From positions 1 through 64,000 of the forward strand of contig ML769488.1 in NCBI GenBank assembly GCA_009733575.1: DNA of 64,000 nt. The letters run 5' to 3'. Shown here one piece after another: positions 1 to 64,000 of the stretch. A program made the position numbers and the translations under genes. Under the pieces are notes generated by a model, which searched no databases, was not told where the DNA came from, and was given only the letters and a program-made list of their open reading frames with translations. The stretch's first letter is position 1. Each line of letters starts with the position of its first letter. This stretch comes from Gymnopus androsaceus JB14 (Eukaryota > Basidiomycota > Agaricomycetes > Agaricales > Omphalotaceae).

Positions 1-84
1 CAATCTTTTAGGTCTCTGGATCGACATTGCCATTGGTTACCCAGCACGTAAAAGGAAGCTCGGATTTGTTACTTTCCCTATGAG

Positions 85-95
85 TAGCGAATTGA
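85..95. repeat. Left target-site duplication of the copy A insertion
   Basis: TAGCGAATTGA is repeated at 1150-1160. It contains the octamer AGCGAATT, which also flanks the KDZ transposon in copy B. Confidence 0.65.
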
Positions 96-1149
96 TAGGC
101 TCGTCCCCACCCGCTTCCAGATGTTGATGCGATCAACGGTCAGCCGGCTACGCGAGGCTTCCTCTGGAAACGGCTGGGCACCACTTGCAGTCACTAGTAG
201 GGTCACAAATTTGTGACTTTAACTTAGCGAAATTTTGATTTCTCCCCACCACTACCGCTGCATGAATCGCCTGTCCTCCCTCTTCCTGACTGCAAAAAGG
301 TAATTTATAAAGTGCTTATGAGTCTTGCTCACAAATATTGCCATTTATAGCCCTTTTAAGTAAATTGAACTTGCTGCAGCGATTCGGCAGCAATCTTGTA
401 CTGTCCAGGTAATATTGAGCCCGAATTTGGGATCTCAATGCTTCATTCTGTATCTCTGGATCATGGTAAGTTCATACAGATAAATACAAGGTAATCAAGT
501 GCTTTCCGACTCAATCATTGACAATTTATGGTGCTGAAGAGCACAATATTCACTCTCATTCAATGTCAAGGTAAGGAAGGATTGTTTCAATCTTGATATG
601 ACCTTTCCATACTCTGGTAAGTCTATTTTTCTTATTTTAAGCCTGTTCCGACCTCATCTGACTTCATTATACTGGATTTTCGGTGATTTTTGCATCAATA
701 TTCGGTTTTTCTCGCTCTAAAACTCTCTTATTTCAGATACGATGCTAATTTCGATCACGGAATACCCCCAATATCTTCTGGAATTACTCCGAGATTTGCT
801 TGGGCAAAAATCACATCAACATCACCAGATTTTGTGTCATTTTGGGCAATATCTCATTCCATGCATGTATTTTTCATCTTATACCTCTACAATATGGATA
901 TTCTAACTCTATGAGATGATAAAAGTCCATCCATAATAATTTTATAAGGGTCATGGCGGGGGGACAGAGTTCCGCACCAAAAACTCAGATTTCTCGAAGC
1001 AAAATTTCGCTAAGTTAAAGTCACAAATTTGTGACTCTATTAGTGACTGCAAGTGGTTCCCAGTCCTTCGGGAGCCAACTAAGCTGTCAAAGCGCATTTC
1101 AAATTTATTTGAAATAGGTGGCGACTGAACGGAACTGGCGCCGCGAGTC
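96..1149. mobile_element. Insertion in copy A, with an internal MITE-like element
   Basis: About 1.05 kb separates the two halves of the copy A exon. The direct repeat TAGCGAATTGA lies on both sides (85-95 and 1150-1160), consistent with a target duplication of 8 to 11 bp. Inside it, imperfect inverted repeats of about 60 bp (174-237 and 1003-1063) contain CCACTTGCAGTCACTA and the palindrome GTCACAAATTTGTGAC. They define a MITE-like element with no coding capacity. The outermost 80 bp on each side are not clearly inverted repeats, so the insertion may be composite, with one element nested in the remains of another. The KDZ inverted-repeat terminus seen at 19192 was not found at either end. 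Confidence 0.6.
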
Positions 1150-1160
1150 TAGCGAATTGA
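1150..1160. repeat. Right target-site duplication of the copy A insertion
   Basis: Direct repeat of 85-95. The exon reading frame of copy A resumes here. Confidence 0.65.
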
Positions 1161-1753
1161 GTTTGATTGCTGATCCAGAGTTGACTGGGATCAACTCTAG
1201 CACTCACTGGCCGCCGACTCCGAGCCATCTGTCTTACCAGGAGATTATTGACTTCGATTTCGTAGAAACACCCGAGCTGCGCGCCATTTACACATTCAGC
1301 GTTGACAACACTTATGTCCGATATCTCTTTTCTCTGCCTCGGTCCTCCAGCCATTCTTCCGACGCTCGCCTTGTCAGGGAGTACAACATCCACTCCGATC
1401 CAAGGATCTCCCCGGTGTCACTAAAAAGATCTCAGCGAGTTCTACATACAGAGCCTACAGATTTATATCCTTGGCAACACAAGATGACCAACGGATATCC
1501 TATCCTTGTAGACATCCGTGACATGTCACTTATTGTCTTCTTTTCTGACATGATGCCACACTCTAACTATTCGCACCCGAGTCTTGGACCACTGACACAG
1601 GACGAGGAATCGACAATGAGTGATACTCATGCACTGGTACTATCATTGGAGGGCACTCCATCATACCGCTTGGCTTCTTTGGCTTCTTTTGACAGGATCT
1701 ATGGGGTTGCAATTATCGGCAGGCCGGATAAGGTGTTGGTTGTCCAGTATTAG

Positions 1754-2266
1754 AACTTCTTACCTACATGCCTCACAGTTGTATAACTTGAACGTGTGCA
1801 TCGTATGGCTCGTAATGCGCTTCGACCGGGCCAAGAGTACAAATGACGCATCGAGATTTAATCTTGGCGCATATGCAGATCTATGCCCAATTAAAACCAA
1901 TGATCAAAACACTTTCGGGCTTATTTTCGGGAACTGTTTTCGAAGTTATCTTTTTCCACTTGACTTTTATTGACTTGTCGTTTTCCCACCCACAGAACTT
2001 TGAACTTGTAGGAATTTTTGTTGGATAAATAACTCATAGAATTCCACGCCGATGAGCCTGAATCAAGTATCAGTAAACTACCTGATACTTATCTGTTTCC
2101 TCCAATGCCAGCAATAACATCAACTGGTCGAAATCTAACCCAATCAAATAATGAAAGGAAGGGTCTGGACTGCTTGGAAAAGAATCTCAATCGTATCCGT
2201 GAATTGGTGAGCTGCACAATATTAATATCATCTTCTCGGTCCGAGAGGATGTTTGTTGAAGGAAGT
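1754..2266. other. 3' flank of copy A, no gene seen
   Basis: The first ~100 bases resemble the corresponding flank of copy B (about 30800-30870), so the duplicated family unit extends past the stop codon. The open frames here start on non-ATG codons or lack any recognisable domain. Nothing else is supported. Confidence 0.4.
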
Positions 2267-3426
2267 TAGGGTGCCGTGAATAATTCATGGCCATGTAATT
2301 AACATGGTTATTAACATCGAGTCCTTCGAGGGGTGTTTTTAACATAGTTAATAACCACTAATTAACGTCCGGGTGAAAATGTGAATTAGCAAGTGAAAAA
2401 TTGAACTTTTAACATGTTATTAACATCTTAACATGAATAATTCAGATGCAGTCCCAATTGACATCCTTGTCATCTTCTGTGCTCGTAGTAACTGTCCTAC
2501 TAGGGAAGTCCTTCCACCGTAACCCCTGCAAAGATTGGAGATGGGCCTGACATGTCCTTAGGCTTGAAGACTGTTGTCTAGATCAATGCCATTATCCCAG
2601 ACTAGGTCAGGTATATGCGGACCATCATTTTGAGGCTTCTCCGTAGCTTCGGCCACATCCAGTAAGTCAATTGGCATGACTTGATCATCATCACCCTCCT
2701 CATTCTCCTTGCCATTATCAGGCTTGTTACTTTTATTGCCAGATTGCAATGGACCTTGGATGGACCCGCCAAGTCAGAAACATCGGTGTTGACTTTTTGA
2801 CCATTTCGAAGGGCGGAGTTGTGATACATAAGCCGCGAGCCTGTACACTCATCTGCCATCGAATTTTTCAAGAATTTGTTAGTGCCAAAAACGCACGTAC
2901 TGCAAGAAACTAGAAAAAAAATTAGTTTGTGATGATTGATCCAACAACTTGAAATGGAAATTACCGCAAGCGTTTGAGCCTTGGGATGCAATGCTGACTC
3001 CGACCACCACTCATACTCGGACTTCTGTCCCAAGGGGTCCGTGAATGGATAGTCGCCTGGTGAAGATTTTTGGGAAGGTGACGGAGGTATGTGACATTCG
3101 GATGTCCGAAGATACAGAAGTTTGGTTTGGGTTGCTTGGGGGAGCTCCATGCTACCGCTTTCAGTGGATTCTATTGTGCACAATTGGCAGAGGTTGAAGT
3201 GGCGGCCATATATATACAAGCTACAGTACAAGCTACAAGTTGAATTATGAACCGGCAGCCCTACAAGCAACAGGAATTATGAAGGGGCGGCCCTACAAGC
3301 TACATGAATTATTAACATAAATTAACATGGGTCCTGGCACTCGATGTGATTAACATGTTATTAACATGTTAATAACTATGTTAATTAACATATGTTAATA
3401 AAAATTCGATTATTCACGGCACCCTA
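2267..3426. mobile_element. hAT-like non-autonomous DNA transposon, 1160 bp
   Basis: The element begins with TAGGGTGCCGTGAATAAT and ends with its reverse complement (the last few bases diverge). It is flanked by an identical 8-bp duplication, AAGGAAGT, at 2259-2266 and 3427-3434. A terminus beginning TAGGG and 8-bp target duplications are usual for the hAT superfamily. Subterminal regions on both sides are packed with copies of TTAACATGTTAATAAC-like motifs (about 2290-2440 and 3305-3405), another hAT trait because the transposase binds subterminal repeats. Two imperfect tandem copies of a ~28-bp unit containing GCCCTACAAGC lie near 3225-3290. There is no intact transposase. Confidence 0.7.
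2558..3150 (-). pseudogene. Degenerate ORF inside the hAT-like element
   Basis: From an ATG at 3148-3150 the minus strand reads MELPQATQTKLLYLRTSE and continues through DPLGQKSEYEWWSES before a plausible intron (GTAATT to TTTTCTAG, about 2910-2965). Downstream frames end with an acidic tail and a stop near 2558. The DPL...WW...P...LA spacing is reminiscent of the C-terminal dimerisation region of hAT transposases and would fit the host element. The match is short and the rest does not align from memory. It may be a decayed transposase 3' end or a captured gene piece. No complete protein is predicted. Confidence 0.3.
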
Positions 3427-3434
3427 AAGGAAGT

Positions 3435-5527
3435 TTGGAGGAAGTTCTCCTGTCAGAGCACACAAGTCGGGCATTCTAGGTTATTCTTGTGTAATTCAAA
3501 AGTTGACTCTATGAGACAATTGTTTTGATAACATCTACGGCATTGACTGAAGGTCTGTGAGCGCAGGGCGGCATGTTGTTAGAAGTGCTTCAGCGCTGAC
3601 ACGGTCAGCGCTCAGCGCCCACAGGTTTCACTAATATTCTTAACCGGACTCACTCGATCAGGTAAATAGACTTCACGTTCCATGCGGTGGGTTCACCCAC
3701 GAATATCAATCCAACGGCTTGTGTCTCCAAGAGCCTCCAAGCTTGTTACTAACAGAACTGAATCCGATCGAGCGTTCTTGCGGTAGGGAAGATATACGAG
3801 AAACATATAAATCCCAATCTAATCGCAGACAATACCAGCCCCTATCACGGAAACGGCCAACTGGCTGACCGTTGATGAGTAGGTCCTGTTCCGCGCACTA
3901 CTTTTGAGATTGGTTGACCTCGACTTTAGCACCCATTGTACAGACCACCAATCATATTATCCCCAGGCACTTGGAATTAAGTATCAGTATATCTTGTCAG
4001 CTCCAACACTGCTCTGACCGATTTCCATCATTAAATCGCCCTCGGTAGGGTTCCGTAGGAACACCTTCCGAGTTTCTATCATTACACGTATGAGGGAACA
4101 GCACAAAAGGAGCAGTTTACTCCAAATGCCTCGATATTGGTACTGGTACTGGCGGCGTCACCGGATCTGGAGGGCCAGGATGTCATGGATCTCTTGCCAC
4201 TGGATTCGCCTGAAATTCAATTGACATGCCTAACTTTCCCCGTATTGCGGGAGTGAGTCGTGTATGCACGGGCCAGCCGAGTTTATATTCTCTCAAAGGC
4301 TCAACCGCCACCGTATATCGGAGAAGGGCCTCACCAACTCGTTTTCGCCGAAGCCGCCAGTGACATAGTATGATAAGATCAAGCTCCTGCAATGAGAACA
4401 GCACGTCCAACGATTGCTGCAATGTCCAATTTCTGGAGCATTCGTGCTGCATTGTTGGAACGCTAGTCGAAGTGACTTTTTTGGAGGCCGACATATAGAT
4501 ACGTCGAATATACCTTTATGTACTATTTGATGAGGGAGAGGGTGAACTATGCATATGATCATTAGAATTCTGTCAACGATAAGCTTTACAAAGTATAGTT
4601 TGAGCTTGCCTGGTTACTGTGACACTGGAAGGGTTCGCATTGCTGTCGGTGGTTGACATTGATGGATGGCTTGAGTTTTGGTCTCGACACAATGCGGTAG
4701 GGAAGAGTGCGGACTGGGATGTCTCAACGTTATTGAAAAGTGCGCCCTGAGGTAGTTATGCAAAGCTGCTTGTCCATATCGTAGAGGATGCTGCGCTGGA
4801 CGTGGAACTGCGCGTATGAGAAGTGGAAGAGTGTTTGAGGGAAGAGATGAAATCGACGGTGCTAGTTAGAGCGACGCTTTGGTCCAATTAGCCAGCACCA
4901 CGCTAGCTAAGGCAGAACGACCGATAGATCGATATGCAAATCCATTTCAAGGCCAGCGGCGCGCGCGATACATGATACATCTTACGTCGTGAATGGTGAA
5001 TGGGTAGGAGTTTTCTGGTTTCTTCCAAGGGTGACAGTTGGTGCCGAAAGAAGAGGGAGCACGAGTGGGGCCGTTGCTGGTGTTGGTAGAGCCAGAGTAT
5101 GAACTTCGTTCACATTCCTCTGCCCGAGGCTGAGCTACACAGCGAGTATTACTGCACTTGGCAATAGTGCTATTCGCAGTCTGAGAACGTACCGCTTTCA
5201 GCAAGCTGCAAAAGCGGTGGCTCTCCTCAGTATTCCGAGCCTGAGGTTCCATCTTCCATCTTCCAACCTCTTCCAACCCTCCAACTACGTTGCAGCGAGC
5301 GTGAAAAGAATTTCGATATGAGGAGAGTGGCTATGCCATTATGAGATGTTACCTGTAAAAGAGAATGAGAATTGTATGTAGCTAAAGGAAGTGCATGTGA
5401 ACACTGACGCCGAAACTTTTTGATCGTCAAGTCAAACGTCTACTCACCTCCCTTCCACATTTGAATCAGCGGTGGGTAATTGTATTTCTGAAATACTACC
5501 ATTCCTGAATAATTTCTAGACTGCAAT
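3435..5527. other. Intergenic region, weak ORFs only
   Basis: About 2.1 kb precedes the F-box gene. A minus-strand ATG-initiated frame of 103 codons (4183-4494) and a partly overlapping frame (4947-5276) are present. Neither has a recognisable domain, and flanking splice signals do not join them convincingly. I call no gene here. Confidence 0.35.
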
Positions 5528-7180
5528 ATGTTGACCAATAAAGTACGCAGTCGACAACCGAGTCTGGAGGATCGTATTTCTCTTCTACGGCATGAACCCT
5601 TCGCGTATAGTCTTGAAGAGGTCGTGGCACTACTCCAGGCTTGGGATCTACATCAGTCTGTGAGGAGACCTACACGAGCAAGCTTACAACGGTCCATAAT
5701 CTCTGATTTTTCACTGGACCTCTCGGGCCAACGTTATAAAAACCTAATCAAAGGGTTCACATCCCCCATTCGCAGACTCCCCACGGAGCTACTCCTAATA
5801 ATATTTGATTATGCCTGCGATCGGAATCTCCTTCGGTGTGTCGATTCGAAACGTCTCTCCTCCTCCCTCAGCTGTCTTCCAGTACTGTCGATTGGCTCTA
5901 CTTGTATCCAATGGTGCGGGCTAGCCGTTCTGACTCCGACCTTGTGGACTCGCATTACGGTGAAGATAGCCTTCAAAGAAGCATGGGGGAGCTTCGGACG
6001 AGTAGTGGAACGGAGGGTGAAGAATTTGAAGCTGTTGCTCCAGCTGTTCCTAGGACGGTCAAAGAACTCTCCTTTGATAGTCAACTTGATTGTCACAGGA
6101 AAGAATTATTGGGTTCCTGCCCCTGCCATACAGCTCCTTCTTCAGCACTGCCAGCGTTGGGAGACTTTTCGGTATGAAGGAGATTCACCCGTCAGCGACC
6201 ATATTAATGACGGTGATCTTCACTTGGATATACTCCGCGACATATACATAAACACCCAAAGTTATTGGAGTTCTTCTATAAAAGTCTTCACACATGCTCC
6301 AAACCTTACCTCCATGACTGGCCCTTCGATTGCTGAGCTTTCCATATCACGTTCAATCACCACCCTTGATGTTTGCTTTAATAGGCAATTTTTGCAATCT
6401 CTTCTAACGATTGCCGACAATTGTCCAAAGCTAACGAACTTGGTACTACGGGAGCTACCTGGCAACCCATTTGATAGTCCAAACCGGCCTTGTCATCGCA
6501 GAACTTTGGACCATCTCCATACATTCCGAATTTGTCTGCACGAGAGAGGATACAGTTATACAGAAATGCTGAACTGTATTCTAGAAGTGTTTTCCATTCC
6601 AAGTTTGACCGAGTTGGAAATCATCCCTGCCCTGCCCGGTCATGGCTACTCTTGTGTTTGGCCCAGCAAGTTATTCTGCTCCTTTCTGGACATATCATCA
6701 TGCCAGATCACCAAGCTTGTACTCCAGGGAGTCAGAATTTCCACCGAGGATCTTATTCCTGCGCTCCACTCTCTCCCTTCCATAATATATCTGCATATCA
6801 GTGACCAGTTGCTCGCCGCTGATCATAGTCCTATAACAGGGAAATTCATCCGCAATTTGGAATGGCCGCGGAATCACGACTCGAGTCACCCTCCCCTTGT
6901 TCCCAAACTCTGCCTCCTCCGCTTGGAATTTTGTGGCAACTCTTTTGACAATGCTGCTTTCAGCAATACAGTTATATCGCGCCGTATGCCCGATGAACGA
7001 CAAGTGGAAGGATTGAGGGTGGAGTGTTTACAGACAGTCATATTGTGTTTCTTTGCACGGCAAGTTGATGACAATGTTTACGAGCCTTTGCGACCCATGC
7101 AGAGGAAGGGGATGACATTGGCGGTTACTGGAATGACCAAGGTCCCGGAGAGAGAGAGAGAGAGAGAGAGAAGGGGTTGA
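5528..7180 (+). CDS. F-box protein, 550 aa, single exon
   Basis: An uninterrupted ATG-to-TGA frame. The F-box lies at residues ~79-98 (core RRLPTELLLIIFDYACD). In this large agaricomycete family the F-box binds Skp1 and the variable C-terminal region recruits substrates to an SCF ubiquitin ligase. The rest contains irregular Leu-rich segments (for example ITTLDVCFNRQFLQSLLTI and the strand-turn runs after residue 280), like the degenerate leucine-rich repeats usual in these proteins. The normal N-terminal coiled region before the F-box is shortened. The last ~12 codons run through a (GA)n microsatellite that encodes alternating Glu-Arg, so the extreme C-terminus is probably variable between strains. 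Substrate unknown. Confidence 0.8.
   Translation: MLTNKVRSRQPSLEDRISLLRHEPFAYSLEEVVALLQAWDLHQSVRRPTRASLQRSIISDFSLDLSGQRYKNLIKGFTSPIRRLPTELLLIIFDYACDRNLLRCVDSKRLSSSLSCLPVLSIGSTCIQWCGLAVLTPTLWTRITVKIAFKEAWGSFGRVVERRVKNLKLLLQLFLGRSKNSPLIVNLIVTGKNYWVPAPAIQLLLQHCQRWETFRYEGDSPVSDHINDGDLHLDILRDIYINTQSYWSSSIKVFTHAPNLTSMTGPSIAELSISRSITTLDVCFNRQFLQSLLTIADNCPKLTNLVLRELPGNPFDSPNRPCHRRTLDHLHTFRICLHERGYSYTEMLNCILEVFSIPSLTELEIIPALPGHGYSCVWPSKLFCSFLDISSCQITKLVLQGVRISTEDLIPALHSLPSIIYLHISDQLLAADHSPITGKFIRNLEWPRNHDSSHPPLVPKLCLLRLEFCGNSFDNAAFSNTVISRRMPDERQVEGLRVECLQTVILCFFARQVDDNVYEPLRPMQRKGMTLAVTGMTKVPERERERERRG
7149..7172 (+). repeat. (GA)n microsatellite in the F-box gene 3' end
   Basis: A run of about eleven GA dinucleotides encodes an Arg-Glu alternation just before the stop codon. 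Slippage here would move the stop codon in or out of frame. Confidence 0.85.
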
Positions 7181-7818
7181 TCAATCCAACTCGTGAATGA
7201 TATGGAGCTTTGCTAGATCTATGTTGCAGAATTTTGAATTGTTTCAATGAATGCTGAATGTGAAGAGCGGTGGTCGTTCTGCGTCACATCCATCTCGGTA
7301 ATCGTACTATACTCTTGTGGATATTTATCGAATATATGCTTACACTGACTTGAATCTTGAGATGGGAGGAGAAACTTCTGAGTCTTGGGGGAGACTAGAG
7401 TTTGACCTGTCGGATTCTGGATAGGCGGATACATTCAATCTCAATAAATGGTGGATTTTATCATCGACCCATGCCATCTTTTTTTCCATCATTTCTCCAC
7501 AGTTACGATCGCTTGAGCCCATAGAAATAGGCCAAAGAGTCGTGGCTTCCCGTCTTCACAATGCCTACTTTTCTCAGTACTTTCTTCGATTGTGCATCCA
7601 CAACACGCGAGGTTGGTCGAGCGCACAGCCGTAAAGAGCAGCTTCATCAAATTAGAGGTTTTCGAGAGTAAAATCGACGAGTTCAATAGGCAGTGCCGGC
7701 GGTTCGAAAAGAGAAGAAAAAATGTCGAACGGTACTTAAGCTGGATGATTCAATGACTTTAGTTTCAATTCTAGCAAAGACTAATAGTAGTATATGAGTG
7801 GTGTATGATTCGAATTAT
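7181..7818. other. Intergenic region between convergent genes
   Basis: This lies between the stop codons of the F-box gene (plus strand) and the reductase (minus strand). It contains only short shadow frames without domains. It should contain both 3' UTRs and terminators, but no specific signal is assigned. Confidence 0.5.
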
Positions 7819-10471
7819 TCAGAAACCTGCATCTATCCAATATCTAACCCATTTCTGTACGATCGTATCATCGAGAGGCTGGAGAGCCCTCATACTTTCG
7901 CTCAACCTCTCAACATTCGTTGTTTGTAACGGCGTGAGACCCGCACTTTCGAACGTACTTTGTCCGGAACTTCTGAGGGCATCATCTACATTGGATTGAA
8001 GCCGGTAGAAATCGAGTAGCTTCACAGCAGGCTTAAAAAAGGAAGAGTGAGGATATGCTATATTCCCCAAACACGTTAAACTCACAATGTTTTGTGTGTC
8101 CTTATCTGTGGGATGTCTTGCACGTCGCTCTACAGCATCAACCCATTCGTGATATGGTACAAGTGGGAGCGAGTCGGAAGAAAGGTGCTTCTCCTGAATG
8201 AGAGTATTTCTAATGCTCTCGACCACAGAAGTCCAGGATACCGGTTTTGGGTGTACAACGTTCACAGCTATGGGCATTCACTCACGATGGAACCCAACAT
8301 CGAGTAAAGCACTGCACACTGCGTCCATTGGTATCCATGACACAACCTTTTGCGGATAGTAAGTATTTCGCAGTAAATCTCGAGTCGAAGAAAGATGTGG
8401 ACGTACCCCAAAAGCATCCGGAAGCGTACCAATGTTGATACTAGATCGGACAATGATTGGAACCCAGTCACTCGTTGCCCAAGCACCATTTGGGGCCCCG
8501 CCAGTAACTTGACCGATACGGAACGATGTCGCATCGAGTCCACTCTTCGCCAGTATCTATACAAATCGGTCAGGGACATTCTAACATAGGCTCTAGAAAA
8601 TACATGTACCCGTTCAGTAACATATTTACTCTCGCCGTAGCCTCCCCCAACCGCGTATTTTGCGTCCATGACAACTTCCTCGGGGTATGGCCCTAGGATT
8701 TTGGCATCCCACGACTGAGCTGACCCAATCGATGAAGTGAACAAGAATCGGATAGAGGAGGAATGGCGGCTAGACCGAGCAAGATCCATTAGGACCCGTG
8801 AACCTTTGACATGCGATTCGAACGATGCCAACGAGAGGTTGAAATCAAGTCTCCAAGCATTGTGAATAATCATAGTCAAGTTTTGGCGGAGCTATGAAAT
8901 TGGTTAGAATGATGTAAGTATAGTCGTAGATGGTGCTTACCTCGTTCAAAGTCCCTTCAGGCAGGCCAAGATCTTCATATGAGGTTTCGCCAGCTAAATA
9001 TACCAGCTTGGGGGATGACAAAAGAGATACATCGAGAGCCTTGTCCTGGAACCGAGCGCGATGTCTCTCGTACATTGTTGCTTTGGTAGAGGGTCGATTG
9101 AGAGTATACACGCGGGCTACAGAGTCGTTCAGCAGCAGAGACTCTAGTAGCTGAGCTCCCAGATTCCCGGTAGAGCCTGTTAGCAGAACATATTGCTGTG
9201 TCGGATCTACTTGGATGGGGTCTGGAAGAGAAGCATCTAAACCCTGTGAGTACTTGGAGATCATCTCTTCCATAGATTCTTCATGTGTCTTTGATACATT
9301 CAGAGCGCTGGTAGATCCATCGACCAGTTTCGCAAGGACGTCTGCAAGTGTTCCAATTGTGGGGATAGCTGTAGACAATGCCTTGAGTGATTGTAGCTGC
9401 AAGGGCAGTGTTGCCTGACTTCCGAAGAGCGCCGACCAGACAAAGACGAAGGATCGTAGCAGAGAGACTGTGGGTGATAATTAGTGCAGTGGACAACACC
9501 AACGGCTCAAAAAGCATACCTATCGAAGCCATGCTCAAATAGATCTTCAGTAATACCAGGAGCTTCCATTGAGATTATGTCCGAGATTTGACCAATAAGC
9601 CAGGGCTGGAGATCCGCTACTTCCCAGCTTTTAGGGGGCTCGACAGAGTCGCCTCCAGAGTTTGATTCGACAGTTTCGTACCTGTACAAGGAACAACGGA
9701 ATGAGAATCGATTTGACAGATGGTGTGCATTCGACTTACAACTTGTCAATTTCAGAGCTATACAGCGTCAGGGCTGCTTTTCTAGCCACTGTACCTTTTC
9801 CTACACGGGGAAGAAGCTTTTCGGGATCAACAACAAGGATCATCTCCTTGAAGACTCTACTAAATGCAGGTGCAACTTTATTGGCCTCTTCCACTGTGGG
9901 CCTATTGAGACAGAGATCGTGTCAAGGTAGAATCGATGCAATGTAACCAAGCTCGCTTACCAGATCAGATTCCTGAATTTCGTGATTTGCGCGTCATCAT
10001 TTACATCGACTGCATATGCTGGCAAAGGTTCAAGTAGAATTCCTGGCTGGTCTCGCTGCCTTCCGAACATGATTACTGCGCTAATCCTATAAAAATAACT
10101 CTAGGATGAGAAGAATAGTTTTTGTGAGAAAGTAGACTCTTACATGGGATTAGCTGAGATGATGGCCTCCATTGGTGCGGGAACGGTTTTTTCACCGCTC
10201 GAGTGGATAATTACGTCGTCGATTCGACCAACGCTGTAACAAAATGAGGAACAGGCGAAGTGCAGGAAAAGCACAAGGGCTCACATTTTCCAGAGGTTAG
10301 GAATGGTCGGATGAGGCTCGAACAAGTCTGAGGTTGAATAACCGGAGACGTCCGGGAGGTTCTCGACAGCAACATGGTGTGTCTCAGAAGTCTGTCGAGG
10401 ATAATACAGTGAGTAGAAGAATCAAGTGTATCACTTCAAAGGCGTACCAAAAATTGAGCCTCGAATGTCCC

Positions 10472-10704
10472 ATCTCCTTGAGCTACCCATCGGATGTTGG
10501 TTCCCTTTTGGAACTTGAAGTATTGCCATGTCTTGGTATCTAATCGTAATTCGGTAACAACGCCAAATTCTGTCCCACCGTATCCAGAAGTAACAGTGAC
10601 ACCTCGGGAGATGAGAGATTCGGCAATTTTGGGGGAAAGAGGTCCTCCACCGTAAGTCTAGAAACGGGAAGCGGTGTCAGAAAAGATTGATGATAAAGAG
10701 ATCT
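10472..10704. repeat. Left 233-bp copy of host reductase exon/intron
   Basis: Identical over 233 bp to 15578-15810. It spans the 3' part of an intron and most of the exon encoding TYGGGPLSPK to RWVAQGD of the adenylation domain. On this side it continues directly into downstream host exons, so it is host DNA and not an LTR. Confidence 0.9.
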
Positions 10705-13700
10705 CCTTTTCAAACCAGGTATCTTGATGAAGCGAACTTGAGTCTGTTGGACCGTCGTCGACTGTATCAACCTTGGAGAGGAGAATGTGCACTGCATACA
10801 TGTGGTTCAGACGATGAGGGAGACGAGGTCCAGATGTACGTGTACTCCTTCAATCCTAAACGTTTCACGCAGCTCAACATCATCCTTAGTCGACTCCTAG
10901 ATGCTGCGTCATCTTTGTTTAGGCTCACGGGCAAGAAACTTCCTTCCTTTCCGCATTGGGGAGATATTGGCGACGTAGGAACAGATTTTCTTTCGGAAAA
11001 TGATTTCGAAATTGTTGCGGTAGCCTATCGCGCTCAGGTTGAGCATTTCCTCACTCGTCTTGCCAGCGTGCATGATTTCCTTACCGGGACTATCCGCAAT
11101 GCTAACGATTTTGCAGAGGACTTCGCATACACCCCTTCTGCTGCAGTGAAAAGCACTCATAAACCGAAACCGAAACAGGAGAAGGAACAGGACGAAATTG
11201 GTGAATCTATAAGCACAATGGTACATACGAAACGCAAAGCAGAATTTTCTAGCTCTAACAAGTCTGCTAGAGTTTCTGTACCCCAATCTTCGGGTAAGCG
11301 CACTCAGAACATGCTTCCTCGAACTACTTGACGTCTCTCGGACATGTGGAGCGACGATGGTGAAGACATTGTTGCTGATGCAGGAGGTGAACCTGACCCA
11401 GGAGGCAACTCTAGTGATGACGAGGGAAGTGGAAGCAATAACGATGGCCACCATCGCCAACGCCGCGGACGTAACTCTCAGCCACCACAACCGCCTCAGG
11501 TCTCTCTTACGACCTCTCCAACTCTTACATCAGCATTGTCGACGAAATTCCAGTTTGACATGCGCTTAAAGTTTGACGCAGTTCCAACCTGGGACGGGGA
11601 TACTAATACCATTGTCAAATGGATCAACAAAGTTAACGACCTTGCCAAATACTCATCAGACCTGAGAAAGCAATTGGGAAGCGTTGTTCCAAGACGGCTG
11701 GAAGGCTCTGCAAGCACGTGGTTCTACTCTCTCCCAAAAGACCATCGTAACTTTCTCGAAAGAGATTGGAGGAATCTCCGAGAAGAGATTGCATTGTATT
11801 ATATGAACTGTCGCTGGATGGAAACCATGCGACGAAAAGGCAACACGTGCCTCTTATCGAGAATCCGGACATACTCGCGAAACCCCAAGTGAGTACTACA
11901 TCCGCAAGTGCGACCTGCTCACTACCGTTTACGAGCTGGATGACTCAGAGCTTATCATGGAGGTTATGGACGGTGCACCTACCAACTGGACTGTCGTTTT
12001 ATCTCCAAGGACTTACAAGACAGCTAGGGAACTGCAAAGCGCTATCCGATACTATGAAGATACACTCATGGATCTTGATCTGGAGTACCATCGTACTCGA
12101 GATGAGCGTGACCGCTCTAACCGCTACCAACCTAGTCGAACCTACCTCGTAGGTACCCAAAACGATCTACCTCCTCCAGCTTACCCATGCAACGATACCA
12201 ATATTTCCAAACGAGGAACACCGAAGTCAAAGGGTGCTCGACCTTGTCGCCACTGTGGAAGTGAGATGCACTGGGACAATGACTGTAAGTATTCTGCTCG
12301 AAACAGTAAGAATGCACGGGTTCGTCTTTGCGAGTCATCTACTAACGACCTTGTTGCACAGGATGAGTACGACGACGTATACTACAGCCTTCATGACGAG
12401 CCTACAGAGCAGGATTTTGAGTCTACCCTCCGGACTACCGAGAGCCAGGTCTTCCTTGCTCAGCCATCGGCCCCGGAGGGACTTGCAGTTCCTTCACTAC
12501 CCACTATCAATGCATTTCCATCCCCTTTGGACGCTCCTTCCACATTGGAGCATACCACTCAGGCCTTTTGGGTAGGTTCAACTGCTGCTCCCATTCCTTC
12601 CACTGATTTTGCGGACATTTCAGAATCTGCTAAATCTCCATCGGAGTCTCCGATCCGAGCCTTCCGAGTTGGTTCCCAGAGTACTAGCTGCCGCGAGCAT
12701 TTCAATAAACCGGCTCTGAATCGCCGCAGTCGTCGAAGACTTGCTTGGGAAGTTCAAGCAACAACGTTCGTGGTTAGGACATACCGTGGTATGTCTGTCG
12801 ACAAACCCCTACTGGAGATGAAACGACTAATGGCTCGGCCTCCAGGTTGCGCTTTTCTAGGATCTAGAGCTACAGAGACAGTGGCTACCATCAACGGGAT
12901 GGAGGAGGAGCTTAAAGTCATTGTGGACTCAGGTTCCGACATCACGCTTATCTCTCAGAAGGCTTTAGGTGCCCTATTGAGCAGACCTAAGATCCGGGTA
13001 GGGCAAAAGATCAACCTCATACAGGTTACAGGTAAATCTTCCATCTCCGGTTTTGTTTCTCTTGATTTATACTTCCACACAGCTCAGGGACCGGTGAAGA
13101 TGCTTGTTGAAGCTTACATTGTTGATGGGATGACAACTCCCTTCCTGTTAGGGAATGATTTCCAGGAGCAATACTCACTTTCCATTCTGAGACGGGATGG
13201 GCGTAGCTTTTTAACATTTGGTGAGACTGGTCGCAAACTTGAAGTTTCGAATTCACTCACGTCCGGTTTAGTGGACGATCAGGGCCACGCATTCAAGATT
13301 CACATCAACCGCGATGCTCTCAGCAAGATTCCGCGTCATTCCAAGCACAGGAAATCACAGAAGCTTCGTCGCCGCGCTCTGGATGCACAACAACGCGGTA
13401 ACATCTGTGCCATTTCTCGAACCACTATCCCACCTGAATCTTCCGTTTTAGTTCCAGTTCAAGCTCATTTCCCAAAAACGTGTGAATCGCTGTTTGTAGA
13501 ACGTTGCCTTCGCCACAACAGTAATCCAGATGATGTTTATGGCGCCGCTGACACCTTTATATCTCGCAACGACCCTCATCTACATGTTTCAAACTTCTCT
13601 AAGATTACGGTCACAATTGCTGCAGGGGAAGTACTCGGTACGTGCCATGATCCATGCAGCTGGCTTGATAAAGCTCATCGCATGTCCCAGGAGCTCAAAT

Positions 13701-15479
13701 CTCAAGCTCAGGCGCATGCGACATTCATCCGTCACCTTATTGATGCTCGCACAGCTACTGTCTGCTCCGAATCCACGATTTCGTCTAAAGCTCAGCAAAA
13801 TGCTTCTGGTGCTGACGACCCACTTGCGGAAGAACCCATAGAAGGTGGGCCCAAGACTTCCGAGGTAAGTTTTGAGAATGTACCCTCATCTCAGCTACTA
13901 ACGGAAATTCATGTCTCTCCAGATTTGACACTCAGTCAGCGAAGTGCAATTGAGCAAATTGTTCTTGCCAATAGCAGTGCTTTCGGACTTGATGGACGTC
14001 TAGGAAGTTATGAAGGTCAGATTGACATTCCCATGAAACCAGACGCTCAACCTGTTTCTCTTCCTCCTTTTCCAGTTTCACCGGCGAATCGGGAGGTCAT
14101 TGACAAGCAGATGGATTCCTGGTTGAGCTTGGGAGTCATTGAGCCATCAAAAAGTCCCTGGGGGGCTCCCGTATTTATTGTGTATCGCAACAATAAGCCA
14201 CGAATGGTAATCGATCTCCGTCGTCTTAATGCAAGTGGTTATTCCCGATGAGTTTCCACTTCCGCGTCAAGATGATGTCCTTCAGGCTCTTGAAGGGTCG
14301 CAGTGGCTCACAACACTAGATGCATTAGCAGGTTTTACGCAGCTGACCATGTCGGACAGTGCTGCGGAGAAGTTGGCATTTCGCTCACACCGTGGACTCT
14401 ACCAGTTCCGTCGCATGCCATTTGGGTACCGGAATGGGCCTAGTGTTTTTCAGCGTATAATGCAAGGAGTGCTCGCGCCTTTTCTTTGGGTATTCGCACT
14501 AGTCTATATTGACGATATAGTTATCTTTTCCCTGACCTTTGAAGATCACCTTAAGCACTTGGATCAAGTTTTCAAGGCCATTTCCAATGCTCGCATCACT
14601 CTTTCGCCGGGTAAGTGCCACTTTGCTTATCAGTCACTGCTGTTGCTTGGACAGAAGGTTTCACGCCTTGGTCTTTCTACCCACAAGGAGAAGGTTGATG
14701 CTATTCTCCAGTTGGATGAACCACGGAATGTTCACGAGTTACAAGTTTTTCTGGGTATGATGGTTTACTTTTCGGCCTACGTTCCTTTTTACTCCTGGAT
14801 TGCTCATCCGTTTTTTCAGCTTTTACAGAAGGGCACACCTTGGACCTGGACAGCACTGCATCGAGAGGCTTTTGAGCTCTGCAAGCAGGTTTTGACTAAT
14901 GCTCCGGTGCGGGGATATGCGCAGCGTGGGCTACCGTACCGACTTTACACAGATGCATGTGACTATGGCCTGGCAGGGATTCTTCAGCAAGTTCAACCAA
15001 TTCGAACAGGTGACTTGAAGGGTACGCGACTTTATGATCGACTCGTGAAAGCTTACCGCGCTAAAGAACCAGTGCCCTCATTAGTGACTCGCATTTCAAA
15101 GGATTTTGATGATGTGCCATCACCTTGTCAGTGGGATGCTAACTTTGAGGATACTATTGTCTACATTGAACGAGTGGTTGGCTACTGGTCGCGTGTATTG
15201 AAATCGGCAGAGCGAAACTATTCCGCGACAGAGAGAGAGGCGCTTGCATTGAAAGAAGCCCTTATCAAATTTCAACCGTATATTGAAGGTGAGCGAATTC
15301 TTGCTATCACGGATCATGCTGCTTTGACTTGGAGCACCACCTTTCAGAATGTGAATCGACGTCTTCTTACTTGGGGGACTGTCTTTACTGCCTACCCGGA
15401 TCTCCATATAGTTCCATCGCGCTGGTAAGGTTCATTCCAACGTTGACCCGATCTCGCGTTTGCGCCGTAGAGTTCCACC
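10705..15479 (+). pseudogene. Gag-Pol of the gypsy-type element, broken
   Basis: Gag begins around ATG 10834 and is cut by an in-frame TGA at 11329-11331. The frame resumes and encodes a retrotrans_gag segment (WDGDTNTIVKWINKVNDLAK). A frameshift near 11885 leads into the rest of Gag, with a CCHC zinc knuckle (CRHCGSEMHWDNDC, ~12240). The protease active site is VDSGSD (~12925). A second frameshift near 14235 splits the reverse transcriptase between its N-terminal fingers (MVIDLRRLNA) and the palm with catalytic YIDD (~14505). RNase H is recognised by LYTDACDYGLAGIL (~14945) and TDHAAL (~15310). Translation ends around PISRLRRRVPP. One stop and two frameshifts show that the copy is dead, although the host flanks are identical. 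Confidence 0.85.
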
Positions 15480-15577
15480 ACAGGAGAGCCCCGAATTATC
15501 TCACATAACTCCTATTCCTGCCTGCCGAGGAAGATTCTATCCGTAGCATGTATGAGGAGTTAGCCAGCTGACCATGT
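10705..15577 (+). mobile_element. Truncated Ty3/gypsy retrotransposon without LTRs or integrase
   Basis: About 4.87 kb runs antisense to the host reductase gene. It encodes Gag, protease, reverse transcriptase and RNase H in Ty3/gypsy order, then stops shortly after RNase H (VDPISRL) with no integrase or chromodomain and no recognisable long terminal repeats. Instead the fragment is flanked by direct 233-bp copies of host sequence. At the junctions the octamer ATCTCCTT occurs at 10701-10708 and 15578-15585. It could be a small target duplication or a microhomology used in joining. The element cannot transpose by itself. Confidence 0.85.
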
Positions 15578-15810
15578 ATCTCCTTGAGCTACCCATCGGA
15601 TGTTGGTTCCCTTTTGGAACTTGAAGTATTGCCATGTCTTGGTATCTAATCGTAATTCGGTAACAACGCCAAATTCTGTCCCACCGTATCCAGAAGTAAC
15701 AGTGACACCTCGGGAGATGAGAGATTCGGCAATTTTGGGGGAAAGAGGTCCTCCACCGTAAGTCTAGAAACGGGAAGCGGTGTCAGAAAAGATTGATGAT
15801 AAAGAGATCT
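15578..15810. repeat. Right 233-bp copy of host reductase exon/intron
   Basis: Identical to 10472-10704. On this side it joins the upstream host exon encoding TLRFM, with the intron GTTGGT to TTTCTAG reconstructed across 15811. Confidence 0.9.
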
Positions 15811-16894
15811 GAAGGACCAACCATGAAGCGAAGAGTTCGCAGAAATTCTACAGCGTCGTCGGACTGTGACCAAGTATGGAAAAATGTTGGCACTGCCAAC
15901 ATACATGTGGGTTTCAGGATTTTGGCAGCTTCTAGAGCATTCTCCGCTGTTCCCAAGATCGGTACAGCGTCTGGCTTTGTCACAGTGGGTCCAAACACTG
16001 CAGTCGTGATAAGTCCGTACAGAGGGAGGAGTACTTGGTAACAGAAGCCCATCATGTGGAACGTCGGAGAACCTAGAGCACCTATTAAGGGTTTTTCGGA
16101 TATAGCTTCGCGCAGTTGAGATATGTACACTTCAAGATATTAATTAGCGCATGAAGGAAATAGGGATTAGAACCACTCACATAAGGAGGCGTTATCCTTT
16201 GATTATTTGATGAGTAAATAATATCGGCTTTGGGAGTCCGGTCGATCCTGAGGAGTGGAGATAAATGCCCTTGTCTAAATCCTTGGGCGAAAATGTCGAG
16301 TTCATGGGAGTAAAGGGGTCCTCTGCGGTCTCTTTTCCAAGATGGGGATATGCGTCATGTAGCGCAGGTGCTTCCTTAATGCTCAATGCATAAGTTGGAT
16401 CGAACATTTCAAGTTCGGCTTTGAGACCATCGACGACACCCTGCAGAGTGGTTTGTGTCATGATTATCCTATGTGCGGAGGACTTTCGAATGAGATGGAG
16501 AAGGGCAGTTGGAGAGTTCCGCGGGGAAATAGGGAACGGCTAAATAAGAAGATTAGCATTATAATCAGGGACTCTAGAATACCAGTGAGTAACTCACCAC
16601 TAAGCCGGCCTTCATTATACCGACGATTAAAGCAGAATATACTATAGCATCTATATTGGCGACGATTGCAATGACATCGCCGGGCTGAGAATCGCCACGA
16701 ATAGCGTGTCCAATACGATGAGCTGCACGAACATACTCGAGCATCCTGATTTCTATGATTCTAGTAGAACCGGCCTCGACATAAGTAAAGACTGGAAAGT
16801 CAGGGTTGTGCTCGAGATTGAAGTCGAGAAGATCAGGTAGATTCAACTGCGACTTTCCGAGAGCAGGGAGGATCGTGTTAATAGTGGAAGACAT

Positions 16895-17531
16895 TTCTGA
16901 GAAGAGGTGTTTGTGTTTGCGAGAGATCTAGTTATTGCTGGGTGTGGATTGTTAGCGAAAAAGACTTTAGTGCAGGTCGATTTTATACCAGTCCCGATGG
17001 TCCGACCCTCCTACGTACACGAACGCTCGATATGTTGGTGACATAGTTCTACAGACGAGATTCAGAAAAAAAGCCACGGTGTGAATAGGACTTCAGCCCG
17101 AATCAAGCCCGACTACGTTCGGGCTCGGATTGAATCAATTGATGAAATCAGCAGAATCTAATAAACGCGAAGTTATTAGAAACGAACTTTGGACAAGAAA
17201 CCCTCACCAGACCTTTTGAGCTTTGTTTACCCAGCGAGGTCGAACATCATGAGATGCAGAACGAACTACAGTACTAGTGGATGATCTGAGTGACCGACAT
17301 CAGCGGCCAAAAAAAGAAGAGGACGACGTGAGAGAGGAGAGCGATGCGGTTTTCACTCGGACATCACCAGCCAAAAGGCCAAAAGTTGATGTACCTCCTT
17401 CTCGACATCATCGGTCCACAACTACACTGACTCTTCGCTATCGATTAAGAAAGACCACAATCCAACCTGGGGCCATACTCTGATTCAACATAGTCAGTTA
17501 AAGAACAGAAAGACCAATTACATTGTCTGTT
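16895..17531. other. Promoter side of the reductase; no clear gene
   Basis: This holds the 5' region of the minus-strand reductase. A short plus-strand frame (17277-17483) contains a basic PAKRPKVD segment but starts on GTG and matches nothing I know. It may be an exon of an unresolved gene or noise. Confidence 0.35.
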
Positions 17532-18510
17532 TCAGCCGGAACCACCTCGGCACTCGTTTGTTGATCCTATATAGATAGCAAGTGCAAGAAGGTCAATGAT
17601 GATCTCAGTCAAGGCCTGGATGTCGTATTTCCGATCGTGAATGGCTAGAATGATACCAATAGAGCCGAATAGAGGAACATTGAATGTCTGAAGCTGAATG
17701 AGGACTTCCCCCCGGCCGAGCGTAATCTTATTCACTTTTGGTAAGCCCGGAGTATGCAGCCACCCGAATGACGGAACGCGCTTGTATGTCGAAGTGGTTG
17801 AAGAAGCAGAATCCAGTAAATATCCGCTCGAATTTCGACTAAAGTCGATGATTGTTTCTGAAGGAAGCAGTAGGTTCCAGTGCATGTGCTGAACCGTAAG
17901 ACCTCCGTAGATTGCCGTAGAAGTGGGAATTCTCCGGGTCACCAATAGAGAGGAATATTGGATGTCTGAGGACTTTCTTTTGCGTACGCCGCTGTTGTTG
18001 AGCGTGATCTTCTTCAATTTGGCAAATAGATCTATACAGCCGCCCAAATGGCGCAGGTCCGTACTCAACTCAGCAACGTCTAGTGGTTGAAGAACCAGTA
18101 GCCATCAAATATCCGCTCGAACTTGCCAGAGTTGATATATATGGGTACGAATACTAGTCGAATACCAATAAAGCCATCCCTGTGTCAAGTCAACAAACGT
18201 AATGAATAGTCAAATGAAGGATAGAACTCACCTCATAAGTACTCCGAATCTACCGAATCTATAAGGCTTTTCTCCCAACACTCAGAGTCAATATGCATCT
18301 CCCTTCTTTCCGTCGCTTCGTTCTAGCCGTCCAAGCAGACTTGAAATCGAGCCCTAATGCAATGCTAATCCTTCTAGCAGTGATCGTCAATACAGTGTAC
18401 AGACGCACTACACTAAAAGTTTCCATAAACACACCTAAGTAAAATGAAAACTTTACATCGACAGAAAGCTTGTGGATATCATTATCAAGAGATTCGGTTT
18501 GATCATTCAA
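17532..18510 (-). CDS. Possible hypothetical protein, low support
   Basis: Two minus-strand open stretches (17532-18068, 178 codons, and 18259-18510) could be exons of one gene. Neither begins with ATG, so an upstream exon or start would be needed. The longer stretch contains HLGGCIDLFAKLKKITL and a hydrophobic segment near its end. A similar Leu-rich pattern occurs in many uncharacterised agaricomycete proteins, but I recognise no domain. Splice sites were not resolved and the frame may be non-coding. Confidence 0.25.
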
Positions 18511-19183
18511 GCTTAAGCGCTAATTGTTGATTGGGCGCTTGTTCCCATAATCGCGCCTTGCTAGCAGCAGAAACGAAAGCTCAATCCATCCCTATTGGTA
18601 TATGCTCCTTTCAGAGACTCGTCCTTAGAATAGGATTCATATCACTTGTTCAAGTCAAATCTGACTGCAGATTGCGTTCCAGAATGGCTTCTGTTGTAAG
18701 TACTTATTCTCTTTTGAGGTGCTTTCGACCAGCCTGCTATCTCAATATTCAGATGAACAAACCATAGAAGCTTGCAGATACTCTATATCTGAATTCGGAA
18801 CTCTGGTCTCAAAACCCGTCATGGGCAATCATCTTTTCAATTTTATCATTGGCATTCTCGCGCACGCACAGTTGTGTCCCCCTACCGGATTGCAATTGCT
18901 CGAAGTTTACTGTCAAGGGATCACTCGTTGTCATATTGTCATATAATATGGTGGTAGCCTCCAGCTCTTCAACCGTCTAACCGATTTCAAGGTATGGCAG
19001 TGGATTGGAGTACGTGATCCATCTCAAGCAGCTCTATTTTGTTCCATTGACGAATACCCATCTGAAAGGACCCCAACATTTACATAGAAGAAGTTACCTT
19101 GCCATTTGAATCTTCTAGGTCTCTGGGTCGGCATTGCCATTGGTTACCCAGCACGTAAAAGGAAGCTCGGCTTTCCTATGAAT

Positions 19184-19191
19184 AGCGAATT
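19184..19191. repeat. KDZ target-site duplication, left
   Basis: AGCGAATT, identical to 30168-30175. An 8-bp duplication is the size known for KDZ-class transposons. Confidence 0.95.
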
Positions 19192-19316
19192 CACCTGTAT
19201 AGCCCCAAGTATATTATATGTACAAGGGAGAACCCCGTCGGTACATCCCTATGTAGATAAGTGGTTAAGAGTAAAGTGCCCTATAGTAGATAAATGCCCA
19301 TAATCGAAGGAACTTT
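19192..19316 (+). repeat. KDZ left terminal inverted repeat, 125 bp
   Basis: Perfect inverted copy of 30043-30167. It contains two internal GTAGATAA motifs that may be transposase-binding sites (inference). Confidence 0.95.
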
Positions 19317-19552
19317 GGACCTGAATTTACTATACCTCACTACTGTCGACATCATGTGACCATCGGGCATCAGTTCGGGCAGCGTTCGGGAGGTGCAGAA
19401 GGCCGACTTCAAAATACAACGCACATGGATTATAGACTATAGGTAATATCTACATAGATTAAGTAGTAGATTACAGCAAGATTACAACATCAATCGCAGC
19501 AAGAAGATCAACATGACAACAAGAGCAGCAGCCAGAGAAAACATCAATCATG

Positions 19553-22212
19553 CTAGTCTGAGAACTCGGCGTCACCCTCGTCATCCTCATCATCATCCTC
19601 CCCACCGTCAGACCCTTCATCCGAGCCATCCGAGTCGGAGACGACGAAGCGCTGGCTCTTCTTCTTCCCCTTACCATTTTTTGCAGCCGACTTCCTACTA
19701 CCTCCTGCACCCTCCGTCAACTTTTTGCTGCCTCCCGCAACCTTCCTACTCATCCCTGCGGGTGACTTCTTCTGGTTCCCGCCGGCCGACTTCTTCCCAC
19801 TACCCCTCGCTGACTTCTTAGCCCCTCCAGCCCCACCCGCCGACTTCTTAGGACCTCCTGCTGCCTTCTTGGCACCCCTGGTTACCCCAGACCTCCTCTT
19901 CAAGGGACGAACATCCTCCTCATCATCAGACCCTTCCTCGCCATTGTCACGCGCAGCTCTTTTACGCTTGGTCCCCTTGGCTGGACGAGCAAGCTCATCA
20001 TCCCTGCTGTCATTGCTGCCAGAGTCATCCTGCTGACCACGTTTCAAGCCTGCATCGCTACGCTTCTTCCTCACTCTAGGCTCAAGTTCGCCATTTTTCT
20101 CTGCCTCCTTCTCGTACGACTTGGCCTCTGCAGCGGTCATACGGTACCAATGTGCTCCACCCCCATTCCATGCGTCATAAAGCCTCTTGGTCTGATCAGC
20201 TGAGAGACGTTGAGGATAGGAGCGCGGGACATCGTCAGGCCAGCCCCTAACGTTGACCTTGTAGGGGACAACAATATTCTTGGAAAAGGAGACGTAGCTC
20301 ATCGTGAGGTTCACAACGCCTGTAATTTCCTCTAGAAAACCCAGCCCAACGTCAGCCAGAGCCCCCAATAGAAGAAAGATCGCTAAACAACTTACGGAGG
20401 CCTTGGGTGATCAGACGGACAATCTCACTCGCCATCTCACTTTGGTAGAGTTTCTTGTCCCAACTACAGAGGAGCAAGTCAATTAGCCATCTGTTAGCAC
20501 AAAACGAAAACAAAATTAAAAATACCTTTCTGCGCAGTAACAACAAAGCTCTTGTACAAGTTCACGATGTCTTGGACACCCATACGAAAGTACTGTCAAA
20601 AGAAGGCATCCGCGGGACCACGACCATAGAAAGCAGGCACAACAGTTGACTCGAAGGAACTGTGGACAGACCATGCCAAATGAATTAGCATCCGACGATT
20701 CGTACAAAAAGTCAGCCTACGAAATCAAATAATTGTCAGCGGAATACAGAGGCTCAACAAAACAGCCTTACCTCTTGTTGGAAGCAAGTTCATCTTCTCC
20801 GCTACGCTCTTTGCCTGAGCACGTTTGCTCACCCAGATAGCAGCGACCTTCTCCTCACTCTTCTCCTCATCATACTTCTGACAAAGGGATTTCATTGCGT
20901 CAGGATCATTGAAGATGTCCTGGAGGTCGTCGTCTTTCTTCACATGATTGTAAAGGTCCCTCAGCAGAATACGAGAGCCTTTATCTCAAGCTAAGACAGA
21001 GAGTCAGAAAAATCAAAAATCATTTGAGACTGTCTACTTACTAGAGTTCAGCTCCTTCCCCTTAAAGTACACCAAAACGTTATAATCGCTGGCCTTCTTT
21101 TGGGGCTTCATCGAAGGAAGTTGGTGAGCCAGTTTTTTGATACGGTCAACGGAGACGTTGTTAAGCTCTGCATACTTCGCAAAGAGCTCTTCTTGCTCCT
21201 CCAAAAGCTTGTCAACATTGGCACTAAGCTTCTCCAAGCGATCCTGAGCAGCTTGCCTCATAATCCTACACTCTTCTATGCCCATCTCCCGACCTTTTCT
21301 TCTTCCTAGGCGGCAAAGAAGCATCACCAGAGCCATCAACAGCCTCAGCAGCTTTGGACAAAGAATGTTCGCCAGCCACCTCAGCGTCAGAAGCACCACC
21401 ATTCGATGGAGAGGCCCCAGTCGTAGAGCCATCAACAGCTTCAGCAGCAATGGCCGAAGAACATTGGCCAGCCACCTCCGAGTCAGAAACACCGCGATTC
21501 AACAAAGAGGTCCCAGTCGATGCGCTGCCACCTGTATTTGCAGCATTACCAGGAACGCTGTCGCCTACGGCGGGACCAGTGGGAGTGTCAGGTTGACCAC
21601 GATCAGGAGCAGAAGAAGTATACGAGGCAGTGTTGGCAGCATTATCGTTTTGAGCTGCAGGAATCCTCCCAGCAGCATTGTCAGCTGCAGCAACACTTCC
21701 AGCATCAGATGGCCTGGAGGAGGGGCCATTAGAAGAGTTCGAGGTGTTGGTAATGTCGGTAAGCACCACACGCGCAGCTGCAGATGTCGCTGTGCAGGCC
21801 CTTGAAGGTAAAGCAACAGCGGCATTGTTTTCATCACCTCTGGCAAAAAGCCTAGTGCTGCGTGAAGGTTGATAATTTGGCTTTGACATAGACTGAGGCG
21901 CGCATAAAGCTAAAAAAATATAAGGTTAATATTCAAGTTCGACGGACTGAAGCATGAAAAAAACCGAAAAAAAGTAGACATACCTATAGCTGCAGCAGTC
22001 TGAGTTGAGACTTTGTTCAAAGCAGCGTTATTCTCAAGCTCCTGGCAATGAATCTGACTGGCATCAACCATGTCACTGTGCGGAATTGCGATCATGGGTC
22101 CTATCGGTGTGTCGTCCATTGTATCCACAGATTTCAGAGATTCTGCAAAGCAGAGAGAAGCCGTCGAAAAAATTGAGAATAAAAGAATAAAGCCTGGCAA
22201 ATAAACCGCCAC
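19553..22212 (-). pseudogene. KDZ cargo gene A: Lys/Gly-rich C-terminal protein, broken
   Basis: A multi-exon minus-strand gene. A likely start is ATG MDDTPIGPMIAIPHSD near 22120, possibly with an upstream exon to about 22330. It continues through a Ser/Ala-rich region (21310-21889) and a predicted helical segment (CRIMRQAAQDRLEKLSANVD, ~21200). Next comes DDLQDIFNDPDAM (~20920), then a block containing NVRGWPDDVPRSYPQRLSAD (~20230). The C-terminal tail is made of KKSAGG-type repeats, acidic at the very end. The GWPDDVP block recurs in uncharacterised proteins of agaricomycete genomes as I remember them; no function is known to me. A TGA interrupts the frame just after an intron (20986-20988), and a 1-nt shift occurs near 21275. 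The basic repeats suggest DNA or RNA binding, inferred from composition only. Confidence 0.6.
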
Positions 22213-22390
22213 CGAGCGAAGAGAAGCATCGCAGCTATACAGCTGCTAGTCAGCCACAGGTGAAGTTAGAGAAGCAGAGTTTACGTACCTTGCCACACAT
22301 TGAACTTGAACCACCATCCTGCCCACTTTTCCTCACCGCTTAGCCCAGTAAGCACGCCTGTTGAAACACTCGTTGACGTTGTTGATCAAA

Positions 22391-23498
22391 ATGACTGGTA
22401 AGACTTTTCATCAAACAATCATATTTTGTCTTTCCATGATATCATCAACGTCAACGTAACTGACATGTGGTCTTAGGCTTACCTTCAACTCCCACTCAAA
22501 AAACCTCCACCGAAGCTCGAGCCCGTCGCGACGCGGCAATCAAGCAGGCATACAAAGAAGAGGTCAAGAGTCCAGCTCGAGTAACTCACCAGGAGCACGT
22601 TGAATGAGTCCAGCAGCTAGAGGAAGTCAGCAAGCATGCCTCTGGTGAGATTCTTCAACTTCTAGCTTCACTCAGACCGCTAATTTTTCATCTTAGCTTT
22701 GCAGGAGCTCGAGAAAGCTTGAGCCAGGGCCCAGTACACGCTTCAAGATGCTGAAGAAGATCTTGAAGAAGCGTATGGCAAGGCCAGCGAGTCTATCGGT
22801 GAGCTTATTCTTCCTTCTGCAACAAAGTCTCTTCTAAACGCCGCTGCAGAAGGACTGGCGAGAACGTTCACACCTCCTAACACTCCTGCAAAGGCTCGTC
22901 GAACTGCAGGACCTCCCACTGCTCTTCCCATTGTGTCCAGCGGTCGCGTTGATCTTTTTGCAGCATTGCCTACCCCCTCCCCCAAAAAACTCGTCCTATC
23001 TCCTACGAAGACGATCACCAACCCTTACTACATCGTTTATCATGGCAGGGGAGGTATGCAGGGCATTTTTGACAGCTGGAAAAGTCGGGCGGATGACTAT
23101 GGCCCCGACTGTCTCTGCGATAGCTACAAGCATAGACTATCGAAGAAGTTCTCCGATGCCAACAAGGCTCGCATGTATTATGATGAGTGCCTGGAATCTG
23201 GTGTCCTTGATGTCCTCCGAGACGAGCCTTCTTCTGACGAGGTCTTGTTTGTCATCAAAGGCGCCCTGCCAGGTGTCTACACAAAGAGGTGAGCAGGCCG
23301 CTACTGTACCAATGCCTTGTCTGACAGTGTTTTTGTTTTGCTAGGCTTGCTTTCCTTATCAAAGGTCTTGTCTGGCGTGGCAGCGTTGTCATGGCTGGTA
23401 ACGGAACCCGAGCACAAGGAGATGCTCAGTTCAGACAATGGAAGGCCGCTGGCCACATCGAAGTCTTTCCTGCGAACGGTCCTCGCCGCCACTTCTAA
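22391..23498 (+). pseudogene. KDZ cargo gene B: RNase H1 N-terminal-like domain protein, two TGA stops
   Basis: ATG 22391 is followed by an intron after 7 nt (GTAAGA to CTTAG), a Lys/Glu-rich coiled region, a second intron near 22650-22695, and a Pro/Thr linker. Then comes a domain beginning NPYYIVYHGRGGMQGIFDSW and ending near DECLESG. Its YY-V-x-G-R...G-I-x-x-W pattern matches the RNase H1 N-terminal / caulimovirus VI-like hybrid-binding domain. A last exon (~23345-23498) ends with GPRRHF and TAA. Two in-frame TGA codons at 22605-22607 and 22720-22722 break the coiled region, both plausibly CGA Arg codons originally. The gene is divergent from cargo gene A with a short shared upstream region. 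The domain binds double-stranded nucleic acid or hybrids in known proteins; its role in transposition is unknown. Confidence 0.7.
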
Positions 23499-23729
23499 TG
23501 TAGCTTTGACAATATTATCAAAATTTGAACGTTCATTAAAATCTACAAACACTATATACAAGTAGTTGGTATTCTCAAAATCAATGCATTTTTTCTTGGT
23601 CAAACGAAACGAAACGAAACATATGGACATTGAACGGAGCAAATAAATTGACTTGATATTTGAGGAATTAAAAACTATGCAGCTAATCTGACAAAACGCT
23701 GTCTGCCTCAAAGGTCGCTGCTAATCGTC

Positions 23730-24428
23730 TTAACCCTCCACAGCGCCATCCTCTTGGCTACCCGCCTTGCCCTGAAGGCTGACACGCAACTTTGCCTTGC
23801 GAGGACGATAAGTCCACCAACCCACTTCTCCGTGAATCTTGACGAATGCACTAAGTCTAGGATTCAGTGCACATAGATTATCTGAATGTCGCAGAACCCA
23901 CCGCCAACATTTGGAATCGGCTTTCTTCAGAATGGCCTCTCGATTTCTGCAGGACAAACAAGCTAAGAATCTGCGGTAACAAGGGATTTTGAATACGCAC
24001 TTCAAATAGTGCTTTTTCGCCGTGGCCCTCCTACGCTCCTTGAATGCCTCATTCTCCTCCTCATTCATCTCAGCTCGGCCCCTTTGTAGAATAGGCATTA
24101 GAAAGATATACATATGATACAATAGATAGGAAGATATATGACAAAAAGTTTATAACAGAGCGCACTAGATGTAAAAGTCACCTACTTGCTCATGCGGTTT
24201 TTGGCTCCCTCATTCAAAGTCTCTTTGTTCCTAAACATGGTGAAGCGTTTATTAGGTTGACTGAAAGCGTACTAGCCTAGCATTATGGCTCTGAGGCAGG
24301 TAAAAATGCACGTACTTGAGCCTGTAATGCTTACTAGCGCACCTGGCCTTACGGAGACGAATATCCTCTTTGGCCTCCTTGGATTGCTCAGATTTTCGGA
24401 TGGCGGAATCTGTACGCAAGCGAGGCAT
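23730..24428 (-). CDS. KDZ cargo gene C: small basic protein, intact
   Basis: ATG 24426-24428 to TAA at 23730. Three GT-AG introns give one frame of about 140 codons. The N-terminal two thirds are rich in Arg, Lys and Glu, with repeated units of the type RxxAKKHYLKNREAILKKAD and ASKHYRLKNKETLNEGAK, predicted to be helical. The C-terminal third (WRWVLRHSDN to VGWWTYRPRK) has five Trp. Similar Y-x-x-N-R/K-E repeat proteins occur in agaricomycete genomes as I recall, without known function. It has no stop or shift, unlike three of its neighbours. It may be a DNA-binding accessory protein, but that is inferred only from its charge. Confidence 0.6.
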
Positions 24429-24842
24429 TGCAAGAGTGGTTTGGAGTGAGTTGGTAGGCGAGAGAGTAGCGTTGTGCTGAGAGATGCACAAAGTAAGAGT
24501 GAAGATGGGGTAAGTAAGCTTGTGGGAAATGCATGCATGTTCGCTAATTGTTTTGTGATCTGAGCAATTTCTTTTTAGATTTACTGGAAGACGCTATGTT
24601 GCGTTTCCTGCTCAATATTGATAGTAATACTTGTAGAAACTAAGTAGATAAACAACATATATTAAATATAGATTTTCTTGTTAACAACAGAGGCCATGGT
24701 GGGCAAAATACGCTGCAAAAGCTTGTTTTATGACTTTGTCATGTAAATGTACTTTGAGATTGAACGTCGACAAACGCACTCATGTTGGACTACTATGCCA
24801 GAAAACATTATATACATTGCATGTATACATACTGAAGGCTAC

Positions 24843-26299
24843 CTAGTCACATTGTAAGAGCTCTAGCCCGACCTCCCAAAGCTTGGCTCGACTTGCATTC
24901 CACGCCTGCACCTGTTCCACGCTAGCTCTTTCCTTATACTCCTTGTCGGACATGTATCCATTCTGATACCAGCGTGCCAGGCCAGCAGACATGAAGAACG
25001 CAATAGAAGAGCACATCTCATGGCCAGCAATTGGCGTATTAGCATGCGTAATGCATGCAGACGGGACGTACAGCGCACAGGCTGGAGGGAACTGGGTGAC
25101 AACACCAAGGCTCCAGGCAATGAAATGGCCGCTGCGAGTGTGGTCAAAATGACCTGAGGAGTAGACAGCACACATTCCAAAAAGTATGTTGTACCAATCT
25201 TCATGGTCCACGGTGGAAGCGTTGTGAAGGTTCAGATGGCAGGCGCTGTAGCAGCAGCCTTCAAACATCTGAGCGATTTCCGGATTATCGCCCAGAATGC
25301 ACGCAAGCAGGTTGCAATAGAAGAGATGTAGCTTGGGGAAGTATGCTTGAAGGCCTGCTAAAATACGCCCAAGTAAGCTAACTCGAGCCGTAGATAAAAG
25401 CAAGAAACACCCACCATTGACATAGCGAGCTACCCGCTGGATGGCTGGGTTGTCTAGAACAGCCTGAACCAGAGGAGCATTGTGCGCTGTGTTGGCATAG
25501 CTCCCTGGGCAGGTCCGTCCTCCTCCAAACCCGCAGCCTGCAGGAAGCGTCACGTAGCCACCCCGACGGTTGGGCTTATGAGAGGGTGGGATGCGAGCGT
25601 GATGACAGAGAGCCTCTAGCGTAGCATCCACTTTGGCAGCGTTTCGAAGCAAATCAGCACCGCAAGGTCGAGCAAGCAGCACCATCAACCTGTGTGCCTG
25701 CTCAGTTTGAACGACCACCAAGTTGCTAAGGCAGGCAGTTAGCGAGCCCACAGATAGAATAAGCCTAGAGCATACCTGCCGTCCCACTCTATCAGCTTCA
25801 GCCCTGACAGCTCAAACACCTCGCGACTAGAGACAACCTTGGCACCACTGGGTGTGAGCCTCCTTCCACTCCACGCATTCCACAAAGCGTTCATAGGCAG
25901 CAAAACTTTGACAATGTCAGCCTCAGCAATTCTCCTGCAAACTACGGCCTTGACGTGATCCCCAGAAGCATCCTGGGTGGCCCTTCGAGCTGCATGGCGC
26001 CGCTCACGATAGATGGCCTTCTGGTGCTGGAGACCGGTGAGACTAAGTGTAGCAGGTGCGGATGCACATGCACGCTTGCAAGGCTGTGACGGCGGAGCAA
26101 GGAGCTCATCTATAGGAAGTGGGTGGGCAAGAAGGGAGGAGAGCAGATTATGGCTGGTCAGCTTCTGAAGTTGCTGCTGCTTATGGGGGAGATGCCTATA
26201 GGTTTCGAAGGGGACTACCTCATCGCTTTCAGCCTGGGAGAATTGCAGCTCCTGCCTCAAGAGGCCGCCGCTGAGCAAGCTGGAGGCGCTGAAGCTCAT
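24843..26299 (-). CDS. TET/JBP-family 2-oxoglutarate/Fe(II) dioxygenase (transposon cargo)
   Basis: Reading from ATG 26297-26299 (an extra 5' exon is possible), two introns are removed: GTATGC to CCTTAG near 25725-25775 and GTGGGT to TTTTAG near 25358-25414. The protein has the fungal TET/JBP landmarks in order: LIEWDGR, GCGFGGGRTCPG, NPAIQRVARY, LFGMCAVYSSGHFD, SGHFIAWSLG, QFPPACALYVPSA, THANTP, and SAGLARWYQNGY. The iron ligands are present as HED (His 25203-25205, Asp 25197-25199) and the His of THANTP (25044-25046). The Arg expected 11 residues after that His, which binds 2-oxoglutarate, is Cys (codon 25011-25013). The family oxidises 5-methylcytosine in DNA. This copy lacks stops but may be inactive. 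Its 5' end faces the transposase across about 480 bp. Confidence 0.88.
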
Positions 26300-26774
26300 A
26301 AGCACAATATCCGGAGCTCTGGTAGCTGGGCTGAACTCTCGCCCACTGTGGAGAGTGCGGAAGCCGTCTAGAAAGAAGCAAGTTAGCGCCACAGAAGATA
26401 GATAGATGAGATGAGATGGCTTTCTGGAAAAAGGCGCAGCGGAGGGCAGCAAGAAAGCAGCCTACATCCCCAGGGTCGGGGTGGAAGGACTGCTGCATGC
26501 AACCAGAGCAGAGCAGCGCGGTGGCGCAGTGGCGCAAGCAAACGAAGTGCTAGAGATATTAAAAAAAAGACTTACAGCCGGAAGATAATTGGCCCTCAAG
26601 AGCCTCGTCGTAATTTTGACCTATCTTGCGCTTCATACGAGAACGCTAACGGTAGAAGAGGAAAGGAAAGAGGAAGAGGGTGAGATGGGCGCCTTTTAAT
26701 ACTTACAGGCGCTCAAAATCACATGAGCGCGATGAGCTCTCAACTTCAAGCTCAACTCAACCCAGCTCACCATC
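26300..26774. promoter_or_regulatory. Divergent region between TET/JBP and transposase genes
   Basis: About 475 bp separate the two ATGs. They could contain a bidirectional promoter, and on the TET/JBP side perhaps a non-coding or short 5' exon: a donor-like GTAAGT is present on the minus strand near 26573. No core element is recognised. Confidence 0.4.
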
Positions 26775-29700
26775 ATGTCCAATACATCTCGTTTTAACCG
26801 CCGCGTGCAGGCGTTGCAGGCCTCTAAACGTTCAAGCGTTAGCTCTAGCCGGAGACAGCGTGGTCCCGCCCACGGATTGCAAGGAGATGCAAATTCTCAG
26901 CAAAAATCTGGCTCTCAGGGCACAAGCTCTTTTTGCCACTCGCAAGTTCAGAAGATGCGGGAAAAAGGTGCAGCTGCAGAGGTCTGAGTGCTCGCATATG
27001 ATTTTCCTGAAGTAGCTGTGGCTCAGGAATATCCTCCTGCTCGCACGGATGAGCCAATGCCCTACGCTGCACCTTATGGCGAGTTTGGCAGTAGCTACGA
27101 TTGGCTCAACCAGGCTTCTGATGGTGATGATGAGGAGGTAGAGGAGGAAGATACTGAGGTTGAAAAGACAGCCCAGAAGGTTCGAGTGGAGTATTGTGAC
27201 TTTCGGACTAAACGGCAGCGCATGGATGCAAGCAACAAGAGCTGGGAGGAGCAGAGGGAGGGTATGGTTGACGCCTACATGGACTGGTGCATCAAGAAGA
27301 CAACGGGAGAGGTCTTGCCTCCGTGCAATAAGCCATTGCTATGGGTTGATGTGGTGGATGTTTTTGGTATGTGGTCTTATGGGGCTATATTACAACACAG
27401 CACTAATGTATAGACCAGGTACTGAATACAGAGAAATCCCCCGCACGAACGATAAGTTTGACTCAGCTAGTCTGATTCACTCTGGCATCCTTCCTACGTC
27501 GCCCCTGAAGCATTCTGTTGGATTCACTATCTGCACCATTAGCCTCTACCACAACCTGTTTGTGCGCTGTCCCCGCCTAGGAGTTCAACCGTTTGCAAGA
27601 ACTCTTTGCAATCTCGAGGGGGTTGCTTTCCGCCCATATCTCTCCTCCCAGATCTACACTGCCCTTGATGTTTATGTCTCCCTTCTGAATGGCGTCCGAA
27701 AGCGCGTCCGAGCTGCGTTGGGGCGACAAGGACGAAATTGGCGAATGCTGAACACGTGTCCTGCCTGTCAGTATTGACTTCACGAGGACAATGAGCTGGA
27801 CATTCGAATGATAGTGCAGATGGATGGTAATGATTCTCTGATGAGGGTTGAGCGCAAGGAAGACCAACTGGCTGATAAAGAGGAAGCAGGCATAGAGCTT
27901 CCACCTGCTAGCAGGGAGAGGATCGACCGCCGTGTTGCCGGGGAAGATTACTTTGCGTCTCTCGAGGAAACCAAAGTTTGGGACAAGAGTAACTGGGCAA
28001 CTATAGAGGAGACGAGCTCCGGAGCTGATGCTGCTTTGCTTCAGCATGTCTGGGCTGAGGGACATTGTGAGGAGCGGTGGCATAACATGAAGGAGGGCAA
28101 CACCGTCAAGTCTGCAGCAAAGTTTCGAGAGAACGGTTGGTTCGTATTACTCTGTCGACACATGATGGTCCTTGCGGTCTGTGACATGGTTCAAAGCGGC
28201 AAGCTGTAGGTGTTGAGCACTCTTTCTCTTCTTTGGCTGACTTTTTTTTTTTTCAGCGCTCGATATCCTCTGGCCTTGTTGCATCTGTTCATGGCTGCTG
28301 AAAAGGAGGATCGTGACCGCAATAATGAAGGAAGGCCGAAAGGGAGCCTTGCCGTCGCCTATGATATTGCCTGCAAGTTCTCAAAGACAATTTCACAAAG
28401 TCTGCTCAAAGGTCTAGCTCAATGGTCCAACTATCTGCCTGTTGTTGGCACTATGCATGGATACGCTCACGAGTGTCTCTGCCAACTCCTCTTCCTGATG
28501 CTCTATGTTGTTGGGTGCGGTCTCGAGAATGGCGAGGGTGATGAGCGCTTTTTTAATGTGTCGAACTCTCTTGCGCCGATCACGCGTCACCAATCTACGT
28601 TCCATTGTCGACAGGCGATATCCGAATTCCTATACTACAAGGATATTGAGACGTACGCGAACATGAGCAGATTTCTATACAGAAACTACAAGCAGGCCCT
28701 TGGAATCACTTCTACTCGAGATGCATTGAGCACAAGTATGAAGACTGCGGGAATCACTTCTGCTCAGGTGTTTTACGACTGGCTAGTGGAGGAGGGGGAA
28801 TATCTACGCAATCTCTGCAGCACCCCGCCGCAGGAGACTGTTCAAATGGAATACTACTTGAAGTTGGAAGCTTTGCGGAGCTGTCAGTCCCACTTGTTGA
28901 AGCTTCGTCAGTCGTACATTGCCTACGTTGCTGAGGGGCGGAACTCAGGGAGCATTTACAAGAGAAAGCATCGGAACGAGGAGGAAAATGAGCGAAAGCT
29001 CATCTCTGATGTTCAAGCCCTGGAAGCATGTCTGAGTGTCGAGGTGAGGTGGGTTGAAGGATGTGACGAATGGATTCAGGCAAAGAAGATGGTGAAGGAG
29101 GCTGCATATCGCAAGGCTTTAGATAAACTGGAGCGCCTGCTGGTGGCTTGGATGTTTGAAATGGCAAGGCTGAATGTCTCCAGCACTGGTGAGCTGCCTT
29201 AGATGTTTTTTCGGGACTTTGATTGCTGATGTTCTATTCCTCAGGGTATAAGATGCGTAAACACATTGGGCAGTCCCTCAAGAACCGTTCCAAGTCCATT
29301 CAAAGCGCCATTGTCAGCTATAACGAAGCGGCTGCTGCACTCAATCCACCTCGCCAGAAGATCACTTGGGACCAGATTGTCGACTTCTCTTATTTGTCGG
29401 AATTTGACATTCTTCGCGACACTCGTGAGGATGTTTGCAAGAGAAAATGGGCAACGCCACAAAATTGTCTTCTCATGACACGATTCTTCAAATATATTTG
29501 AGCGGAGGAGGAACTTTCACGGGTTCATGTGGAAGTGAAGAGGCTTCTGACTTACATCGTCGATGAGGAGAAGGAAGTGTGTGATAAGGCCAGAGAGGTG
29601 GAGGCAGATGATCCGGCCCTTGCTTTGCAGCTCCGTCTCTACTGGAGAGAACAATCTCGCTTCAATGCCCTGCACAGATCATGCCTGTTTGCAATTACAA

Positions 29701-29900
29701 AGCTGAAGGGCTTCAATCATGCAAACCATCACTACTGGGTGATCGGTTCCCACGTCACACACCAACGGGGGGATATCAAATGCATGGAGGACGGGGCGGA
29801 GGGTACAGGAGGGTGGGAAGAGGAGGAGGAGGAGGAGGAGGTTCATGACTTTGAGAGCCGTGTGACGGCTGTTTTGGACATGACCTTTGACAAAAATTAA
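26775..29900 (+). pseudogene. KDZ transposase, three in-frame TGA stops
   Basis: ATG 26775 follows CTCACCATC. Exons, separated by introns at ~27366-27418, ~28206-28258 and ~29190-29244, encode the KDZ transposase core. Landmarks: LLWVDVVDVF, SVGFTICTISLYHNLFVRCP, NWRMLNTCPACQY, IVQMDGNDSL, FRENGWFVLLCRHMMVLAVC, AYDIACKFSKT, GYAHECLCQLLFLMLYVVG, ENGEGDERFFNVSNSLAPIT, YANMSRFLYRNYKQALG, and SYLSEFDILRDTREDV. These include the conserved acidic and Cys/His positions of the family. In-frame TGA codons at 26985-26987, 27775-27777 and 29499-29501 interrupt it. The last lies at a position that is Arg (...RAEEEL) in relatives as I remember them. The C-terminus ends in a Glu-rich run. Everything else stays in frame over ~1000 codons, so decay is recent and limited to point changes. 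Confidence 0.92.
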
Positions 29901-30042
29901 CATTTGTACCTATGTCTGCATGTATTATACTCCATATGTTGTGATTGGTATTATGCGCCTCCCGAACGCCATCTGTAGTGACGCCAGACAGTCCCATGAC
30001 GTCACTCAAGTCATCAAAGGTAGCGTATACTAAATCTTGCCT

Positions 30043-30167
30043 AAAGTTCCTTCGATTATGGGCATTTATCTACTATAGGGCACTTTACTCTTAACCACTT
30101 ATCTACATAGGGATGTACCGACGGGGTTCTCCCTTGTACATATAATATACTTGGGGCTATACAGGTG
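30043..30167 (-). repeat. KDZ right terminal inverted repeat, 125 bp
   Basis: Perfect inverted copy of 19192-19316, ending in ...CTATACAGGTG. Confidence 0.95.
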
Positions 30168-30175
30168 AGCGAATT
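30168..30175. repeat. KDZ target-site duplication, right
   Basis: AGCGAATT, matching 19184-19191. The host exon reading frame continues from here. Confidence 0.95.
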
Positions 30176-31321
30176 AAGTTCAATTGCTGATCCAGAGTTG
30201 ACTGGGATCAACTCTAGCAGTGACTGGTTGACTCCGAGCCATCTGTTTGATCAGAAGATTATTGACTTTGATTTTGTAGAAACACCTGAACTACGCGCCG
30301 TCTACACATTCGGTGTGTCAACACTTACATCTGATATCTGTTTTCTCCGCCTCGCTCTCCCAGCCATTCTTCTGATTCCCGACTCGTCAGGGATTACAAC
30401 ATCCACTCTGATCCAAGGATCTCCCCGGTTTTAGTGAGGAGCTCTCAGCTAGTTCTACATGCGGAGCCTCCCTTGAATTTGGCACCTCCCCTGCAGCACA
30501 AGATGACTGGCGGATATCCCATCCGTAGACATCCGTGATATGCCACTGATTGTCCTGTTTTCTAACATGATTCCAAATTCTGACTATTAACCCCTGAATC
30601 TTGGACCGATGATGCAGGATCGCAAGGAATCAATGACAAGTGATGCTCATGCACTAGTACTAAGTATCATTGGAGGATGTCCCATCATACCATTTGGCCT
30701 TGTGGCTTCCTTCAATGGTATCTATGGGTTTGCAGTTATCGCCAGACCGGATAAGGTGTTTTTGTCCAGTATTAGAATGTTTTACTCGCAGTTGTAATAT
30801 ATGAATTGAGCGCATGCGGCTCGTATGATGCGCTTTGACCAGGCCAAAAGTAGAAATGGGGCCCATCAAGATTTATACACAATGATTAACTGAAACGACT
30901 AGAATGGAACAGATAGAGCACTTCTAGCTGAAGAAAGAAGTGAAAAGAATCCATCACTCGAGTAACAAATCGCATCAGGACCTTCATTATAGAACATCCT
31001 CAGCTCTCCTCTTGGCAGTATGAGATCTACATGGAACATTTTCTCGTGCTCTCCATCTTCAATATGCAAAATAAACACAAATTTCGAAAGAGAATCAGGA
31101 ATACGACGGTATTCAAGGATGTCATTCTTGGTTACCTCCTCGTGGGTGGGAGGAGAATGAGCCTGAGCGTTTGTTCTAAGGCCCAACTCCCTGACCAAAA
31201 GAGGATGTGGATTCTTTGGAATAACAGTGTGCGAGGGTGCATACTAGTGATGACCACAACTATACAGCTTTTGCTAGTTGTTTCACACAGGAGTTTTTAT
31301 ACAGCATACTGCATCTGTGTT

Positions 31322-31702
31322 TTAAGAGCTAGTGACTATTGATTGCAGAAAAACCTTTTGATTCTCAGTAGCATAGGCCAGCGACTTGACGCGACTTGAC
31401 GCGACACAACTTGAACATGCAATCGCAGACAGCAGCGACGCGATTGGGTTAATGTCAAAATATAAGACAGTAAAGTTAGGAGGTAGCATACTCAACAGAA
31501 TATAGCTATCGGTCTGATCTGGTTGAGGAAGAAAGCCGACGAGTGGTGCGCTGGCGGTGTACTGTTCGTAGGCAACGGCGTAGCGATTTGGATCCTGGTG
31601 GAGAACCGCCGCCTGTTCCTCCGTTAAGCATTCAAGGTTGAATAGTTCCTTCGCCCGCTGTGTGGCCGTTTTGCGCTGGGCATCTGTGGAGTGAGGTGGA
31701 TC
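31322..31702 (-). other. Orphan open frame, coding-like fragment
   Basis: A minus-strand frame open for ~127 codons with no ATG at its head. It reads STDAQRKTATQRAKELFNLE, then LTEEQAAVLHQDPNRYAVAY. The first ~65 residues have protein-like composition. The second half is less convincing, with a low-complexity stretch over a CTTGACGCGA direct repeat near 31380-31410. I recognise no family. It could be a gene remnant left between the KDZ insertion and the MFS gene, or a terminal exon whose upstream part begins near 31760. The rest of 30798-31925 shows nothing supported. Confidence 0.3.
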
Positions 31703-31925
31703 CCTCCTGCCAGACGTTCACGCATCTGAGGGCAGCCGCGGCCCACCGCTTATCGATCGAGGATCCCAAGGATAGAACTTTGTACAAACTATAATTATAT
31801 AGATTTATAGCTAGCTATCGATACATCGAGAGAATTAGAAGATGTAAAAGCCGCACATCTCGATACAGGCAGGATTGTCTGTTCTTGTGTATTCATAAAT
31901 CCCCCGTTGAAAGGCTGTCTATGCC

Positions 31926-34063
31926 TTATTCCACAGCAAATCTCGACTTGGCTCTAAACCTGGCCCCAATCCTTCTATAGATAAATGGTAACGGAACTGT
32001 AAGGGTCATAACCCCCGCCAACAGAGCCGTTGCGCCAACCGTCCCTAATCCTTCATACATAAAGGTCGCAAAAAGCGGAAAGACAGCCGCGAATGTTGAC
32101 CTCATTGCACTATTGGACGCCAAGGCGCTTGCAGCGATTGGTCTATACGCAGTGACAAGATATGTAAAAACACTGCAAAGTGCAAAATGTGTCATTAAAT
32201 TGATACTGTCTGGACATTGCGACGTACGAAGTGAAGACAAAATAGATCCCGGCGCCAAAAAAGATTGAGGCGATGATAGGGACAGGCCAAGGAACGGAAG
32301 GGTAGGTAGTGAAGGCAAGGAAGTACAGGCCTAGGAGGGAGTAAGTAATAGAAGAAATCGATAAGGAGAATGACATACCGAGCGGAATAAGAACACCGCC
32401 AATTTCACCCATATATAACCTAGCCTCTGGTGGAAGAACACCCCCATTCTTCTCAGCTTCTTTTTCGTTCACTCTTCAGAGGCATGAGTCAGCACTTAAA
32501 AAAACAATCACCACTTATCACGCACCCATTCCAATAGGGTTGTGACGCCAACCCACTAATCATCCCAATTCCGATTCCCATAAACGCCATGCCAGTATCT
32601 TGATCATTGAAACCATGATTGTCTTCAAAAATGAAGGGAAAGGCTTGGAAGGCGAGATAAAGGATTCCGAGGATTAATGATGTCCTAAATAAACAGGCAA
32701 GTATGGATGACTTTTAATACATCAATTTCAAAGGCAAAAGCGTACCATATATTCAAAAGCAGGGCCATATGATCGTAGAGTATTAGCTCTGTGCGGGCTG
32801 CGATTAGCAGAAAAAGCACAGGATTGTGAACGCAACTTACGAAAGGGTTTATAACAACTAACTAGCAAAGCCTGTCCGAGATTAATGTCGTGCTTCTCCA
32901 GGGGCGCAAAATATTTGTCGTCTCCCGTAGATTTGCGGAGCCTAGATAGCGTAGCGATGAGTAAGCGATTCTTTTCACTTGGAGTGTGTGCACTCACTTT
33001 ATTGCCTTTTGCAGTCGCAGGACCGGAATGTACGTTTCCGGAACAAACTATGTACACTGATTAGAAAGCCAGGATGCAGTGAGGGCCAGGATCGCAACAT
33101 ACGAGAAACAAAGCGATGATTTGTACAAAGGTCCAAATGATGAGTGTGTAGTAGGTCCATCGCCAGTTGGTGTTCTATTGAGAAATGGAGTGTGAACGAA
33201 AGAAAGCGCGGCGTTCAGAACCAAACAGATACGCACTTGGTTTATGAATCTGTCGCGAAAAGGTGACTTGAGGTAAGTATTGCACATAGATAACGAAGAT
33301 TGCTATCTGAACATTCACCCGCTAAAGCATTCCCTCAGCATGATACTTTCCGTCGGTAAAAGTTGCTTTACCTTATTAATGGGCCGACAACGGGACCAAT
33401 GAAGGGACTAATGGTATAGACAGCCATTGGGCTATGAGGTAGACAATATCGTCATAAGCATAATGATTATCCGAACTGGAGCATGCTGAACTCACTTTGC
33501 TACAGTCTTGTTATCAAAAAGATCGCTAACTGAGCCTCCAGCAACACTAAGAAACGTCGATCCACAGAAGCCAGTAATGAACCGGAACACAAAATGAACA
33601 GCTTCAAAAGTTCCGTTGGATGTACTTGGATCGAAATCATTGAATCCAACTCACCAATATTTGGAGAAAAAGCCACTCCGAACGAAAACGCAAATAGCAA
33701 TATGAACGATACCCTGTAAATGATGTTCCTTCCATATACTTCTGACAATGGTCCTGCGAGTAAAGGGCCCAATCCAAGACCTTCGATGAAAAGACTAATA
33801 GACAGGATAGTGACTTCGTGCGAGACGTGAAAAGTTGACGCAATGCCATCCTCTGTGAAAGCTGCTGCGGAAGATGCACAAGTGACACAGAGCGCAGATG
33901 AAGCAATGACTAGGACTATTAGCCATTTCCGAAAAAGAGGAAGGGATTGGGGATGTTCGTCGTTTTCCAAGTCGACTTCATGTTCAAGTTTGGATTCTCC
34001 ACCGGTCTGCTGCTGTTCTACGTCTGGAGAAGGTGCTATTGTATTCGAGGAGGGAGATGACAT
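31926..34063 (-). CDS. MFS transporter, DHA1-type multidrug/proton antiporter
   Basis: ATG 34061-34063, stop at 31926, about eight exons. After a hydrophilic N-terminus the protein enters transmembrane segment 1 (WLIVLVIASSALCVTC). The DHA1 landmarks follow: LSISLFIEGLGLGPLLAGPL and the loop 2-3 signature SEVYGRNIIYR. Next come VHFVFRFITGFCGSTFLSVAG and the segment ISPFIGPVVGPL, the motif C region typical of antiporters. Then NTNWRWTYYTLIIW, a central loop, and six more hydrophobic segments ending FIYRRIGARFRAKSRF. The family exports drugs, polyamines or secondary metabolites across the plasma membrane using the proton gradient. Exons appear intact. Its neighbour is a monooxygenase, so a role in exporting a metabolite is possible, but the substrate is unknown. 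Confidence 0.87.
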
Positions 34064-35343
34064 GGTATGAGAATGGAACTTGGAAGCATTTTCTTGAACT
34101 GTGAAAAATATAGAAACGGAATGATTTCGGAACGGTCAAACAAGCGCCGGCATAAAGATCACACGACGTCTAGTACACCTTGCTCTTAACAATAACCATT
34201 CGATATGGAGACTGGTCTGGGACTAGGAGAATAGTAATTGATTGCCCCTCAATGGCGCTACAAAGCTGATGGCCTGGCAACGCCAGAGGGGAGATTGTCC
34301 CCAGGATTCATGGTAGTAGTGTTGTGCTCCTCAGTCATTGTTCATTGCGTTCGATCTTTCTAAAGGTTCAAACAGGGTACTTGAAACGAAATTCCTCACA
34401 GAATTAGTACACTACAAGACCCCGAGCTTTATCGGCATATTCAAGAATTTTCTTATATTGTTCAGTCTTTCTAAAGTTTCAGAAGCGAACTGAAATGAAT
34501 TTTTCTCAGAGCCCTTAGTCCATGGCAGAACCCTGAGCACTCATCAGAAATGGTTAAGCAACAAGACTCCAGTTCCAGTCCTTCTTTCATAAAACAATAT
34601 TCTATCCACCCGGACGATCCTTTGAATGTAACACAATTTGTGTCAAGCTAGAAGGATAAATCTTCAAATATTCATCATTTAATATTCTGTCTCAATGAGT
34701 GTACACGCTCCCGTCAAGTGCCGATAATCAAAGAGTTGGGTCTCATACGTGCCAATGGGCTTGCACAGGTCAGCAGACGAGCATTTACATTTTACATTTG
34801 CCTGTCCACCCTCTTGATCCATCTCTCTTGACCCATTTATCAGTGACAAAGTTACTTAGCTTCTATCGACCAATGGCCATGTTTTCACCGTTTTCTTATA
34901 GAATTGGACACTCTTGCCGCTGCCGCTGTCACTTCTTTAGCAAGTAATACTGCGCCAAGGACGTCTCTGATCGTCATTTTTATCTCAGTGCAACTCCTAC
35001 CTGTGTAGCTAGTTCTTTACTTCCAGCACAGTATCCGTGTCTGTACGATGGAATTGTCTGGCTTAATGGTCTCTAGTGTCGCGCTTCCTACGGTATACTC
35101 TCGACATTCATTCGACGTACATGCTACGTTCGATACAGGAGTCTCGATAACCTCAGTGGCATGGAATGGATTTCCGCAAGACTCCGGCAAAGGGATCGCC
35201 TGGTAAGCACCAGCATTATAGATCTAGATGTCTACGTCTGACATTTTTCACGCAAGCAAGCAAGATTTCTCTCACGAAGACGGACGATTGAGTATAAGAC
35301 TGGCTGTTTTCGACCTTAATTGTTCTAACTGACACTCTTGGCG
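34064..35343. other. Divergent intergenic region between transporter and monooxygenase
   Basis: About 1.28 kb lies between two diverging ATGs (MFS at 34063, monooxygenase at 35344). It should contain both promoters. The short frame at 34699-34947 has no recognised domain. No specific operator is assigned. Confidence 0.45.
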
Positions 35344-37686
35344 ATGAGTCCTCTTCTTTTTGTCATAATTATTCTTGGACTTTATGGCTTCCTTTGGACG
35401 CTTTGGAGTTTTTACCGCTGGCACTTACTTTTACGAACTTCTGGTCTCTCGGAGATCAAACGTCTTGGCCAGGCTCGCAGCCCTCATGAACGCATTAATG
35501 GGAGTGTAGTGATCTGCGGAGGAAGGTGTGCATTTCTATACTCATCTAGTAAATATTGCATGGCTCATACTGCGCTTAGTATAGCTGGTCTTTTGGCAGC
35601 TCGTGTCTGCCATGACTACTTTGAACATGTTCTCATCGTCGAGCCCGAGGGATGGCTGATCACCGAGGATGGAGTGTGTCGCTATTCTTGGACTCAACAA
35701 CACAAAAGGACTCGTGTTATGCAATACACTTCTTTGCATGGTTCGGAGGATTATTTCTCTTATGGCAGACAATATTCATTAATACATCATTAGCATGCCA
35801 ATCGTTTCTTTATAATGGCCTAACAAAACTTTTTTCGGACTTCGAGGAGCAATGCGCATACTCAGGAATAACGTAGGTAACCTTTCTGTCCGATGGACCA
35901 AAAACGCGTTTATATCCCCGACATAGTGTTGCTGGTGCAAATTACGAAACTTCTCTCGCAGGAGCGCTACTAAAGCTTCCCCTCAAGTCCCTAGGAGGCC
36001 TGTTACCCAAGACAATGTTTGCTAGTCGCTCAGGGTTTAAGACTCTCCTTCGGTAGGAGCTTACTCGCTTTGCTTATCCCTCAGTGTCCATTACGAGTTT
36101 TCAGGCGCTTGGTTTTGGGACGTGGGAGGTACCCACGTATTGAGCAGATTGAGGGAACTGTCACTGGGATTGTAGCTGATTCGGAGGATGGTTCCATTAT
36201 CCGAAAAGTATTGATTAGACTGGGTACAAGTTTGCAAGTTCAAGAGATTGAAGCCAAGCTTGTGGTCGGTGCGTATATTCTTTTGTCGTCTCTGAATGAC
36301 TAGTCTGATGTGTAGTAGACTGTACTGGTATCAGTCGGGCGGGACTCAAGTGGCTTTCTCAAGCAGGCTATGGTACGACAACTGCAAATACCAGTAATTC
36401 TAAGGATGGACTACCACTAACGGATCTGAAGCTGTCTTTCGACCAGAAGCTTCATTATTCTTCGTTATTGTTCAGCCTAACGCCTTTGGTCCTCGAAAAG
36501 CTACCAATCCCAGGAGGTCTCGAGGGGAAGGGTGCGGTCTACACATTTCTAGAAGATCAAATGCAGAATGGAAGAAGGTTTTTCACCATTTCGAAGCCGG
36601 ATGGGGATCGATGTACGTTCTAGCTTGTGTTTGAACTTCTGGATGTACTCAACATATTGCTTGAATGTCAGTGATGATGTTCATCGGCCAATCCGGGGAC
36701 GATGTACCGGTGTACGAGACGATGAGTGCAGTCCGTGCGCTTGTGCAGGATCTGGTACCACACAAGGATCCGATTCCCGATTGGGTTTTTGAAACGCTAG
36801 ATATATTGGAAGACTTTCAGGACCAAATAAGCTTTGCCCATGTTCGCGTTCGTGAGTGATCTGCCCTTCAGAGGTAACATGTTATTCTAAGTGTTTCCTA
36901 AATCTGCAGCCAGGACCACCTATGTCAGGTATCATCAAGCGATGAACTTGCCTAGTAACTTTGTTGCGCTAGGTGATAGTGTCATGACAGGTGCGTTTGC
37001 TCTATGTATTTCATGAAAATTTACTCAGTTAGTTTCTCATAGTCAACCCAACGTTTGCGTGAGTTGCTGCTTTCACTCCCCCTTATACTCTAGTTGATTT
37101 CGAGGCAGACAAGGTTGCACAAAAGTCTTTATGGGAGCCCTTACACTACATATCACCCTGTCTCGACTTATTGCACCAAGTACTGTTGGAGAGCTCCAGA
37201 AAAGGCTCCAGATACCTTCGGATTTTTCAAAACAGTTTTTCAAAGAGCATTTCCATAAGACCAATGGATTTTGGTGAGATTCTTTAAATTGCTTTTCTTC
37301 GAATCCGGACTGATGCAAAAATGTCTAGGCAAAATACGCGTTTACTGGGTAAGCACCCCATGCTACGGTATATATATCAACATATATGATTGTTTTGTTC
37401 GTTTAGACTACGGCATACCCTACACCGAACCTATACCAAGCGAAAACCTGAGTTCTGGTGACCTGGTACGATGGTATATTCGGAGGGTGCAAATCTTAGC
37501 TATCAAAGTCAGTTTGGTTATTCCTTCGCATGTACTGGATAATCTAATTGAATTGTATGATTTGTGTAGGACGAACAAGCGGCACGCGTAATATGGGATA
37601 ATTCAATGGCATATGGATCAAAAATTGACTCATTCCACCCTTGGTTGGTACTGAAGATTCTGTGGGATGCAGCTATGCGTCCGTAG
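35344..37686 (+). CDS. FAD-dependent monooxygenase-like protein, membrane-anchored
   Basis: ATG 35344 to TAG 37684-37686, about ten exons. An N-terminal membrane segment (LLFVIIILGLYGFLWTLWSF) precedes the dinucleotide-binding strand VVICGG/SIAGLLAARVC, rebuilt across the first intron (GTGTGC to CTTAG). It continues with VLIVEPEGWLITEDG, TRVMQYTSLH, LPKTMFASRSG and LVVDCTGISRAGLKWL. The FAD-ribityl motif NFVALGDSVMTVNPTF/AQGCTK follows, also split by an intron whose acceptor is the CAG near 37106. The end reads WLVLKILWD. The order matches a large agaricomycete group of FAD/NAD(P)-binding proteins related to group A hydroxylases and squalene epoxidase-like enzymes. All exons join without stops, so it is likely functional. 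The substrate is unknown. A fragment of its last exon is repeated at 44033. Confidence 0.8.
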
Positions 37687-37960
37687 TTGATTTAAATATC
37701 CCGAGCCACTACTGCGTTTGACCAAAATCTGGAAGAATATCAAGGATTTTTTACCTCTGATAAGCCGCCTCCGGCAGATTTATCTCGGATCTTCGTAAAC
37801 CGCCACCGCAGTTTCTAACAGGTCGAATCAAAATCAATAGTTGGTTGCGGCCTCCTATTAGAGGCCGCAAACTTTAAGAATAAATGAAGGCATAGCATAT
37901 AAAGACTCACGCCTGCAATATACTAGATCCTGATCCTGTCTCTCCCTTTGCCTGCATCCT
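37687..37960. other. Spacer with a 5' region for the membrane protein
   Basis: No gene seen. It contains the palindromic GCGGCCTCTAATAG-type inverted repeat near 37849-37870 (GCGGCCTCctattaGAGGCCGC), a perfect 8-bp-arm hairpin of unknown role. Confidence 0.5.
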
Positions 37961-39991
37961 ATGTCGGCCACTGATGCTCTCTCTCCCCAGAAAACCTTGA
38001 CCGCACTGTTCTTCGGCCTCGTAGTCGGGACTGTGTGCGTACAAGACTTAGTTTCACCGTCAGTGAAGGACTAATCGCCTTCTATCACTACAGCCTGTTC
38101 GGGATCACACTAGTGGAAAGCTACCGGTACTTCAAGAGCTACAAAAACGACACTATCCAACAAAAGTCCCTCGTGTGTGATAGCTGCTGCAAAATTCAAG
38201 TCTTTGCTTGCTGATGGAACTTTCTGGCAGGTCGCATTGCTTGTGTATGTCTTGCCAACTTAGCATCTTCAGTTCTTGAAGCTAATGTCTTTTTTCAGTG
38301 GTTTAGACCTTTTGCATTTTTCGTTCTCAATACACGTCTCGTATCACTACTTGGTAGAGAGTTTCGGAGACTCGGATTCGATTAACCGGGCTATTTGGTA
38401 GGTACTGCGATCCTGAATTTCTCCACTCGCATTCTAACGGACCCCTGTGCAGGAGCGTGAAGGTGTGATCAGTCTAGATATACGCTCAAGCTCCTAATCT
38501 TGCTTCAGGCGTTGGGAACAGTACACGTTATGCTGCTTTGGCTAGTGCAATTGTATGTATACATTTAAATGTCCACGATAGAGGTTAACTGTTTTCGACA
38601 GTCTCTATCTGACTCGCATATGGAGCCGTTAGTCCTTGCCCGACATACCATACTATCATTCGTGACGTTTTGATATAGTGACCAGGAGGATGCTTTTGCA
38701 TCGGAAACTTCTAGTTCCCGTTCTGGTGAGCACTCATCGCTGCAGATGGCCACAGATACATTGACTATTTTCTACTTGTAGTGTGCTGTCATCGTTATCG
38801 GAATCATGGGATTCGGTAAGCCTTCCTTTGACTTTCTTGCTGGAAGTTATTACTTAACCTGCTTCTGCTCAGGAGCGGGTCTTGGTACGCACCGAGCCTT
38901 GTCAGATGCTGTGGCGCAGAAATTAACGGCTATTTTGTGGCTATTCATCCTAGCTTTTATACTAGAACTGTGAATATCTCTCATAATCTCCTGAGCGCCG
39001 TTTCATTAACCTTGAACTAGCGATCGAATCGAATATATCCTGGATTTTGCTAGAATTAAGGTAAGTGACTCAGTCGTTTACTTTTTGCAGCTAATTTCAT
39101 CCATCCATTTCCAGTGGGTAATCTACCTAGCATTGGGAGTATCCGCTGCTACAGATATTGCCATTTCGACCATCATGGTCCTTATTCTTCATAGAAGCAT
39201 TACTGGAATGAAGAGGTAAAGCTTCCCTCATTCTTTCTTCATCATACTGATCAGCTTCCATTGATTCAGAACGGACGGCGTAATTTCAGCGTTAATACAT
39301 TATTTTTTCAGTACGGGGCTTTTGACCAGGTAAGTAAGAGCATCTGTGATTCGATGGGTTTGTTCGCTGAGCTCAACCTACAGCCTCACTGCGTTAATCT
39401 ATCTCATCTTGGTCAGTATCCATGCTGTCACACCTCACCGTCCTAGTCTAGCTGATTTGCTCGCAGTTCGCCGCAAGCGCACAAACAGCCTTGTATCTTG
39501 GAGTGGTTTTTCTGATTTCAAGACGTAAGTTTCTTTTTTGCTCACCGACAGATCGCTTCATTAACTGATCTTCTTCCTCAGTTTATACGATATCTTTCCT
39601 CGAATTGTAAGCCTGGTTTCTGAGCTCCGATTCAGTGTCGCGCTTACTGGTCAGCAGGCTCAATGTCCGGAACCAACTACGAGAGGACCTTGAAGCCACT
39701 GTCGAGCTTGCTTTCAGCTCCCTTGAGGATCAAAATGCCTTCGAGCGCTGTAAATGGCAGCTTGTCCCCCTCTTCGAGCGAACCACCGCAGGTCAGTTCC
39801 TTGGATATTTGTCGGACTATATTTCCGCTCAACATGCAAGGTTTAGAATACGGTTCGGCGTTCAGAGGCGGTATGAGATCAGGAAGGATGCAGATCACCC
39901 AAGCAATCTACATTGTCTGTTAATACTCAGCTGTCTAGTAGCGCATCATGAAGGCGCATCCACGATAATTGCTATTTTTCAATGCCTCTGA
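37961..39991 (+). CDS. DUF6534-type seven-helix membrane protein
   Basis: ATG 37961. Roughly ten short exons encode seven hydrophobic segments: KTLTALFFGLVVGT, LFGITLVESYRYF, ALLVGLDLLHFSFSIHVSYHY, HVMLLWLVQ, AVIVIGIMGFGAGLG, WVIYLALGVSAATDIAIST, and ALIHYFFSTGLLTSLTALIYL. The stretch DIAISTIMVLILHRSITG followed by KRTDGVISALIHYFFSTG is the hallmark of the DUF6534 family, common in mushroom genomes and of unknown function. After the last helix the frame reads LYTISFLELLNVRNQLRED, matching the usual family end, and then continues about 90 more codons to a stop at 39989-39991. That extension may reflect a missed intron or a lost stop. Plasma-membrane location is inferred from the helices. Confidence 0.72.
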
Positions 39992-40394
39992 ATCGGGCCA
40001 GGACTGGACACGGCGGAACGCGAGAGTTGGGATTAGAGTCGGAGGCTGGTGACGAGAGGTGAGAGAGTGCCGATGCGGAGTTGGCCCGATGTCTAAGCGG
40101 GGAGAGCGGAGGAGTTGGTAGTGGCGCGCGCCACGTTCATGCGACGTTCAACATCAACGATGTGTAGAAATATTGGAAAGCACCCACGAGTTAGTGCTGA
40201 AATGAACCCCGAGGGGATGAATTTTACTGAAGGATTGTATGAACATAGAACGATTCATTATTCAGTCAGCCTTTCGTTCGTTCGTTTCATCTTTGTCCAT
40301 CTCAACTTCTATTCTGTTCAGCATCCGTTGATTGGAGATTTAATATACTGAGTAGATTCAGGGTGGAGTGGTTCATACATTGGTTACACGAACT
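39992..40394. other. Spacer between convergent genes
   Basis: No gene supported. Purine-rich GAGAG repeats lie near 40020-40110, and direct TTCGTTCGTT repeats near 40275. Confidence 0.45.
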
Positions 40395-41952
40395 CTAGTC
40401 AAAGAAAACGTCCTCTACAGTTGGTTTACCCGGGAGGTCTGTAAGAAATCGTTGTACGACGGGAGGCAGCTTCCCAACGACTCCGGGATCATCTCTCCCG
40501 GCAAGTTTTTTCGGAAGAATGCGTTCGCTCACATCCTGGACGAAGACCTTCTCCAAAGTGCATTTCGAGCGGATTAGCATTTCTCGCAATTCACTGAGGG
40601 GTTCTTCGATACCATCCCATGAGACCAAATCTCCATCCCCATTGATCCACTTGCTCTCATCTTCCTCAACCTCCTCCATCATCATACTCGGTGTCATCAT
40701 CAACAGTAACAGGATAAACGGCAATACCCAGATGTGTTAGATTAGGCAGATGAAGACGTTCCCAGGCGCCACTGTTGATTTCATTTTCTTGGACATTGGC
40801 AAGAATCAGGCTGGTGAGATGGGTATGAACAAAGTCCAAATGAGGAGAGACGGATACGATTATACGTAATTCACTGTCAATCTCTGCAGCAGTGGAAATT
40901 TCTGGAGTAGGGTGGCAAAAGGGGGACCATCGTACACTTCAGTGACTTCCAGGACAACAAGTTTTTGGATGTCTATAAGCTGGAGATAGGAAGTGCGGAA
41001 GTGATTTATACGCAGCTCCTCAAGGTGAGGGCAGCGGTTGAAAAGCTGGAACTTTCAATGCCCTGCTGTTCAACATTCTGAGTTCTAGTTTTTCGAGAAC
41101 GGGCAAACGCGAAGTAGCAGCAACTGAGATTCAGAATCAAGTCCTGGTAGCGCTTGCTTGGTAACCAACATAGTATTGAGTTTATTCAGTGCTGTTCGTC
41201 CCCAGTTCCAAAGTGTGAGATGTTTCCATCTTCCTGAATGATCCAATAAAACATGGAAGATATTGCTCACATGCGAGAAACTGCATCAGAGTTGGAGTGT
41301 AGATACACAGCAAGATTCAACGGTGTGAGGAGCCCAGAAGGAGGAATCGACCTCTGAAGACATTCCTCGAGAAACTGTCATTCTTTCGGAAGGGGCCCAA
41401 TAATGATCTTGGATTCGGACATCTATCAAAGACCAAAGGGAAGGTCGAGAGAGGGCCAAGCTCCGCCACCAAAAACACACCCATGTCAGTGTCAATACAT
41501 CTGCGTCGCGAACTCGAGGCTTAAGTTGATAGTGGGGAGTAGTTCCGAATTCAAGGGGGTTTTCTGCGACAATAAAGCAGAAAATTTCGGTTACGATCTC
41601 TGGTGGCAGTTTGCGGATGGGGGAAAGCAGCGAATGTTGGGAGTGTAGGATTTTTAAGAGCTGCTCTCGCGATTCAACAGTACCAATGTCAGCGAGATAT
41701 CTCTGTGCAACCTGACGAGTCTCGTCCAAGAGATACTCCCGCTCGAGAGGAGATTGGGGAGCTCGATTCAGCCTGCATTCGGCGAGAAGCTCGTCATATC
41801 CTCGATGAGAGCTAATATTTTGATTTTGAGACTTGGGAGTAGAGCTTGTTGAAGACTAAAGAAGCAAGAGATAAATAATTAATAGCGACAATTTCTTTGC
41901 GGTGCCTAAATACCTCGGAATTGGAAATCCTAATGTCGTCTAGTGTGTACAT
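40395..41952 (-). pseudogene. F-box protein gene, probably frameshifted
   Basis: A likely start is ATG 41950-41952 (MYTLDDIRISNSE). Splicing from GTATTT to CTTTAG joins it in frame to SSTSSTPKSQNQNISSHRGYDELLAEC. A coiled segment and the F-box (SPIRKLPPEIVTEIFCFIV, ~41600) follow. The next part includes WRSLALSRPSLWSLIDV. The frame is then lost around 41360-41300: LTPLNLAVYLHSNSDAV and HVLLDHSGRWKHLTLWNW lie in different frames with stops between. The C-terminal block (DESKWINGDGDLVSWDGIEE, 40395-40670) is again open. F-box proteins of this layout are very numerous in agaricomycetes and act in SCF ligases. Two frame changes without splice signals argue for a decayed copy. Confidence 0.6.
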
Positions 41953-42839
41953 GACAGCCGCTATTCCTTGTATCTTTCTAACAAGCAAGTATAGAGTGGT
42001 TTTAGCTTGGAAAACGCGAACGAAAAGAGTCAATTGTCAAGACGTGTTTGAAGCGCGCTTAATTGAGCGCCAATGAGCGCTTTCGGTTCCAAACGTCGTT
42101 CCGCACTTTACCAGAGACAAGTCAGATTGTTCTGGTCTTTGCTTGCCAACCGCTCACAATGGTCGCAATCTGTGGACTTGTACTTGTATGTGAAAATATC
42201 CTGCTTAGCTCCTTGTTGTTTTCGCTCACTGTTTACTTTATTGATTTACAGTGGCACCAGGCACGCCGATGAAATTTTACACCTAAGGAGATTACGCAGC
42301 CAGTCTGGACTCTGGGATTTGCGGAGCAAATTTCTACATTCAGAAGACGGAAAACGAGATATCCTTTCCACAACACTCTGGACCGTCCAAGTCATCTCAA
42401 AGCATCCATCTCCTGAGGCTACTTATCCTCCGTTCAACTCCGTTGGAACCCAGGAGAATTCACACCGGCACACCGGTAATCAAAGATGATAGGCTTATAA
42501 AGTCGCGAAGCTTTAATGAACCCTCGTCATCTTTATCCATGTTCAGAGGGATGGTCCTACGAAACAAACTGTGCCCAACAATTGAATTCGGCTCCCACTT
42601 CTGCGAAATATCTTCCGAGACGACCATGGAGACGTCCGTGGCATTCATTTCTGGACCCAGCTCGCTCTTCGCTCATTCGTGGTGTTGATAAATCTTCTCA
42701 GAGATTTGAAGAGATGGGCTTGTGCATTGAAAAGTGGATTGATCGTTGGGAGTTTTGCCTCCAAGTACCGATGAATGGGTAATGTCCGGGTGGGAACAGG
42801 TCCACTCTTACCTGTACGTGCATATCCAGATTCAGCCCG
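41953..42839. other. Region with weak ORFs
   Basis: A plus-strand ATG frame of 138 codons (42073-42489) contains a possible intron (TGTGAAAATATC to TTTACAG, ~42190-42250) but no known domain. Other frames are short. No gene is called. Confidence 0.3.
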
Positions 42840-43513
42840 CCCTAGGACCATTTTCCGGACTCATCGTGCATCCTAAGGTTACACAAACACGGTACCATGC
42901 CCTGGGATCAGCACCTGCTGCTGGAACCGCTTTCACGCTGCTACCGTATGGGTATGGTACACCAGCGTACTTGGCTGCTTCCTACTCCTGGCCCTACTTC
43001 AGCTTTAACAATCCAATTTCACGACGCCCTTTGTGGACTTGCCAAAAGGCAACGCTGGGTGCGTCGGAGATCTTGGAGGGCGTTTGCAGGAAGGTGGAAG
43101 AACTGGAGGCGTTCTCGAAAGGACGGAGAGGAAATCAGGGCCCTGCCGAAGGTACTGGAATCGAAAATAAGGATGGCACTGCTTGCTATGGGCCAACAGG
43201 ACGCGCCAGGCTCCTCAGCTGCTGATCCTGCTCCTAAAATAACCTCGCCTCCCACACCCAATCCTTCCCCAATACCGCCAGAACTCCCACCTCTCAACAT
43301 CTCACTAAAGAGTATCTCTGAACCAGATCTGAAGGAGTTCACCGCCTTGTCAACTGTGGATCTCATTGCTGGATCTAACCATGCAGTTGATCGTAACAGG
43401 CCCTCTTGCCCCTTCAGAGCAGCGAGAATCGACTCAAAAACACATCGTCTCATTATCTTCCCCTCTCCAGGCCAAAAAGCTGGAGAATTACTACGCTCGG
43501 CAGAGCAGTGAGT
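42840..43513 (+). pseudogene. Conserved-looking hypothetical protein, frameshifted
   Basis: One frame reads VHPKVTQTRYHALGSAPAAG, then TAFTLLPYGYGTPAYLAASY and SWPYFSFNNPISRRPLW, followed by an amphipathic helix (EILEGVCRKVEELEAFSK). At about 43115 the protein-like reading switches by one base to another frame: EIRALPKVLESKIRMALLAM, a Pro-rich linker, then NISLKSISEPDLKEFTALST. Each half has clearly non-random composition and the two halves connect naturally, so a single gene with one small indel is likely. I do not recognise the family. No ATG is obvious at the start, so the 5' exon is unresolved. Confidence 0.4.
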
Positions 43514-44032
43514 ACCGAAACTCTGCCAAGGTGTCCATCTCGTTTTCCGAACGAGGAAAATCATCATAAACGGAGTATCAATTGATTTCATCCTTAGTAA
43601 GAAGGAACACGCTCACCGACTGGTAGACGCGAACCCTACCCTGAAAGGCTCAGCGAGAGTCCACTGATTGAGGAAAGATGAAGCCGAGTAAGGAATTCTT
43701 CTCGATCGTCGACGACGTTGCGGACGAAATCATAGAAACGGCATAGTAACTCTAAACGTTTGACGCTTCTTCGGTCACAATTTTTTCATTGAAGGTCCTG
43801 ACCAATGCTACCACCGCCAGCAATACGTACGGCCATCGTTCCCGCAAGAGCACATGCCACCCACCAAGTCCTGCAAAATAACAAAATAACTCCGAAATGC
43901 GTTCTCTGCGAAGGGGCTCACTTTGCTTTCGATCGCTGTTGCCCTGAAGGCCCTCATCCTGACGGCTCGAGCTTGGTCTCGTCATATGGGTTACGATTGT
44001 GTGGTTGTCTGTTTATAATAGACTAGATTCTA
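43514..44032. other. Gap without a supported gene
   Basis: Short frames only, including a Cys-containing plus-strand frame (43805-44026) without a known motif. Confidence 0.35.
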
Positions 44033-44182
44033 CATGTACTGGATAATCTAATGCATAGGATGAACTGCTTAAGCAGCACACGTAATATGGCATAATTCAA
44101 TGGCATATGTTTCACAGATCGACTCATTCCACCCTTGGTTGGTACTGAAGATTCTGTGGGATGCAGTTATATGTTCATAGTT
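44033..44182 (+). pseudogene. Duplicated 3' fragment of the FAD monooxygenase gene
   Basis: This ~150-bp stretch is a diverged copy of 37529-37686, covering the end of the last intron and the last exon of the monooxygenase gene (the segment encoding SFHPWLVLKILWD). The copy retains intron sequence (CATGTACTGGATAATCTAAT), so it arose from DNA and not from mRNA. Several indels and substitutions destroy the frame. Confidence 0.8.
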
Positions 44183-44394
44183 AAAACTTGATTGGCACAT
44201 CGTGAATACTTCTTATGAGCAGTTTCCGAGCCAGGAATTTTGATTAGAATTCCAAGATCGTCGATCCCGGCTCTGAGATCTGATTCCCGGAACGTTCAAT
44301 GCAGAACTAAGTAATCAATACAAACTCAAATTTACATGGACCGCGGAGGTACATAAAGCCTAGTATATGGTGGTCAAAAGGGTGAAAAAATAAA

Positions 44395-44605
44395 ATAGCA
44401 CGCGCTCACTAATTATTGCACGCTCACTCACTGATTATTGCCATGCGCGCTCACACATTAGTTATTGCATTCGCGCTCACTCACTAAATTATTATGCGCT
44501 CACACACTAATTATTGCATTTGCGCTCACTCGCAAAATATTGCGCACTCACTCACTGAATTATTGCACGCTCACTCACGTATTATCGTGAGTGCACTAAT
44601 TCTTA
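44395..44605 (+). repeat. Left tandem array of the foldback element
   Basis: About nine imperfect copies of a ~22-bp unit (GCTCACTCACTAATTATTGC), each varied by small indels. Confidence 0.8.
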
Positions 44606-45609
44606 TTGCTTGTACTCAACTTGTAACTAAATTTCTTAGTACCGGGCCGTTCCGAAAGGTCCAAATAGTCATGTGATGGCTATACGGAACGGGATCGGAG
44701 TGGGGGTGAAATCGAAGGTGAATTCCCTTGAATTCCTCTGCAGTTATTCTTGGAATACTCAATGTAGGCAAAGAGTTTAAATTGTATGTTTAAAAAGGAA
44801 GCCATACCTGTTACCTTTGTCCACCCAGTCGAGAACCAGATACAAGAGGTTGAATCGTGAGATGAGTGTCGGGAAGGTCAATGTTCCTTGTATTAGGCAG
44901 GTCTATACCATGTTTGGACCTGATGGGCTTGGCAAGCGAATGGTCTAGGGAGAACATGGTCTGGGGACTCGGGACTCGGGAGTTATGGTGAAAGTGGACG
45001 TCCGAGTCAGCTGACTGCCATGCTGGCAAACGGCATCATGCGGCCGGGCATTGGCGTGCCACGTTGCCATGTCAAAGTTTTCCCATCCTGTCGTTCTTTC
45101 TTTCGTCGCTGCTTTCCTCAGGCTCCTCCTCATATTCCCCATTCGTCTTGCCAAATTCAACGTTCTCTGCCCGGCTGGACATTGTATTCGGATATCACTA
45201 ATTGCGTTGGGGGCTCTTCAAAGGTGCGTTACCAATTCTTTCGTCAGAAAACCTTTCTCATCACTTCTTTTCTTCAGTGTAGTTCCAATTGTACCTTCAA
45301 TACAGAATCATTTTCCCGGCAGACACTGCAATGGTTATGGGCCCAACTTCGATGCTAAAGTTTTCTTCTCCACTGAGTACCTTTGTTCTACCAATGAAGG
45401 AAGCAATTCGGCCGGCGATCATTTTCCATAAGCAGAAAGAGAAGTATGATGGCGCCTACTGAGATGGTCCCTGTTGTTTGCCTTCCCTGTAGTTCCATAT
45501 CTTCCTTAGTTCCATAGTCCTTACTGGTACTAGTTTGGTTTCCTTGAAATCCAATGCTTATCTTGAACAATACAGCCCTTGTTATCTTGCACTTGAAAGA
45601 TCCACTGAC

Positions 45610-45825
45610 ATCTTTAGCATGCAATAATAAGTGAGCGAGTGAGCGTGCAATAATTAGTGAGTGTACAATAATTTAGTGAGTGAGCGCGCAATAATTTAGC
45701 GAGTGAGCGCGCAATAATTAGTGAGTGAGCGCGTAATTTGGCGAGTGAGCGCGCAATAATTAGTGAGTGAGTGAGCGTGCATGGCAATACTTAGTGAGTG
45801 AGCGTGCAATAATCAGTGAGCGCGT
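45610..45825 (-). repeat. Right tandem array of the foldback element
   Basis: The inverted counterpart of 44395-44605 (unit GCAATAATTAGTGAGTGAGC), about nine copies. Confidence 0.8.
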
Positions 45826-45904
45826 GCTATTTTATTTTTTCACCCTTTTGACCACCATACTAGTATGACTCATATTTATATCATTGCTTCTTACATCCAT
45901 CTTC

Positions 45905-46730
45905 ATGTCTGACGACTTTCGCATTGAAGCACCGCAGCATGTACGCTCCCTTCTCAGTGACCTTCACAAGCTTTCGGTCCAGCAGGAAGCCAATCTAAAA
46001 GAAGATGCGAATTCCACGACCCGATTCGTATCGACTGATGTCTTGAAAGATGGAAGCGATAAGGAGACAGCACACAAAGTCTCGGAATCATTCAACGACT
46101 TGATGCGTGACAAGTTCATCGCTCTTGACGAGGATAAATGTCATTTCATTTATCAGCTCATTCGAGCAACTGGCGCTACGAATATCATCGAAGCAGGGAC
46201 AAGTTTTGGTGTCAGTACCATCTACTTGGCTCTCGCTGTTGCAGAGAACAAGAAACGGTCTAATGGAGCGCAATCCAAAGGACCGGGAGTCATTGCGACG
46301 GAGAACGAGCCAAGTAAAGCAGCTACCGCACGCAAGCACTGGGCTCAGTGTGGGCCAGAAGTTGAAGCAGAGATCGATTTGAGGGAGGGTAATTTGCTGG
46401 AGACTTTGAGCAAGGATCTGGAGCATGATGTGGATTTTCTCCTTCTTGACAGTGAGTGTTTAAATCGTAGTGCTCCTCTTTTCTTGGAAGGATAAGACTT
46501 TGATTCATCTTCAACATCGATTAGTATGGACGCCTCTAGCTCTACCAACTCTTAAACTCATTCAACCGAAGCTACGTCCCGGAGCTGTGATTCTATCAGA
46601 CAACACCATCACGGCTGCTAAAGGTTACAAAGAGTTGATGGATTATTTCAAGGCTCTGGATAGTGACTTTCGTACTCTGACGCTGCCGTATTCGGGGGGT
46701 TTGGAAATGACCGTTTATAGCCCTAAATAA
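45905..46730 (+). CDS. O-methyltransferase-like SAM-dependent enzyme
   Basis: ATG 45905 to TAA near 46730 with one intron (GTGAGT to ATTAG, ~46452-46525), giving about 250 residues. The SAM-binding motif I is IIEAGTSFGVSTIYLA, followed by the acidic VIATENEPSKAATARKHW (motif II), LREGNLLETL and DVDFLLLD/IWTPLALPTLKL across the intron. Later come LRPGAVILSDN and YKELMDYF. This matches the O-methyltransferase family 3 / class I fold as used in fungal metabolite methylation; the substrate is unknown. The start codon lies only 45 bp from the terminal repeat of the foldback element, so the promoter is either in the element or was displaced by it. No stops or shifts are seen. Confidence 0.8.
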
Positions 46731-47059
46731 TCATTGCAGTTGTCTAAATGATGCTTGCATTGCTCAAAGAGATGTATCTGAACCTAGAGCAAATTGAGCC
46801 TGAACCGCCATGTACCTATGGCCGGAGTCAAGCTCTAAATGGCATTATAGAACTTGCTTTGACCTGCAGTAATGCTTACACTCATCCTTCTTTTTTCTGC
46901 TCACGATCATAAACAATCCCTGTCACAGCTTTTCTCTTTGGTCGGCTCTGTCATCTGTTTATGAGAGAAATATTTCGAAAAAAACCTATTTGGATTGGAG
47001 TATATGTCATATATATCAAAGTTTTCTTTCTTCCAACCATAGCGCACACTCACCAAACG

Positions 47060-47340
47060 ATTCTGAACTTGCAGGGAAGCTAAAGGAGGAAGGAAACATG
47101 CTTTTCAGAGAGCAAAATTACGCGGGTGCCCTAGAAAGATATAGCGCCGCTCTTCAAATCGGAGGGGATAATGCTATTCTGTATTCCAACCGTTTGCTTG
47201 TCGATTGAGCTCGAAAAGTACGTGGTCATTCGGTTGCGGGCATTTTTGTTGTAGAGTCTCGGACTTGTACCTCTAGGCAAAATCAGACGCATGCAAGGTG
47301 AGCTTGAATACATTATTTCAATGCTTTACTCATGTAGGTC
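47060..47340 (+). pseudogene. TPR-domain gene fragment
   Basis: One tetratricopeptide repeat is clear: SELAGKLKEEGNMLFREQNY, then AGALERYSAALQIGGDNAIL, then YSNR. The next repeat should begin right after, but the frame meets TGA (near 47206). Only short TPR-like pieces (KSDACK) follow after a possible intron. TPRs of this type occur in Hsp70/Hsp90 co-chaperones and in small TPR proteins. Here only the first repeat survives, so I call a fragment. The upstream open sequence from 46990 lacks a clear ATG in a good context. Confidence 0.5.
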
Positions 47341-47671
47341 CACCTTCATCAAAGAGCATGCTAGACTAAAAACGCCGCTCAGGATATAGGTCATCTTTTG
47401 ATTACACTCGATCTCAATACGATGTTCAAAAATATTGTTCAAGTCAATCCAAGAACCTTACCTCAGCGACAAAACTTGGAAGCGGACTTCGGAGAATGTT
47501 ACCTATAACGAACGAAATTTTCTTCGCAAACTACAAGCGGCCTGGCTAGAGATAAGCTTGGGGTTAAGTGCAGATCAAGTCGGCTGTTCGGTGAGCCGAG
47601 TGTTCCAAGTTTCAAAACTTTGAATAGATAGATAGATTAGGACAAGCGAGATGGCATACATAAATACATAT

Positions 47672-48575
47672 TCATACTATGAAGCTAACCGACAGAATAT
47701 AAGGTAAACCAAGTAATCCCAAAGGAAATTTGAAAAGTTCTTGCGTCAGGACTTACCTTGCGGTCTGGTTTGCAAACTGAGTAGTGCTACATGCAGTTGG
47801 AACAACGTCGCAAGGATTCCGACACTTATCAGCGATAGAAATCAAACCTGGACAACAGGTTAATATATTACAGCCTCCATCAGGGATGCAAACTTGGCTG
47901 GGCTGATCCACTGTGACACAAGGGGGGAGACTCGGAGGAGGAGGGTTAATAGGGGACAATTCGCCATTACTGCAGCTGTTCACTCATCAGCGGTTGTATT
48001 TTAGTGAAGAATTTCGATATACTGCATACCTATATTGTGAGGGTGCATAGCAAGCGGCGCCACACCTCAAGGTTGCATTCCCATCCATAAACGGACAGAG
48101 GAAATCCCCATCGAGGCATACGTACTGCGAACCCTGTCAGTAAAAAGTGCCGAGACCCAAGATATCTTACCTGGGACGGATAGAACTGTACACTACCACA
48201 GGCCTCAGTAGTTTCTGGTCCACTTTGTGGGAAGACCTCGAGGGTAGTGTTTGAGCAGCTTTTGTTCAGTGTCCGTCAACAAGGATTTAGTCACTCAAAA
48301 GATAAATCTATACCTATACTGGGTAGTAGAGTAGCAGGTGTCACCACATGCAATATAGATATTGCCATTGAGGATTGGACAGAGGAAATTGTCGTCAAAA
48401 CAGGTATACTATTTGCTGATCAGTAAGTTTCTTTGACGCATCTGAGGTAATCATCAACAGAACATACCTGAGATGGAAAGTACATCGAGCTACCACAGCT
48501 CATAAGGTCCTGAGCAGCGACGACTCGGACTGTGGCAGCAAGCGCAGTAAGGACAATAGAGATTAGCAGGGCCAT
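47672..48575 (-). CDS. Secreted Cys-rich protein with duplicated domain
   Basis: ATG 48573-48575 opens a signal peptide (LLISIVLTALAATVRVVA, cleavage probably after AAQ). Then come two copies of a domain, each spread over two exons: first CGSSMYFPSQ/YTCFDDNFLCPILNG then CGDTCYSTTQYS, second CGSVQFYPSQ/YVCLDGDFLCPFMDG then CGAACYAPSQYS. A Pro-rich spacer and a third Cys-rich segment (CIPDGGCNILTCCPG) follow. Introns interrupt each copy at the same point (after FYPSQ and after QYS), showing that an exon pair was duplicated. The last exon is short (TASFIV, stop 47672-47674). Six Cys per unit suggest disulphides. Similar extracellular modules accompany cell-wall-binding proteins in agaricomycetes, but I cannot assign a function. 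Confidence 0.7.
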
Positions 48576-48911
48576 GTTGACGAAATAGCATAGTGATACG
48601 TACCATGTTATATGCGAGAGCCAAATGTCTAGGCTTTCAAGGCCCAGGGGTCTGATGAATGCCTTGTAATGCGCACAACAGCCTGAATGTAGCTGCAGCC
48701 ATTGACAAGTTGTTGGACATTCAACGCGACGGTTTGCCAAGACTCGGATCTCTCCACTATTTGATACTTGGTCGAATTGTGAAGGCTGTTGAATATCTGC
48801 AGCTGTACTGTACATTTCTTTGAGCAGAGGGAGTATTGTAAGCAGATCGAGAGACGGGGAAGAGTTGGATTACTCGAGGGCTAGCAGGACCGACATTTGA
48901 CTAGAATGTCT

Positions 48912-48944
48912 GCCTCCATATCACGATTGTTGCGATATGGAGGC
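48912..48944. repeat. Perfect 11-bp-arm hairpin
   Basis: GCCTCCATATC and its reverse complement flank an 11-bp loop. It overlaps the ATG of the small ORF at 48937 and lies upstream of the secreted protein gene on the other strand. Confidence 0.8.
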
Positions 48945-49170
48945 CTATGGAGGCAGCTTGCTGTCGCGCCCTTCACGGGTATCAGCCAGTTTAGCCCTGT
49001 TGATTCTAACATTGTTCCTGCGATTTACGTTTACAGACTTCCAAACTCCTCATATCACCGAGCTTTATCGCGACAGCCTATCATCATCCTTGAGCTTGAG
49101 CGAGTTTATTGCTTCAAGTTGTCAGAAACGCAAGTTCATCAATACCACGGGCACGTACTGTAACTTGTAA
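48937..49170 (+). CDS. Small possible secreted/membrane protein, 77 aa
   Basis: From ATG 48937 a frame of 77 codons begins with a hydrophobic stretch (ASLALLILTLFLRFTF) and ends QKRKFINTTGTYCNL. The last codons overlap a good splice donor (GTAAGT), so it could be the first exon of a longer gene. No homolog is known to me. It lies divergently from the Cys-rich secreted gene. Weak evidence. Confidence 0.25.
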   Translation: MEAYGGSLLSRPSRVSASLALLILTLFLRFTFTDFQTPHITELYRDSLSSSLSLSEFIASSCQKRKFINTTGTYCNL

Positions 49171-49591
49171 GTACTGGCTTCCCAAGTCACCAGTCTGATT
49201 TGCCCACTCAACTGCACGCATTCAGCCCTCTTCACATCTGTTGGAACCAACGACAATTCGTATTGACCATCCGTACCACCAGAGCCTGATCAGAAATACA
49301 ATAAAGTAATTGTCAAACATTTCAGGCCTAAAGAGTCACGAATCAAGCCGCTCCTAGAGGAGGTAGTCTTGCCGATGTTTCGTACGAGGCGAATGGCCTC
49401 GATAGATGAGAGTTTCCGTGAAATCGGAATCGAGCGCTTCGATTCAAGAGCCGTAGTACACGCCACGTGTTTTTTGGCGCTCCTTGTCCTCCAATGACCG
49501 GTGATAAACAACTGCCAGTGATTGATTGAATGCGGTGGTTTGGCAAGAATGAAGTTCTCATCTGGGCTTTGGATCATGGCCTCGATACCAT

Positions 49592-50215
49592 TCACTTCAC
49601 AAACCCTGCTGGTTCCACGAACGTCTCGTGTTTTCGTTTTCTGATTTGTTGACACATCATTCAGTATGCAACCTATTACTAAACATAGTACACTGTGAAG
49701 CGCACTATTGTTACCTGCGACTTGCCCAACGACGTCCTTTCTTTTTGCCATTCTTATTCTCTACTATCTCGGATGATTCTGCTACACAGATCAACGCTGG
49801 CTTATCATCCGCTCCCCCATCATCCCCACCATGACCTCCGCCACCTCCGTCACCGGCGTGTCCGTGTCCGTGACGAGCCTCAATGTTTCTTTTGGAAGTC
49901 CCTGCCAAATGACATTCTGGTAATTCATCAACTATTAGTTCGACAGAATCAAAGGACTGTTGGAACTCACTTCCACTGTATTCAGTCAACGTGACTGGCT
50001 TGCTTTGATTTTCCTTGATCCATTGACAATCACTGCCTACGTTGTGGGACTCTTCATTTTTCCCCATGCACGCATTTTCTGAAGCCAAATGTAAACCACA
50101 AACAGATGTTACAGGGTAACGAGTACTCACGAGCACTATCTGCTATGGCGCTTACTTGACCCGCCATGAGTAGAAGGAGGACAGTGAAAGCAGCGGCGAC
50201 ACAAGGGAGTTTCAT
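49592..50215 (-). CDS. Small secreted protein with His/Gly-rich tail
   Basis: ATG 50213-50215 opens MKLPCVAAAFTVLLLLMAGQ, a clear signal peptide. After introns (GTGAGT to CTTCAG near 50085-50133; probably GTGAGT to ACCAG near 49916-49970) the mature part has four Cys in NACMGK, SDCQW, GKCHL and ALICV. A dibasic KR in GTSKRNIEARHGHGHAG is a possible Kex2 site, followed by a His/Gly/Asp-rich stretch with GGGGG and GHGGDDGG. The end is uncertain: the intron-consistent frame stops at 49592-49594, whereas another frame stays open to 49290. His-rich secreted tails can bind metal ions, which is inference. No named family is recognised. Confidence 0.5.
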
Positions 50216-51746
50216 GAGGGATGATGCTCGAGCTATACGGTTTGACTTGAGTCGATATAGGGTGTGAGGATGATCTGGACGAGAAACAGGCCAGCTGTTT
50301 CTGAGAAGGACTTGGAGCGCTGAACGTCAACGTTGGAGGATACTCAAAGGGGACTGAGGTTTTTATAAGCGCAGAATTGAGTCTCTCGCGGCCGTCGGGA
50401 AGGATGTCAACTTGAGTGATGGATATCTAGAGTGTATACATCGATATCTCACTCAGTGTCAACAGAAACAGAAAAAATCAAGGCTGCCACTTTCAATGCG
50501 TCGCTGTTATTGGGTCAGGACGGGAAATTATCGGTAACTCGAGAACCTGAGGTAAAAAAACCAACCTGAATCACCATTCGCATCCAGCAGTTCCCTCAAG
50601 TCCAACAATCCGCCTAGGCTATCCACTCAGGGCTGGATAGCTTTACTCCTAAAAGTGCCACTATCATCCTAAATCTCCCTGGTCGCATCGGCGCAACAAA
50701 CCCCGCCTCAGCAGAAGCTTCGATTTTGGCCTAGAGCATCGAACCACTGATAGGTTGTACATTTAGTACAATAAATACTTACAGTGTTAGATGAATGTGT
50801 GGTCGGACTTTTGTGTCCTCCACGTCTTAACAGCTCTCCTTAGAGGATAGCAAGAGCTCAAGAGAGATCGTAGGCTGTGCCAACTCGTCGACCATGAATA
50901 GCCAGCAACACTCACTTTTTCCTCGGATAAAGGAGTGATATCATTTTCCAAACTAGGGTTAAATATGAGAAGTTATTCTTACCCTCTCAAGGTATACTTC
51001 ATTCTGCAAATGCTAGTCGCAAGGTGTACTTAGTGCCGAGATATAAAGAATTTATTGAAGCAATTTCAAGTTGGGGAGATTTTGATCGGGCGACGGTCAA
51101 ATGGTCAACCAGAGACTAATGTAAGAGGGGAAGTTTTGAATAAAGACCTGTGTATATGCGTTGTGAGTGATTTCAAGCAATGAGTTAGACTCCAGAATAA
51201 TGTGGATAGTAGCGAGCCGTACTTTCCCAAAACCCCGTGGTTAAGGGACTGATGTTTTAGATTCTTTCATTCTTGTGCAACGCTAGATGTATAGATACAC
51301 GGTATGGTCCCCGAGTGAAAGCGAAAGGGATCGTAGCTACAGTATGTGCAATATCAAGTTCATTCAACTGATTATTTCAGAGCAAGAAAGCAACGCAAAG
51401 CAATACATAACATACGACAAGCAAAAAAAAAAGACAAAGTACAGTAGACATAGTAAAGTGTCAGGTCCAATGAACATAGAGAGTGCACGACAAGCTACAG
51501 CCATAGTATGGCCTATTAGTATCAGAAAGAGTAAGTACCTAGTATGAACACCCGAATCAGTATCGTATCAGTACATATCACCCATCCTCGAGCTCTACTT
51601 ACATCCGCTCGAGTTCGTCTGAATCCAAACGTCCAAAGTCTATACGTAGTGCGAAACAAAGTCGAAAACATACTTATGAGTATAAATCAAGAATCAAGAA
51701 AACAAATAATAACTGCAAGCTGAACCAAAAAAAAAAAAAAAAGAAA
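50216..51746. other. Intergenic region, no gene seen
   Basis: About 1.5 kb. Only short open frames. Two A-rich tracts (51424-51436 and 51727-51741) lie near the 3' end of the next gene. Confidence 0.5.
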
Positions 51747-54700
51747 TCACATCGCAGATGCCGAAACGTTCCCTCCACCTCTCCCCAGGGACGTGAGAGC
51801 GTGTTGCCAGTAACTTTCATCTGTGTTGGCAATTGGAGCCCCACCGGGACGTTTTTTGTTGGTGTTGGTGTTAATGCTAGTGCTGGGAGGTTCGATGCGT
51901 GATCGTTTTCCTGCACCGCCGACACCTCCTAGCCCAGAGGCTTCGCTACTAGCGCTACCACCAACCGCAGCACCTCCACGAACAATAGCCTCCAACGAGT
52001 CCAAAGCAGAGAGGAATACGTCTTCTGGACCTGCGTTTCCAATAGGGGCAGGCTCTTCGTAAGGATAAGCACTCGAATGAGAGGTCCAGCGAACCCGCTT
52101 TTGTTTCTCCTTCTCTGCCTTTGCTGCTGCTGTTTCACCACCGAGTCCGTTCCCGAATACGCCCGTGCCTGGGTTTGAGTTTCCGGAGGGAGGGATCCAG
52201 CGCGCGTTCGTTGTCGAGGATGACGAGGGGGTTGGGTAAGACAATGGATAGGACGATGGGACTGTGGAAGACGCCGAAGGTGTCCACACATCGTACTGCT
52301 GATTCGAAGTCGAAGCCGAAAGCGACGGCGACGATACTTCGCCTACACTCCCACTGTCGTTCGCGCTCTGATACTCATACTCAGACCCGGGTATATCCCT
52401 AAACTTTTCCTGAGGTACAGACTGGCTTTGGCTCGACAACCGTCGTTGTCGTAGAAGACTTTGACTTTTGTTTCGGAGTCGCATTTGATTTGGGTGCGGG
52501 GTTGGGCTTTGAAGTCGTACCCGAACCAGAACTCGTTGAAGCAGGCAGCGGCGGCTCCTGTTTCGTCTTGGATCCAGCACCCGTAGTCGCAGTCGTAGTC
52601 GTGGAATTAGGCACAGCCTTTCCCTTCGCCTTCGCCTTTCCCTTGGGCTCTACCACAGTAGCAGCCTTGGGAGGAGGCACAGAGACAGGCGGAGGTGCGG
52701 GAGCGGCGTCCTCGATAATATACCTCGAATCCACCGGTAGCCTCTCAATCACTTTCCCCTTCGCCTTTCCCTTCCCTTTATCTGTGTCCTTGTCTTTCCC
52801 CGTCCCATTTTGTGTTGTCGTCAAGGAAGTAAGTTCAGGGTCGTCCGATTCAGACTCAGACTCAGAATCAGATCCCGAGTCGGAGTCAGAGTCAAAGTCG
52901 GAATCGGAATTGGGAGCTTCTTCGATGGTGACTTTGGGTACGGGTTTTTGGGACGGGGGTGCGGATTGTTGTTGGAGTTTCTTTCCTTTGGAGGACGAGG
53001 AGGAGGTGGAGGTGAGTGATGCGGAGGAGGGCTTTTTCTTCGATGTAGTAGAAGCAGAAGAAGAAGGGACAACAGGTGTAGAGACGGAACTAGATTTAGC
53101 GGTAGACGAAGACGCGGATGCCGCTGGGGTATGGATTGATTTGGCACCAACAGGTGCAGGCGCAGGCCTTGAGCTAGACTTACCTCCTCCAAACTCCGGA
53201 GGCCCCGACAAAGACTTTTGAATGGGTACTGGGACGTCTAGAGTCTGACTAGATGTACCCATACCCATACCCAATGCCGAAACAGATTTCTGGACTGCTG
53301 GGACTGAGAGGGACGTTGGCGGGGTCGCTTTGGTTTGGTTTAGATTGGCCTCTAAAGCACTGGGAGGCAGCCATACTCGACGATTGTCTGGGAGTTGGAG
53401 TTGCGGAACGAGCTGAGGTGGGGATTGTAGGTGGGTAGTAGCGGGAATGGAGGATGTCAAGGCTGACATTGAGGGGATAGAAGATGATGAGGACGCCGGA
53501 GTTCTACCGGTGGATCCCGAACCCGAAGTCTCAATGAACGACGTTGTGGATGAGGATAACGATGATGAAGGAGTGGTATAAAGATGAGGATTGTATTGGT
53601 ATTGTTCCTCGCCCCAGCCCCATTGGCCAGGCATACCCATACCCATACCAGCACTCGAGCTCAAGCTTGTCACGCTGGCGTTCATCTCATCATTACTTTC
53701 CTTCGTCGGAATAATTTTGCCAGCTCCTACATCCGCCTTGGCCTTTTCCTTTTCCTTTTTCGACTTTTTATTGGAAGAAGCGGCGGAAGGGACCGAAAGA
53801 CCAAGAGCAGGCGCAGCGACGGTAACGGAGGGCTTGGATAGCTCCTGCGTATGCTTCTTTGTAACCTCCTCCCAAACGGAACTGCTACTACCGCCCAACG
53901 TCGGAGGGGCAGGGGCAGTTGCGAATCTCTTCAGCGGCGGAGCTTCAGCAAAGGCGCCTAACAGTCCAGACGACAATGAAGAAGAGGAAGGTTCCTTGAA
54001 CGTCCAAGCAGAGGACTTCCCAGTAGGTGTTGGCGTGTCGTTCCCAGATTCCACTGCCGCCCAGTCATGACCGGAGAGATGCGTTCGAACAAACGCAGAT
54101 TTTGAATGTCGGATGGTAGGTGTATCGGAAGCAGAAGGCCTGGAGGTGGCAACAGGCTTAGGCTCAGGGTCCTTCAACTGCTGAGCCAAAGCCAACTCTG
54201 CCCTCCGTCTCCTCCTTTCCAAATCGACTTCCTTCTTCCTCTCAGCTTCCTTGCGCTCCCTGAGCTCGAGCATAAAAGCTTCATGTACTCTCACCCTCGC
54301 AGCTTCACCCTCCTTGCTCCAAAGTTTTGCCCGCCTTGACTCATCCAAGTCGATGGTCAGCTGAATATCAGCCTCTGCAGCCTCGGAATGGAATTCGCGG
54401 ATTTTTTGGATACGGATGGTTAGTTTGTATTTCTCGAAAGAGGATTCGAGGTCAGAGTCTGAGGAGTCGCTAGTGAGTTGGGGACCGATGTAGTGGGAGG
54501 AAGGACGAGCGGGACGGGATGAGGATGAGGAGGAAGACGTGCTGTCAGATGCGAGGTGTTTTGTGGAATGCCATTCTGGGGAACTAGTTTGGGAGGATTG
54601 TGCTGAAGAGCGGGAAGCGGCTTCAGAGGACCACGAGGCGTATGCGTAAGATGAGGGAGTCCACGCCTCAGAGGAACTCGTGTCTTCGTCGGCAGTGGGT

Positions 54701-55314
54701 TTCTGCAAAGTAAAGGTCAGTAACATGATAGTAGTTGGTGATAAAATACTAACGACTTCAAGCCAAGCATCGTCAAGCGTATGAAACGAGTTTGGGTCGA
54801 CCATGTAAAACTTTGGCGGCAGCGAGCTAGACTCTTGCTGCTGCTCCTCCTCGAGATCAGCACCCAGAATCATCTCAACCTTGCGCTGCTCGTCCTCTGT
54901 TATGTCAATCCAATCATCGCTCTCCAATGCCGCCTCACTCAACCTTTTATCCCATTCTTGTCGGACAACGTTCCCAGACAACTTTTGTTCGATGTCCAAC
55001 CGGATTTTGGTTTTTTCTTCTTCCAGTTCCTTGAGTTCTTTGGGACTGGGATTGGGAGGCTGAGTATCCTTTTTCCCTTTCCGAGGTTTCTTTTGGTTTT
55101 GGTTTGATCGAAGCTGGGCATGCTTTTGGTCCAACTCGCGCAGCCTGGCCTCGATCTCACCTTCAATCTTTCCCAATTGAGCTGCGTGCCATGCTTCAAA
55201 CTGCGACCAAAGAATTCGAACTTGGGTTGACCGGGTTGGAGCTGGAGCTGGAGCTGGTATTATTGGTGGCGCCACAGTGGCCGTGGGCCGTTTAGGTTTG
55301 GATAGACTGAACAT
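51747..55314 (-). CDS. Large Ser/Pro/Lys-rich protein of unknown function
   Basis: ATG 55312-55314. The N-terminal ~190 residues are helical and charged (ILWSQFEAWHAAQLGKIEGE...RKVEMILGADLEEEQQ). An intron (GTTAGT to TTTGCAG) lies near 54702-54752. A Ser-rich region follows, then a long charged helix (HEAFMLELRERKEAERKKEV, ~54230) and low-complexity Ser/Pro/Thr tracts. The acidic run DSDFDSDSDSGSDSESESES (~52870) precedes Lys/Gly repeats (KGKGKAKGK). The frame ending at 52399 must switch to another to reach the coding-like C-terminus (EKFRDIPGSEYEYQSAN ... NVSASAM, stop 51747). A small intron or a 1-nt indel near 52410-52440 would do this. No catalytic domain is visible. It is probably largely disordered; a nuclear role is a guess from the basic/acidic blocks. 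Confidence 0.65.
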
Positions 55315-58300
55315 GGTAATAACAGGACGACGACGCCCAGCCGACTACGCTTTAAATAATCTCCCTAGGGCAGAGGGGAAGCGATTCGGAAAAAATTAAT
55401 GACTCGATGGGCACTGTACGCAAACAAATTAAAGTTAGGAACGCCTCGTGTTCGGTGAGAAACTGAAAGGCTAACAGTTACCTCCCGCTTGCGAAAGGGG
55501 TTTCCTTTCGACTTTGTTGACGATAATCGCGTGTGTTGGTCCGTTCGGGCGTCAAGTACTGGATAATAGAGGAAGCGTAGGGGAGGACTTCATCAAGATA
55601 AGCTACTTTTATAAGAGCTTTATTGGATCATAAACCCGCAACCCTACGCCGCATCATGTGACATTTTGATGGAAAAAAACTTGCCCTTTGCCCAACACCA
55701 GGGTGATGTTGAGACCTCTCTTCGGCTATGGATTCTGCTGTAGCCTGTAACACGCGGCATGATGTACGGCCAAGGTGTACTCATCGAGGTTACCGAGTCC
55801 CGACGCGCGACTCTAATACACATCTGAGTCTGACAAGACGTCGACTAGATGCGCTAGAATCGCGCTGAGGACGACAATAATAAAGTAGATCGTGGATCCG
55901 ACTCCGATTTTGGAAACCTAGTGCTCGGATTGCGGTCATAACTACCCAAGGTACGATGCATGACGAGCCCAGTCGAGGAACATATACATATTCACGTTTG
56001 GATGACGACATCGATGGCGATGATTAAGAGCTCGAGTTGAGACGAATACGACAGAACACTATGCATTGAACTGGAATTTGGATCAACTTGGAATCCAACA
56101 TTCCTGACGCATCAGGAAGGATTCAGCAGATGAGATGAGATATGTAATAACTCGACTAGTGCGCCCGATGAGAGGTTTGACGATGAATGTGCCCGGAGAA
56201 ACCCAGGAGAGACTCTGCTTGTGACAGTCTTCGTATCGGTATCGTTCGAGAGATAGAAGCAGGATGGAAGCCTGTTCGATGATTCTTGATCAGCCCTGGC
56301 ACCGAGTTTCACGCGTTGAAGACCGTTTACTGTATCAGGATAAATCGGTGGCAGTAAGTAACGCAAGACAGGTAATTTGGAATGAATGAATGCTCAACTT
56401 CGCCATTTAAACCAAGTCAGATTAGATTACGCATTCAGTAGAAAATGAACCGCGTCCGAAGTTGCCAGGTACGATTTCGCGCGCGCACGGGACCATAGCA
56501 CGCGAGCACGAATCTAGAGGCTAGAGAGAGTTGAGTACTAGCCTTGATAACTTGAAGTGTTCGACTCCGACCACTATAGTCACGGTACTCTGCAAGTAAC
56601 TTAGTAAGTACAATAAGCAAATGCCGCTAACCCCTAACCCCCCTGGCTTAGACGACCTTCTGAATAAGGAAATTAGAGAGTTCATCGATAAGTTACTTCA
56701 ACTTGCTCCACAGGGACTTTCTCCTAAATCCGCAATTAAATCTTCAAGATACTGTTTGACTGCACAAAGATCTTTTTACTTGACCCGCGGGCGTCGGTAG
56801 CGGTGTTCATCTCAAACAGCATAGAACGATCGTTTGTCCTAAAGTCTACCGTTCATCTGTAAAACCTCACGCAGGAAGGGTGCCCTCTGTATAAAACTGA
56901 ACAGCTCTGTAGCTGCTGTGGATTATGTTTGGCGCTATACAGCACTGTATAGCAACCCACAGCAATCCACAGCAACTCACAGTTCAGGTTTTGCTGATGG
57001 CCTTAGTGATAGCTAGCTTCAATCTGTTGACTTCAAAACTGCGGGGCTGCAACGTTCCTCAACGCTGAATACTGCGAACATCGGAGCCCTTTACATACGA
57101 ACTTCCGAAGTACTGGCACTGGGTATCACCGGGTGCACCTTCAAGTCGAGTCGACGCCGAATTGAGGGAAGATTGCGCGACCGTCCCACTGCAGTGACCG
57201 CCTTTCAATCACTGCCAGCTACTACTATCAGGCGAATTCAAATCCGGCGGAAACCCCAAAACCCTATGCGCATTTTCTCACTCATCGGAATCAACACAAC
57301 AGCCTGCATACATGCTGACCAAGAGTTCAAGTCAGAGTGTAGAAAAATAAATATAGGAATACTTACAAAGGGTCACTCACACTTTTTTCTCAGTCGACAA
57401 TTACTGTCTAGATGCTGATATACATTCCAAGAGATATGCAAAGGTCGGTGGAGAGTCCAGGCCTGACAGTATATCGATGCATATAGCTCATATATATTGA
57501 ACACTGGGCTGTGGCGACAGTCCGAGTCGTTATCAAGACGTACAAGATCGATCGAATGGTTATAAAACTTACGATTGTTCATCCAGAAACAGTCATGTCG
57601 TACAGCATTGTCAAGAAAAAAAGTACGTAGACGGGAAGCTGGACTTGTAGTTGATGCTCGTGGAATGTTGCTTGCGATAGGAAGAATAGAGTTTTTTGAG
57701 GTGCAAAGTAACTATTAGATCTGAGGGAAATTACCAGATTCAACGCTAGAGCATCATGCTGTGCCAGATACATGTAGTAAGAGATTACCCACCGAGATTA
57801 ACCACCGAGATTAAAAAAAGGCGTTGCTGAGGTGTGTTCTTGATGGGAACCCTTGTATTCGCCACGGTGGCCACACAAAAACATTCATAATACGAGCTAT
57901 ACAGTACAGGCGCTCACTAAATGAACGTTACTTGCTTGCCTTGGGTGCTTTAGGATGCCTTATTTAGTAAAAGAAAGACAAACAGGCGGCATGAATGGCT
58001 GCGTCGACCATGCGCACCTACTAGTATTAGTACAAGATGTGCCGGAAGATCACAACTTGGGCCAGTCAGGTGACTCGTGTTTTCGCGAGTGTGAGCCAGC
58101 GTGCACTCTGGCACAGTCAGTTGTTCGTGCCGCACTCTTTACTCCCATCCGTATATATCATCGATATCACTCCAAAGGAGGCATGCTCGAGTGGGTCATG
58201 TATGCTGCAGTCGCCTTGGTGGCCCTTGGAAGTATCATCAATCGTGCTGCTTGGCCTTGCCAAAGCCTTTAAATCCCTATGGATCGTTGTTGTATGTCTA

Positions 58301-59426
58301 GGAGACTAGTGGAGACTAATCTTGGATTGTCTAGCTTGACACGATTATTCTAGCTGCTTGAATCCAGCAGGCAGCGGACTTTACGAAGAGATTGGATCGT
58401 CACAGCGAGTTTCAGTTTTTTTCTTTGTCGAACAATTATTTGTTCTCTTCAGTTACTATCATCGAAATAAACACCAACCATACATCTATTGTGACTTCTT
58501 CATTCTTTCCAAAGCCGTACGTCTCATTATTCATCTTCTGAGTGTGTTCCATAACTGAATCTATCAACTGGTTAACCATCGCACCAGTCACTTCTGGCGC
58601 TGGGTAATTAATCTTCCAGCTCTATCCAAGTGCTTCGGACGCGGAAAAATAGCCCTGTCGCGCTCTGTAGTGACTGTCTAGAAACAACGAATGATCTTGA
58701 CCAAACTTGTCCAGTGCGGAGTGTTGTCCATATTAATCCTCTCGGTGCGTCACTTCTTCGAAACCTCTTGTCAGCAAGAGCCTGAAACAAAGCTGGCGTC
58801 GTCGAATTTGTTCCCCGATCACACATACAGCTCATAGCCTCATACTATGTACTTATTCTGCTTCATTCCCCTACTTACCTTCCGCTGATTTAATTTCAAA
58901 CAGCTACTACCAGTACTAGGGAAGTCTGTGCTGAAGCCGAATTCAGGTTGGCATATACTAGTATTCACCACCGCGCCACCTTAGTCTCGAAAGTGCTAGT
59001 ATGCGCATGAATAGCGCAATAGGTCAAATGTCGTTTAACCCATAAACAATTACATCGAACCTCGACGTTCGATTTTCCAAGACCAACACGATTGGTGAAG
59101 TTTCAGTGTTCCCAGCCCGTGTGTATCACCATTGATTTAAATCGACTCGGAGACACTGATTCCCCATCTACCTCTGCGTTTTTTCAAGTTCGTTCAACTA
59201 TGGTGACATGACCACTAATAGCATTTGCTTAATTACTACTACCAATTATGGATGTATGTATGTATGTTTCTTCCTTCCTTCCATGGCCCATGACGCCCAT
59301 AACAGTCTAATTATTAATTAAGTGAGACTCTTGTATAAATTCTTCAAGCCAGACCCTTGCTTCCCCAGGTTCGCCTTCACTGAATCACCGTACAATCTGG
59401 TTCTAGGTCTAGTTTCCGGAATTACC
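55315..59426. other. 4.1-kb region without supported genes
   Basis: Both strands carry only short frames (the longest are about 100 codons at 57955-58272 on plus), none with a domain. It contains an imperfect CCACAGCAA-type direct-repeat patch (56955-56990) and a CCACCGAGATTA duplication (57789-57813). It may be decayed transposon sequence or regulatory DNA. Confidence 0.4.
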
Positions 59427-59795
59427 ATGAAATTCACTGTGACCACTCTCGCAATCTCCCTCCTTGCTGTGTCATTGTCAGCAGTCGCTCATGATATAGG
59501 CGACCGATGCTCTTATCGTGAATCTGGTATGTCTCCTCCCCCCAGGCTTCTGTTAAACGTTACGTTTCGCATTATCTCCTTATTTTTTGATTCTTTTTGG
59601 TTCACTGTTCGTGTTTAAATTCGTGTGCTCATTATCGTGTACGTAGCGGACGTGAGCTGTGTATTCAACTCTCAGTATAATCACGGCTATGACTTCATCG
59701 TTATATGCAATGGAGAGGAATATGAGTTGTTTGTCGAGTGCGATGCTAGGCAGAGATGTGAACAAGAGAGTAGAAAGGATGCGATGTGCGTCTAG
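59427..59795 (+). CDS. Small secreted Cys-rich protein, 82 aa
   Basis: Exon 1 is 59427-59526 and exon 2 is 59647-59795, joined by a 120-bp intron (GTATGT to CGTAG). The protein starts MKFTVTTLAISLLAVSLSAV, a strong signal peptide. The mature chain of about 61 residues has six Cys (DRCSY, VSCVF, VICNG, VECDA, QRCEQ, AMCV), with the last one penultimate. This size, single intron and even Cys number are typical of fungal small secreted proteins, including effector-like and hydrophobin-unrelated peptides. No named family is recognised and no toxicity is implied. An isolated gene, with ~4 kb of empty DNA upstream. Confidence 0.7.
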
Positions 59796-61526
59796 TAAGG
59801 TAAGTCATGACTCAAAGTCTTGTTTCTTGTACGGTGCTCATTTATTGCTCAGGTATGAGTCTACAACAGCAAGGTTGAAGGAAGAAAGAGAGTCGAAAGC
59901 CTCTTCCACTCATGATTAATACATACCTAAACTAACTATATTTCTGATTGTAATGCGACAGTAAATTCTTTGATCGTATCAGTGAGGTTGAGATTGACAA
60001 GTGTTTTCTGCTCGATGTTGAGCCAATAGCATTAATCTATGCCTTCGAATTGTTAAAGGTGATAATGGCACAGTTGCCATCGGAATGGATATTGTCACGA
60101 CCAAGGGCAAGATTATTTTGAGACAAAGATGCGTCGTGTTCAAAATGCCATGACACAAACGGAGTATATACTCCGTTGAGGCCTAATAAATCGAGGCCGA
60201 AATTAGTTGTGAAAAACACTATGCAAAGAATAAGAATTTACGCCGCAGATATCACCCAAAAACAGATTCCTCGTGTGCGCTTTCGGTGCCTTTGTTTGGC
60301 CTTGCGTTCTAAGGTCTTGATCAACGAAAGAGATTGTGGAGGTACTAGGTCTGAATTAATCAATTCGGCCAGTTCTCATTAACAGTCAGTACAAGTAGCG
60401 TGAGTACGATTCGCTACCGATGGCTTGTTTTATTTTGAGGACTATTCAGATTTCTGCATAGATTTTAGCAACGACTCAGAGCAGGAAGTAATTCTGAGGA
60501 TTTCGCAGACTTGCGTCGTTGTTGGGCTTTGAGGAGATAGATATGAGAGCTAGGAACGATTCGGCTGTTCATAAATTACTCAACCAAGTGCTTGAAGTAG
60601 GTGATATCTTGGGCCGGAAGTAGCCTATTACCGTAAAAAGAGGGATTCTGAGGGAAAGAAGACGAGGCGGATAAAGGATTCACGATTCGCAGGACGGTAA
60701 AAGAAAGAAATAAAAATCGTCTTGAACAACCGAACTGAGCTCGAGATTCTCGAGACTGCAATATCAATGGCAGACCGAAGCTCCAAGCCGCAGTGCTTCA
60801 GCGAAAGCAAGGAGTATTTTTTATAGCGATTTCTAGCCAATATCGTGGTCTGTCGACTCTGGCATGGGGTGGATCTCTTCTTGGTGAAGGAAATTTTATT
60901 CGTTATAGTACAAGAGGGCACTGGTACCGATGAGTCGTTACTTTACACGATGTCAGGATATTGAGGAGGGTTGATAAGAAGAGCAATCTTTAAGAGAAAT
61001 TCATTAGCACTGCAGCAGCGAGAAGTAGACAAAAACGCACCGATACCGGAAATATAACTCGTTCTTATCTCTTGTATGATGTATGTCGATAAGATAAAGG
61101 GATACGTGGAAGAGGCTACGAGTACGAGAGCCGCCACTGTCGTCGTCGAGTGGCGAAGATTGACCTATGTTCGTTCTTTTCTTCTTTGTCGTCAAATGAC
61201 CTGGGCCCGCATATTCGTGAGTTGCATTCTTCAAAGCGAGCAGTTTGCCACAATTAATAATTCGATTCTTACCGATAAGAGCACCAATAACTTTTCATTT
61301 CATTTCTTCAGCATTTTGCTCATTTTCTTGTGTAGTTGGCTAGATAATAAGACGAGCTCGTTGTGGCCACTCAAAATGAGACTGAATCGACTCATGAGTC
61401 ATGGAGGTTGCTAAATAAGGAGCAAGCATATCACGTGATTTTTCCAAAATCGCGTCGCGTCGGTTAGTCAGCATCCAGCACAAAACTGCGCGAACGCGTG
61501 CCTTTTCCTCTTTGTTTTGGACCACG
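59796..61526. other. Intergenic region, no gene supported
   Basis: About 1.7 kb. Short frames on both strands lack domains. An ACGGAGTATATACTCCGT palindrome is present at 60159-60176. The promoter of the SNF2 gene should lie at its right end. Confidence 0.45.
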
Positions 61527-64000
61527 ATGAATCCTCCCCTCAGACTAGCCCGAACTCAGCTCGGTCTTCCACAAAAATCTGTACGTTGCTTCTCATACAA
61601 CAAGTGTGCCACTCACTAATTGTCGCGCTTCTTTTTGCCTTTTTCTCTCTCTTTTTTTCAACGCTGTAGCTCGTTATTGTGCCAACAGAATATCTCAACG
61701 AACTCAAGGAGCATCTGGCGATTTATCCACGCGATACAAAGGTAAATTTGGCTTTCGACGCGCTGAATGCTGCTAACCCCCTATATCTCTTGTAGTTTAC
61801 AATAGCGCCACAACCCAGGCGAGGATGTGCGTATCCATTCGATCAGTTTTTTCTTACTCCTGAATCGATATCGATATATAGTCGGAAATTTGACCTGCCT
61901 CGAACAAGGCTGTGATGATGAAGAAATGGAGTTGACACGAAACCGGTCGCTTTCAGACGGTGGCAAGAAGATTGGAATCGGCTCTTTGTCTGCTTACAGG
62001 GTGTGTATCTTCCTTTTTTTCGTCAGATATGGTCTATTCTGACTGGACTCTAGGCCCATATCGCCCTCCATCCTACTCATGCGCGAAACCGCGATGCTCG
62101 TGTTCAGGCAGAAAGCGGTGGCGCAGAATCTTCCTCGGTAAGCTTTACCTATTTAAGTATTTGTAAGATTATTCAAGTCGTGCAGTCATCGTCGTTGAAG
62201 AAGGAACCTTCGGTAGTCGACATGACCACAACTCGAGATGCCGATTCTGATCTTCCATCTTCTCCTGTCGTCCAACGTACTCTTACCTCCCGGCTTTCAC
62301 AACGCGGTCGAGATATCAAGACCGAGCCAGGTATCATCGAAATCTCCGACTCTCCTACCAGTTCTCCTCTCAATCAGGGCTCTTCGTCTTTTAGGCGTAA
62401 ACGCACTCCGAGTTTCGACTCGGAAGCTATAGAGATTTCGGACTCGTCGCCCTCAGCCCCGAAGAAGGTCAAGACTACTTCGAGCCCAGTCAGGTCGCGT
62501 CCTTCTTTCAAGCGTTTCGGAGCTAGTTCGTCTATGCTCAAGACGCCTACTCGCGTCAAAGCAGAGTTGACACCTAAAGGTCCCTTGACGGTCAGCACCA
62601 ACACAGTCGCTCCTCCATCCTCGACTACGGTTGCGCCTGATGCTCCTCCTGTGGACGTTACCGATGTGCGCGGTCAAATCGACAATGTGCAGAAGGACAT
62701 TTCTCGCAAGCAGAATCTATTAGATGGACTCCTTCGTAAAAAGAGACCCTCTAATAGTGACCTGACCCGCATCCAGCACTACAAGGATGACCTAGCGACC
62801 CTTCGATTCCTGAAGAACGAACTGAACGCTTCGTTGCCGGCGATGTCTCCAGTGAAGAGGACCTCTTCGATGGTGAAGATTGAGCCTGATAATCATCAAG
62901 CCGTGGCTGGGCCTAGCAGGCTTCCGTGGTACGCTTCTGCTGGAACTTCGAATGTGAAACCTGAGCCCGTCGAACCCGACTTTGCTTCGAACGTGGTTAC
63001 GAAATCGGAGCCTGTTCCTACATCGCTCACTATTCAGGCTGCTGTGAAGCCTGAACCTGTCCCTGCCCAGCTCCCTGTTGCATCTGTCGTCAAACCTGAG
63101 CTCATCGCCGGCAAGCTTCCTGCTCCTCCAGCAGTCGCTGGGCCTAGCAAGCACGAGAATCTCACCGGTCTCGGTCACATCCTTCACAATCCTTTCCTCA
63201 ACGAGGAGGACGACGACCTAGACCCGGATGGCGACGTTAGGATGGGTTATGAAACCGCGGGTGCCAACGCTATTGCTCAGCAATTCGCAGGTGCTGAGAT
63301 TCCGTACCTCGCGCCCATTTTGCAGGGCGAAGATGAACGAGACGACCAAGGTAACTTTTTCGGAAGGGCAGGGACCGCTTCCAAGGACCTGTTGCGAAGG
63401 CTGATGAGTACGTATTTTCTCTGCTGCCCCATTTCATTCAACCAATTGTGATTCTACATAGTATTGAAAAGTTTTTGATCGAAGCTGGAAACGCCGAGAC
63501 GTTTGATCACAACGCGACTGTCGATGAAGCTCTCAAGAAGCTCGGGCTTCCTTCCTTGTACACTCCGTTGCCGGGAATGGAGGTCGCGCTGATGGCTCAT
63601 CAAGCCATCGGTGTTGCATGGATGGTCGAGAAGGAGAAGGGATCGCATAAAGGTGGATGCTTGGCCGACGATATGGGTCTTGGCAAGGTTTGTATTTTCC
63701 TCTCTTATATCTTTCGACTTTGCTTTGCTTACAGTGACTGTTTCTGTTACCCATCTCTAGACGGTTCAGATGTGAGCTTGCTTTTCGATCTCTTTTTCGC
63801 GCCGAAACTCACGATGATATTTGCTTTTAGGATCGCCTTGATGCATGAAGAACAAATCCGAAGACAAGAAGTGCAAGACGACTCTGATCCTCGCTCCGAC
63901 GGCTCTCCTCGACCAGTGGAAGGTTTGTTTGTCTTTGATATTTGTGACTCAGATTACATCGCTAACATTGGAATGTAGATGGAGGTGGAGCTCAAGACCA
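61527..64000 (+). CDS. SNF2-family ATPase, Uls1/Ris1-like, partial (runs off window)
   Basis: ATG 61527 and a series of short exons (introns at ~61580-61670, 61741-61796, 61834-61881, 62000-62053 and 62138-62183) lead to a long N-terminal exon ending near 63405. That region holds two SUMO-interacting motif candidates, IIEISDSPTSS and AIEISDSSPSA, and many psi-K-x-E SUMO acceptor consensus sites (IKTE, VKAE, VKIE, several VKPE). The ATPase begins with LMAHQAIGVAWMVEKEK, the Q-motif region, then CLADDMGLGK/TVQM, the Walker A motif split by an intron, and TTLILAPTALLDQWK (motif Ia). The rest is outside the window. Uls1/Ris1 relatives are SUMO-targeted DNA translocases acting in chromatin and genome stability. 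RAD16-like or HLTF-like proteins are alternatives because the RING domain cannot be seen. Confidence 0.8.

Follow-up and report, generated by a model that had tools for sequence, protein, structure and literature searches.

A structurally complete but decaying KDZ-superfamily transposon with a probable TET/JBP-type dioxygenase gene

Introduction

KDZ transposons have been seen to move in the laboratory in Cryptococcus neoformans, where KDZ1, KDZ2 and KDZ3 measure about 9-11 kb, carry terminal inverted repeats (TIRs) of 241, 139 and 169 bp, respectively, and encode transposases with KDZ and CxC1 domains, according to the parts of PMC12810828 drawn on here. Their target-site duplications (TSDs) are 8 bp for KDZ1 and 4-8 bp for KDZ2 and KDZ3 (PMC12810828). 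Here we describe an element of 10,976 bp that resembles KDZ1-3 in architecture, with 125-bp TIRs, an 8-bp TSD and a transposase in which the KDZ domain is accompanied by a CxC1-like region scoring below the cut-off. It differs from them in residing in another fungus and in being interrupted in the copy studied, and it carries a probable dioxygenase gene, whereas the main text of PMC12810828 does not use the word dioxygenase.

In general terms, the element also resembles the KDZ elements with TET cargo (TET+) that Kojima (2025) described, in the parts of PMC12730594 used here. TET+ Zisupton and Dileera elements share with it a KDZ transposase and TET/JBP-type cargo, and an 8-bp TSD is common to Zisupton, to Zisupton-1_PGr of the Dileera lineage and to our element, although the dioxygenase residues found here do not agree with those given for the AG or the PE type (PMC12730594). 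In Agaricomycetes, TET+ Kyakuja elements, whose AG-type TET is related to CcTet, likewise combine a KDZ transposase with a neighbouring HxD dioxygenase and have CA..TG ends (PMC12730594). However, the two Kyakuja families characterised there lack TIRs, and their TSDs measure 7 bp; on these terminal features we rejected the Kyakuja lineage in spite of the shared CA..TG ends.

In CcTet, an Arg binds 2-oxoglutarate (2OG), and the R385A variant is dead, according to the sections of PMC11040006 consulted. Likely active TET genes have been counted as 32/47 in Coprinopsis and 47/74 in Laccaria in the portion of PMC8889193 cited here.

Results

Boundaries and genes of the element

End-to-end comparison of the termini places the element at 19192-30167 of the window, by which we mean the whole 64,000-nucleotide stretch analysed. 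The first 125 bases from 19192 agree at 125/125 positions with the reverse complement of the last 125 ending at 30167, and identity breaks first at base 126; a repeat search returned inverted arms of 137 nt at 96% identity. The octamer AGCGAATT lies on both flanks as an 8-bp TSD (Table 1), a combination of TIRs and TSD length as in Zisupton and Cryptococcus KDZ1. These exact boundaries bear out those proposed in an earlier sequence-only reading of this DNA. The empty insertion site was not found in the assembly: when the two flanks were joined and searched, the sole matches were to this locus and to a diverged duplicate located where the window starts. Rfam returned no families above gathering scores. 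The element is structurally complete but mutated.

Table 1. Coordinates of the transposon features in the window, with the number of paired-terminus elements in which each gene was found by probe search
Feature	Position	Strand	Basis or remark	Paired elements with gene
TSD, left copy (AGCGAATT)	19184..19191		flank comparison	
Left TIR, 125 bp, starts CACCTGTA	19192..19316	+	terminus comparison	
Gene A, multi-exon, Lys/Ser-rich acidic tail	19556..22120	-	exon borders approximate; dN/dS	9/10
Gene B, RNase H1 N-terminal (Cauli_VI)-like	22464..23497	+	in-frame TGA at 22605 and 22720	5/10
Gene C, small basic protein, weakest of the five calls	23733..24430	-	dN/dS	4/10
Gene D, TET/JBP-like 2OG-Fe(II) dioxygenase	24846..26630	-	main exons about 25742-26380, 25419-25718 and 24846-25361, preceded by a short one; approximate borders	3/10
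Gene E, KDZ transposase with CxC1-like region	26736..29900	+	in-frame TGA at 26985, 27775 and 29499	8/10
Right TIR, 125 bp, ends TACAGGTG	30043..30167	-	terminus comparison	
TSD, right copy (AGCGAATT)	30168..30175		flank comparison	

Gene E is a KDZ transposase, as the same reading had recognised: the KDZ domain (PF18758) scores 70.3 and 98.7 bits on two exons, above the curated Pfam cut-off of 26.6. CxC1 (PF18802) reaches 20.1 bits in the window and 23.7 in the copy C65, against a cut-off of 26.9. Open frames of all five genes are common to the window element and diverged copies, which supports the presence of three further cargo genes beside the transposase and dioxygenase. No convincing Pfam domain was found in gene A or gene C. 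Gene B weakly resembles the RNase H1 N-terminal domain, with Cauli_VI scores of 13.5 bits in the window, 17.4 in C65 and 16.2 in C225 (cut-off 21).

Coding constraint was estimated as dN/dS between the window frames and diverged copies; several values were not computable owing to saturated synonymous sites, and all ranges given here are for the values listed. Gene D gave 0.08-0.20 and gene E mostly 0.03-0.30, although a single exon of gene E reached 0.48 in the comparison with C187. For gene A, the 3' exon gave 0.11-0.25 against C65, C225, C227 and C187 where computable, and the low-complexity exon at 21269-21925 gave up to 0.53. Gene B gave 0.13-0.19 in its main exon, 0.28-0.30 in its last exon and 0.10-0.56 in its first parts, and gene C gave 0.33-0.39 for 23733-24149 and 0.48-0.70 for 24255-24593. 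These ratios support the transposase and dioxygenase calls well and the second exon of gene C poorly. Some antisense frames also have low values (for example, 0.08-0.18 at 28044-28190), and thus dN/dS alone does not establish the genes; for D and E there is added support from homologues. When gene D was compared with the near-identical copy C544, its two parts gave 0.54 and 0.81, and thus constraint on these recent copies is weak.

A family of related elements

We searched the genome (83.3 Mb in 934 contigs) with the left 201 bases of the element, scoring 40 of 43 candidates, so that the counts are a lower bound. At least 40 terminus matches were found, comprising the element's own two ends and at least 38 elsewhere, of which two are 98-99% identical to the query and the remaining 36 are 69-83% identical. 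Inward-facing pairs of termini within 15 kb occur on 10 contigs, the window's included. Both ends are intact in 8 of these 10 elements, C65 and C393 having one broken end each. An exact 8-bp TSD flanks six of the eight (the window element, C560, C169, C555, C187 and C342), and C227 and C225 have both ends intact without one. The sequence-only reading had spoken of a family and proposed counting copies of the terminal repeat, and the genome-wide search shows a multicopy family; given the number and varied identity of these termini and paired elements, the window copy is thus one member of an old, varied family.

The comparison of cargo among copies that was also proposed there shows that the dioxygenase is not universal (Table 1). 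Gene D was found in three paired elements and as a relic in C225, and is thus optional cargo.

Across the genome, 161 KDZ matches and 121 exon-level matches to the dioxygenase family were detected. For the association analysis, 24 further-exon rows of the same genes were removed by hand from the dioxygenase set, and the remaining 97 matches merged into 96 places; on the KDZ side, 150 of the 161 matches merged into 139 places. Of the 96 dioxygenase places, 45 have a KDZ place within 6 kb and 53 have one within 12 kb, against 1.9 and 3.8 expected under uniform placement, an assumption that overstates the significance of association where transposons cluster.

Identity of the dioxygenase

The gene D family has the pattern HxD..H..R, as in 2OG-Fe(II) dioxygenases; in human TET2, the HxD residues are H1382 and D1384. 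Direct searches did not identify gene D as TET/JBP, and we rejected the idea that it is directly recognisable as such. The gene D protein of the window, like the four homologues nearest to it, had no relevant Pfam family at E 10, the Tet_JBP profile found in the genome one weak place elsewhere and under the cut-off, no TET chain was found among PDB sequences by sequence searches, and NCBIfam returned nothing relevant.

Widening the alignment with distant relatives from the same genome recovered 301 proteins at E<=0.01 from 8000 candidates, the 120 listed being spread over many Agaricomycetes. A family scan of 83 aligned proteins, of 122 returned, found matches at E<=0.1 to 2OG-FeII_Oxy_3 in 26 and to Tet_JBP in 16, and none of the other 12 families scanned matched more than one of the 83. 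The best Tet_JBP (PF12851) match, in P0029, has E 1.2e-6 and 28.3 bits, below the curated cut-off of 34.9, and covers residues 268-411, spanning the HxD at 341-343, the His and the Arg. Precomputed Pfam annotation assigns PF12851 to both P0029 and P0081. Where scores were given, for the window protein, the genome and the family members, no homologue reached the curated Tet_JBP cut-off.

The catalytic residues are strongly conserved in the readable rows of the 83 homologues (His 82/82, Asp 79/82, His 83/83 and Arg 80/82), and HxDxxN is nearly invariant. Their spacing, with 51 positions from D to H and 11 from H to R, resembles that of CcTet, for which residue numbers give 48 and 9; in the intact homologue P0001 the four residues are H242, D244, H295 and R306. 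Iteration through the wider family points indirectly to gene D as a probable TET/JBP-type dioxygenase. The sequence-only reading had named the cargo TET/JBP and expected profile searches to place both proteins. This stands for the transposase, which falls in KDZ, and for a dioxygenase-like protein with HxD..H..R whose wider family reaches Tet_JBP, but the window protein itself has no relevant Pfam match and its family stays under the Tet_JBP cut-off.

It is also conceivable, though in our judgement unlikely, that gene D is a 2OG-Fe(II) dioxygenase of a non-TET type acting on another substrate, such as protein, RNA or methylated adenine. More of the homologues match the general 2OG-FeII_Oxy_3 profile than Tet_JBP, neither profile exceeds its cut-off where scores are given, and of the UniRef names among the matches listed two begin with Prolyl 4-hydroxylase and one says Fe2OG dioxygenase. 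However, among the 2OG-type matches listed, none is better than the Tet_JBP match of P0029, the HxDxxN motif hardly varies, and the same genomic association with KDZ elements has been published for TET/JBP genes (Kojima 2025, in the parts of PMC12730594 used here). We therefore retain TET/JBP-type as the probable assignment of gene D.

Within TET/JBP, the residues do not fit the published keys for the AG and PE types. AG-type TET has Gly or Ser and Asp at the positions of CcTet Gly331 and Asp337 (PMC12730594), whereas here D+3 is Asn in 82/82 and D+9 is Cys in 81/82, positions that were counted from the ligand Asp and not by structure, so that insertions could shift the count. PE-type TET/JBP proteins, reported also from Gymnopus confluens, are very divergent, were found by structure-based comparison and have HxE (PMC12730594), whereas the homologues here have HxD in 79/82 and HxN in 3/82. 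The dioxygenase residue pattern may be new, set apart as it is from the AG and PE types by their published descriptions.

Decay of the window copy at CpG sites

The sequence-only reading regarded this copy as a good reference for the family and implied that it was intact. Neither view survives closer reading, as the transposase contains three in-frame stops, gene B contains two (Table 1), and the dioxygenase has lost its 2OG-binding Arg. At the transposase stops, comparable copies carry CGN Arg codons (three copies at 26985 and two at the others); the gene B stop at 22605 is ambiguous, with CAA in C544 and C227 and CGA in C65. In gene D the Arg is replaced by Cys (codon within 25002-25025), with the HxD and His present. 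This codon is TGC in the window, CGC in C544, CGA in C65 and GGC in C227, and Arg occupies the site in 16/16 readable homologues. C-to-T mutation at CpG is consistent with the Arg replacement and with every stop but the one at 22605.

The same signature is evident across the element. Between the window copy and its closest copy, C544, 8,297 aligned bases contain 328 differences. CpG transitions make up 194 of them, at a rate of 0.221 per CpG-containing site, compared with 0.0135 for other transitions. Polarising changes at sites where C65 and C227 agree assigned CpG transitions to 45/61 on the window branch and 49/103 on the C544 branch, with 39/45 and 40/49 of these, respectively, being C-to-T or G-to-A changes. 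The element has a CpG observed/expected value of 0.70, against 0.88 for the remainder of the window. A control duplicate of host sequence also has an excess at CpG, of smaller ratio (0.337 versus 0.119), but it is 20% diverged, older and contains only 685 sites. This mostly-CpG decay of coding sequence is as expected, although not proven, for methylated DNA. Apparently, then, the dioxygenase lost a needed residue by the methylation-linked mutation that such an enzyme is thought to counter.

Active RIP-like hypermutation, or sequencing or assembly error, might have produced the inactivating changes in place of slow methylation decay, and a mild TCG excess would accord with this, 73/194 mutated CpGs having a 5' T against a rough background of 117/465 plus-strand CpGs in the window copy. 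However, all four 5' contexts are affected, the two branches are similar in polarised CpG transitions (45 and 49), and CpG would not be singled out by random error. We consider these origins quite improbable, and slow methylation decay remains our reading of the mutations.

Loss of the catalytic Arg among paralogues

Of 44 matches retrieved, 42 non-redundant paralogue places had a core that could be read. Both His ligands are kept in all 42, the Asp in 39, the Arg in 28 and all four residues in 25, a proportion similar to the counts of likely active TET genes in Coprinopsis and Laccaria (in the portion of PMC8889193 cited above). Related paralogues were counted apart, so that these losses are not independent events. 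Among the 14 places without the Arg, 12 have a codon that a CpG transition yields from CGN, and the other two have GGC (C227 and C803).

Loss of the Arg in a third of paralogues that all retain their His ligands could suggest that selection removed it, with a non-catalytic, DNA-binding dioxygenase serving the element. Against this, two other conserved Arg positions were lost in 9/25 and 8/42, all to the same CpG-transition kinds of codon, and His codons permit no amino-acid-changing CpG transition. As other conserved Arg positions were lost similarly, the loss reflects general decay; we rejected the idea that selection specifically favoured it, and hold that to be very improbable. The simplest reading of these sequences is that mutable codons change in decaying copies, with nothing peculiar to the catalytic site.

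Discussion

We have delimited what is very probably a cut-and-paste DNA transposon of the KDZ superfamily, most likely from Gymnopus androsaceus JB14, in which gene D, when intact, would encode a TET-like, 5-methylcytosine (5mC)-oxidising enzyme, and of which the window copy is decaying mostly at CpG sites. The KDZ transposase would act on the 125-bp TIRs and make an 8-bp staggered cut. An intact gene D would supply a TET-like dioxygenase that oxidises 5mC on copies of the element, and such oxidation would thus ease silencing by CpG methylation. By itself, the window copy is probably capable of neither transposition nor 5mC oxidation; it could move or gain protection only with enzymes of other copies, if at all.

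More speculatively, and as a proposal that we regard as doubtful though worth stating, the KDZ-borne dioxygenases found here and their Agaricomycetes relatives may represent a type of TET/JBP-like transposon protein that has yet to be described, the fourth of its kind, marked by HxDxxN and by a near-invariant D+9 Cys, these replacing the Gly and Asp of CcTet. The D+3 Asn, like N1387 of human TET2 (PMC11040006, in the sections consulted), might favour 5mC over 6mA. In copies whose methylation goes unreversed, the enzyme would be lost first through the CpG in its Arg codon. Element families would thus retain a dioxygenase for as long as it functions and no longer, and methylation and the cargo that opposes it would be coupled in a self-limiting feedback.

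Transposons that carry an enzyme acting on DNA methylation offer a natural setting in which to test how genomes defend themselves and how that defence is countered. In this genome, dioxygenase-like places number in the dozens; some keep the catalytic Arg and others lack it, and many have a KDZ transposase nearby. At least one pair of copies preserves a clear record of CpG mutation. Whether such cargo protects its own element thereby becomes measurable from sequence combined with methylation maps.

Repeats and insertions in the window

We found a diverged duplicate of the locus targeted by the KDZ transposon (19109-19191 plus 30168-30875) at window 2-1860, with 77-85% identity. The duplicate is interrupted at AGCGAATT, the same place as the KDZ insertion in its paralogue, and sequence comparison of the interrupting repeat with the window's KDZ element gave no match. 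Thus, the two paralogues carry two different insertions at one site.

A repeat of 1.06 kb (about 96-1150) is bordered by AGCGAATTGA at either side. A genome search, with 40 of 95 candidates scored, yielded at least 110 matches to it; the scored matches include at least five full-length or near-full-length copies, its own counted, at 97-100% identity.

Two further repeat structures were identified (table below). The first looks like a young LTR retrotransposon, with an ORF whose YIDD motif we take to be reverse-transcriptase-like. The second is possibly another small terminal-repeat element.

Coordinates of candidate repeat elements in the window
Feature	Position	Details
Direct repeats	10472-10704 and 15578-15810	233 bp, identical; span 10472-15810
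ORF with YIDD motif	14211-15428	Between the direct repeats
Inverted repeats	44366-45859	About 210 bp each, 86% identity; outer span 1.5 kb

Cargo genes of the KDZ element

The low-complexity part of cargo gene A contains a 96-bp tandem duplication (21329-21520, 80% identity). Three members of the TET/JBP-like dioxygenase family of cargo gene D (P0027, P0029 and P0081) matched PHROG phrog_24024, a phage group of unknown function (best E 1.5e-5, P0027). This group may represent a phage relative.
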